Part shown: positions 1 through 64,000 of the stretch, piece after piece | How the letters are laid out: every line of letters starts with the position of its first letter | How positions within the stretch are numbered: the first letter of the stretch is position 1 | Assembly: GCA_947172415.1 (NCBI GenBank) | Contig: OX359191.1 | Coordinates: 3,596,001 to 3,660,000, forward strand | Direction of reading: 5' to 3' | Length of the DNA: 64,000 nucleotides | From: Chondrosia reniformis | Lineage: Eukaryota; Porifera; Demospongiae; Chondrillida; Chondrillidae | Notes under the pieces: generated by a model | The model's database searches: none | The model's input: the letters and a program-made list of their open reading frames with translations, nothing else | Told to the model about the DNA's origin: nothing | Made by a program: the position numbers and the translations under genes

Positions 1-510
1 TCTTATATGCATATTATATATCTTATATGCATATTATATATCTTATATATTGCATAAATATGTAGAGTCAAAAGTGAGTGGTATATAAATAGGACTTCAT
101 TTGCAACATATATTGTGGAACCCACGTGACCGATGGTGTTACGGATGACATCGTCTGGATACAAGGTACTAGGATGCCCTGGTTCAATACCAGGTTGGGT
201 CCTGAAAAAAGAAAAAAAGCATACATCTTATATATATATTATATATCTTATATGTAATATATATTGTAAATATCTTATATGCACATTATATATCTTATAT
301 ATTGCATATATATGTAGAGTCAAAAGTGAGTGGTATATAAATAGGACTTCATTTACAACATATATTGGGTACCCACGTGACCGATGGTGTTTACGGATGA
401 CATCGTCTGGATACAAGTTACGAGGATGACCTGGTTCAATACCAGGTTGGGTCCTGAAAAAAGAAAAAAGCATACATCTTATATATGTATTATATATCTT
501 ATATGTAATA
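1..510 (+). repeat. tRNA-like satellite array, segment 1
   Basis: About two units of the roughly 250-bp tandem repeat that fills most of the window. The window begins inside the array. Each unit reads, in order: an AT-rich block built from short cttatat/gcatatta-type words, the constant phrase gtagagtcaaaagtgagtgg, a TATA box (tatataaatag), a short spacer, a tRNA-like module ending with the B-box ggttcaatacc, and an A-rich tract (gaaaaaagaaaaaag). Open frames of 60-110 codons run through the units on both strands, but they only reflect the repeat composition and are not genes. Confidence 0.95.
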
Positions 511-580
511 CAGTGGAACCTCCATAATAAGGACACCCTCGGGACCAGATCCAAGTGTCCTGATTATGGAGGTGTCCTGA
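511..580 (+). repeat. Left terminal inverted repeat and subterminal motifs of the Tigger-like element
   Basis: The terminus (511-538) starts CAGTGGAACCTCC and matches the right end in inverse orientation, perfectly for 13 bp and imperfectly to about 28 bp. Just inside, the motif gtgtcc occurs at 555 and 572, 17 bp apart, and once inverted at 531-537. The same 17-bp phasing occurs at the other end. These are probably transposase binding sites; that role is inferred from the periodicity. Confidence 0.8.
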
Positions 581-737
581 TTTCAGAGGTTTGCCATTAA
601 ATATGTATTAATTACATTTATATGCAAAGATTGGCAATGTAATTACAAACATATTGTTAATATTCTATAGTGTAGCCAAAATATATGCATTTAGTAAACA
701 CAGAAATGCTACTGTCATGATACACTGCTAAACCACA

Positions 738-2398
738 CTATTTATGGAAATAATCATCCAATGTTGTCTGCCTGGCTTTAGTAAGCGCAGAGTAGTGAAG
801 TGCTGCAACCACATTTGTTACACGGCTAATTTCTGTTGCTTCAGAAGTGTACCCCTTGTAATCTAAAAATGCAGCAACATCATCTAGGCTCTGCATTGCT
901 TGGTGAAAGGTTGTTAGCTTGGGTAGCACAGGCGTGCAGAAAGAATCTCCCTCCCCATTCTCCTCTTCCTCCTCCTCCTCCTCATCTTCCTGTTCTTGGC
1001 TCTCAGAATCTTTCTTCTTCTTGCTTGGAGCAATATCAGCTAGGAAGTCATCCTCCCAGCTGTCATCAGCATAGTCCTGACAAACAGGTAGGTCTTCATC
1101 AGCAGTGGTAAACTCATCCGCAGAGCAGCAATCTCTAGATCTGATCCCTTTGATCATGTCTTCTAGCTCTCCTGTCTCACTGTCTACTTCCAGATCTGCA
1201 AATGGGTCATCAGCTATATTGACATCACGTGAGACTGGATCAAAATCAGAGTTGACAACCCCAGCCTTTCGGAAGCATTTTTAATGGTGTCAGATGACAC
1301 CAACTCCCATGCCTGTGCAACCCATCTGCATGCTAGTAGGATGTTGACTGACTTGACCACTTCATGAGCGCTTGAGCACTCCTCAATTTTGGCAAGGACA
1401 TGCTGCATGAGAAGCTTACGATAGTGTACCTTGAAGTTCTTGATGATTCCAAAGTCAAGGGGCTGAAGAACTGAGGTGGTGTTAGGAGGAAGAAACAGGA
1501 TTTTGATGTTGCTGTATTTTCCTAAAAGATTTTGTGGGTGGCATCCAGCATTATCCATTAGCAGTGCAATTGAGCGGCTTTGTGACTTCAATTGATTGTT
1601 TACCTTGAGAAGGACACGGTGCATAATGTCTCCTGTCATCCAGGACTTTGCCTGGCTGTAAAACCTCACTGGTAAGCAACTTTTATCCACTCCCTTGAAG
1701 CATCGAAGGTTTTCAGATGTCCAGACAACAATTGGTTTGATACCTTCTTTGCCTCCTGCAGCATTTACAAAAAATGCTACTGTCACCCTCTTGCCCCCTT
1801 TGCATAACTTCCCCTTCTGTCCTAAGCCTTTGTCTGGCAAAGCCCTCCAGAAGCAGCCTGTTTTGTCCATGTTCCAGATATCCTTGGCACTGTAACCATG
1901 AATTATCTCTGGGATGCGCTCTTTCCAAGAGTCAACCGTTTCACCTTTGACTTCGCCTGACTCCCCACTAATGGTCATCTGTCGAATGTTGTGTTTCAAT
2001 TTCCATTTTTCTAGCCACCCATTGGATGCCTTGAAGTCAGAGATGTCCAGGTGCTGTGCAATCTCCTTGGCTTTTTGACATATCTTGGGACCATCAGGAT
2101 AGATGTTCTTATGAACAGCCATGAGGTACCAATCGTACAGCCGATCATTGACATCAGCAAATTGTGAGGTACGTGCCCTCTTTAGAGAACGACATATGTC
2201 ACTGGAGGCATTACCCTCATAACTTTCAAGAATGGTAACCTTGTTTTTCAGGATGGTGGATGCCTGTGTCTTGCCAATGCTAAAGTATTCAGCCAGTTTT
2301 CTAACTCCCAGTGTTGGGTTCTTCTCTGCCATCTGCAGTAACTCATACTTTTTCTGAAGTGACAGTTCATTGCGCTTTTTTGTGGTGGAAAGAGCCAT
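738..2398 (-). pseudogene. Tigger/jerky-type DDE transposase, one frameshift
   Basis: The main frame starts at ATG 2398-2396 and runs 394 codons to 1214. Residues 10-60 form a pipsqueak/CENP-B helix-turn-helix, about 85-140 resembles the Tc5-type DNA-binding domain, and about 170-330 is the DDE_1 catalytic core. The three acidic residues visible are D178 (in NMDKTG), D282 (in LLMDNAG) and D315 (in LQPLDFG), the last two 32 residues apart. Near position 1273 the reading leaves its natural frame. The C-terminal part continues in another frame through 738-1157, rich in acidic residues, and ends QTTLDDYFHK. One missing base in the GCTTCCG area explains the switch. The last residues match a PCNA-interacting box (Q-x-x-L-x-x-Y-F). 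A sequencing error cannot be excluded; otherwise the gene is inactive. Confidence 0.88.
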
Positions 2399-2499
2399 TT
2401 TGCACTAACATACACGTGTTGAACAGTCAAAGGGCAAGGCCTAGGTCAATCACCTTGCCCTTGCCCTTTGATTGTGTGTACCACAAAGGAACCACGACT
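2399..2499. promoter_or_regulatory. Divergent promoter region with 13-bp inverted repeat
   Basis: This 101-bp gap separates the divergent starts of the transposase (2398, minus) and the HIRAN-like gene (2500, plus), so both promoters should lie here. It contains the perfect inverted repeat TCAAAGGGCAAGG (2427-2439) and CCTTGCCCTTTGA (2459-2471) with a 19-nt spacer, plus an extra partial right-arm repeat. The symmetry would suit one factor, perhaps the transposase, acting on both genes; that is inference. Confidence 0.5.
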
Positions 2500-2913
2500 A
2501 TGGCAAGTCAGCCAGCAGAAGTGACTTCAGATTTCTGCGAGATTCGTACTTTTGTAAGAGGAGCTCATGCCTACCAAGAACACTGGCAACCAAGAACTGG
2601 ACAGATGTTAAACCTGAAGAGAGAGCCCGAAAATTGTCGGGATAAGTGCGCTGTTGCAATATTAAAGGCGGACGGTACAATAGTCGGGTATATTCCATAC
2701 AATTTTGCTCCGCTTATCTCGTCATTCCTTGCGAGAGACTGCAACAAAGGTATGGTCGAAATTACTGGGGAAAGGGTCAATCGCGGCGCTGGGTATGGAC
2801 TGGAAGTCCCTTGTGTTTATCGTCTGTATGGGCCACAAAAGTATATTCAACGGCTCGAAGGGATGCTGTCAAGACTCAGAGAAAGATCGCTCTTGCCAGA
2901 ATCATCTGACTGA
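2500..2913 (+). CDS. HIRAN-like domain protein encoded by the transposon
   Basis: A 137-codon frame from ATG 2500-2502 to TGA 2911-2913. The open frame extends further upstream, but the in-frame ATG at 2500 matches where the recognisable protein begins and leaves a 101-bp divergent spacer to the transposase. Residues about 20-110 resemble a HIRAN domain: the LKREPEN stretch, DKCAVAI, an ADGTIVGYIP segment and a following helix, in the usual order (REP-N, D-x-x-A-V-x-I, G-x-V-G-Y-I-P). HIRAN domains bind DNA ends in HLTF/Rad5 helicases, where they recognise 3' ends of single strands. Here the domain stands alone, without helicase or RING. It may be an accessory DNA-binding factor of the element; that role is inferred. 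The frame is intact although the transposase beside it is broken. Confidence 0.65.
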   Translation: MASQPAEVTSDFCEIRTFVRGAHAYQEHWQPRTGQMLNLKREPENCRDKCAVAILKADGTIVGYIPYNFAPLISSFLARDCNKGMVEITGERVNRGAGYGLEVPCVYRLYGPQKYIQRLEGMLSRLRERSLLPESSD

Positions 2914-2984
2914 AACTTACACTTATTTATACTGTCCATATTATATAGTTTATTTTGTATAATAATAAATACGTTGGGACCTAT

Positions 2985-3137
2985 TTACGTGTCCGCAATA
3001 CGGAATAGAGAGGTGTCCGTATTTGGGAGGGTGCCATTGTATCGTGGTTAATGGCTTTTCAATCGGGACCGCAACAATGTGTCCGCACTAGTGAGGTGTC
3101 CGCTATCAGGAGGTGTCCGTTAAGGGAGGTTCCACTG
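2985..3137 (-). repeat. Right terminal inverted repeat with phased subterminal motifs
   Basis: The terminus (3110-3137) is the inverse of the left end. Inside it the motif gtgtccg occurs at 2989, 3013, 3079, 3096 and 3113; the last three are exactly 17 bp apart, and a diverged copy starts 16 bp further on at the very end. Arrays of short direct repeats next to the terminus are usual for DNA transposons whose transposase has a CENP-B-type helix-turn-helix. Confidence 0.75.
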
Positions 3138-6100
3138 TATATACTGTATATATCTTATATGCATATTATATCTTATATATTGCATATATATGTAGAGTCA
3201 AAAGTGAGTGGTATATAAATAGGACTTAATTTACAACTTATATTGGGTGACCCATGTGACCGATGGTGTTACGAATGACATCGTCAGGATACAAGGTACG
3301 AGGATGCCCTGGTTCAATACCAGGTTGGGTCCTGAAAAAAGAAAAAAGAGAATACATCTTATATATGTATTATATATCTTATATGTAATATATATTGTAT
3401 ATATCTTATATATTGCATATATATGCAGAGTCAAAAGTGAGGGGTATATGAATAGGACTTAATTTACAAAATATATTGGGTGACCCACGTGACCGATGGT
3501 GTTACGAATGACATCGTCTGGATACAAGGTACGAGGATGCCCTGGTTCAATACCAGGTAGGGTCTTGAAAAAAGAAAAAAGAGAATACATCTTATATATG
3601 TATTATACATCTTATATGTAATATATATTGTATATATCTTATATATTGCATATATATGCAGAGTCAAAAGTGAGGGGTATATGAATAGGACTTAATTTAC
3701 AAAATATATTGGGTGACCCACGTGACCGATGGTGTTACGAATGACATCGTCTGGATACAAGGTACGAGGATGCCCTGGTTCAATACCAGGTAGGGTCTTG
3801 AAAAAAGAAAAAAGAGAATACATCTTATATATGTATTATACATCTTATATGTAATATATATTGTATATATCTTATATGAATATTATATATCTTATATATT
3901 GGATATATATGTAGAGTCAAAAGTGAGTGGTATATAAATAGGACTTCATTTACAAAATATATTATGGTAGCCATGTGACCGATGGTGTTACGGATGACAT
4001 CGTCTGGATACAAGGTACGAGGATGCCCTGGTTCAATACCAGGTTGGGTCCTGAAAAAAGAAAAAAAGGATACATCTTATATATGTATTATATATCTTAT
4101 ATGTAATGTATATTTAAAATATCTTATATGCCTATTATATATCTTATATATTGCAAATATATGAAGAGTAAAAAGTGAGTGGTATATAAATAGGATTTCA
4201 TTTACAACATATATTGTTGAACCTACGTGACCGATGGTGTTACAGATGACATTGTCTGGATACAAGGTACGAGGATGCCCTGGTTCAATACCAGTTTTGT
4301 TCCTGAAAAAAGAAAAAAGAGAATACATCTTATATATGTATTGTACATCTTATATGTAATATATATGGTATATATCTTATATGCATATTATATATCTTAT
4401 ATATTGCATATATATGTAGAGTCAAAAGTGAGTGGTATATAAATAGGACTTCATTTACTACAAATATTGGGTGACCCATGTGACCGAAGGTGTTACGGAT
4501 GACATCGTCTGGATACAAGGTACGAGGATGCCCTGATTCAATACCAGTTTGGGTCCTGAAAAAAGAAAAAAAGCATACATCTTATATATGTATTATATAT
4601 CTTATATGTAATGTATATTTAAAATATCTTATATGCCTATTATATATCTTATATATTGCAAATATATGAAGAGTAAAAAGTGAGTGGTATATAAATAGGA
4701 TTTCATTTACAACATATATTGTTGAACCTACGTGACCGATGGTGTTACGGATGACATTGTCTGGATACAAGGTACGAGGATGCCCTGGTTCAATACCAGT
4801 TTTGTTCCTGAAAAAAGAAAAAAGAGAATACATCTTATATATGTATTGTACATCTTATATGTAATATATATGGTATATATCTTATATGCATATTATATAT
4901 CTTATATATTGCATATATATGTAGAGTCAAAAGTGAGTGGTATATAAATAGGACTTCATTTACTACAAATATTGGGTGACCCACGTGACCGAAGGTGTTA
5001 CGGATGACATCGTCTGGATACAAGGTACGAGGATGCCCTGGTTCAATACCAGGTAGGGTCTTGAAAAAAGAAAAAAGCATACATCTTACATATATATTAT
5101 ATATCTTATATGTTTTATATATTGTATATATCTTATATGCATATTATATATCTTATATATTGCATATATATGTAGAGTCTAAAGTGAGTGGTATATAAAT
5201 AGGCCTTCATTTACAACAAATATTGGGTGACCCACGTGACCGATGGTGTTACGGATGACATCGTCTGGATACAAGGTACAGGGATGGCCTGATTCAATAC
5301 CAGTTTGGGTCCTGAAAAAAGAAAAAAGCATACATCTTACATATATATTATATATCTTATATGTTTTATATATTGTATATATCTTATATGCATATTATAT
5401 ATCTTATATATTGCATATATATGTAGAGTCAAAAGTGAGTGGTATATAAATAGGACTTCATTTACAACAAATATTGGGTGACCCACGTGACCGAAGGTGT
5501 TACGGATGACATCGTCTGGATACAAGGTACGAGGATGCCCTGGTTCAATACCAGGTAGGGTCTTGAAAAAAGAAAAAAGCATACATCTTACATATATATT
5601 ATATATCTTATATGTAATATATATTGTATATATCTTATATGCATATTATATATCTTATATATTGCATATATATGTAGAGTCTAAAGTGAGTGGTATATAA
5701 ATAGGCCTTCATTTACAACAAATATTGGGTGACCCACGTGACCGATGGTGTTACGGATGACATCGTCTGGATACAAGGTACAGGGATGGCCTGATTCAAT
5801 ACCAGTTTGGGTCCTGAAAAAAGAAAAAAGAGCATACATCTTATATATATATTATATATCTTATATGTAATATATATTGTATATATCTTATATGCATATT
5901 ATATATCTTATATATTGCATATGTATGTAGAGTCAAAAGTGAGGGGTATATAAATAGGACGTCATTTAAAACATATATTATGGTAGACACGTGACCGATG
6001 GTGTTACGGATGACATCGTCTTGATACAAGGTACGAGGATGACCTGGTTAAATATTGGGTTGGGTCCTGAAAAAAGAAAAAAAAGGATAGATCTTATATG

Positions 6101-6968
6101 TGTATTATATATCTTATATATATGTAATATATATTGTATATATCTTATATGCATATTATATATCTTATATATTGCATATATACGTAGAGCCAAAAGTATA
6201 TAAATAGGACTTCATTTACAACAATAATGGGTGACCCACATGACCGATGGTGTTACGGATGATATCGTCTGGATACAAGGTTCGAGGATGCCCTGGTTCA
6301 ATACCAGGTAGGGCCTTGAAAAAAGAAAAAAGCATACATCTTATATATATCTTATATATCTTATATGTAATATATATTGTATATATCTTATATGCATATT
6401 ATATATTTTATATATTGCATATATATGTAGAGTCAAAAGTGAGTGGTATAAAAATAGGACTTCATTTACAACAAATATTGGGTGACCCACGTGACCGATG
6501 GTGTTACGGATGACATCGTCTGGATACAAGGTACGAGGATGCCCTGATTCAATACCAGTTTGGGTCCTGAAAAAAGAAAAAAGAGCATACATTTTATATA
6601 TGTATTATATATCTTTTATGTAATATATATTGTATATATCTTATATGCATATTATATATTTTATTTATTGCATATATATATAGAGTCAAAAGTGAGGGGT
6701 ATATAAATATGACTTCATTTAAAACATATATTATGGAAGCCACGTGACCGATGGTGTTACGGATGACATCGTCTGGATACAAGGTACGAGGATGCCCTGG
6801 TTCAAAACCAGGTAGCGTCCTGAAAAAAGGAAAAAATACATCTTATATATGTATTATATATCTTATATGTAATATATATTGTATATATCTTATATGCATA
6901 TTATATATCTTATATATTGCATATATGTAGAGTCTAAAGTGAGTGGTATATAAATAGGACTTCATTAA
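3138..6968 (+). repeat. tRNA-like satellite array, segment 2
   Basis: About 15 head-to-tail units of 233-255 bp between the Tigger-like element and the EF2 segment. Local near-identical neighbours show recent duplication, for example the units starting near 3426 and 3659. The block 4980-6968 is repeated almost exactly at 10062-12300, on the far side of the EF2 segment, with an offset of 5,082 bp that grows to 5,333 bp where the second copy has one extra unit. The last unit is cut off at about 6968 in the spacer just before its tRNA-like module. Confidence 0.95.
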
Positions 6969-7253
6969 CATCATGGCACAAAAAAGAGACTACCACGCCA
7001 CGAGAAGATGAAATAAGCGTTTTTTATATTCGTGCTAAAGGTTGCTCTATCTTATTCATTATTTTGCAACCCTTTCTTTTCTGACACCTGATTTATCCAA
7101 CATTTTTGGTTGAAACAAACGCTGTCAGTTAAACCAGGGCCCACTGTAATCTATCTCTTACAAATAGACTGCTCTGATTTCAGAAATTAAAAAAATGTAG
7201 CCTCCATCCCAATAATACTGATGTTCGCATGTACAACAATCGTACAATTGAAG
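6969..7253. other. Inserted unique sequence, no gene seen
   Basis: Sequence unlike the array, lying between the left array junction and a small palindromic element. I see no reading frame of note and no match to the EF2 exons that should follow exon 7. It probably belongs to the inserted genomic segment that carries the EF2 fragment. Confidence 0.6.
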
Positions 7254-7405
7254 TACCGCAAATTCAGGAAATTTCATTATTAAAATATTTTCATGGTTGT
7301 CTCCTCGTTCATTTGTTTGTGTAAATCAAGAAGTGCAGTTGGATTAGACCATGAAAATATTTCAACAAGAAAATTTATCACAAGAAAATTTCCCAAATTA
7401 CGGTA
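7254..7405. mobile_element. Small MITE-like palindromic element
   Basis: A 152-bp stretch with imperfect inverted ends: it starts TACCGCAAATT and ends AATTACGGTA. The inner parts also mirror each other (aaatattttcatggt at about 7283-7297 against accatgaaaatattt at about 7349-7363). This is the structure of a miniature inverted-repeat element without coding capacity. It lies in what should be the intron after EF2 exon 7, and the EF2 similarity does not resume beyond it. Confidence 0.6.
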
Positions 7406-7429
7406 TATAGTCCCATTTAGAGGTCTCAC

Positions 7430-9533
7430 CTTGAGATTATGGGCATGATCATAGGTGGATAGAGTCCCAGTCTTGACCAAGAACTGGTCAACGCCCACAA
7501 GCCCAGCAATGTTGCCGCAGGGCACATCTTCTATAGCTTCCACGTACCTACCCATCATAAGAATAGTTCTCTGAATTGACTTTGTGTAGAGATCTTCCTT
7601 CTTGCCAGGAACATAATTAGGCCCCATGATTCTGACCTTCTGACCTGTTGCAACAGTACCAGAGAAAACACGACCAAATGCATAGAATCTCCCCTTGTCT
7701 GATGTGGGTACCATCTTGCTGATGTACATCATTAACGGAGCCTTAAGAAAATGATTAAAGGAACCTTTTGTTGGCATATTTTTTGAAGAGGAAAAATTGG
7801 AGACTTAAGATCAAAAGCTGTTCCTAACCTCAGATGCCATCAACAAAGAACTCTGGATTTACCCCGCCCACTCATGTCTCCTGAGGAGCACAATGAGCAA
7901 TGGGTGGAACCAAAGTTCACTTGATGGGAACTAGTCTGCTCTTATAGCCAATCACAACATGGTCAAGACACAGAAAACTGTTTCTTCCTTATTAGGACTT
8001 ATCAGTATGGCATAGTATGGAAGTTTAAGCAGTCACTCTGCTCATAGGTACTCCCAAAAGCTAAAAAGCTTGTGGTTCCTTATCAGCAAATAAGAGGTAA
8101 CTACACATTTACACAAACATACCTTTGGATCACAATTTTTGATTCCAAGCGCACATGGATCGTCATGAGGTCCTTCATACAATAGCTCCATTCTGTAGCC
8201 TTGAGCTGTAACTGGGGAAGGAAGGTGGATGGTAATCATTTGAAGCAAGGCCTCCCCGGCTGGGAGCCATTTGCGCATCATGGTTTTCAACAGCGGTTTT
8301 CCTTCTAAGTGCTAAACAAATAAATAACTAGGAGTAAAATTGACAAATAAAACACACTAAACGTAAAGAAAACCTTTTCTTCTCCTTCCAGTTTAATCTG
8401 CAATTTTTCAATAAGTTTCTGCGTTTCTTCCTTTTTGAAATTCATGACAGCATCAAATACTTTGTAGATTGGGTCCAGGATGAACTGACAGAAGCCCCTA
8501 ACATAGTTGTCACTCTTAGTCTTGGACCATTTCTTCTCCTTGGCATTGTAAAACTGGTCTCCCCAGAATCTCTTCATTAACTTTTCTGGCTCAATTTTAA
8601 ACTTTGCTGAATACATCTCTGCAAATTGCTTCAGGGTGAAAGCCCATCCATGAAGACCGGAACCGAACCCCACTGTACCATTAACTGCTTGAACCTGAGG
8701 AACAAAAAACTTGCACGTTATTGCACAAGCTTTGGGGAATCAGTTAATAAGGGCCATACAAGGGTTAATTATTAGTCAACCAACCTGCGCATCTCCCATT
8801 GGGCTGTCCTCACTCCCATAGGTGGCAATGATCACATTTGTGCTTTCCAAAATCTTGTTAAATTTCTGATACAGGTCTTCCATCTCCAACTGCAGTTCCA
8901 GCAAGGCACGGTCCATCTTGTTCATGAAGAGAACTGGCCTAATCCTCTCTACCAATGCCTGACGTAGTACAGTTTCAGTTTGTACACTCACACCTTAAAA
9001 ATGGTAAATCCATTCAATTTATGTTCAAGATAGATTTACTCCAGCCTGGTGCATTGTGATCGGATACAGCAACACTTACCACTGACACAATCCACGACTA
9101 CAAGAGCTCCATCAGTAACACGGAGGGCTGCCGTAACCTCAGAGGAAAAGTCCACGTGACCAGGGGAATCAATCAGATTGATCAGAAAGCCATTTCCATC
9201 TACTTTCTGCTTTACACTCTTCAAGTCGGAGTCCTTCAATTCATAATACAGTGAAATGGCACTAGAAAAACGAAGGACCTTTTAAAGGTAGCAGTGACAA
9301 CACTTAACAATTACATACGTCGATTTGATTGTGATGCATCGCTCCTGTTCGTCCTTTCTTGTGTCTGTGTAGCGCATTTCACCCGCCTTAGCTCCCGTAA
9401 TAATACCGGCTTTTGTGACCAAAGAATCCGTCAAGGTGGACTTGCCGTGATCTACGTGTGCTATTACAGACATGTTGCGTATATTGGTACGCTTTTCCAT
9501 GATAGCTCGAACTTGATCTATCGTGAAGTTAAC
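7430..9533 (-). pseudogene. EEF2: Elongation factor 2 fragment, exons 2-7 (N-terminal half)
   Basis: Six minus-strand exons with GT-AG borders: 9533-9319, 9261-9080, 8993-8785, 8694-8374, 8311-8123 and 7741-7430. Joined, they total 1,428 nt, an unbroken 476-codon frame with all phases agreeing. It begins VNFTIDQ, the residues that follow the initiator Met in animal EF2. GTPase motifs are intact: AHVDHGKST (P-loop), DSPGHVDF (G3), NKMD (G4). It runs through the G domain into domain II ([19 protein letters not shown]) and then stops. EF2 is usually about 850 residues, so domains III-V, with the diphthamide loop needed for translocation, are absent. The ATG exon and promoter are also absent: array resumes 87 bp upstream of exon 2. 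I read it as a truncated gene copy moved into the array. The lack of disabling mutations suggests it is recent, or under selection inside a chimeric transcript. Confidence 0.92.
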
Positions 9534-9620
9534 CTAAAAATTGAGGGAAGCAATTTACATATAGTGGATTGTACAGATACAATTCTTAGTTAATCACACA
9601 ATAATAAGTATTGGGAATCC
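9534..9620. other. Intron remnant and right junction of the EF2 segment
   Basis: It contains the splice acceptor side of EF2 intron 1 (tttttag before exon 2, read on the minus strand) and then about 80 bp of unique sequence. From about 9621 (aataccaagttgggtcacc) the sequence is again array, entering a unit in the middle of its T-arm. Comparison with the uninterrupted copy at about 12290-12400 shows that the EF2 segment replaced roughly 90 bp, almost exactly the tRNA-like module. Confidence 0.75.
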
Positions 9621-12428
9621 AATACCAAGTTGGGTCACCTGAAAAAAGAAAAACAAGCATACATCTTATATATGTATTATATATATTATATGTAATATAT
9701 ATTGTATATATCTTATATGCATATTATATATCTTATATATTGCATATATATGTAGAGTCAAAAGTGAGTGGTATATAAATAGGACTTCATTAACATCAAA
9801 TATTGGGTGACCCACGTGACCGATGGTGTTACGGATGACATCTTCTTGATACAAGGTACGAGGATGACCTGGTTCAATACCAGGTAGGGTCTTGAAAAAA
9901 GAAAAACGCATACATCTTACATATATATTATATATCTTATATGTTTTATATATTGTATATATCTTATATGCATATTATATATCTTATATATTGCATATAT
10001 ATGTAGAGTCAAAAGTGAGTGGTATATAAATAGGACTTCATTTACAACAAATATTGGGTGACCCACGTGACCGAAGGTGTTACGGATGACATCGTCTGGA
10101 TACAAGGTACGAGGATGCCCTGGTTCAATACCAGGTAGGGTCTTGAAAAAAGAAAAAAGCATACATCTTACATATATATTATATATCTTATATGTTTTAT
10201 ATATTGTATATATCTTATATGCATATTATATATCTTATATATTGCATATATATGTAGAGTCTAAAGTGAGTGGTATATAAATAGGCCTTCATTTACAACA
10301 AATATTGGGTGACCCACGTGACCGATGGTGTTACGGATGACATCGTCTGGATACAAGGTACAGGGATGGCCTGATTCAATACCAGTTTGGGTCCTGAAAA
10401 AAGAAAAAAGCATACATCTTACATATATATTATATATCTTATATGTTTTATATATTGTATATATCTTATATGCATATTATATATCTTATATATTGCATAT
10501 ATATGTAGAGTCAAAAGTGAGTGGTATATAAATAGGACTTCATTTACAACAAATATTGGGTGACCCACGTGACCGAAGGTGTTACGGATGACATCGTCTG
10601 GATACAAGGTACGAGGATGCCCTGGTTCAATACCAGGTAGGGTCTTGAAAAAAGAAAAAAGCATACATCTTACATATATATTATATATCTTATATGTTTT
10701 ATATATTGTATATATCTTATATGCATATTATATATCTTATATATTGCATATATATGTAGAGTCAAAAGTGAGTGGTATATAAATAGGACTTCATTTACAA
10801 CAAATATTGGGTGACCCACGTGACCGAAGGTGTTACGGATGACATCGTCTGGATACAAGGTATGAGGATGCCCTGGTTCAATACCAGGTAGGGTCTTGAA
10901 AAAAGAAAAAAGCATACATCTTACATATATATTATATATCTTATATGTTTTATATATTGTATATATCTTATATGCATATTATATATCTTATATATTGCAT
11001 ATATATGTAGAGTCTAAAGTGAGTGGTATATAAATAGGCCTTCATTTACAACAAATATTGGGTGACCCACGTGACCGATGGTGTTACGGATGACATCGTC
11101 TGGATACAAGGTACAGGGATGGCCTGATTCAATACCAGTTTGGGTCCTGAAAAAAGAAAAAAGAGCATACATCTTATATATATATTATATATCTTATATG
11201 TAATATATATTGTATATATCTTATATGCATATTATATATCTTATATATTGCATATGTATGTAGAGTCAAAAGTGAGGGGTATATAAATAGGACTTCATTT
11301 AAAACATATATTATGGTAGACACGTGACCGATGGTGTTACGGATGACATCGTCTTGATACAAGGTACGAGGATGACCTGGTTAAATATCAGGTTGGGTCC
11401 TGAAAAAAGAAAAAAAAGGATAGATCTTATATGTGTATTATATATCTTATATATATGTAATATATATTGTATATATCTTATATGCATATTATATATCTTA
11501 TATATTGCATATATACGTAGAGCCAAAAGTATATAAATAGGACTTCATTTACAACAATAATGGGTGACCCACATGACCGATGGTGTTACGGATGATATCG
11601 TCTGGATACAAGGTTCGAGGATGCCCTGGTTCAATACCAGGTAGGGCCTTGAAAAAAGAAAAAAGCATACATCTTATATATATCTTATATATCTTATATG
11701 TAATATATATTGTATATATCTTATATGCATATTATATATTTTATATATTGCATATATATGTAGAGTCAAAAGTGAGTGGTATAAAAATAGGACTTCATTT
11801 ACAACAAATATTGGGTGACTCACGTGACCGATGGTGTTACGGATGACATCGTCTGGATACAAGGTACGAGGATGCCCTGATTCAATACCAGTTTGGGTCC
11901 TGAAAAAAGAAAAAAGAGCATACATTTTATATATGTATTATATATCTTTTATGTAATATATATTGTATATATCTTATATGCATATTATATATTTTATTTA
12001 TTGCATATATATATAGAGTCAAAAGTGAGGGGTATATAAATATGACTTCATTTAAAACATATATTATGGAAGCCACGTGACCGATGGTGTTACGGATGAC
12101 ATCGTCTGGATACAAGGTACGAGGATGCCCTGGTTCAAAACCAGGTAGCGTCCTGAAAAAAGGAAAAAATACATCTTATATATGTATTATATATCTTATA
12201 TGTAATATATATTGTATATATCTTATATGCATATTATATATCTTATATATTGCATATATGTAGAGTCTAAAGTAAGTGGTATATAAATAGGACTTCATTT
12301 ACAACATATATTATGGAACCCACATGACCGATGGTGTTACGGATGACATCGTCTGGATACAAGGTACGAGTATGCCTTGGTTCAATACCAAGTTGGGTCA
12401 CCTGAAAAAAGAAAAACAAGCATACATC

Positions 12429-15400
12429 TTATATATGTATTATATATATTATATGTAATATATATTGTATATATCTTATATGCATATTATATATCTTATA
12501 TATTGCATATATATGTAGAGTCAAAAGTGAGTGGTATATAAATAGGACTTCATTAACATCAAATATTGGGTGACCCACGTGACCGATGGTGTTACGGATG
12601 ACATCTTCTTGATACAAGGTACGAGGATGACCTGGTTAAATACCAGGTTGGGTCCTGAAAAAAGAAAAAAAGCATAGATCTTATATGTGTATTATATATC
12701 TTATATATATGTAATATATATTGTATATATCTTATATGCATATTATATATCTTATATATTGCATATATACGTAGAGCCAAAAGTAAGTGGTATATAAATA
12801 GGACTTCATTTACAACAATAATGGGTGACCCACATGACCGATGGTGTTACAGATGACATCGTCTGGATACAAGGTTCGAGGATGCCCTGGTTCAATACCA
12901 GGTAGGGCCTTTGAAAAAAGAAAAAAGCATACATCTTATATATATATATTATATATCTTATATGTAATATATATTGTATATACCTTATATGCATATTATA
13001 TATTTTATATATTGCATATATATGTAGAGTCAAAAGTGAGGGGTATATTAATATGACTTCATTTACAACATATATTATGGAAGCCACGTGACCGATGGTG
13101 TTACGGATGACATCGTCTGGATACAAGGTACGAGGATTCCCTGGTTCAAAACCAGGTTGCGTCCTGAGAAAAGAAAAAAATACATCTTATATATATATTA
13201 TATATCCTATATGTAATATATATTGTATATATCTTATATGCATATTATATATCTTATATATTGCATATATGTAGAGTCTAAAGTAAGTGGTATATAAATA
13301 GGACTTCATTTACAACATATATTATGGAACCCACATGACCGATGGTGTTACGGATGACATCATCTGGATACAAGGTACGAGTATGCCCTGGTTCAATACC
13401 AAGTTGGGTCACCTGAAAAAAGAAAAACAAGCATACATCTTATATATGTATTATATATATTATATGTAATATATATTGTATATATCTTATATGCATATTA
13501 TATATCTTATATATTGCATATATATGTAGAGTCAAAAGTGAGTGGTATATAAATAGGACTTCATTAACATCGAATATTGGGTGACCCACGTGACCGATGG
13601 TGTTACGGATGACATCTTCTTGATACAAGGTACGAGGATGACCTGGTTAAATACCAGGTTGGGTCCTCAAAAAAGAAAAAAAAGCATAGATCTTATATGT
13701 GTATTATATATCTTATATAAATGTAATATATATTGTATATATCTTATATGCATATTATATATCTTATATATTGCATATATACGTAGAGCCAAAAGTAAGT
13801 GGTATATAAATAGGACTTCATTTACAACAATAATGGGTGACCCACATGACCGATGGTGTTACGGATGACATCGTCTGGATACAAGGTTCGAGGATGCCCT
13901 GGTTCAATACCAGGTAGGGCCTTGAAAAAAGAAAAAAGCATACATCTTATATATATATTATATATCTTATATGTAATATATATTGTATATACCTTATATG
14001 CATATTATATATTTTATATATTGCATATATATGTAGAGTCAAAAGTGAGGGGTATATAAATATGACTTCATTTACAACATATATTATGGAAGCCACGTGA
14101 CCGATGGTGTTACGGATGACATCGTCTGGATACAAGGTACGAGGATGCCCTGGTTCAAAACCAGGTTGCATCCTGAAAAAAGAAAGAAAATACATCTTAT
14201 ATATGTATTATATATCTTATATGTAATATATATTGTATATATCTTATATGCATATTATATATCTTATATATTGCATATATGTAGAGTCTAAAGTAAGTGG
14301 TATATAAATAGGACTTCATTTACAACATATATTATGGAACCCACATGACCGATGGTGTTACGGATGACATCGTCTGGATACAAGGTACGAGTATGCCCTG
14401 GTTCAATACCAAGTTGGGTCACCTGAAAAAAGAAAAACAAGCATACATCTTATATATGTATTATATATATTATATGTAATATATATTGTATATATCTTAT
14501 ATGCATATTATATATCTTATATATTGCATATATATGTAGAGTCAAAAGTGAGTGGTATATAAATAGGACTTCATTAACATCAAATATTGGGTGACCCACG
14601 TGACCGATGGTGTTACGGATGACATCTTCTTGATACAAGGTACGAGGATGACCTGGTTAAATACCAGGTTGGGTCCTGAAAAAAGAAAAAAAAGCATAGA
14701 TCTTATATGTGTATTATATATCTTATATATATGTAATATATATTGTATATATCTTATATGCATATTATATATCTTATATATTGCATATATACGTAGAGCC
14801 AAAAGTAAGTGGTATATAAATAGGACTTCATTTACAACAATAATGGGTGACCCACATGACCGATGGTGTTACGGATGACATCGTCTGGATACAAGGTTCG
14901 AGGATGCCCTGGTTCAATACCAGGTAGGGCCTTGAAAAAAGAAAAAAGCATACATCTTATATATATATTATATATCTTATATGTAATATATATTGTATAT
15001 ATCTTATATGCATATTATATATTTTATTTATTGCATATATATGTAGAGTCAAAAGTGAGGGGTATATAAATACGACTTCATTTACAACATATATTATGGA
15101 AGCCACGTGACCGATGGTGTAACGGATGACATCGTCTGGATACAAGTTACGAGGATGCCCTGATTCAATACGAAGTTGGGTGACCTGAAAAAAGAAAAAC
15201 AAGCATACATCTTATATATGTATTATATATCTTATATGTAATATATCTTATATGCACATTATATATCTTATATATTGCATATATATGTAGAGTCAAAAGT
15301 GAGTGGTAAATCAATAGGACTTCATTTACAACATATATTGTGGAACCCACGTGACCGATGGTGTTACGGATGACATCGTCTGGATACAAGGTACGAGAAT

Positions 15401-15460
15401 GCCCTGATTCAATACCAGTTTGGGTCCTGAAAAAAGAAAAAAGAGCATACATCTTATATA
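12429..15460 (+). repeat. Four-unit higher-order repeat, three copies
   Basis: The same series of variant units recurs with an offset of 1,011 bp and then 1,010 bp: landmark sequences at 12429, 13440 and 14450 correspond, as do those at about 12841, 13853 and 14863. Each copy is four units long. The third copy diverges near its end. Confidence 0.85.
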
Positions 15461-15499
15461 TCTTATAGGTAACATATATTGTATATATATATCTTATAT

Positions 15500-18423
15500 A
15501 TTGCATATATATGTAGAGTCAAAAGTGAGGGGTATATAAATAGGACTTCATTAAAACATATATTATGGTAGCCACGTGACCGATGATGTTACGGATGACA
15601 TCGTCTTGATACAAGGTACGAGGATAACCAGGTTCAATACCAGGTTGGGTCCTGAAAAAAGAAAAAAAAGCATACATTTTATTTGTGTATTATATATCTT
15701 ATATGTAATATATATTGTATATAACTTATATGCATATTATATATCTTATATATTGCATATATATGTAGAGTCAAAAGTGAGTGGTTTACAAATAGGACTT
15801 CATTTACAACAAATATTGGGTGACCCACATGACCGACGATGTTACGGATGACATCGTCTGGATACAAGGTACGAGGATAACCTGGTTCAATACCAAGTTG
15901 GGTCCTGAAAAAAGAAAAAAGCATACATCTTATATCTATATGATATATCTTATATGTAATATATATTGTATATATCTTATATGCATATTATATATTTTCT
16001 ATATTGCATATATATGTAGAGTCAAAAGTGAGTGGTATATAAATAGGACTTCATTTACAACAAATATTGGGTGACCCACGTGACCGATGGTGTTACGGAT
16101 GACATCGTCTGGATACAAGGTACGAGGATGCCCTGATTCAATACCAGTTTGGGTCCTGAAAAAAGAAAAAAGAGAATACATTTTATATATGTATTATATA
16201 TCTTTTATGTAATATATATTGTATATATTTTATATGCATATTATATATTTTATTTATTGCATATATATGTAGAGTCAAAAGTGAGGGGTATATAAATACG
16301 ACTTCATTTACAACATATATTATGGAAGCCACATGACCGATGGTGTTACGGATGACATCGTCTGGATACAAGGTACGAGGATGCCCTGGTTCAATACCAA
16401 GTTGGGTCACCTGAAAAAAGAAAAACAAGCATACATCCTATATATGTATTATATATATTATATGTAATATATATTGTATATATCTTATATGCATATTATA
16501 TATCTTATATATTGCATATATATGTAGAGTCAAAAGTGAGTGGTATATAAATAGGACTTCATTAACATCAAATATTGGGTGACCCACGTGATCGATGGTG
16601 TTACGGATGACATCGTCTTGATACAAGGTACGAGGATGCCCTGATTCAATACCAGTTTGGGTCCTGAAAAAAGAAAAAAGAGCATACATCTTATATATGT
16701 ATTATATATCTTATATGTAATATATAAGATATATATCTTATATGCATATTATATATCTTATATATTGCATATATATGTAGAGTCAAAAGTGAGGGGTATA
16801 TAAATAGGACTTCATTTACAACAATAATGGGTGACCCACATGACCGATGGTGTTACGGATGACAACGTCTGGATACAAGGTATGAGGATGCCCTGGTTCA
16901 ATACCAGGTAGGGCCCTGAAAAAAGAAAAATGCATACATCTTATATATATATTATATATCTTATATGTAATATATATTGTATATATCTTATATGTATATT
17001 ATATATTTTATATATTGCATATATATGTAGAGTCAAAAGTGAGTGGTTTATAAATAGGACTTCATTTACAACAAATATTGGGTGACCCACGTGACCGATG
17101 GTGTAACGGATGACATCGTCTGGATACAAGTTACGAGGATGCCCTGATTCAATACCAGTTTGGGTCCTGAAAAAAGAAAAAAGAGCATACATCTTATATA
17201 TCTTATATGTAACATATATTGTATATATATATCTTATATATTGCATATATATGTAGAGTCAAAAGTGAGGGGTATATAAATAGGACTTCATTAAAACATA
17301 TATTATGGTAGCCACGTGACCGATGATGTTACGGATGACATCGTCTTGATACAAGGTACGAGGATAACCAGGTTCAATACCAGGTTGGGTCCTGAAAAAA
17401 GAAAAAAAAGCATACATTTTATTTGTGTATTATATATCTTATATGTAATATATATTGTATATATCTTATATGCATATTATATATCTTATATATTGCATAT
17501 ATATGTAGAGTCAAAAGTGAGTGGTTTACAAATAGGACTTCATTTACAACAAATATTGGGTGACCCACATGACCGACGATGTTACGGATGACATCGTCTG
17601 GATACAAGGTACGAGGATAACCTGGTTCAATACCAAGTTGGGTCCTGAAAAAAGAAAAAAGCATACATCTTATATATATATTATATATCTTATATGTAAT
17701 ATATATTGTATATATCTTATATGCATATTATATATTTTCTATATTGCATATATATGTAGAGTCAAAAGTGAGTGGTATATAAATAGGACTTCATTTACAA
17801 CAAATATTGGGTGACCCACGTGACCGATGGTGTTACGGATGACATCGTCTGGATACAAGGTACGAGGATGCCCTGATTCAATACCAGTTTGGGTCCTGAA
17901 AAAAGAAAAAAGAGAATACATTTTATATATGTATTATATATCTTTTATGTAATATATATTGTATATATTTTATATGCATATTATATATTTTATTTATTGC
18001 ATATATATGTAGAGTCAAAAGTGAGGGGTATATAAATACGACATCATTTACAACATATATTATGGAAGCCACATGACCGATGGTGTTACGGATGACATCG
18101 TCTGGATACAAGGTACGAGGATGCCCTGGTTCAATACCAAGTTGGGTCACCTGAAAAACGAAAAACAAGCATACATCCTATATATGTATTATATATATTA
18201 TATGTAATATATATTGTATATATCTTATATGCATATTATATATCTTATATATTGCATATATATGTAGAGTCAAAAGTGAGTGGTATATAAATAGGACTTC
18301 ATTAACATCAAATATTGGGTGACCCATGTGACCGATGGTGTTACGAATGACATCGTCAGGAAATAAGGTACGAGGATGCCCTGGTTCAATACCAAGTTGG
18401 GTCACCTGAAAAAAGAAAAACAA
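15500..18423 (+). repeat. Seven-unit higher-order repeat, two copies
   Basis: The block beginning near 15500 is repeated 1,740 bp further on. Corresponding points are 15576/17316, 15679/17419, 15820/17560, 15999/17739 and 16183/17923. The copies differ by scattered single bases. Confidence 0.85.
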
Positions 18424-19199
18424 GCATACATCTTATATATGTATTATATATATTATATGTAATATATATTGTATATATCTTATATGCATATTATATATCT
18501 TATATATTGTATATATATATATATGTAGAGTCAAAAGTGAGTGGTATATAAATAGGACTTCCTTTACAACATATATTGGGTGACCCACGTGATCGATGGT
18601 GTTACGGATGACATCGTCTTGATACAAGGTACGAGGATGCCCTGATTCAATACCAGTTTGGGTCCTGAAAAAAGAAAAAAGAGCATACATCTTATATATG
18701 TATTATATATCTTATATGTAATATATAAGATATATATCTTATATGCATATTATATATCTTATATATTGCATATATATGTAGAGTCAAAAGTGAGGGGTAT
18801 ATAAATAGGACTTCATTTACAACAATAATGGGTGACCCACATGACCGATGGTGTTACGGATGACAACGTCTGGATACAAGGTATGAGGATGCCCTGGTTC
18901 AATACCAGGTAGGGCCCTGAAAAAAGAAAAAAGCATACATCTTATATATGTAATATATATCTTATATGTAATATATATGTTATATATCTTATATGCATAT
19001 TATATATCTTATATATTGCATATATATGTAGAGTCAAAAGTTAAATAGGACTTCATTTAAAACATATATTATGGAAGCCACGTGACCAATGGTGTTACGG
19101 ATGACATCGTCTGGATAAAAGGTACGAGGATGCCGTGGTTCAAAATAAGGTTGGGTCCTGAAAAAAGAAAAAAAAGGATACATCTTATATATGTATTAT

Positions 19200-22100
19200 A
19201 TATCTTATATGTAATATATATGGTATATATCTTATATGCATATTATATATCTTATATATTGTATATATATATATATATGTAGAGTCAAAAGTGAGTGGTA
19301 TATAAATAGGACTTCATTTATAACATATATTGGGTGACCCACGTGACCGATGGTGTTACGGATGACATCGTCTGGATACAAGGTACGAGGATGCCCTGAT
19401 TCAATACCAGTTTGGGTCCTGAAAAAAGAAAAAAGAGCATACATCTTATATATGTATTATATATCTTATATGTAATATATATTGTATATATCTTATATGC
19501 ATATTATATATCTTATATATTGCATATATATGTAGAGTCAAAAGTGAGTGGTAAATCAATAGGACTTCATTTACAACATATATTGTGGAACCCACGTGAC
19601 CGATGGTGTTACAGATGACATCGTCTGGATACAAGGCACGAGGATGCCCTGGTTCAATACCAGGTTGGGTCCTGACAAAAAAAAGCATACATCTTATATA
19701 TGTATTATATGTCTTATATGTAATATATATTGTATATATATCTTATATGCATATCAAATATCTTATATATTGTATATATATATATATATGTAGAGTCAAA
19801 AGTGAGTGGTATATAAATAGGACTTCATTTACAACATATATTGGGTGACCCACGTGACCGATGGTGTTACGGATGACATCGTCTGGATACAAGGTACGAG
19901 GATGCCCTGGTTCAATACCAAGTTGGGTCACCTGAAAAAAGAAAAACAAGCATACATCCTATATATGTATTATATATATTATATGTAATATATATTGTAT
20001 ATATCTTATATGCATATTATATATCTTATATATTGCATATATATGTGGAGTCAAAAGTGAGGGGTATATAAATAGGACTTCATTAACATCAAATATTGGG
20101 TGACCCATGTGACCGATGGTGTTACGAATGACATCGTCAGGATATAAGGTACGAGGATGCCCTGGTTCAATACCAAGTCGGGTCACCTGAAAAAAGAAAA
20201 ACAAGCATACATCTTATATATGTATTATATATATTATATGTAATATATTGTATATATCTTATATGCATATTATATATCTTATATATTGTATATATATATA
20301 TATGTAGAGTCAAAAGTGAGTGGTATATAAATAGGACTTCATTTACAACATATATAGGGTGACCCACGTGACCGATGGTGTTAAGGATGACATCGTCTTG
20401 ATACAAGGTACGAGGATGCCCTGATTCAATACCAGTTTGGGTCCTGAAAAAAGAAAAAAGAGCATACATCTTATATATGTATTATATATCTTATATGCAT
20501 ATTATATATCTTATATATTGCATATATATGTAGAGTCAAAAGTGAGGGGTATATAAATAGGACTTCATTAAAACATATATTATGGTAGCCACGTGACCGA
20601 CGATGTTACGGATGACATCGTCTTGATACAAGGTACGAGGATAACCTGGTTCAATACCAAGTTGGGTACTGAAAAAAGAAAAAAAAGCATACATCTTATA
20701 TGTGTATTATATATCTTATATGTAATATATATTGTATATATCTTATATGCATATTATATATCTTATATATTGTATATATATATATATGTAGAGTCAAAAG
20801 TGAGTGGTATATAAATAGGACTTCATTTACAACATATATAGGGTGACCCACGTGACCGATGGTGTTAAGGATGACATCGTCTTGATACAAGGTACGAGGA
20901 TGCCCTGATTCAATACCAGTTTGGGTCCTGAAAAAAGAAAAAAGAGCATACATCTTATATATGTATTATATATCTTATATGCATATTATATATCTTATAT
21001 ATTGCATATATATGTAGAGTCAAAAGTGAGGGGTATATAAATAGGACTTCATTAAAACATATATTATGGTAGCCACGTGACCGACGATGTTACGGATGAC
21101 ATCGTCTTGATACAAGGTACGAGGATAACCTGGTTCAATACCAAGTTGGGTACTGAAAAAAGAAAAAAAAGCATACATCTTATATGTGTATTATATATCT
21201 TATATGTAATATATAAGATATATATCTTATATGCATATTATATATCTTATATATTGCATATATATGTAGAGTCAAAAGTGAGGGGTATATAAATAGGACT
21301 TCATTAAAACATATATTATTGTAGCCACGTGACCGACGATGTTACGGATGACATCGTCTTGATACAAGGTATGAGGATAACCTGGTTCAATACCAAGTTG
21401 GGTCCTGAAAAAAGAAAAAAAAGCATACATCTTTTATGTGTATTATATATCTTATATGTAATATATATATTGTATATATCTTATATGTATATTATATATC
21501 TTATATATTGCATATATATGTAGAGTCAAAAGTAAGTGGTATATAAATAGGACTTCATTTAAAACAATAATGGGTGACCCACATGACCGATGGTGTTACG
21601 GATGACAACGTCTGGATACAAGGTATGAGGATGCCCTGGTTCAATACCGGGTAGGGCCCTGAAAAAAGAAAAAAGCATACATCTTATATATATATTATAT
21701 ATCTTATATGTAATATATATTGTATATATCTTATATGTATATTATATATTTTATATATTGCATATATATGTAGAGTCAAAAGTGAGTGGTTTATAAATAG
21801 GACTTCATTTACAACAAATATTGGGTGACCCACGTGACCGATGGTGTAACGGATGACATCGTCTGGATACAAGTTACGAGGATGCCCTGATTCAATACCA
21901 GTTTGGGTCCTGAAAAAAGAGAAAAGAGCATACATCTTATATATGTATTATATATCTTATATGTAATATATATGTTATATATCTTATATGCATATTATAT
22001 ATCTTATATATTGCATATATATGTAGAGTCAAAAGTTAAATAGGACTTCATTTAAAACATATATTATGGAAGCCACGTGACCAATGGTGTTACGGATGAC

Positions 22101-25100
22101 ATCGTCGGGATACAAGGTACGAGGATGCCGTGGTTCAAAACAAGGTTGGGTCCTGAAAAAAGAAAAAAAAGGATACATCTTATATATGTATTATATATCT
22201 TATATGTAATATATATTGTATATATCTTATATGCATATTATATATCTTATATATTGCATATATATGTAGAGTCAAAAGTGAGTGGTAAATCAATAGGACT
22301 TCATTTACAACATATATTGTGGAACCCGACCGATGGTGTTACAGATGATATCGTCTGGATACAAGGTACGAGGATGCCCTGGTTCCATACCAAGTTGGGT
22401 CACCTCAAAAAAGAAAAACAAGCATACATCTTATATATGTATTATGTATATTATATATAATATATATTGTATATATCTTATATGCATATGATATATCTTA
22501 TATATTGCATATATACGTAGAGTCAAAAGTGAGTGGTTTATAAATAGGACTTCATTTACAACAAATATTGGGTGACCCACGTGACCGATGGTGTAACGGA
22601 TGACATCGTCTGGATACAAGTTACGAGGATGCCCTGATTCAATACCAGTTTGGGTCCTGAAAAAAGAGAAAAGAGCATACATCTTATATATGTATTATAT
22701 ATCTTATATGTAATATATATGTTATATATCTTATATGCATATTATATATCTTATATATTGCATATATATGTAGAGTCAAAAGTTAAATAGGACTTCATTT
22801 AAAACATATATTATGGAAGCCACGTGACCAATGGTGTTACGGATGACATCGTCGGGCTACAAGGTACGAGGATGCCGTGGTTCAAAACAAGGTTGGGTCC
22901 TGAAAAAAGAAAAAAAAGGATACATCTTATATATGTATTATATATCTTATATGTAATATATATTGTATATATCTTATATGCATATTATATATCTTATATA
23001 TTGCATATATATGTAGAGTCAAAAGTGAGTGGTAAATCAATAGGACTTCATTTACAACATATATTGTGGAACCCGACCGATGGTGTTACAGATGATATCG
23101 TCTGGATACAAGGTACGAGGATGCCCTGGTTCAATATCAGGTTGGGTCCTGAAAAAAGAAAAAAGAGCATACATCTTATATATGTATTATATATCTTATA
23201 TGTAATATATAAGATATATATCTTATATGCATATTATATATCTTATATATTGCATATATTTGTAGAGTCAAAAGTGAGGGGTATATAAATAGGACTTCAT
23301 TAAAACATATATTATGGTAGCCACGTGACCGACGATGTTACGGATGACATCGTCTTGATACAAGGTACGAGGATAACCTGGTTCAATACCAAGTTGGGTC
23401 CTGAAAAAAGAAAAAAGCATACATCTTATATATGTATTATATATCTTATATGTAATATATATGGTATATATCTTATATGCATATTATATATCTTATATAT
23501 TGTATATATATATATATATGTAGAGTCAAAAGTGAGTGGTATATAAATAGGACTTCATTTATAACATATATTGGGTGACCCACGTGACCGATGGTGTTAC
23601 GGATGACATCGTCTGGATACAAGGTACGAGGATGCCCTGATTCAATACCAGTTTGGGTCCTGAAAAAAGAAAAAAGAGCATACATCTTATATATGTATTA
23701 TATATCTTATATGTAATATATATTGTATATATCTTATATGCATATTATATATCTTATATATTGCATATATATGTAGAGTCAAAAGTGAGTGGTAAATCAA
23801 TAGGACTTCATTTACAACATATATTGTGGAACCCACGTGACCGATGGTGTTACAGATGACATCGTCTGGATACAAGGTACGAGGATGCCCTGGTTTAATA
23901 CCAGGTTGGGTCCAGACAAAAAAAAAGCATACATCTTATATATGTATTATATGTCTTATATGTAATATATATTGTATATATATCTTATATGCATATCAAA
24001 TATCTTATATATTGTATATATATATATATATGTAGAGTCAAAAGTGAGTGGTATATAAATAGGACTTCATTTACAACATATATTGGGTGACCCACGTGAC
24101 CGATGGTGTTACGGATGACATCGTCTGGATACAAGGTACGAGGATGCCCTGGTTCAATACCAAGTTGGGTCACCTGAAAAAAGAAAAACAAGCATACATC
24201 CTATATATGTATTATATATATTATATGTAATATATATTGTATATATCTTATATGCATATTATATATCTTATATATTGCATATATATGTAGAGTCAAAAGT
24301 GAGTGGTATATAAATAGGACTTCATTAACATCAAATATTGGGTGACCCATGTGACCGATGGTGTTACGAATGACATCGTCAGGATATAAGGTACGAGGAT
24401 GCCCTGGTTCAATACCAAGTCGGGTCACCTGAAAAAAGAAAAACAAGCATACATCTTATATATGTATTATATATATTATATGTAATATATTGTATATATC
24501 TTATATGCATATTATATATCTTATATATTGTATATATATATATATGTAGAGTCAAAAGTGAGTGGTATATAAATAGGACTTCATTTACAACATATATAGG
24601 GTGACCCACGTGACCGATGGTGTTAAGGATGACATCGTCTTGATACAAGGTACGAGGATGCCCTGATTCAATACCAGTTTGGGTCCTGAAAAAAGAAAAA
24701 AGAGCATACATCTTATATATGTATTATATATCTTATATGTAATATATAAGATATATATCTTATATGCATATTATATATCTTATATATTGCATATATATGT
24801 AGAGTCAAAAGTGAGGGGTATATAAATAGGACTTCATTAAAACATATATTATGGTAGCCACGTGACCGACGATGTTACGGATGACATCGTCTTGATACAA
24901 GGTACGAGGATAACCTGGTTCAATACCAAGTTGGGTCCTGAAAAAAGAAAAAAAAGCATACATCTTATATGTGTATTATATATCTTATATGTAATATATA
25001 AGATATATATCTTATATGCATATTATATATCTTATATATTGCATATATATGTAGAGTCAAAAGTGAGGGGTATATAAATAGGACTTCATTAAAACATATA

Positions 25101-28100
25101 TTATTGTAGCCACGTGACCGACGATGTTACGGATGACATCGTCTTGATACAAGGTATGAGGATAACCTGGTTCAATACCAAGTTGGGTCCTGAAAAAAGA
25201 AAAAAAAGCATACATCTTATATGTGTATTATATATCTTATATGTAATATATATTGTATATATCTTATATGCATATTATATATCTTATATATTGCATATAT
25301 ATGTAGAGTCAAAAGTGAGTGGTAAATCAATAGGACTTCATTTACAACATATATTGTGGAACCCGACCGATGGTGTTACAGATGATATCGTCTGGATACA
25401 AGGTACGAGGATGCCCTGGTTCCATACCAAGTTGGGTCACCTCAAAAAAGAAAAACAAGCATACATCTTATATATGTATTATGTATATTATATATAATAT
25501 ATATTGTATATATCTTATATGCATATGATATATCTTATATATTGCATATATACGTAGAGTCAAAAGTGAGTGGTTTATAAATAGGACTTCATTTACAACA
25601 AATATTGGGTGACCCACGTGACCGATGGTGTAACGGATGACATCGTCTGGATACAAGTTACGAGGATGCCCTGATTCAATACCAGTTTGGGTCCTGAAAA
25701 AAGAGAAAAGAGCATACATCTTATATATGTATTATATATCTTATATGTAATATATATGTTATATATCTTATATGCATATTATATATCTTATATATTGCAT
25801 ATATATGTAGAGTCAAAAGTTAAATAGGACTTCATTTAAAACATATATTATGGAAGCCACGTGACCAATGGTGTTACGGATGACATCGTCGGGCTACAAG
25901 GTACGAGGATGCCGTGGTTCAAAACAAGGTTGGGTCCTGAAAAAAGAAAAAAAAGGATACATCTTATATATGTATTATATATCTTATATGTAATATATAT
26001 TGTATATATCTTATATGCATATTATATATCTTATATATTGCATATATATGTAGAGTCAAAAGTGAGTGGTAAATCAATAGGACTTCATTTACAACATATA
26101 TTGTGGAACCCGACCGATGGTGTTACAGATGATATCGTCTGGATACAAGGTACGAGGATGCCCTGGTTCAATATCAGGTTGGGTCCTGAAAAAAGAAAAA
26201 AGAGCATACATCTTATATATGTATTATATATCTTATATGTAATATATAAGATATATATCTTATATGCATATTATATATCTTATATATTGCATATATTTGT
26301 AGAGTCAAAAGTGAGGGGTATATAAATAGGACTTCATTAAAACATATATTATGGTAGCCACGTGACCGACGATGTTACGGATGACATCGTCTTGATACAA
26401 GGTACGAGGATAACCTGGTTCAATACCAAGTTGGGTCCTGAAAAAAGAAAAAAGCATACATCTTATATATGTATTATATATCTTATATGTAATATATATG
26501 GTATATATCTTATATGCATATTATATATCTTATATATTGTATATATATATATATATGTAGAGTCAAAAGTGAGTGGTATATAAATAGGACTTCATTTATA
26601 ACATATATTGGGTGACCCACGTGACCGATGGTGTTACGGATGACATCGTCTGGATACAAGGTACGAGGATGCCCTGATTCAATACCAGTTTGGGTCCTGA
26701 AAAAAGAAAAAAGAGCATACATCTTATATATGTATTATATATCTTATATGTAATATATATTGTATATATCTTATATGCATATTATATATCTTATATGTTG
26801 CATATATATGTAGAGTCAAAAGTGAGTGGTAAATCAATAGGACTTCATTTACAACATATATTGTGGAACCCACGTGACCGATGGTGTTACAGATGACATC
26901 GTCTGGATACAAGGTACGAGGATGCCCTGGTTTAATACCAGGTTGGGTCCAGACAAAAAAAAAGCATACATCTTATATATGTATTATATGTCTTATATGT
27001 AATATATATTGTATATATATCTTATATGCATATCAAATATCTTATATATTGTATATATATATATATATGTAGAGTCAAAAGTGAGTGGTATATAAATAGG
27101 ACTTCATTTACAACATATATTGGGTGACCCACGTGACCGATGGTGTTACGGATGACATCGTCTGGATACAAGGTACGAGGATGCCCTGGTTCAATACCAA
27201 GTTGGGTCACCTGAAAAAAGAAAAACAAGCATACATCCTATATATGTATTATATATATTATATGTAATATATATTGTATATATCTTATATGCATATTATA
27301 TATCTTATATATTGCATATATATGTAGAGTCAAAAGTGAGTGGTATATAAATAGGACTTCATTAACATCAAATATTGGGTGACCCATGTGACCGATGGTG
27401 TTACGAATGACATCGTCAGGATATAAGGTACGAGGATGCCCTGGTTCAATACCAAGTCGGGTCACCTGAAAAAAGAAAAACAAGCATACATCTTATATAT
27501 GTATTATATATATTATATGTAATATATTGTATATATCTTATATGCATATTATATATCTTATATATTGTATATATATATATATGTAGAGTCAAAAGTGAGT
27601 GGTATATAAATAGGACTTCATTTACAACATATATAGGGTGACCCACGTGACCGATGGTGTTAAGGATGACATCGTCTTGATACAAGGTACGAGGATGCCC
27701 TGATTCAATACCAGTTTGGGTCCTGAAAAAAGAAAAAAGAGCATACATCTTATATATGTATTATATATCTTATATGTAATATATAAGATATATATCTTAT
27801 ATGCATATTATATATCTTATATATTGCATATATATGTAGAGTCAAAAGTGAGGGGTATATAAATAGGACTTCATTAAAACATATATTATGGTAGCCACGT
27901 GACCGACGATGTTACGGATGACATCGTCTTGATACAAGGTACGAGGATAACCTGGTTCAATACCAAGTTGGGTCCTGAAAAAAGAAAAAAAAGCATACAT
28001 CTTATATGTGTATTATATATCTTATATGTAATATATAAGATATATATCTTATATGCATATTATATATCTTATATATTGCATATATATGTAGAGTCAAAAG

Positions 28101-29300
28101 TGAGGGGTATATAAATAGGACTTCATTAAAACATATATTATTGTAGCCACGTGACCGACGATGTTACGGATGACATCGTCTTGATACAAGGTATGAGGAT
28201 AACCTGGTTCAATACCAAGTTGGGTCCTGAAAAAAGAAAAAAAAGCATACATCTTATATGTGTATTATATATCTTATATGTAATATATATATTGTATATA
28301 TCTTATATGTATATTATATATCTTATATATTGCATATATATGTAGAGTCAAAAGTAAGTGGTATATAAATAGGACTTCATTTAAAACAATAATGGGTGAC
28401 CCACATGACCGATGGTGTTACGGATGACAACGTCTGGATACAAGGTATGAGGATGCCCTGGTTCAATACCAGGTAGGGCCCTGAAAAAAGAAAAAAGCAT
28501 ACATCTTATATATATATTATATATCTTATATGTAATATATATTGTATATATCTTATATGTATATTATATATTTTATATATTGCATATATATGTAGAGTCA
28601 AAAGTGAGTGGTTTATAAATAGGACTTCATTTACAACAAATATTGGGTGACCCACGTGACCGATGGTGTAACGGATGACATCGTCTGGATACAAGTTACG
28701 AGGATGCCCTGATTCAATACCAGTTTGGGTCCTGAAAAAAGAGAAAAGAGCATACATCTTATATATGTATTATATATCTTATATGTAATATATATGTTAT
28801 ATATCTTATATGCATATTATATATCTTATATATTGCATATATATGTAGAGTCAAAAGTTAAATAGAACTTCATTTAAAACATATATTATGGAAGCCACGT
28901 GACCAATGGTGTTACGGATGACATCGTCGGGATACAAGGTACGAGGATGCCGTGGTTCAAAACAAGGTTGGGTCCTGAAAAAAGAAAAAAAAGGATACAT
29001 CTTATATATGTATTATATATCTTATATGTAATATATATTGTATATATCTTATATGCATATTATATATCTTATATATTGCATATATATGTAGAGTCAAAAG
29101 TGAGTGGTAAATCAATAGGACTTCATTTACAACATATATTGTGGAACCCGACCGATGGTGTTACAGATGATATCGTCTGGATACAAGGTACGAGGATGCC
29201 CTGGTTCAATATCAGGTTGGGTCCTGAAAAAAGAAAAAAGAGCATACATCTTATATATGTATTATATATCTTATATGCATATTATATATCTTATATATTG
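19200..29300 (+). repeat. Twelve-unit (3,037-bp) higher-order repeat domain
   Basis: The segments 22431-25230 and 25468-28270 match with a constant offset of 3,037 bp (landmarks 22824/25861, 23325/26362, 24201/27238, 24862/27899, 25114/28151). Earlier pieces belong to the same family at other offsets: 19232-20470 recurs 4,241-4,242 bp later, and 21329-22400 recurs 6,822 bp later. The nesting of offsets indicates repeated unequal exchange in whole-unit steps. Confidence 0.88.
19810..19932 (+). other. Representative TATA box plus tRNA-like module of one unit
   Basis: This unit shows the structure shared by the array. TATA box tatataaatag lies at 19810-19820. The tRNA-like module starts at 19843, 33 bp after the first T of the TATA box. 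Its 5' end ggtgaccc (19844-19851) pairs perfectly with gggtcacc (19925-19932), like an acceptor stem. The A-box-like tgaccgatgg starts at 19855, and the B-box ggttcaatacc fits the GGTTCRANNCC consensus, 44 nt beyond the A-box as in tRNA genes. Most units have the perfect T-arm cctgg-ttcaata-ccagg; this one has a single mismatch. The anticodon region does not fold into a normal seven-base loop, so this is not a working tRNA gene. No T-run terminator follows on the plus strand. A tRNA-derived SINE that became tandem is the likeliest origin. Confidence 0.6.
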
Positions 29301-32300
29301 CATATATTTGTAGAGTCAAAAGTGAGGGGTATATAAATAGGACTTCATTAAAACATATATTATGGTAGCCACGTGACCGACGATGTTACGGATGACATCG
29401 TCTTGATACAAGGTACGAGGATAACCTGGTTCAATACCAAGTTGGGTCCTGAAAAAAGAAAAAAGCATACATCTTATATATGTATTATATATCTTATATG
29501 TAATATATAAGATATATATCTTATATGCCTATTATATATCTTATATATTGCATATATATGTAGAGTCAAAAGTGAGGGGTATATAAATAGGACTTCATTA
29601 AAACATATATTATGGTAGCCACGTGACCGACGATGTTACGGATGACATCGTCTTGATACAAGGTACGAGGATAACCTGGTTCAATACCAAGTTGGGTCCT
29701 GAAAAAAGAAAAAAAAGCATACATCTTATATGTGTATTATATATCTTATATGTAATATATATATTGTATATATCTTATATGTATATTATATATCTTATAT
29801 ATTGCATATATATGTAGAGTTAAAAGTAAGTGGTATATAAATAGGACTTCATTTACAACAATAATGGGTGACCCACATGACCGATGGTGTTACGGATGAC
29901 AACGTCTGGATACAAGGTATGAGGATGCCCTGGTTCAATACCAGGTAGGGCCCTGAAAAAAGAAAAAAGCATACATCTTATATATATATTATATATCTTA
30001 TATGTAATATATATTGTATATATCTTATATGTATATTATATATTTTATATATTGCATATATATGTAGAGTCAAAAGTGAGTGGTTTATAAATAGGACTTC
30101 ATTTACAACAAATATTGGGTGACCCACGTGACCGATGGTGTAACGGATGACATCGTCTGGATACAAGTTACGAGGATGCCCTGATTCAATACCAGTTTGG
30201 GTCCTGAAAAAAGAGAAAAGAGCATACATCTTATATATGTATTATATATCTTATATGTAATATATATGTTATATATCTTATATGCATATTATATATCTTA
30301 TATATTGCATATATATGTAGAGTCAAAAGTTAAATAGGACTTCATTTAAAACATATATTATGGAAGCCACGTGACCAATGGTGTTACGGATGACATCGTC
30401 GGGATACAAGGTACGAGGATGCCGTGGTTCAATACGAAGTTGGGTGACCTGAAAAAAGAAAAACAAGCGTACATCTTATATATGTATTATATATCTTATA
30501 TGTAATATATATGTAATATATCTTATATGCATATTATATATCTTATATATTGCATATATATGTATAGTCAAAAGTGAGTGGTATATAAATAGGACTTCAT
30601 TTACAACATATATTATGGAACCCACATGACCGATGGTGTTACGGATGACATTGTCTGGATACAAGGTACGAGGATGCCCTGGTTCAATACCAAGTTGGGT
30701 CACCTGAAAAAAGAAAAACAAGCATACATCCTATATATGTATTATATATATTATATGTAATATATATTGTATATATCTTATATGCATATTATATACCTTA
30801 TATATTGCATATATATGTAGAGTCAAAAGTGAGTGGTATATAAATGGGACTTCATTAACATCAAATATTGGGTGACCCATGTGACCGATGGTGTTACGAA
30901 TGACATCGTCAGGATATAAGGTACGAGGATGCCCTGGTTCAATACCAAGTTGGGTCACCTGAAAAAAGAAAAACAAGGATACATCTTATATATGTATTAT
31001 ATACATTATATGTAATATATATTGTATATATCTTATATGCATAATATATATGTTATATATTGTATATATATATATATGTAGAGTCAAAAGTGAGTGGTAT
31101 ATAAATAGGACTTCATTTACAACATATATTGGGTGACCCACGTGACTGATGGTGTTACGGATGACATCGTCTTGATACAAGGTACGAGGATGCCCTGATT
31201 CAATACCAGTTTGGGTCCTGAAAAAAGAAAAAAGAGCATACATCTTATATATGTATTATATATCTTATATGCATATTATATATCTTATATATTGCATATA
31301 TATGTAGAGTCAAAAGTGAGGGGTATATAAATAGGACTTCATTAAAACATATATTATGGTAGCCACGTGACCGACGATGTTACGGATGACATCGTCTTGA
31401 TACAAGGTACGAGGATAACCTGGTTCAATACCAAGTTGAGTCCTGAAAAAAGAAAAAAAAGCATACATCTTATATGTGTATTATATATCTTATATGTAAT
31501 ATATATTGTATATATCTTATATGTATATTATATATCTTATATATTGCATATATATGTAGAGTCAAAAGTAAGTGGTATATAAATATATAGGACTTCATTT
31601 ACAACAATAATGGGTGACCCACATGACCGATGGTGTTACGGATGACAACGTCTGGATACAAGGTATGAGGATGCCCTGGTTCAATACCAGGTAGGGCCCT
31701 GAAAAAAGAAAAAAGCATACATCTTATATATATATTATATATCTTATATGTAATATATATTGTATATATCTTATATGTATATTATATATTTTATATATTG
31801 CATATATATGTAGAGTCAAAAGTGAGTGGTTTATAAATAGGACTTCATTTACAACAAATATTGGGTGACCCACGTGACCGATGGTGTAACGGATGACATC
31901 GTCTGGATACAAGTTACGAGGATGCCCTGATTCAATACCAGTTTGGGTCCTGAAAAAAGAAAAAAGAGCATACATCTTATATAAGTAATATATATCTTAT
32001 ATGTAATATATATGTTATATATCTTATATGCATATTATATATCTTATATATTGCATATATATGTAGAGTCAAAAGTTAAATAGGACTTCATTTAAAACAT
32101 ATATTATGGAAGCCACGTGACCAATGGTGTTACGGATGACATCGTCTTGATACAAGGTACGAGGATAACCTGGTTCAATACCAAGTCGGGTCCTGACAAA
32201 AGAAAAAAAAGAATACATCTTATATGTGTATTATATATCTTAAATGTAATATATATTGTATATATCTTATATGCATATTATATATCTTATATATTGCATA

Positions 32301-35300
32301 TATATGTAGAGTCAAAAGTAAGTGGTATATAAATAGGACTTCATTTACAACAATAATGGGTGACCCACATGACCGATGGTGTTACGGATGACAACGTCTG
32401 GATACAAGGTATGAGGATGCCCTGGTTCAATACCAGGTAGGGCCCTGAAAAAAGTAAAAAGCATACATCTTATATATATATTATATATCTTATATGTAAT
32501 ATATATTGTATATATCTTATATGTATATTATATATTTTATATATTGCATATATATGTAGAGTCAAAAGTGAGTGGTTTATAAATAGGACTTCATTTACAA
32601 CAAATATTGGGTGACCCACGTGACCGATGGTGTAACGGATGACATCGTCTGGATACAAGTTACGAGGATGCCCTGATTCAATACCAGTTTGGGTCCTGAA
32701 AAAAGAAAAAAGAGCATACATCTTATATAAGTAATATATATCTTATATGTAATATATATGTTATATATCTTATATGCATATTATATATCTTATATATTGC
32801 ATATATATGTAGAGTCAAAAGTTAAATAGGACTTCATTTAAAACATATATTATGGAAGCCACGTGACCAATGGTGTTACGGATGAGATCGTCTGGATACA
32901 AGTTACGAGGATGCCGTGGTTCAAAACCAGGTTGGGTCCTGAAAAAAGAAAAAAAAGAATACATCTTATATATGTATTATATATCTTATATGTAATATAT
33001 ATTGTTTATATCTTATATGCATATTATATATGTTATATATTGCATATATACGTAGAGTCAAAAGTAAGTGGTATATAAATAGGACTTCATTTACAACATA
33101 TAATGGGTGACCCATATGACCGAAGGTGTTACGGATGACATCGTCTGGATAAAAGGTACGAGGATGCCCTGGTTCCATACCAAGTTGGGTCACCTCAAAA
33201 AAGAAAAACAAGCATACATCTTATATATGTATTATGTATATTATATATAATATATATTGTATATATCTTATATGCATATGATATATCTTATATATTGCAT
33301 ATATACGTAGAGTCAAAAGTGAGTGGTATATAAATAGGACTTCATTTACAACATATAATGGGTGACCCACATGACCGATGGTGTAACGGATGACATCGTC
33401 TAGATACAAGGTACGAGGATGCCCTTGTTCAATACCAAGGTGGGTCACCTGAAAAAAGAAAAACAAACATACATCCTATATATGTATGATATATATTATA
33501 TATAATATATATTGTATATATCTTATATGCATATGATATATCTTATATATTGCATATATACGTAGAGTCAAAAGTGAGTGGTATATAAATAGGACTTCAT
33601 ATGAAACATATATTGGGTGACCCACGTGACCGATGGCGTTACGGACGACATCGTCTGGATACGAGGTACGAGGATGCCCTGATTCAATACCAGTTTGGGT
33701 CCTGAAAAAAGAAAAAAGATCATACCTCTTATATATGTATTATATATCTTATATGTAATAAATATTGTATATATCTTATATGCATATTATATATCTTATA
33801 TATTGCATATATATGTAGAGTCAAAAGTGAGTGGTATATAAATAGGACTTCATTTACAACATATATTATGGAAGCCACGTGACCCATGGTGTTACGGAAG
33901 ACATTGTCTGGATAAAAGGTACGAGGATGCCCTGGTTCCATACCAAGTTGGGTCACCTCAAAAAAGAAAAACAAGCATACATCTTATATATGTATTATGT
34001 ATATTATATATAATATATATTGTATATATCTTATATGCATATGATATATCTTATATATTGCATATATACGTAGAGTCAAAAGTGAGTGGTATATAAATAG
34101 GACTTCATTTACAACATATAATGGGTGACCCACATGACCGATGGTGTAACGGATGACATCGTCTGGATACAAGGTACGAGGATGCCCTTGTTCAATACCA
34201 AGGTGGGTCACCTGAAAAAAGAAAAACAAACATACATCCTATATATGTATGATATATATTATATATAATATATATTGTATATATCTTATATGCATATGAT
34301 ATATCTTATATATTGCATATATACGTAGAGTCAAAAGTGAGTGGTATATAAATAGGACTTCATATGAAACATATATTGGGTGACCCACGTGACCGATGGC
34401 GTTACGGACGACATCGTCTGGATACGAGGTACGAGGATGCCCTGATTCAATACCAGTTTGGGTCCTGAAAAAAGAAAAAAGATCATACCTCTTATATATG
34501 TATTATATATCTTATATGTAATAAATATTGTATATATCTTATATGCATATTATATATCTTATATATTGCATATATATGTAGAGTCAAAAGTGAGTGGTAT
34601 ATAAATAGGACTTCATTTACAACATATATTATGGAAGCCACGTGACCCATGGTGTTACGGAAGACATTGTCTGGATAAAAGGTACGAGGATGCCCTGGTT
34701 CAATACCAGGTTGGGTCCTGAAAAAAGAAAAAAAGCATACATCTTATATATGTATTATATATCTTATATGTAATATATATTGTATACATCTTATATGCAT
34801 ATCATATATCTTATATATTGCATATACACGTAGAGTCAAAAGTGAGTGGTATATAAATAGGACTTCATTTACAACATATAATGGGTGACCCACATGACCG
34901 ATGGTGTTACGGATGACATCGTCTGGATACAAGGTACGAGGATGCCCTTGTTCAATACCAGGTTGGGTCCTGAAAAAAGAAAAAAAACATACATCTTATA
35001 TATGTATTATATATCTTATATGTAATATATATGGTATATATCTTATATGCATATTATATATCTTATATATTGCATATATATGCAGAGTCAAAAGTGAGTG
35101 GTATATAAATAGGACTTTTTTTACAACATATATTGTGGAACCCACGTGACCAATGGTGTTACGGATGTTATCTTCTGGATACAAGGTACGAGGATGCCCT
35201 GGTTCAATACAGGGTTGGATCCAGAAAAAAGAAAAAATGAATATATTTTATATATGTACTATATATCTTATATGTAATAGATATTGCATATATCTTATAT

Positions 35301-35733
35301 GCATATAATATATTGCATATATATGTAGAGTCAAAAGTGAGTGGTATATAAAAGGACTTCATTTACAAAGTATATTTGGTGACCCACGTGACCGATGGTG
35401 TTACGGATGACATCGTCTGGATACAAGGTACGAGGATGCCCTGGTTCAATACCAGGTTGGGTGCAGAAAAAGAAAAAAAGGATACATCTTATATATGTAT
35501 TATATATCTTATATGTAATATATATTGTATATATCTTATATGTAATATATATTGTATATATCTGATATGCATATTATATATCTCATATATTGCATATATA
35601 TGTAGAGTCAAAAGTGAGTGGTATATAAATAGGACTTCATTTACAACATATATTATGGAACCCACGTGACCGATGGTGTTATGGATGACATCGTATGGAT
35701 AAAAGGTACGAGCATGCCCTATCATAATTTTTA

Positions 35734-35803
35734 TTTTTTTTGAGGACCCAACCTGGTATTGAACCAGGGCGGTTCAATACCAGGTTGGGTCCTGAAAAAA
35801 AAA
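35734..35803. repeat. Perfectly apposed inverted copy of the T-arm and A-tract
   Basis: The only place in the array where part of a unit appears inverted. An eight-T run plus the reverse complement of the T-arm and 3' border (gaggacccaacctgg, then tattgaacc) is followed after five bases by the normal-orientation copy (ggttcaatacc onward to the A run). The arms are about 32 bp with one mismatch, making a cruciform or hairpin. Confidence 0.85.
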
Positions 35804-37212
35804 GCATACACCTTATATATGTATTATATATCTTATATGTAATATATATTGTATATATCTGATATGCATATTATATATCTTATATATTGCATATATATGT
35901 AGAGTCAAAAGTGAGTGGTATATAAAAGGACTTCATTTACAAAGTATATTTGGTGACCCACGTGACCGATGGTGTTACGGATGACATCGTCTGGATACAA
36001 GGTACGAGGATGCCCTGGTTCAATACCAGGTTGGGTGCAGAAAAAGAAAAAAAGGATACATCTTATATATGTATTATATATCTTATATGTAATATATATT
36101 GTATATATCTTATATGTAATATATATTGTATATATCTGATATGCATATTATATATCTTATATATTGCATATATATGTAGAGTCAAAAGTGAGTGGTATAT
36201 AAATAGGACTTCATTTACAACATATATTATGGAACCCACGTGACCGATTGTGTTACGGATGACATCGTCTGGATACAAGGTACGAGGATGCCCTGGTTCA
36301 ATACCAGGTTGGGTCCTGAAAAAAGAAAAAAAGCATACACCTTATATATGTATTATATATCTTATATGTAATATATTTCGTATATATCTTATATGCATAT
36401 TATATATCTTATATATTGCATATATATGTAGAGTCAAAAGTTAGTGGTATATAAATAGGACTTCATTTACAACATATAATGGGTGACCCACATGACCGAT
36501 GGTGTTACTGATGACATCGTCTGGATACAAGGTACGAGGATGCCCTGGTTCAATACCAGGTTGGGTCCTGAAAAAAGAAAAAAAGCATACATCTTATATA
36601 TGTATTATATATCTTATATGTAATATATATATCTTATATGCATATTATATATCTTATATATTGCATATATATGTAGAGTCAAAAGTGAGTGGTATATAAA
36701 TAGGACTTCTTTTACAAACTATATTGGGTGACCCACGTGACCGATGGTGTCACGGATGACATCGTCTGGATACAAGGTACCAGGATGCCCTGGTGCAATA
36801 CCAGATTGGGGCCTGAAAAAAGAAAAAAACATACATCTTATATATGTATTATATATCTAATGTGTAATATATATGGTATATATCTTATATGCATATTATA
36901 TATCTTATATATTGCATATATATGTAGAGTCAAAAGTGAGTGGTATATAAATAGGACTTTTTTTACAACATATATTGTGGAACCCACGTGACCGATGGTG
37001 TTACGGATGTTATCTTCGGGATACAAGGTACGAGGATGCCCTGGTTCAATACCAGGTTGGGTCCAGAAAAAAGAAAAAAAGAATATATTTTATATATGTA
37101 TTATATATCTTATATATAATATATATTGTATATATCTTATATGCATATTATATATCTTATATGTAATATATATTGTATATATCTTATATGCATATTATAT
37201 ATCTTATATGAT

Positions 37213-40113
37213 TTAATTTGATATATAAAAGAGAAATAAGATGGCGGATGACGGTGAGGGTGAGACCGCGCTGATTAAGGATGAAGCTCCAGAAGAGTCT
37301 GCCTCTTTCCGCTCCCAATGTACAGTTTGTCACCGATCAATGCCCGTTACTAGATTGGGACTTATCCGCGTTCATGGCCAAGTGTTAATTCAGCACCTGT
37401 CATCGCGGTAACATCCCTGAAATCGCGGATACCGCGCAGGCCTTCAAGCTACGCAGGTTCTCAGTAAAGATCCTGCAGAGAGTCCCTCGCGCCTCCCGTG
37501 ATCTGTCGGTGAGAAAATTGGCCGCAATCCTCGATTGCGTCTCATCAGATGGCTCGGAGTCTTCCTGGGATTGCCTGTTCTGTTTCCCTGGCCGATGCCT
37601 ACGAGTGCCAGATAGAGGCGGCCATCGCAGAAGCTTGGCTTCACACACCAACCAGCTGATCAAAGAGGAAGCGGACCCTACCTTCGTCCAGTCTGCCCCT
37701 AACAGACGAACAGGTAAATTCACTCGCGATCCAGTAGACACTTTAGCAGGGAGAGTTTCTGCTAAACTAGAGGAAGGAGATTTTAAAGGGGCAGTTCGTC
37801 TTGCCTCTTCTGAAGACAGTATTGCAGTCCCTAGCAGTGAAACGCTTGCCACCCTTTGGGAAAAGTATCCTCTGCCCCACCCGGATTCTGCTATTCCACT
37901 AGTGTCCACCGAGGATCAACCAATGCCAGTCCAGGTATCAGAGGACGAGGTAGCAAGAGCCATCTGCTCTTTCCCTTGTGGTTGCGCTGGTGGCCCAGAT
38001 GCCCTGCGTCCGCAACACCTGAAGGACATGATAAGTAAGTCAGCCCTGGGGGGGTGGGCAGATGTTGCTTCGATCTGTCACCTTTTTTGTGAATTGTGTG
38101 CTGAGAGGTGAAACTGCTGTCCCGGCGCGGGCCTCCTTCTTTGGAGCCACCCTGATTGCTTTGAACAAAAAGGTGGAGGTTTGAGACCAATCGCCGTTGG
38201 GTGCACATTGCGTCGCCTTGTGGCAAAGTACGCAGGTGCCTGCGTGAAGGAAGCCATGGGAGCACTCCTGGCACCTCACCAATTGGGATTTGGTGTACCC
38301 TTGGGAGCGGAGGCCGCTGTTCATGCCAGCTGCATCTTCCTCTACAACCTGCAGCCTGGGCACCTCATCTTGAAGCTTGATTTCAGGAATGCTTTTAACT
38401 GCCTTCGTCGAGATAAGATGATTGCTGCTGTGAAGCAGCTGGCACCTGAGTTGCTCCCTTTGGTCACCTGTGCCTACAGTGCTCCTTCCTTCCTTTTCTT
38501 TGGGGAAGACATTATACCATCCTCAGAAGGTGTGCAACAGGGTGACCCCCTCGGCCCATTGCTCTTCTGCCTTGCTATCCATGACTTGGTGCAACAGTTG
38601 CAGAGCGAGTTCAATGTTTTCTTCTTAGATGATGGCACACTTGGTGGCAGCTTGGAGGAGGTCCTTGAGGATTTCAGCACTGTGGAACGAATGGCGGGGG
38701 AGCTAGGTCTCCAACTCAATCGAGACAAGTCAGAAGTCATTTGTGATGACAGCACCACAAGGTCAGCCATGCTTCGTGCTGTCCCAGGTCTCAGTGTGAC
38801 AGAGCGAGACCATTCCACTTTGCTTGGGTCTCCCATTGGCACTGCCAGTGGCATTCAAGACACCATCCTAAAGAGAACAAAGTCACTTCAGACCCTGGGG
38901 AGCAGGTTACAGCTTTTACGTGCCCACAATGCCTTCTGTCTTCTACGTAATGCCCTGGCCATCCCCAAGTTGCTATACATCCTGCGCACCTCACCATGCT
39001 TCCTCGTCCCGGCCCTGCATGATTTTGACTCCCTCCTTAGATTTTTGCTGGGCACCATCCTAAATGTCAACCTCTCTGACTCTGCATGGACCCAAGCGTC
39101 TCTCCCAGTCCGAGTTGGTGGGCTGGGAGTTCGTAGCACAACCCAGCTTGCACCTTCTGCTTATTTAGCATCGGCTGCGGGTTGTGCACAGCTTGTCCAG
39201 CAGATCTTGCCCCAAAGACTGCTTAACTCCCCATTCCCAGCAGCCACAGAGGCATTGGTAGTCTGGCATCAGGGCCACAAAGAACCAGCTCCATGTGCCC
39301 CTGACTCTTCTCATTAGAAGGCTTGGGATGGCCCCGTGGTGACAGCAGCAGCAGAAGCCCTTGTGAGGGAATCTCCTGATGAGTTAGCTCAAGCTCGTCT
39401 GCTGGCATCTCAGAGGAAGGAGTCGGGTGAATGGCTACATGCACCTCCAATGTCGGCTATTGGTCTCCGAATGGACGATGAGGTGCTTCGAGTAGCAGTG
39501 GGGCTCCGCCTAGGGGTTGCCCTTTGCAGACCCCACAAATGTCATCAGTGTGGCGCTGAAGTGGACCATTTGAGTTTGCACGGCCTTAGCTGCAGGAGGA
39601 GTTAGGGCCGGCACCCAAGACATGCAGCAGTGAATGACCTTCTCAAACGGTCACTGGCCTCAGCAAAGATCCCCTCTCTCCTGGAGCCCACGGGCATCGC
39701 ACGCTCTGATGGAAGAAGGCCGGATGGGATCTCAGTGATGCCCTGGAGGAACGGACGGACACTGGTATGGGATGTCACTTGTCCTGATACATTCGCCCCT
39801 TTCCACGTAGCCCTCGCTGCAGGGCTGGTGGCCAGCCAAGCAGAGAAGGCAAAAACCCAGAAGTACGCCCTTCTTGGTTCCAGCCACCATTTCGTACCAT
39901 TTGCAATCGAAACATCAGGGGTTTTTGGGCAAGAGGCCATTACTTTCATCAAGGAGCTGGGTCACAGGATCAGGGCTGAGACAGGGGAGCCACGCTCCTT
40001 GCAGTGCCTGATGCAAAGTAATGCGGTGGCTGTCCAGCGGGGCAACGCGGCCGCAGTGAGGGGTACCTCTCCCCCAACAGCCAATGTTTTTATTTGACTA
40101 TTTGACTATTTAG
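37213..40113 (+). mobile_element. Non-LTR retroelement with restriction-like endonuclease, decayed
   Basis: A GC-richer island of about 2.9 kb in the AT-rich array, with no long terminal repeats. Its domain order is reverse transcriptase, then a CCHC knuckle, then a PD-(D/E)XK-type nuclease. This is the order of R2/R4/NeSL-type early-branching non-LTR elements. The 3' end carries a short tail repeat (tatttgac repeated, 40089-40113), as in several non-LTR families. The left border with the array is at about 37212; about 75 bp of AT-rich non-array sequence separates the right end from the array, which resumes at about 40190. I do not see a clear target-site duplication. Confidence 0.82.
37241..40097 (+). 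pseudogene. Reverse transcriptase / endonuclease polyprotein, broken
   Basis: An N-terminal piece starts at ATG 37241 (MADDGEGET) with a CxxC pair (CTVC) and ends after about 50 codons. The next readable stretch (37509-38111) has the pre-RT region (GGPDALRPQHLKDM). The polymerase core lies in 38181-39317: LKLDFRNAFN (motif A aspartate), GVQQGDPLGPLL (motif B) and FFLDDGT (catalytic DD box). Further on are the knuckle CHQCGAEVDHLSLHGLSC (C-x2-C-x9-H-x3-C, about 39540-39595) and the nuclease signature RRPDG followed by VWDVTCPD. Damage seen: frame slips at a seven-G run (38048-38054) and at an A run near 38167, plus two in-frame TAG codons at 39315-39317 and 39603-39605. Both TAGs could be C-to-T changes of CAG. 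The copy cannot make a functional protein. Confidence 0.85.
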
Positions 40114-40189
40114 AATGATTATGCACATATCATACTAAATGATATATTTAATTTTTTTATTATAAAATGTATTATATCTGACATTTACT

Positions 40190-43100
40190 ATCCTTATATA
40201 TTGCATATATACGTAGGGTCAAAAGTGATTGGTATATAAATAGGACTTCATTTACAACATATATTGTGGAACCCACGTTACCGATGGTGTTACGGATGAC
40301 ATCGTCTGGATACAAGGTACGAGGATGCCGTGGTTCAATACCAGGTTGGGTCCTGAAACAAGAAAAAAAGCATAAATCTTATATATGTATTATATATCTT
40401 ATATGTAATATATATTGTATATATCTTATATGCATATTAAATACCTAATATATTGCATATATATGTAGAGTCAAAAGTGAGTGGTATATAAATAGGACTT
40501 CATTTACAACATATATTGTGGAACCCACGTGACCGATGGTGTTACGGATGACATTGTCTGGATACAAGGTACGAGGATGCCCTGATTCAATACCAGGTTG
40601 GGTCCTGATAAAAGAAAAAATAGCATACATTTTATATATGTATTATATATCTTATATGTAATATATATTGTAAATATCTTATATGCATATTATATATCTT
40701 ATATATTGCATATATATGTAGAGTCAAAAGTTAGTGGTATATAAATAGGACTTCATTTACAACATATATTGTGGAATCCCCGTGACCGCTGGTGTTACGG
40801 ATGACATCATCTGGATACAAGGTACGAGAATGCCCTGGTTTAATACCAGGTTGGGTCCTGAAAAAATAAAAAAAGCATACATCTTATATATGTATTATAT
40901 AACTTATATGTAATATATATTGTATATATCTAATATCCATATTATATATCTTATATATTGCATATATATGTAGAGTCAAAAGTGAGCGGTATATAAATAG
41001 GATTTCATTTATAAAATATATTGGGTGACCCACGTGACTGATGGTGTTACGGATGACATCATCTGGATACAAGGTACGAGAATGCCCTGGTTCAATACCA
41101 GGTTGGGTCCTGAAACAAGAAAAAAAGCATACATCTTATATATGTATTATATATCTTATATGTAATATATATTGTATATATCTTATATGCATATTAAATA
41201 CCTAATATATTGCATATATATGTAGAGTCAAAAGTGAGTGGTATATAAATAGCACTTCATTTACAACAGATATTGTGGAACCCTCGTGACCAATGGTGTT
41301 ACGGATGACATCGTCTGGATATAAGGTACGAGGATGTCCTGGTTCAATACCAGGTTGGGTCCTGAAAAAAGAAAAAAGAGCATACATCTTATATATGTAT
41401 TATTTATCTTCTATGTAATATATATTGTAAATATCTTATATGCCTATTATATATCTTATATATTGCATATATATGTAGAGTCAAAAGTGAGTGGTATATA
41501 AATAGGACTTCATTTACAACATATATTGTGGAACCCACGTGACCGATGGTGTTACAGATGACATCGTCGGATACAAGGTACGAGGATGCCCTGGTTCAAT
41601 ACCAGGTTGGGTCCTGAAAAAAGAAAAAAAGCATACATCTTATATATGTATTATATATCTTATATGTAGTATATATTATATCTATCTTATATGGATATTA
41701 TATACCTTATAATTTGCATATATATGTAGAGTCAAAAGTGAGTGGTATATAAATAGGACTTCTTTTACAAACTATATTGGGTGACCCACGTGACCGATGG
41801 TGTCACGGATGACATCGTCTGGATACAAGGGACGAGGATACCCTGGTTCAATACCAAGTGGGGTTCTGAAAAAAGAAAAAAAGCATACATCTTATATATG
41901 TATTATATATCTTATATGTAATATATATTGTTTATATCTTATATGCATATTATATATCTTATATGTAATATATATTGTATATATCTTATATGCATATTAT
42001 ATATCTTATATATTGCATATAAATGTAGAGTCAAAAGTGAGTGGTATATAAATAGGATTTCATTTACAACATATATTGTGGAACCCACGTGACCGATGGT
42101 GTTACGGATGACATCGTCTTGATACAAGGTACGAGGATGCCCTGGTTTAATACCAGGTTGGGTCCCGAAAAAGAAATAAAAGCATACATCTTATATATAT
42201 ATTATATATCTTATATGTAATATATATTGTATATATCTCATATGCATATTATATATATGTATATATTGCATATATATGTAGAGTCAAGAGTGAGTGGTAT
42301 ATAAAGAGGACTTAATTTACAACATATATTCGGTGACCCACGTGACCGATGGTGTTACGGATGACATCGTCTGGATAAAAGGTACGAGGATGCCCTGGTT
42401 CATTACCAGGTTGGGTCCCGAAAAAAGAAAAAAGAGCAGACATCTTATGTATGTATTATAGATATCTTATATGCATATTATATATTGTTTATATCTTATA
42501 AGCATATTATATATCTTATATATTGCATATATATGTAGAGTCAAAAGTGAGTGGTATATAAATAGGACTTCATTTACAACATATATTGGGTGACCCACGT
42601 GACCGATGGTGTTACGGATGACATCGTCTTGATACAAGATACGAGGATGCCCTGGTTCAATACCAGGTTGGGTCCCGAAAAAAGAAAAAAGAGCAGACAT
42701 CTTATGTATGTATTATATATATCTTATATGCATATTATATATATATATATATATTGCATATATATGTAGATTTAAAAGTGAGTGGTATATAAATAGGACT
42801 TCATTTACAACATATATTGGGTGACCCACGTGACCGATGGTGTTACGGATGACATCGTCTGGATACAAGGCACGAGGATGCCCTGGTTCAATATCAGGTT
42901 GCGTCCTGAAAAAAAGAAAAAAGAAAAAAAGCATACAACTTATATATGTATTATATATCTTATATGTTGTTTATATCTTATAAGTATATTATATATTTTA
43001 TATATTGCATATATATGTAGAGTCAAAAGTGAGTGGTATATAAATAGGCCTTCATTTACAACATATTTTGTGGAACCCTCGTGACCGATCGTGTTACGGA

Positions 43101-44640
43101 TAACATCGTCTGGATACAAGGTACGAGGATGCCCTGGTTCAATACCAGGTTTGGTCCTGACTAATCTTATATATGTATAATATATCTTTTGTGTAATATA
43201 TATTGTATAGATCTTATATGCCTATTATATATCTTATATATTGCATATATACGTAGAGTCAAAAGTGAGTGGCATATAAATAGGACTTCATTTACAACAT
43301 ATATTGGGTGACCCACGTGACCGATGGTGTTACGGATGACATCGTCTTGATACAAGGTACGAGAATGCCCTGGTTCAATACCAGGTTGGGTCCTGAAAAA
43401 AGAAAAAAAAGAAAAAATGCATACAACATATATATGTAATATATATCTTATATGTAATATATATTGTTTATATCTTATATGCATATTATATATCTTATAT
43501 ATTATATATATATGTAGAGTCAAAAGTGAGTGGTATATAAATAGGACTTCATTTACAACATATATTGTGGAACCCACGTGACCAATCGTGTTACGGATAA
43601 TATTGTCTGGATACAAGGTACGAGGATGCCCTGGTTCAATACCAGGTTGGGTCCTGAAGAAAGAAAAAAAGCATATATCTTATATATGTATTATATATCA
43701 TATTTAATATATATGGTATATATCTTATATGCATATTATACATCTTACATATTACATATATGTAGAGTCAAAAGTGAGTGGTATATAAATAGGACTTCAT
43801 TTACAACATATATTGTGTTACCCACGTGACTGATGGTGTTACGGATGACATTGTCTGAATACAAGGTGCAAGGATGCCCTGGTTCAATACCAGGTTGGGT
43901 CCTGAAGAAAGAAAAAAAAGCATATATCTTATATATGTATTATATATCATATATAATATATATGGTATATATCTTATATGCATATTATATATCTTACATA
44001 TTACATATATGTAGAGTCAAAAGTGAGTAATATATAAATAGGACTTCATTTACAACATATATTGTGTTACCCACGTGACCGATGGTGTTACGGATGACAT
44101 CGTCTGGATACAAGGTATGAGGATGCCCTGGTTCAATACCAGGTTGGGTTCCGAAAAAAGAAAAAAAAGCATCTTATATATGTATTATATATCTTATATG
44201 TAATATATATTGTATATATCTTATATGCATATTATATATCTTATATGCATATTATATATCTTATATGCATATTATATATCTTATATATTGCATATATATG
44301 TAGAGTCAAAAGTGAGTGGCATATAAATAGGACTTCATTTACAACATAAATTGTGGGACCTACGTGACTGATGGTGTTACAGATGACATCGTCTGGATAC
44401 AAGGTGCGTGGATGCCCTGGTTCAATACCAGGTTGGGTCCTGAAAAAAGAAAAAAAGAAAAAAAAGCATACATCTTATATATGTATTATATATCTTATAT
44501 GTAATATATATTGTATATATCTTATATGCATATTATATATCTTATATGCATATTATATATCTTATATATTGCATATATATGTAGAGTCAAAAGTGAGTGG
44601 TATATAAATAGGACTTCATTTACAACATATATTTTTGGAA
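40190..44640 (+). repeat. tRNA-like satellite array, segment 4, ending beside the phosphatase gene
   Basis: About 17 to 18 units, more diverged from one another than those in the main block and with more insertions in the AT-rich half (for example multiplied gcatattatatatctt words at 44220-44290). The A-tracts are longer and more irregular, as at 42907-42932 and 44444-44466. The array ends at about 44640 within the spacer before a tRNA-like module. Unique sequence follows, and a phosphatase exon begins 90 bp later. The rise in divergence toward the edge is what unequal exchange predicts. Confidence 0.93.
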
Positions 44641-44730
44641 CCTATATACCCATAGGCCTTTTACTATGTATACGAAGCATGTAAGAAAAATAAATAATGT
44701 ATTGATTACTCATGTAATATACGTACGTAG

Positions 44731-47700
44731 GTGCAACTCCTGACACAACAGCTGACTTTTGGCAAATGATTTGGGAACAGAGATCAACAGTAATTGTCAT
44801 GTTGACAGGACTGGTAGAGAACAATCGAGTAAGGCCACTTCAGTATTTATCATCTGCACCCTGACAAACTTAAAGTACCAACCAAACATGTAACCACATG
44901 TATATAATTATTAAAATTCTTTCCAAGTTCATATTGAAAGCCAATACCTAATAGCTACATTGTCTATATACCTGCATTTATACAAAATAGAATGAAAAAT
45001 CTTTCTGTAGTCTATCGTTTGAGCTAATGTAGTGGCATAATTATCTACTATCTGTTTTTTTAGAACAAATGTGCTCAATATTGGGAAGATGAAATAAATG
45101 CAGTATACAAACCAGATAGTAATCTGGAGATTATGACTGTCAAGTATGAAGTATTTCCAGAGTACGACCTGAGAACATTTAGAGTTGTAAGTAGGTTACT
45201 CTGCTATGTATCTGTGTAGAACTTAAGGAAAACATTAAAGGATAATTTGTACAATGAAGTTTACAAGATTAACCATGTCCAAGCAATAACTATTAGGTAT
45301 AACACAAATGACTATATATACTGTATACCAAATGTAAGATTATACATACTGTAGCTATTACCACATATCCTTCTGGTTTTTATATTAGAGAAAGCAGGGA
45401 TCGGTGGAGCCACTTGAAGTGAAACACTTTCTCTACACAGCTTGGCCTGATCATGGTGTACCTAAACTTTCTTCAGCAATTGTCAGATTCATTAGACAAC
45501 AAATCCGACCTGCATATGGAAACAGTACAGCACCAATGGTAGTACATTGCAGGTATGTACATACGTACATAAATTTACTGCATATCTTTAACACAACTTA
45601 TACATGTACGTATGTACGTATATAAACAGTGGAACCCATGCAAACAGTCATCTATATATCTTGAACAGTTAGGAAATTACATACGTATGTACGTGCATGA
45701 GTATATCATTTTATTATTGAATAGTCAGTATAATATATAACCCATTAATATTCTCTGCTACATACTATTACAGCATGATGGATTTAATATTACAGTATTT
45801 TTGGTACAGTTAATCTAAACTTTCTTGATAGCGCTGGAGTTGGCAGAACAGGTATATTCATATCCACTGATTACATGCTTCAAAAGTTGGAAGCTTGACA
45901 TTTATAACTATGTCCAGTACATGAGGACTAGAAGGACATACATGATTCAGAATGTGGTACGTACAGACAGTGGCATGGTTGCATTACTACAAATAGTCGG
46001 TCATCTTATTAACTATATTTATCTATACTGTATGTATCACATAATCAAAGTAAAGTAAGGAGATTGTGAAAGTGTCAATTCTGGTAGATTTGAGAACCAT
46101 TATTTAATTGTATAAGCTGCTGAATGTAAGCATATCTGGTTTGTTGTATATATAATATACCTAAAATATACCTAAGAAATGTGCACCTCTTTCAATTCCC
46201 TAAATAGATTCAATATATTTATGTCCACAATGGCATTAATGACTTTCTAACTATTGGAGACACATCCATGCCTGTGAGGGATCTGCAGAATACAATCAGT
46301 CTTTTACAAGTTACTGACAATGAAACTGTTAAGTGGATTTCAGAAGCACTTTGAAGTGAATACACATACACACATACATGCACACACACATACATGCATA
46401 CACACATAGGGACACAAGGAATTTGGAACATGTAGTTTATGCTACATCTTATAGTGATCTTAAAGTTCCCTATTTTTTCATAGAATACAAAATGCATTTG
46501 GTAAAATGATTCGCTTCTTTGAAAATGTCTGTTGCCAGCTATATATACATATATGTCTGTTACTGTATACAGTGCAGTACTACAAAGTGACTATAATTCA
46601 TTATATATATGTAAATACATTATAGTGTCAAAGTTTCATCATTTTGTGTTCAGTTGGTTGAAAGCTTGTCATTAGACATTTCTGATGAATATAAAAAGTT
46701 TGCTTCATCAGAGTTGATATCAACAAGGAATAGGTACCAAGACAAACTTCCTTGTGAGTTTATTGTGGCTGTAGACACTTATGAATTGTATGTACAATAC
46801 ATGTATCATCTATAAAGATGCTAACAAGTTTGTGTTAATTGATGAAGAAAGTGAGAATGAGGGGGAGAACTATGTGAATGCTACTTTAATTGAGGTTTGG
46901 CTCTATGTATAACTTACTAGGTATACATGTAAAGTTAGCAGAGTACATCACCTAATTATTCCTATAATATTATCTAAGGTAAACATATAAATACGTATAC
47001 ACACTACGTAGGATTTGCTACATATAGACACTGTGTGTTCAGATATTAATATTAACGTTAACAGAAGCAACTATGCACGTATGTACGTATGTTACATGGG
47101 AATAATAAAGATTATGACATACGTATGTACATACGTATAATATAACTAACAATGTAGTGATATGGCTTATTTGTTGCTTTCATTGTTGATCAGTGGATTT
47201 CATATGAGCATCAGCAACAGTATCTTTCATACAAGTTATTGAAGATTTAGACCATGAAAGTCTTCATCAGCAAAAGGATATCTCTCTGGATGCTTATATG
47301 GAATCCACTAATCAAATAATAAGTATATACGTACATATTTATATGCAATTGACAGAACTGTATCTACACATAAACCATTTTGTATATATACGTACTGTAC
47401 CCATTACACTACGTACTAGGAAGGGATATGGTGGGAAGAAATATATTGCTGCACAAGCACCAATGAAACACACAGAAGATGTCTGGAAAGTCATTGCAAA
47501 CAACAAATGTCCAACTATAATTGTACTGGCCAACTTTGTTGAAGCAGAGGAGGTAAGTGAGAGAATACACAGTTGCTTGTGAAATACTACTCCTGCATCC
47601 AATTCCTATCCTAATAACTGCACTGTAATGTACTGCAGAGACTATTATAGGGACTCACTTTGTTTCCATACAGTCAACTTGTAATCACTTTTGGCCAGTG

Positions 47701-49325
47701 GAAGAGACTAATAAGATGCAGTTTGGTGACATAGAAGTTGATCTAAATTTTAAAAGCAAAGAAATAGACTTTAATATGTATAAGCTGACAGTAACAGATT
47801 ATTCAAATGTAAGTGTATAATCAGGGCTTTATTAACAAAAATATCAAGGGTGGAGGGGTGAAAACAGTTTTCATGAAAATGTTGGGAGGGGGGATTCCCT
47901 TGTTGTCCTTACGTATAAGGAGGTCTGGGGCATGGGTTCCTGAGAAAAGTTTTAAATTACACTGTATAAGCTTGTAACTTCACACAAGTACATATTTCAC
48001 CAATCAATAATGGACAAAACTTGTTACTGGGAGGTATCCAAGTGTACTTACTTATACCAAGGGGGTATCAGATTTAACAGGGTAGGAATGCCCCTGTCCC
48101 CTAAATGAAGCCCAAACATATAATGCACATTAAACTGACTCCATAAATACTGATATGTAGCTGTACACTCATATAAATGGTACATATGTATGTACGTACA
48201 AATATACAGTATGTACGTACATAAATATGAATAAATTATATTTACCTACATAAATACGTATATAGAGGACTACCGAGAAGGTGACACTGACTGTGCATCT
48301 GTACCATTACTATGGTTGGCCAAGGGATGGTCATCCAAGGACACCAGGTCTTCTGACAATGATTGGTGACATTGAGAGGACACACTACAAAACACATGCT
48401 CCAGTGATCATCATGTGCGAGTACGTCTCTTATACATACATACACAGTAGAGCAAGCACACACACTGAACCTAGATACATTGCAATTAAACAATAACAAC
48501 CTACATATATATGTATATAGCTTTCTATGCATATTGTATCTCAGTGTATTTTTAGGCACTAAACATAAGCCATGAATAATCTACAAAGCCATATGCATTT
48601 TCCTACAGTTGACATCATTAAGGCTGAGGAAAGAAACTTAGAATAGATGTTTTCTAGACTAATATATGTATATTCCATATACAACTCTAAAAACACATAC
48701 CTCCTTTTCAATAATGCTATATATACATATTTCCTATTCTAATTGGTTAGTATAAATTTAACATGAACAGGTATGTATAATACAGCCTGACATAACATTT
48801 ATTCCTTCAGTGATGGTATGTCAAGGACTGGGGTATTCCTATGTGCAATGTCTGAAATTGAGAGGATCAAAGTGGAAGGAATGATGGACATATTTCAGAG
48901 GGTTAAGTCTCTCCGTGCTAGCAGATCACACATGGTGTCATCAGCTGTAAGATATGTATAGTGTAACATGTCTGGTAATTTATATAATTATTATAAATAA
49001 ATTATGGTCCATAGTAATCAACCTATTTTACATATAATTCATCTTGGTATTTGAAAAAGCTCTGTGACCCAGTAGGGCAGAAGAAGAAAGAGAAGACTCC
49101 TGTATCCTCATCCAAAGCTCTCACTAGGTTTAGTTCCCTACAGGCCTTTCATTATAGAATGGATGGAGTACGTATGTAGGAAAACGTTTTTAGACAACTC
49201 ATGTACTAACAGTACATGATGTACGTATATGCCTTGAATATTAAATGTAGGTCGATTATGAGGTGTGCCATGAAATACTTCTTAGCTATCTGGAGTCTTT
49301 TGACACATATGCCAATTTCAAGTAA
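44731..49325 (+). CDS. Receptor-type protein tyrosine phosphatase, D1 (partial) and D2, with a frameshift in D1
   Basis: Twelve exons: 44731-44828, 45064-45186, 45389-45552, 45832-45956, 46208-46327, 46654-46753, 46818-46894, 47424-47552, 47674-47808, 48266-48420, 48811-48946 and 49251-49325 (stop TAA 49323). All introns are GT-AG. Exon 1 enters inside D1 (DFWQMIWEQ). D1 has the acid loop TAWPDHGVP and the active-site loop [11 protein letters not shown], split by intron 3. All phases agree except exon 4, which has one base too many: after QKLEA a TGA appears near 45896, while DIYNYVQYM continues in the next frame. D2 ([23 protein letters not shown]) ends [10 protein letters not shown]. Its active site reads MCDDGMSRTG, keeping Cys-x5-Arg but losing the His and the usual small residues, and its acid loop is GWPRDG. 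D2 is probably a pseudophosphatase. Extracellular, membrane and early D1 exons are not visible; the array stands where they should be. Confidence 0.9.
46363..46410 (+). repeat. CA/ACAT microsatellite
   Basis: Runs of acacatacatgc-like repeats in the intron after the fifth visible phosphatase exon. Confidence 0.8.
47822..48117. mobile_element. Possible MITE in a phosphatase intron
   Basis: The longest intron of the phosphatase gene contains a stretch that starts agggctttatt and ends aatgaagccc, short imperfect inverted ends around G-rich non-coding sequence. The match is brief and I see no clear target duplication, so this is only a suggestion. Confidence 0.25.
49070..49162 (+). repeat. Solo arm of the long-inverted-repeat element family
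   Basis: Located in the last phosphatase intron. The phrases aagactcctgtatcctcatc, caaagctctc, aggtttagttcc and aggccttt match the arms of the element at 56619-57577 with a few changes. Only one arm is present. Confidence 0.75.
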
Positions 49326-49978
49326 CCAATTGCAAGATGGTGACAATAAACACTGGACTGTTTGATATGGTAGTTAATTGTAAACTATATAGGTTGAGTG
49401 TGAACTACCTTCTATATACTTGACAATTTGCTTGATTACTAGTTGAACTGGTTTGTATCATTGCTAAATTACTAAATTAGAGTGTTTTGCGTGTGTTGGA
49501 TTATTTGAATAACAATCATGAACAAGTTACTAACAATATTACTCCATACACTTTACAGTTCTGTGCACCGTATACTACGTATGTAATCATACATATATAG
49601 TTAAGTCCCATCTCAACTTGCCATGGCTATGATTTTAATAGAGGTACAAAATTACTTTGAACGAGTCCTCTAACCCTTGCAACACTATATCCTAAAAGGA
49701 GATAAGAAGATTTAGTTTATATTTGATCGCTAAAAATTCCTCTTCGACTAGATATGGTATTGTTATGTATATGACTAGCTAAGTCTTCTAATAGCATGAC
49801 TATAGAGTGTAGCTGGGACCACTGCAGCACGGTAAATGACTTACTTTCAAAGCTCAAGATCAAAGCACCAATGCTCGAGCACCAAGGGATTGTTCCCTTT
49901 ATTGCCGAGCCGGAAGGCGAGGCAAGTAATCTGGATGCCAGTCTCACTGTGCGTCTGTATGTATATATATATATATAT
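49326..49978. other. Intergenic region with an exon-like frame at 49796-49954
   Basis: Downstream of the phosphatase stop codon. Most of it is AT-rich with no pattern. At 49796-49954 a plus-strand frame reads like protein (LLSKLKIKAPMLEH, GIVPFIAEPEGEAS) and ends near a possible donor gtgcgt. On the minus strand the same stretch is bracketed by a good acceptor (tatacatacag) and donor (gtaagt). Strand and identity are undecided; I do not recognise it. Confidence 0.35.
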
Positions 49979-50455
49979 ATTACAATCAAATACTACACAG
50001 TACAAGTTACAAATTTATGAGAGCCAACTGACTATACAATATTAAAATTACAATCAAGTACTAGCTACACAGTTCCAGTTACAAATTTAAAGAGATCCAA
50101 GTGACCCCTATAGGATAATCAGTATTTTGAATAGTACGTATAGTTGCAGACTTTCAAAATACTCAACTACTGCATAGAGAGTAGTAGTTGATACAGATCA
50201 TCCAATTGCAAGGTAGAACACATGGCCTACCAATTACCTTTTCACACCTTGGTATATAGACTGAAGATGATGCATCTGCATGCCATTATCAACAAAGGTT
50301 CCAGTCTTAAAGGGGTCTCAGCTAATAACCACGTCCACAGCAGATTTGATTTGCCTTGTGAGTGAGCTAAGAATACCGACAGTTGGTTGCATGCATTCAC
50401 ATAATCAACAGGGTTGGAGACCATTTTGTAACTTGTACACAAGGGACATCATATG
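49979..50455 (-). repeat. Left arm of a 480-bp inverted repeat pair
   Basis: Read on the minus strand, this matches 52770-53256 with, by eye, around 90 percent identity and a few small gaps. Shared landmarks include gtgtacaagttacaaaatgg, ggcatgcagatgcatcatc and gtgttctaccttgcaattgg. Both copies end in a duplicated piece containing gtacttgattgtaa, and both lie beside the near-palindrome aaaggccttggcctttta. Confidence 0.85.
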
Positions 50456-50499
50456 ACATACGTACGTATGTAAAGGCCTTGGCCTTTTATGTCTCATGG

Positions 50500-50975
50500 C
50501 ACGCGGACTCGGAACAACTTTGTCCGCTTTGTTCACACTAGAGACAGATCACACCTGGCTAGCCACTTGCGCATGCGTATAACTAGCCAGACGGATTAGC
50601 GAAGGAATGTGTAAACAGTTTACGCGTGATTGCCACGAGCTCACAAGGAGCTTATTGCCCGCAGTGGCTACACATCGGCTCAGATCGTTGAGATATCGTT
50701 TCACGCTGGGAATGCTTCCTCGCTGGACCTGTGTTTGTGCGTTTCCCGCAACTTCCTGGCGGAAAGGTTGCGTTACACGGGCACAAAACGGCCAGCAGCT
50801 GCACAGGGGGGCGTAGCTGTAGTCATCTTGCTTTGTGCGCTTAGTCTGTCTGGAATAGCATTACATATGTGTGCTCTGATCACTCTTCAGGGCTACATAT
50901 ACACTTCAGACTGTCAGACCTCACAGCGAGGCTTCTTCTGCACCTCAGTGTATGCCCTAGTACATGTAGCAGAAA
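50500..50975 (+). promoter_or_regulatory. CpG-containing promoter-like region upstream of the ECM29-like start
   Basis: This stretch is richer in G+C and CpG than anything around it and directly precedes the ECM29-like ATG. It contains TGCGCATGCGT at 50568-50578, which fits the core of the palindromic NRF-1 site. A frame through it (50630 onward) reads protein-like for a time and includes a hydrophobic run, but it does not match anything I know, and I take it as chance in GC-richer DNA. Confidence 0.45.
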
Positions 50976-51369
50976 ATGGCCGGCCAAACAAATACGAAGT
51001 ACGTTGCATATTTAGATCTTTATTTCTAAAGCATTATTGTGCACGAAAATTACTATCAGTACTGCGAATGTTTCATTTTATGTATATTTAGGCAACCTGA
51101 GCCAGTGACAAGTGAAATAGGTAAGCTTCTCTGAAAGACATCCTCGCTACTCTTCAGTGTATGACCGAAGGAGAGGATATATCTGAGGCTACATTTTCTC
51201 TGTTTATATTTATGGTTACGTGCATTGAATACTTTTAGAACTAGTTGAAAGAGCGTTTTGGCAGATTGCCCTAGCCGACTCCGATGAAATGTTTGAAAGT
51301 GTATTGCACCGTTTGCTGACACCTGTTCTTCTGAAAGCTGATAGTAAGGACCATCTGATTGAACGAAAG
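50976..51369 (+). pseudogene. ECM29-like proteasome adaptor, N-terminal exons 1-3 only
   Basis: Three exons fit together: 50976-50998 (ATG, MAGQTNT), 51092-51120 and 51239-51369. GT-AG sites and phases agree. The joined start reads MAGQTNTKQPEPVTSEI, then ELVERAFWQIA, DSDEMFESVL and LLTPVLLK. This resembles the N-terminus of ECM29 (ECPAS), whose animal versions have a VER-F motif, a T/S-DE pair and a PVLLKLSS segment at the same spacing. ECM29 is a HEAT-repeat protein of about 1,800 residues that tethers proteasome particles. After the donor at 51370 I cannot find the next expected exon anywhere in the window. The fragment sits between the two inverted repeat arms. Alternatives are a very long intron leading past the window, or another HEAT-repeat protein. 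Confidence 0.5.
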
Positions 51370-52142
51370 GTACGTCAGTGTACTCATGGTTCATTTTAGT
51401 GAGGGTAATTTCAATATTTCCCCCTCCCCCTTGAAGAAAGTCAATTATCAATAATTACTATTAGCAAATTAAACTAGGATGGCTCCTCAAAGCTTTGCTA
51501 TGTTGTATTTTCCCACCTTGGTGATATATTTCTCAGAGAAACCCTAATAATAGTAGTAAGGAGTGATTGAGTGAAAGGTTCGTGAGTATATACACTGATA
51601 GCTAGCTTGGTATGTGTATGCTGCTGTTTGTATTATGTATCATGGTTTAAGTGTTCCTTTAATTTATGTTACTTGACATATGTGCTATTGCTATACATTG
51701 GACCCTTTTTAAGCAGCCCCTCTATTGTTTTCATAACGCGATTTATGTATGGCTTCATGTTACGGATATATACAGTACAAGTTACAATATACTAAGATAA
51801 TCTAATATAATATAAATAATATAAATAAATAATATAATATAAATAATTCATTTGACTCCAGGAAAGGACCTAGCAACAGAATGGGCATAGTATCATAAAG
51901 TTTAGGGTATAAAACTCATTTTTAAATAAGGGATTTTTCATTTAGGTCTCCGTTTGGTAGAAAACGGAGGACAAAGTCTGCATATAAAATGCCATAGGAC
52001 TATAGAAAACCTATATGAAATTTATATTGAAACCAAGTGTTATATTAATAAAAATTATCAATGGATCAGATCACTGTGAAACCGACATATATCATGGTAC
52101 ATGTGTATGACAAACGTCTGGCGAAGTTTTGCTTAATTAAAG
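51370..52142. other. No gene seen; AT-rich simple repeat at 51786-51850
   Basis: Sequence after the last ECM29-like exon. It includes a C/T-rich run at 51418-51432 and a taatataataaat-type simple repeat at 51786-51850. No exon continuing the ECM29 frame was found. Confidence 0.6.
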
Positions 52143-52403
52143 TTGCAAAACAATCAAGATATAATGAAGAATACAAGTTTACTATTGCGCAATCTGGTGA
52201 TGTATTATGATGTTCCCCTAGTGCGTCACCAACACCTCTCGTATGTCGCTCGGTACATATTTAATGGATTATCATGTGACGTTGGGAAAACGTCAGGGCT
52301 CGTTGCAAAAGAAGATCATCCTTTCGAGAACGGCTATGACAAGTCGACGCTCTACTACGAGAAGGAGCTACGGAATAAACGTGTTGTAGCGAAGGTTAGA
52401 TAA
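52143..52403 (+). other. Unrecognised exon-like frame
   Basis: An 86-codon plus-strand frame with several CpGs and protein-like content (YYDVPLVRHQHLSYVARY, NGYDKSTLYYEKELRNKR), ending at aaggttaga where a weak donor could lie. It does not match ECM29 and I do not recognise it. The stretch also contains tgacgtt and aacgtca facing each other across four bases (about 52277-52294), a CRE-like inverted pair, so it may instead be regulatory. Confidence 0.3.
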
Positions 52404-52623
52404 AGCGTATATGTGTACGTTTCCGTTAAGTTTGAGGCAGAATTGTCCCTATATTGATGCAAAAGAAATTCGTTTAGTCGACCTTAATAAAACTTTGGTA
52501 ATTGAAGCTCTGTCTTCTCTTCTTACGCTTTTTGTTCATATTTTTACTTGTCCATGTGTAGGAATTAGGAGTGTTTGTTGCGATCATTATGAGAATAAAG
52601 CCTTGTTGAGCTTCAGGAACAAG

Positions 52624-52707
52624 AATTTACTAATTTCCTACTTGATATTCCCATTCCTCTATTACTGATGAAGACTTCCTGGTTGAAACGTCCAGAATTA
52701 GTAAATT
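52624..52707 (+). ncRNA. Hammerhead-ribozyme-like motif
   Basis: It contains the two conserved hammerhead core strings in order: CTGATGA (52665-52671) and GAAAC (52685-52689), separated by a possible short stem (gac / gtt). The second is followed by CGTC, which supplies a GUC cleavage triplet and the self-complementary ACGT. Outer arms AATTTACTAATT (52624-52635) and AATTAGTAAATT (52696-52707) pair perfectly for 12 bp, although 29 nt separate the left arm from the core. Hammerheads with very short stem III are known in Penelope-like retroelements. Helix I next to the core is poor, so activity is doubtful. Confidence 0.35.
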
Positions 52708-52769
52708 TATGTTACTGATGTTCAACAAGGGACATCACATACGTATATAAAGGCCTTGGCCTTTTATGT

Positions 52770-53256
52770 CCCTTGTGTACAAGTTACAAAATGGTCTCTA
52801 ACCCTGTTGATTATGCCAATGCATGCAACCAACCGTCGGTGTTCTTAGCTCCCTCACAAGGCAAATCAAATCTGCTGTGGTTATTAGCTGAGACCCCTTT
52901 AATACTGAAGCCTTTGTTGATATATGGCATGCAGATGCATCATCTTCAGTCTATACTAAGGTGTGAAAAGGTAATTGGTAGGCCATGTGTTCTACCTTGC
53001 AATTGGATGATCTGTATCAATTACTACTCTCTATGCAGTAGTTGAGGATTTCAAAGCCTGCAACAGTACTAGTGTGACTAAAGTCTTGTACTGTTTAAAA
53101 TACTGATTATCCTAGGGGTCACTTGGATCTCTTTAAATTTGTAACTTGCACTGTGTAGCTAGTACTTGATTGTAATTTTAATATTACATAGTCACTTGGA
53201 TCTCTTAAATTTGTAACTTGTACTGTGTAGTACTTGATTGTAATTTAATATTTTAT
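52770..53256 (+). repeat. Right arm of a 480-bp inverted repeat pair
   Basis: The partner of 49979-50455, in plus orientation. It is immediately preceded by the near-palindrome aaaggccttggcctttta (52748-52765) flanked by aagggacat and atgtccctt. Between the arms lie about 2.3 kb including the ECM29-like exons. The two arms may be independent insertions of one repeat in opposite orientation, or parts of a foldback element. Confidence 0.85.
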
Positions 53257-54440
53257 ATATTTGCTAGTAACTTGCACTGTGTAGTGTACTTGAGTGTAAT
53301 TAGCTAACAAAGTATTTCACTATACTTATAGACATTCGCTATAAGCAATTTCGTTACTGTATATATATGTATATATCTGTCAAAAAATGGCGGACGTTCG
53401 GCTAGCTTTCGTTTTCTAGCTTAAAATTAGCTTTCTCTTCCTTAGCGTAGAACCTTGAACGAACGAAATGGACTTAAAAACCACCCTTACTAATACTATG
53501 TAACGTAAAGCTTGCGCAAAAACGTTTTCTACGAGATATGGCCTTGAAAAATTGACGGCCAGCAAGAGTCGATCGGAAATCGGTTAACCGTATATCTATG
53601 AGAACCAGCCAAGTAGTTCAAGTTTACTTAGGGGGCCCTGGCGCCCCACGAGATTTTTAAACTCGAACTCCTTGTTTTACAGTTTATATGTATTGAATAA
53701 AAATCTATTTCCAGTTAAGAGAGTGTATGTCTACAGATGTATATGTTAGCTATTTACATTGAAAGATTCCCCGATTCACTTTGGCAGATCATCCAACCAT
53801 ACTTCAGCTATCATGGTATGCCTAAGCACGGAAATGGTGTGTTGGTTTAAAGTCGCTTAAATTTCAGTACGCCACTTCTGTATGGTTAGCCTTATCACAT
53901 GATCATTATCTTATTTCATTACTTCTTCCAGATGTGCTAGTCATGCTGTTGCAGCTCTGCCATCCCTACTTCTAAAATCATTTTAAAAGATTTTTTATTT
54001 AACTTGTAGATGGTTATACGAGCTATATACATTGAAAGTTCCCCTAAACTTTCAGTACCTTTTCAGTAACACAATGTCTACTGTTTTCTGTTTACACTGG
54101 GTTGTGTTGATTGCATAAGCTAAATGGAACTGACCACTGAGTTTGTACTTCTATAATTTATATGTAATTTGATATTGTAGCAGTTTGAAATACAATCCTA
54201 AACTAATTTGTCAGGACTAAATGTAATGCTTAGTTCTGATTATGCAATTTGTGATTCCTACTGTTTGTACATATAGCATTGAAGCAGTGGTTATCTTATG
54301 CCTGAAGGAGATTATGTAATAGTATTGCTTCTATCAGTTATAGAATTATAGTTAGGAGACTTATACGTAGGTGTACGTATATAGTACATACATCCAGGGT
54401 ACATAAATAGTCTAATAATACATGCTATGCCTACTCTATA
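53257..54440. other. No gene seen
   Basis: It begins with leftovers of the right-arm repeat. Next comes a slightly CpG-richer stretch (53385-53650) with a short GC hairpin (gggggccctggcgcccc), then AT-rich sequence. I found no exon or element I can name. Confidence 0.5.
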
Positions 54441-54530
54441 ATAAATTAAAAAAGCCTATAGGGAACTAAACCTGTAGAGAGCTTTGGATCAAGATGCAGC
54501 AGGAGTCTTTATTTTCTACATTTGCACCAC
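54440..54530 (-). repeat. Partial arm of the long-inverted-repeat element family
   Basis: The phrases acatgctatgcctactc, aaaaaagcctatagggaac, taaacctgtagagagctttg and gcaggagtcttt match, in order, the left arm of the element at 56619. One arm only. Confidence 0.75.
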
Positions 54531-55002
54531 ATGTATACAGCTAAATAATTACGTTGGTAGAATTTGAATTTCAGTTCAAAATAGACTAATGATCTCTAAT
54601 CAATAGTGTCACTTGGTCTTAAAAGTTTCTCACGGAATATTCCTGTAACTTGTGGCATACAGTAGTTTGAAACCATATAGTGTATAATGTCAGATTTGAT
54701 TTTTATTGGAGTTACTTTACTTTCACTTCAGAAGTTGTATGAGGAAGTTGAAAACTAGGAGACGCCCTTTCATATGTGAACATGTACATATATAGCTATT
54801 TATGTGTGTGTGTACTATAGCTGATACTCCAAGGTTTTGCTAACGTCTGTACAGTTATATAAATGCTGTAAGTAAGTATTAAATAGTTTGCTCTGAATGT
54901 AACAATAGTAATACAAAGGATCCGCTTGCATTCAGATAGCGTGTGTTTATGTCTATCCTTGTATATCTTCTGGTGTCTTTTTATTACATCTAATCATCTC
55001 CT

Positions 55003-55040
55003 TCAGTGGTGAAGAAGACCAGCGGCTTGAGACATTCAAA
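55003..55040 (+). repeat. Degenerate hammerhead-like core
   Basis: It reads cagtggtgaagaagacc, then agcggcttgagacattc: the same layout as the motif at 52665 and the copy at 57801 (xTGAAGAAGACC, a few bases, then the complement, then a GAAAC-like string), but with the catalytic bases changed. Probably a retroelement remnant. Confidence 0.3.
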
Positions 55041-55442
55041 TTTCGGTTTTTTGAAGTGTTCTTTTGCTGATGCTAAAATATATGTACGTATTCATGATGA
55101 ATGGAACAATTGGCCTTCACTATTTCGTGTGAACTCATATATGAATGTGAAGGTATCACATTTGAACTGAGTGCTAATTCTAGGAACAGATGGACGTACG
55201 TATCTATAGTTCTTGTACAGGTACCTTCTGTTAGTCCAGCTGTTGACTTATAGTGTCATTAGACATCAATCACACACGTCCTATTATTATCCACATATTG
55301 TTATTGTGTGGGCATTTCATTTTTGTGTAGTTAATAGGTAACCCTGGCTGAACTACCCATTAGGCTCTTAGCAACCACCCTGCTACTGAGACGTTGCTAG
55401 GCACATGTTAGTTCAACCACATGTGATTATATATGATCCATA

Positions 55443-55541
55443 GGTTTCCTTGGTGACCAATGGAGACTTTGTAAGGGTTTCCTTGGCAACCAATGGAGAC
55501 TTTGTATGGGTTTCCTTGGCGACCAATGGAGATTTGTATTG
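55443..55541 (+). repeat. Three-copy 33-bp tandem repeat
   Basis: Units starting ggtttccttgg at 55443, 55476 and 55509, each continuing to accaatggaga and a ttgt stretch. The copies differ mainly at one CpG-containing site (tgacc, aacc, cgacc). No gene context. Confidence 0.9.
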
Positions 55542-55549
55542 GTCATGTG

Positions 55550-56618
55550 TGTATATTGAAAATGTCTTTATAGGGCTTGAACTGTGATCTTATGTTGTCT
55601 AGGTTACCAGATTCCTACTTGTTATGTAAACTGTTTGTAGAAGCTCCTTAACTAGATCCTTGTCCAAAAAGTTTACTTATATGTGTTTTGGTGTCCCATT
55701 AAGGTGCTTTGTTGTTAGAAAGGAATATCTTTAAGTTATGTGCAAATCCTAATGATCTTGAAATCTTAGTGTCAATGTTGCTTTGTACAAAATCTTTCTA
55801 GTTTCTATGATTATCCTTTGACCCCATATTATGGGATTCATTTAATAGATTTTTGAGAACACAGTGAAGTTACTTGAACTAAAATCTCTCTGTATATATC
55901 ACATCACAAATAGGATATTTGGCGTAGTGCTATATCTGGTTGTAGGAAATTTGAACTTTCATTGGAATAGGGCCAAATTGCGAGCATCGGAAATAGTTTT
56001 ATTGTAGGGTGATCTTTATAAAGTTCATAATAACAGTACATCTGTATCTTTTCATGACTTAATGCTAGCAAACTGGCTATATACTATATATTACATAGTT
56101 CCTGATTATTAGCTACAATACTGTACCTAAGTATGTATGTGTATTTCTAAGGACGCCATTTCCTTTCTAGGCTTACTGCTAGAGCTAGTGTGCACGCAAA
56201 ATACAATCACACAATGAGAATACAATCTTCTTCTCTTCCTTGCTCCCATGCCCAATAACTGTTACCACCTAATCAATGAATTTGGGGATTTTCCATTTTC
56301 ACTTGAAAGCCCCTAAATGGGTTTCAGTTACTAAAGTAGATTCTACATAGATAATTTCATTTCCTAGATGAAGGCATTTTATATTATTTTAAAGGCTTTT
56401 TACACGCAACTCTAGTGTTTACATAAATTTCATTTACATAAATATATGTATGTACGTATGCCACTTTCTTAGCCACAAGTTGATTTTGCTGAACACAAAG
56501 TATGTATATATCTTTTTATATGCTGTATTCTTTTTTATGTCATGTAACAACTCTGCTAATATTTAACACTGGAACACACTCTAAATTTAAAGCATTTTTA
56601 TGTCAAGCTACACAGACT
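55550..56618. other. No gene seen
   Basis: AT-rich intergenic sequence with scattered TACGTA-type words. No long frame, splice-consistent exon or repeat structure was recognised. Confidence 0.5.
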
Positions 56619-57577
56619 ATGAAACATTTAATATACCATTTTCCGACATGCTATGCCTATTATATAAAAAAAGCCTATAGGGGAACTAAACCTGAAGAGA
56701 GCTTTGGATGAAGATACAGGAGTCTTTTCTTTCTTCTCTTCCTCTCTTTCATCTCCACTGGGTCAGACAGCTGTTTCTGGGAATTCCACCCTTCATCAGT
56801 GATCCTGGGAGTCTTTGTCTTTTTTATCTTGATCTTCTGTGAATCCTTGCATGCATGCATAAAAATCTTTGTTGTTGGATTTTCACAAGATATACCAATA
56901 CGTACGTACAATGTGCTGTTCAGTGTTACAGTCCACAGCAATTGATCTGGAACTTCTGTATGAAGAGGATATCATTTCCTGTTGTATGTTACATACTGAC
57001 TAATTAGAATGCCTCTACATTTATAGAAGGCATTGACTATATAAGTCTTACCAGTTAAAATGAAATACACCTAATATTTGATACTTAAAGTACTGTAGGT
57101 ATGTATTCTTTTTAAATGATTTTTATATTTCTATTGCTGGTATGGACATTGGAATGTAATTAAGATTGTGTTTCTTTAAGTGCACTCACTAGGAATGACC
57201 AAAAGAAACATGGCTGCCCTGTTCTATGTATTATCAATTAACAGCTCATAAATTAACAAAGAGGCTACGTATTTGGGTTGCATACCCATGATTTAAGTGC
57301 TTTTCTAATTATCAAAACATGGTCTTTAACATTTACAAAGTACACAGTTAACAATAAGCCTATATGATTTTATCTATCCACTTAAAGGTTAGACATACAT
57401 ATGTTTATTTAAAAAGCATGCCAAGGATTCACAGAAGATCAAGATAAAGAGAAGATGAAAGAATTAAGAAAAGACTCCTGTATCTTCATCCAAAGCTCTC
57501 TTAAGGTTTAGTTCCCCTATAGGCTTTTTTACAGAATAGGTATAGCATGTCAGAAAATGGTATATTAAATGTTTCAT
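56619..57577. mobile_element. 959-bp element with long terminal inverted repeats
   Basis: The left arm 56619-56728 and the right arm 57469-57577 are inverted copies of each other. They start atgaaacatttaatatacc, run through acatgctat, aaaaagcctataggggaac and gagagctttggatgaagat, and reach tacaggagtctttt. A second matching stretch (atcttgatcttctgtgaatc) lies further in, at about 56826 and 57446, with extra sequence on the left side. The middle has no coding frame of note. This is a non-autonomous foldback-like or MITE element. Related single arms lie at 49070 and 54440. Confidence 0.85.
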
Positions 57578-58790
57578 GCTTTTGGAACTGTCTCTATTTG
57601 CTAGCAGTGATGCAACTGTACCCAGAAAACTACTGTGGTTTTGATATAATGGTAGGTAGCTTTAGTAACTGTGAAGTAACAGGAATCAGAAACATGTGAT
57701 ACTTCATGAGTGCTTCCTTCCTTGTCATTAAACTATTTATATAAGCTCTCATAACACATATGCTTCCAATGTAGTGAAAACGTAGGTATATATTTGAGCA
57801 TCAGTGCTGAAGAAGACCTACAGGTCAAAACATTCAAATCTCTTGTTTCTCAAATATAAGTGTTGCTGATATACCTACCTTTTCATCCATTATGAATGCA
57901 ACAAAATACCTCCTATTGTTTCTTCCGATGTAGTGTGCATACAGTATGCATTAAATGTTGATCTTGATTGCCATCTTGTTCTGAAAGAGAATCACCACTA
58001 GTTGGTGAATAAAGACTAAATCCTTGTAGTTATTACAAGAAGGGAAATAAATAATATGTATGGAGAATTGTTGTAGCTATTGTAGATCAGTGACAGAGTC
58101 ATAAGCAGTTGGGTTCAGTTCTCAGAAATTGCTTATTACATGGTTTTTCCTCCTTATGATGACTGAGAAGGATTAGAACTCCTCGATTATGACTTCAATT
58201 ATTCATTGTGATAACTATCTCTTTAATGCAATTTGTTCCTGTCACTTGAGTATATGCTCACCAGCTGCAAAGGTTTAGGAGTGAATGTGGGATTTATGGT
58301 GTTTGAAATCATGGTTAAATATGTCTTTGTACTTGTATGCAGTCATGTCATTATGCCCACATCACCAAAAGAATGTCTTGAATAATTTATAGAATAGGCT
58401 AGTTAAGCCAAGGAAGTCAGAGTGATATAATGGAGATGTGTGTCTAAGATAAGACAAATTGTTGTTTAAATGCTTTTACTGTGATAGATTGCCCCCAAAT
58501 GGTTTTCAATATGTATATCACCTTATTGGGCAGTGGATATATGTACGATGTACATGTATGTAGTATCCATCACTGACTTTTGATATGTACTTTCTGCTTG
58601 ATTTATATTTTATGTTTTCAGGATGTACCACTTCCTGTTCCTTGTTTGTACAGCATTCCATTAAGGAATCCTCCCTATATGACTTACAATGTTTAATGTA
58701 AAGCACTTCCTGTGTATTATATATATATATATACAAGACTACGAACAGGAAGCCATACGTTAACATAATTTCTGAAAACAATATAGGGGT
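57578..58790. other. No gene seen; hammerhead-like remnant at 57801-57840
   Basis: At 57801-57840 the sequence reads cagtgctgaagaagacctac followed by aggtcaaaacattcaaat. The gacct/aggtc stem is perfect, but the core is changed (CTGAAGA, AAAAC) from hammerhead consensus. Otherwise AT-rich sequence with no gene I can support. Confidence 0.45.
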
Positions 58791-58799
58791 GCCTGCCGT

Positions 58800-59176
58800 G
58801 CCCCAAAAAATGATTTAAGTGGTTAATGAGTGGGTAATTAGTGGACTGAATAGAGTGTTAATGAGTTAGTTGGCGATGATGTCGTCCCAAATGGAATCAA
58901 AGTGCATCCCCTGATCCATGTTCATGCATGGTGTGGTTCTGATGTGTATGGCCTCTTTGATCTTCCTTCTTGTTCTGTTTTGTTCACATTGTAGCACTGT
59001 GGCCCATCCCAGTCTATGTAGTGTAATGTTGATTGTAGATGTGCTGCTAATGAGTTGTTTGGATCCATTCTTGAAACAGCTCTTTCATGTTCACTCATTC
59101 TCTGGTTGAGTGACTTGCCGGGTTCATCAACAGAGATACCAGACTCAAACATAGAGCGATGATTATAATTTAACAA
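58800..59176 (-). pseudogene. GIY-YIG nuclease fragment, Penelope-like retroelement remnant
   Basis: The minus-strand frame 59176-58922 reads VDEPGKSLNQRMSEHERAV, then NNSLAAHLQST, HYIDWDG and RSKRPYTSEPHHA. This matches the second half of the GIY-YIG domain that follows reverse transcriptase in Penelope-like elements (G-x-S-L-x-x-R-x-x-EH-x-x-A, then S-x-x-A-x-H, then H-x-IDW, then R-x-x-x-EA-x-x-I). A continuation in the next frame toward 58800 fits the family's C-terminal tail. The GIY-YIG motif itself is missing, so this is a small decayed piece. Confidence 0.6.
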
Positions 59177-59417
59177 AATTTTTTTATTAGTCCTCCATTT
59201 TCCTGTGAATTAGAGATAAACTTCTAATATTAAATACCATTGGATTATACTAAATATACAGTGTATTTATAATGTGACATACGTACATGCAAATGTTCAG
59301 TTGACTATTTATATAGAACAAGGAAATTTAGTTTAAATATATCAAATCATTTACTATACCTACGTATAGTAGATAGTAACCTATATGTAAATGCATTTAC
59401 TACAGTATGTACGTATA
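59177..59417. other. AT-rich upstream sequence
   Basis: Sequence between the nuclease fragment and the first exon of the next gene. No core promoter is evident. A TACGTA cluster lies at 59280-59415. Confidence 0.4.
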
Positions 59418-62400
59418 ATGCAGGAACAAAGTATAAAGATTGAGGACCTAGAAGGTGAGCTGAAGGCTAAGAATTTGGAACTGGAGGAAGCGGAATCTAA
59501 GTGTATTGAGATTGAAGCCCTCAAAGTCAAACTGAAACACAAGGATGAGGAACTAAGGAACAGAGAAGCTAATCTGAAAGGCCTTTCCAAAATTAATGAG
59601 ATTGATACAAAAAGGTATTTATGATAAATCATGCATAATGCATGCCTCATCATAGCAGTGTATTAAACTGTCAACATTTCATAGAGTATTGGTATGATTG
59701 ATGGATTTATTTGTTTTCAATATTCTCCTCTCCATGTAGTGTGCTTTTATGATGTCAAGGGATAGTGAAACACAAACAGAAACAAGCCATCAAGTGAGTG
59801 GTGTTGAAGACAATGTAAGATTCTATATCATATAGCTGCATTTAGGTATTAATCCACCAATTATCCTACTATCTACTAATCAAAGTGCTTGAAGGAATAT
59901 TCTACTTCAAGTCCACCACATTGTTCACAACCTGAGGACTATGTTTGCTGTATGTACTGTACCAAGATATAGCTGGGATATGACATACGTATAACAAAAA
60001 GCATAATCATCACAGGGCTGTTATATCATGCCCAAATGAGGAAGGAGTAAAATAACCATTTACAATGCCAGTAATTGTGCTTCTCTCTGTGTTAATGGGC
60101 GTGTGTCCTTCCTTCATTGTGTGAAATTCTGTCTCCATCAAAAATTGAAAACGTGGTTCTGGATCATTCTTGTTGGCGTTGCTACAGTGCTTTTTCCCTT
60201 TGTGCTTGAAACCATGCCAGTGTTGGGAGATATACATAAAACATTCATAATTGCTTCAAACATGTATCTATAAGTATTGTTATTAGTACGTATATAAATA
60301 ATTTATGTCTTTGATCTAGTAAGTAATTATATCCTGCTGACATCTTTAATCCACCAACCCCACTTTTCTACCACATTTTTCCTTGAACCAATTGTGGTGG
60401 ATTATTGAGGTAACACTTATTAAAAGGGTTTATATTTTGATTCATGATTCATATGATTAATGTTGTCCCATGTAGCTACTACGTACGCTTCGTATGGATG
60501 AGATGTCTGGTTCCTATATCATCATCACTACGACCTCTGGTCACCTTAAGCAAGTATCAGATGGTGATATTCAAGCATTCATTAAAGCGCAACTACCAAT
60601 GATCCCTGAACGGGAAATTATACTTGTCCGTGAAAATAGCGCAGAAAGAATTCGAGCCAAGGTCACTTGTGAACTTGACTCAGGTATGTACACATCTACG
60701 TACTGTGTATGGACACTGTGTTTTATGTACAAGGTGTATAAATATAATATGTGATGTAACTTTAACAGTGACAGCTTATTTAACTCTTTATCAACTATGT
60801 AGAAAGCTGCCCTGAAAATTTACAACTTGGAGGAATTCCAGTAAATATCAACATTACTGGATATTCTGATAGCACTGATGAAGATGATTCTGTACTAAAA
60901 AGCATAAGTACCCCTTCGTCTTTCAAATCATTTGTAACTGTTGATCAAGACACACAATCATCCCCGCATTCATATTGGGATGACTATGTTAATGTGCCAT
61001 CTGAAGCTACTCAGAAGAGTTCACCTGTTCTTAGTGAATCGCAAGTTGCTTCATCCAACCAGAGTTAGCCAAAGCCAGGGACCTCCTTTGTTAAGACCTC
61101 ATCATTATCTCCCCAGCAACAGCATAGGTCTGGAGAGATTTCAAGGTCACTACAAGAGGATGTCAACTCTAACACTTCTCTGTCAGAGCAAGATGACTTT
61201 TCATCTTACAATTTTTGTAGTAACATTAAGGGTCCTCAATCTAATGTAGCTGTACAGTCCCCTTCAACAATTTTACAGAAGTTGCCTCACACAAAAGCCT
61301 CCGGAATTGAATCTTCATTCAATTCTACTCCACTAAAGAGCACTCAGTCTTCACAGCGCACTTCTTCTGCACCAGATACCCAGTCTCTTCAGGATGTAGA
61401 TACCCGTGACCCAATACACAAACCTCAAAGACCAAGAGAGCTCTCCCACATTAGTCCTCAAGTCAGAACACCACAAAAGACTACGCCTTCTCGGAGCAAG
61501 TCATTAGCTACTACCAATCTGAGTCAGTCAAACATTGGGTTACATATTGTAAAACTGACTTGGAATAGCAGTAAATTTAAAAAAGAATGGATTGGAGATA
61601 TAATCCACAATTTATTACCCGGCTGTAAATTTCAGATACGGAGCTGGAGACCTTTGGAGAAATTGGTGTTTGTCAAGTTCTTATCTTTTGAAGGTCAGTG
61701 GATCTTATACGTATATGTATTGTTGTAGTTGATTGTTGCTTGTTGCTTACAATGAAGATGCACTCCTCTTTTATCTGAGCGGACTGTTAAGGACCATTAA
61801 GGACTTCTGATATCTCCATTTAAGTCAATGTATTAAAAATTGATTTTCATGTTGATTTTAGCAATCCTTTCAACTGATTGCGATTATCTAACACATGTAG
61901 TGTATCATGTCTATGCACATTCTTTGTTGTATACATCGCTATGTTTTCCACTTAATATTCTAATTATTGATTTATTTATGTAGATGCAAGGAAGGTTGTT
62001 AGGGAACAGAGACCTATTGAATCACTTGGTCATACAGTGTACCCTTCACTGGTACCTCCTACTGCAGCCTATGAGGACTATCAATTTGGAATGCTAATTC
62101 CAAACCTACCACAAGCTCATACAATGAAACTGGAACGTTTTATTAGATTTGTTGAATACGCAACAGGGCTAAGTCACGTTAATGGAGACTTTGATATTAA
62201 CTTGTACAGCGATAATGCAGTGATGTTTTTTGATTCCTCTGTGCAAGGTACATTTGTAAAATGATAGCTAATATTCCTGCATGACATGTTTTTATTATAT
62301 GTCAATTATATTTGTATAGATAACTTTTCAAAATGGCAGAAGAAGATGTCAACTCAGCCACTGCTACCGCAAGTATATCGTAATCCCATTCTCTTGGGTA

Positions 62401-64000
62401 AAGTCAAGTCTTTGCAAGTCACTTGGTTAACTTCAGAGCCTGCCAAAGATAACAGTCTTCAGATTAGTTTGCTCAAGAAAAAAATTGACTGTTCTGTGAC
62501 TCTGGAAGGAGACAATATCATTGTGAATGTGGAGAATCCTAAAGGTAAATGAACACATACTGACACATTGTAAATGTGTACATGGCTGTAGGTACTGTAC
62601 ATGCACCTAGTTCAAGAAACTACATGTTTAATAGATACATACATATCTGTTTAGAAGAAAAACATGAAAGAGAACCAATTCTTGGTGGCTGAATCCAAGA
62701 CTACTAGCTTTAAATTAGCCATCTTAACTCTGCAACTGAGCTACAATTGCATGTAGACTACCAAGATTTAAAGCCATTTAAAATTGACAATATTTTAAAT
62801 GGAAAATGTTCATAAAGCATGGTATGGGGTGACCGGTAACCTTTTTATGTTTTTTTCCTCTTTGTATGAGATGAGATATTGTGGTTTGATTATCACTGTG
62901 AATATTCATTCTTCTCTATTTAGACATTCTTAATGTGAGAAGTGTCTGCTGTGAATCCTCCACTGAAGAAGCTCCAATGTTTGCTGAAATCAACTATCCA
63001 GATCTGTACGTCTGTAAGGATGAGAGATACAGAGTGAAGCTGCCCTTGAATGAGAGAGTGGCTTCCTTCTTGAAAGGCAGACTGAATCCGCTTAATATTA
63101 AGCTTTTTAAGTTGCATGCTGTGGCCATAGTTGATAGCACATACATAGTCATTAGACCAATCGGATGCTACCAACCAGATGAAAGATGGCGCATGGATTG
63201 CAAAACAGCTACAGAAGACTTTCAATATGGATTTAGCCAATTGGAAGTACCCTTTCCACAAGCTGCCAAGACGGAAGCTGAACAAATAGCAAGAAAATTA
63301 GAAGCTGATGATGCCTCATCTCTTAAAGTGTATTTTGAAGGGAATTTGATAGTCTTGGTTGGTAAAGCTGCCATAGTAAAAAATGGCTCAGCTAGACTTG
63401 TGGAAGTTGTGAAGCCACATGGTATTATATCACAAACCATTTCTCTGCCCCTAGCTCACACTGCTTATTTTGAGGCTAGCAACCTTAAGAGAGACTTGCA
63501 AGGCAGATTTGGAGTTACTTTCCTTCTGAATGTCACTTCTGGAGAGGTCACTTGTCAAGGAACTGAGAAATCCTGTATCCAAGCAACAGATGCTCTGAGG
63601 AATTGCAAGGTAAAGGGAAAGCTGGTGAAACTGCCTCCTGAAGTAATAGCGTTTCTGACTACTATAGCTGGAAGAAGGAGATTGAGGCAGACACTTGCTT
63701 TGTCAAACAATCAGGTGGTCTCTGTCTTCACAAATGATGAATATAAAGTGCCTCCAGATGAATCATCATTCAGTCACTTGTTCCTTGCTTCAGAAAGTAA
63801 GGAAGAAGTAGCAGAAATGGGAGCTCAATTGCAGAAAACCTTTATTGCTGTATCCATTGATATCCAAGAGGATTTCTCTTTTGTTGCTGGCCCATCCTGG
63901 GACAAATTCCAGAGGGTCTTGGTGGATGAGCCCATTCATTTGAAGCAGACGCAAAGTGAAATAGTCATAGCTGGGGAGAGAGGCATCATGTACTCGCAGC
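59418..64000 (+). CDS. Large coiled-coil multidomain protein, unrecognised, running off the window; one in-frame TAG
   Basis: Seven exons fit with GT-AG sites and agreeing phases: 59424 (or ATG 59418) to 59614, 59760-59814, 60476-60683, 60803-61693, 61984-62247, 62320-62544 and 62924 to beyond 64000, about 970 codons. Exon 1 is a charged coiled coil (IEDLEGELKAKNLELEEAE). Exon 3 holds a compact segment (GSYIIITTTSGHLKQVSDG). Exon 4 is Ser/Thr/Pro-rich and probably disordered, ending in a folded part (KLVFVKFLSFE). Exons 5-7 repeat a loose pattern of 80-120-residue modules with alternating strands and helices, resembling KH- or RRM-like repeats such as those in PARP14-type proteins, but I cannot assign a family. 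A TAG at 61066-61068 interrupts exon 4 in frame, while the frame is open on both sides. The true start may lie in an upstream exon. Function unknown. Confidence 0.7.
59815..60475. other. Intron with an unrecognised minus-strand frame (60010-60237)
   Basis: The second intron of the coiled-coil gene. The minus-strand frame reads protein-like (HWHGFKHKGKKH, EPRFQFLMETEFHTMKEG) and may be a transposon fragment. I do not recognise it. Confidence 0.3.

Follow-up and report, generated by a model that had tools for sequence, protein, structure and literature searches.

A tRNA-like tandem satellite of the sponge Chondrosia reniformis with a TATA box placed as in the sponge's own tRNA genes

The array and its repeat unit

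The window analysed here is a 64-kb stretch of the Chondrosia reniformis genome (C3:3596001-3660000), taken from an assembly of 117,379,552 bases in 15 contigs, and it contains a tandem satellite. When the window was searched with nhmmer using a 137-nt module query, 145 matches on the plus strand and one on the minus strand were obtained (fragments counted), including 142 near-complete plus-strand modules scoring above 90 bits; plus-strand matches at or below 90 bits were dropped from the window counts. These numbers bear out an earlier sequence-only reading of this stretch, which had proposed a tandem family of about 145 units. The unit period is approximately 252 bp, with spacings of 244-261 bp in 115 of the 141 gaps separating near-complete modules, and within the unit TATATAAATAG is followed by about 90 nt of GC-richer sequence, then by an A-rich tail and a linker that is AT-rich and of the TATATATCTTATATGCAT type. 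The array and the elements of the unit cited in that reading are located as follows.

80..44642, plus strand: array of the satellite, with 142 near-complete modules (nhmmer module matches) at a period of about 252 bp
about 511-3137, 6972-9620, and 37210-40200: gaps in the array, borders judged by eye
19808..20062, plus strand: the cited unit, 255 bp up to the start of the next unit
19810..19820, plus strand: TATA box TATATAAATAG, read by eye
19844..19852, plus strand: GGTGACCCA, 5' side of an acceptor-like stem, read by eye
19854..19932, plus strand: tRNA-like module of 79 nt, best aligned with tRNA-Val(TAC)
19856-19930, plus strand: cmsearch match within the module, 7.0 bits here and up to 16.4 bits in other units
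19862..19872, plus strand: weak A-box-like TGGTGTTACGG, with T in place of tRNA A14
19906..19922, plus strand: T-arm-like hairpin CCTGG-TTCAATA-CCAAG, with 4 of 5 pairs in this unit
19909..19919, plus strand: B-box-like GGTTCAATACC, 97 nt downstream of the start of TATAAATA
19924..19932, plus strand: TGGGTCACC, 3' side of the acceptor-like stem
19934..19951, plus strand: A-rich tail immediately 3' of the module (the GAAAAGAAAA type is present in 207 of the 295 units sampled)
19952..20062, plus strand: AT-rich linker of the TATATATCTTATATGCAT type

The array also contains repeated multi-unit blocks. Positions 5190-6960 and 10523-12293 agree in 1754 of 1771 aligned columns, and similar repetition is found between 23538-26574 and 26575-29611 (2959 of 3077 columns) and between 15531-17270 and 17271-19010 (1652 of 1751 columns); a fourth comparison was uninformative, the blocks being unequal in length. 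For comparisons between units, those outside 200-310 bp or adjoining matches at or below 50 bits were left out of the sample, and identical units were counted once (reducing 137 to 115 in the window) or, in the sample across chromosomes, once per chromosome label. The boxes that had been described as shared by the units are present at the positions listed above, but not in all 145 units: exact TATATAAATAG occurs 100 times and exact GGTTCAATACC 77 times in the window. Likewise, the acceptor-like stem formed by GGTGACCCA and TGGGTCACC exists in the cited unit, whereas the 9-bp pair is found on both sides in only 8 instances in the window.

Genome-wide distribution

The published Chondrosia reniformis assembly is described as 14 chromosomes totalling 117.37 Mb with a mitochondrion of 17.45 kb (PMC12181767). 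In the assembly used here, COX1 lies on contig C15 (17,451 bases) and shows 8 internal TGA codons. The 19-mer GGTATATAAATAGGACTTC from the module occurs 1130 times in the genome (435 forward and 695 reverse), 83 of these occurrences falling inside the window, and scaling by this proportion gives an estimate of about 1,900 units, or about 0.5 Mb and 0.4% of the assembly. Other module patterns were found 507 times (23-mer), 106 times (48-mer), and 56 times (76-mer, at most one mismatch), and reversed controls of all four patterns had no occurrence.

Among the matches listed, copies are present on C2, C3, C4, C6, C7, C10, and C14, i.e., seven of the 14 chromosomes, where they sit at approximately 30-58% of chromosome length and form several separate arrays on both C3 and C4. 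None were found on C1, C5, C8, or C9 among the matches listed, or on C11-C13 in a full listing of the strict 76-mer pattern, and diverged copies may be present on either set of chromosomes. Orientation switches inside regions: copies on C3 are on the plus strand at 3.58-3.64 Mb and on the minus strand at 3.74-3.80 Mb, and C4 also shows orientation flips, one of them inside locus L066. Because of this mid-chromosome position, the distribution of the satellite suggests that the arrays are candidates for (peri)centromeric sequence on about half of the chromosomes. A first look at the genome gave 1792 candidates, a number that agrees with the roughly 1,900 array units estimated above; the best 40 of the 1792 all lie on the seven array chromosomes, and no dispersed family of the satellite sequence was detected among these 40 scored candidates. 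In a search for dispersed relatives of tRNA-Val(TAC), all three matches were tRNA-Val-like.

tRNA likeness of the module

The same genome supplied 19 tRNAs for a covariance model with an explicit cloverleaf (R1), whose E-values are rough; an intron-bearing tRNA (locus L040) was left out of the second tRNA alignment. Run on the window with filters off and E up to 10, R1 returned 47 matches, of which 45 were plus-strand matches in modules (top score in the window 13.8 bits) and the remaining two were an inverted satellite fragment (35744-35791) and a match elsewhere; in 18 array samples from seven chromosomes, the best score was 16.4 bits. As background we took 9.1 bits, the best match in 92 kb flanking 30 tRNA genes once tRNAs, sequences antisense to them, and a single relic in locus L034 (28.5 bits) are set aside. 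Real tRNA genes scored 64-86 bits, many of them having trained the model. Only 24 plus-strand matches exceeded 9.1 bits in the window, versus 142 near-complete modules, and 71 did so in the array samples, versus 215 module matches; therefore, most single modules do not stand out. A covariance-model search had been proposed as a check on the tRNA likeness of the unit; its outcome is positive for the best modules, with scores of up to 16.4 bits, but not for the majority, which remain at or below background.

Global alignment points in the same direction. For the 79-nt stretch GTGACCG...GGGTCACC, the best partner is tRNA-Val(TAC), with 51 identities over 73 aligned bases and a score of 61.75, as compared with a shuffle maximum of 45.0 +/- 4.0, and only 1 of 1000 shuffles equalled it; the reverse complement of the stretch was ordinary (192 of 1000 shuffles). 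The 79-nt ends were picked after the first alignment, and the longer ends tried before were equalled by 4 of 200 and 2 of 200 shuffles. With the other subfamily ending, tRNA-Arg(ACG) scored 57.0 and tRNA-Val 56.5, also with 1 of 1000 shuffles as good. Val(TAC) ranked first in 120 of the 295 units (127 if the second Val gene, L080, is counted), so that we name it as the source isotype only tentatively. In an earlier alignment run, the best module score (59.25) was below the lowest score of a tRNA against another isotype (65.25).

Other approaches were silent. ARAGORN and Rfam with curated thresholds reported no tRNA in the window, nor did Rfam with E up to 10 for positions 19000-22500. Minimum-energy folding of two consensus modules did not predict a cloverleaf (z-scores -3.0 and -1.9), a T-arm-like hairpin being predicted in both and an acceptor-like stem in one. 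The two acceptor-like sides, GGTGACC and GGGTCACC, occur together in 27 of the 295 units and singly in 83 and 16. Since model R1 and the alignments favour a tRNA origin while Rfam and ARAGORN are silent and no cloverleaf is predicted, we consider tRNA ancestry of the module likely but not proven.

Promoter elements compared with the tRNA genes of the sponge

Several of the elements would rarely arise by chance, as judged from 4000 dinucleotide shuffles. On one strand, a TATAWAWR box is expected in 65% of shuffled units and exact TATATAAATAG in 0.5%, while the corresponding value for the full GGTTCRANNCC is 0.05%. A T-arm with a TTCRANN loop is expected in 0.7% and a TATA box followed by a B box in 0.8%. 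The core GWTCRANNC is found in 210 of 295 units, and the consensus B box scores 12.2 bits, above the 10th percentile of the sponge tRNAs (11.5 bits), a level that 58% of the 295 units reach; this B box is acceptable for a type 2 Pol III promoter. The A box is poor. The A-box-like TGGTGTTACGG scores 1.9-2.8 bits, as compared with a tRNA minimum of 6.2 bits with identical boxes left out (one of 44 tRNAs, which had no A-box match, was excluded from the A- and B-box matrices). By chance, an A-box-like match of this quality would stand at the appropriate distance from the B box in 3.7% of cases. The A-box-like sequence had been placed 44 nt ahead of the B box, but its start in the consensus is 47 nt upstream, and its score is below that of every tRNA A box used. 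With the position weight matrices, the A and B boxes together give the consensus a score of 14.4, while no tRNA falls below 23.0. Of 5000 module shuffles, 11 reached 14.4, as did 2 of 432 non-satellite windows; the shuffle result is driven by the B box, which alone gave 21 of 5000.

The position of the TATA box was compared with the upstream regions of the sponge's tRNA genes, from which those shorter than 60 nt were dropped and duplicates were merged, giving 48 distinct regions. TATAWA or TTTAWA starts 27-42 nt upstream in 35 of the 48, versus 6.8% of 690 far-upstream windows, these null windows coming from the 30 longest tRNA upstreams, 20 of which carry the box; strict TATAWA was found in 25 of the 48, versus 3.5% of the null windows. 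In those 25 genes, the distance from the TATA box to the B box is 79-97 nt (92-97 nt in class II genes); among the 169 sampled satellite units retaining the two boxes, 157 show a spacing of 97 or 96 nt. Placement of the satellite TATA box as in the sponge's own tRNA genes is therefore supported by these distances. The distance from the TATA box to the RNA start is 28-36 nt in the same 25 genes, whereas in the satellite the 79-nt stretch begins 42 nt from the TATA box, outside this range; the satellite would fit the range (32 nt) only if the RNA began at GGTGACCCA. The better U6 copy of the genome carries TTTATAAG about 30 nt upstream, and a search by eye for an element common to the U6 upstream region and the satellite gave no further likeness beyond TTTATAAG.

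A nearby terminator is usually missing in the satellite. TTTT lies within 60 nt downstream in 12 of 111 TTCAATACC sites (median distance 556 nt), as compared with within 25 nt in all 50 tRNA rows, in which two genes appear twice. The earlier observation that the units have no T-run terminator is confirmed in this respect, 99 of the 111 sites having no TTTT within 60 nt.

Conservation across units

Across chromosomes, TATATAAATAG is better conserved than every other 11-mer of the unit in all eight analyses (4 rotations and 2 weightings; 293-295 distinct units from seven chromosomes), and GGTTCAATACC ranks 54th-134th of about 251 11-mers. With gaps ignored, the TATA box is still first and the B box 132nd of 251, and a bootstrap over arrays gave the TATA box a median rank of 2 (5-95% range, 1-26) and the B box 76.5 (35-126). 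Inside the window, neither box shows an excess, 86 and 89 of the 243 11-mers being conserved better. The expectation that the boxes would be better conserved than the rest of the unit is thus borne out for the TATA box across chromosomes, but not for the mid-ranked B box and for neither box within the window. The two boxes are lost independently: both are kept in 169 units, one or the other in 70 and 41, and neither in 15 (Fisher P 0.75).

The T-arm shows a different picture. It had been described as perfect in most copies, which did not hold: the exact arm occurs 40 times in the window and in 106 of the 295 sampled units, it is fully paired with G-U allowed in 117 of 295, and in the cited unit it has only 4 of 5 pairs (pairs were counted in the units with TTCAATA, which 64 of the 295 lack). 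The 25 commonest arm types include a single two-sided change that preserves pairing, CTTGG/CCAAG, in one unit, and T-arm pairing among the 295 units gave no sign of constraint on a tRNA-like RNA structure. Constraint may thus act on the TATA box, which ranks first, but it does not appear to act on the RNA structure, since the T-arm is frequently broken with few compensating changes.

Interpretation and alternative explanations

We favour, with modest confidence, the explanation that this is a tRNA-derived satellite whose unit is a mostly decayed Pol III unit, perhaps still binding TBP/TFIIIB, and most likely a passenger or structural sequence near candidate centromeres. It builds on what was observed, namely the array, the repeated blocks, the tRNA likeness, and the position of the TATA box. 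A tRNA gene or a tRNA retropseudogene probably gave rise to the unit, with a TATA box on its upstream side, an A-rich tail on its downstream side, and an AT-rich linker beside them; the A-rich tail of the GAAAAGAAAA type resembles a retroposon tail. This tail might fit the SINE turned satellite that the sequence-only reading had offered as an alternative, although no dispersed family was seen among the 40 scored candidates. The unit would then have been amplified by tandem duplication, which is suggested by the repeated multi-unit blocks and strand switches, and have spread among mid-chromosome regions, in an order of events that we infer. The tRNA relic appears to be decaying in most copies, in which an RNA structure is probably no longer preserved. 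In many copies, the TATA box and an acceptable B box could still weakly recruit TBP/TFIIIB and TFIIIC, and if Pol III transcribes the units, the RNA would run on to a chance TTTT. Any Pol III capacity would probably be residual, and today the satellite is most likely a passenger or a structural element close to the candidate centromeres. We give little credence to a stronger version of this explanation, in which the array is one of Pol III-type promoters with a TATA box kept by selection, bound TBP/TFIIIB opens or patterns centromere chromatin, and read-through RNA is made while the tRNA part decays.

It is also possible, but unlikely, that many units are active Pol III units with a TATA box and internal A and B boxes, and that read-through RNA or bound TFIIIB/TFIIIC serves mid-chromosome chromatin. 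The TATA box as the best-conserved 11-mer across chromosomes, its distance from the B box matching that of the sponge's TATA-bearing tRNA genes, and a consensus B box of 12.2 bits, above the tRNA 10th percentile of 11.5 that 58% of the 295 units also reach, are all consistent with such activity. However, both the A box, at 1.9-2.8 bits where tRNAs have at least 6.2, and the consensus A+B score (14.4 against 23.0) argue against it, the B box is mid-ranked (54th-134th of about 251), TATA and B boxes are lost independently, the terminator is usually far, and the T-arm is often broken and seldom compensated. These same features count against the view of the sequence-only reading that each unit carries a complete putative Pol III promoter, although its more general interpretation as Pol III units retains a moderately favoured tRNA ancestry and a TATA box positioned as in the sponge's tRNA genes.

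Chance is an improbable source of the likeness, although some of the evidence points that way: in such a case, an unrelated GC-richer core with a B-box-like hairpin would lie next to an AT-rich linker that readily yields TATA boxes. Shuffling the unit yields a TATAWAWR box in 65% of cases, neither ARAGORN nor Rfam reports a tRNA, the A+B score is matched by 2 of 432 non-satellite windows, and the array amounts to about one independent sequence, so that many matches are not many tests. On the other hand, GGTTCRANNCC and the T-arm are rare by chance (0.05% and 0.7%), full-length R1 matches rise above background, the alignment score was reached in 1 of 1000 shuffles, and an A-box-like match given the B box has a chance of 3.7%. 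Finally, TATAWAWR is the general TATA consensus, and TATATAAATAG, which fits it, might be a Pol II TATA box or the site of another protein, with any transcription being by Pol II. Its conservation apart from the B box and the usually distant Pol III terminator would agree with this, but similar boxes stand upstream of most tRNA genes examined in the sponge genome and a tRNA-like module follows at a matching distance from TATA box to B box, and we regard such a role as very improbable.

Comparison with known systems

Satellites with a promoter in the unit had been called unusual, which is partly right, but the kind is known from amphibians, in which PolIII/TAN, Rana/polIII, OAX, and Hy/polIII are described as tRNA-related tandem families (PMC10702118). 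Rana/polIII of Palearctic green frogs resembles the sponge satellite in its highly repeated tandem unit of about 250 nt with partial tRNA similarity (64% over 64 nt, with no similarity to known SINEs outside this region), whereas it reaches up to 10% of some frog genomes, versus about 0.4% here, as compared by description only (PMC10702118). PolIII/TAN (Hirt) of Cynops pyrrhogaster is likewise a tandem repeat with a tRNA-like sequence for which no similar SINE is reported; however, the newt unit is about 360 nt and is reported to be related to tRNA-Glu and transcribed in vitro (PMC10702118). OAX, or satellite I, of Xenopus differs in having a longer unit that is reportedly transcribed in oocytes, and the tRNA origin of Hy/polIII of salamanders was deemed questionable (PMC10702118).

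Satellites derived from tRNA-class elements are also represented by SINE-derived satellites of squamates (PMC10702118) and by PcH-Sat of a limpet (PMC11121367). PcH-Sat is pericentromeric on only 5 of 9 chromosome pairs, which may be compared with the sponge copies listed on seven of 14 chromosomes, and its SINE segment has no A and B boxes (PMC11121367). Unlike the sponge satellite, for which no SINE family was detected, the squamate satellites and PcH-Sat have a recognised SINE ancestor (PMC10702118, PMC11121367). With respect to the TATA box, TATA-like boxes at -31/-24 are reported to influence transcription of type 2 Pol III genes and SINEs of mouse (PMC7279448). Of the organisms compared in a 2024 study, S. 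pombe and A. thaliana alone showed well-expressed TBP positions upstream of tRNA genes, with weak TATA-like motifs in all the eukaryotes included (PMC11547032).

A limited literature search, which does not prove absence, found no other sponge satellite of the tRNA-related kind and no account of TATA boxes at tRNA genes in sponges, and the paper on the Chondrosia genome nowhere uses the words satellite, centromer-, or tandem in its main text (PMC12181767). The repeat is a concrete candidate for mid-chromosome sequence in Chondrosia reniformis. The TATA-like box near -35 in most of the tRNA genes examined is of interest in itself, and it makes the Pol III reading testable. On our best reading, this satellite would be a sponge addition to the known tRNA-related tandem satellites, extending the kind beyond amphibians.

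Sequences within and beside the satellite array

Several other sequences lie within the satellite array or adjoin it, both in the window and in L066, a sample of a satellite array on chromosome C4:

Window 511-3137: pogo/Tigger-like DNA transposon inside the satellite (terminal inverted repeats (TIRs) by eye, transposase domains)
Window 6972-9620, minus strand: partial, intron-bearing EF2-like gene copy, with matches to EF-Tu/EF-G domain 2
Window 37210-40130: LINE-like element inserted in the satellite, with a reverse transcriptase ORF (RVT_1)
Window 44700-49000: intron-rich sequence directly adjoining the array (by eye)
L066 3240-4015 (C4, about 3.791 Mb): foldback of about 0.75 kb between two satellite stretches (by eye)

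The transposase of the pogo/Tigger-like element carries DDE_1 and HTH_Tnp_Tc5 domains, together with a CENP-B_N match that falls below the cut-off, and a second ORF carries a HIRAN domain. By eye, the element has short TIRs that begin CAGTGGAACC, and a TA on each side; the TIRs were absent from the listing of inverted arms at a minimum arm of 18. The EF2-like copy, in which the C-terminal part was seen by eye to be absent, seems to stand in place of part of one satellite unit, which suggests a segmental duplication into the array. Exons of the adjoining intron-rich sequence look, by eye, like those of protein tyrosine phosphatase genes. On C4, the foldback consists of two near-identical inverted arms (by eye), and beyond it the satellite array switches strand abruptly at about position 5846 of L066.

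An E-box in the satellite unit

The consensus satellite unit also contains a CACGTG-type E-box, CACGTGACC (window 19851-19859 and the equivalent site in other units), which is conserved below most of the unit, ranking 143-209 of about 251 when units are compared across seven chromosomes.

tRNA-like sequence and tRNA genes outside the satellite

Using the covariance model built from 19 C. reniformis tRNAs, a tRNA-like relic was detected outside the satellite, in a stretch taken from tRNA-gene surroundings (L034):

L034 2294-2365, minus strand: tRNA-like relic, 28.5 bits

This relic is possibly a tRNA pseudogene or the head of a SINE. Among the C. reniformis tRNA genes examined (L010-L059), a TATA-like box near -35 was present in 35 of 48 upstream regions, compared with 6.8% in the null. 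Having such a box at most of its examined tRNA genes, C. reniformis contrasts with animals covered in PMC11547032.
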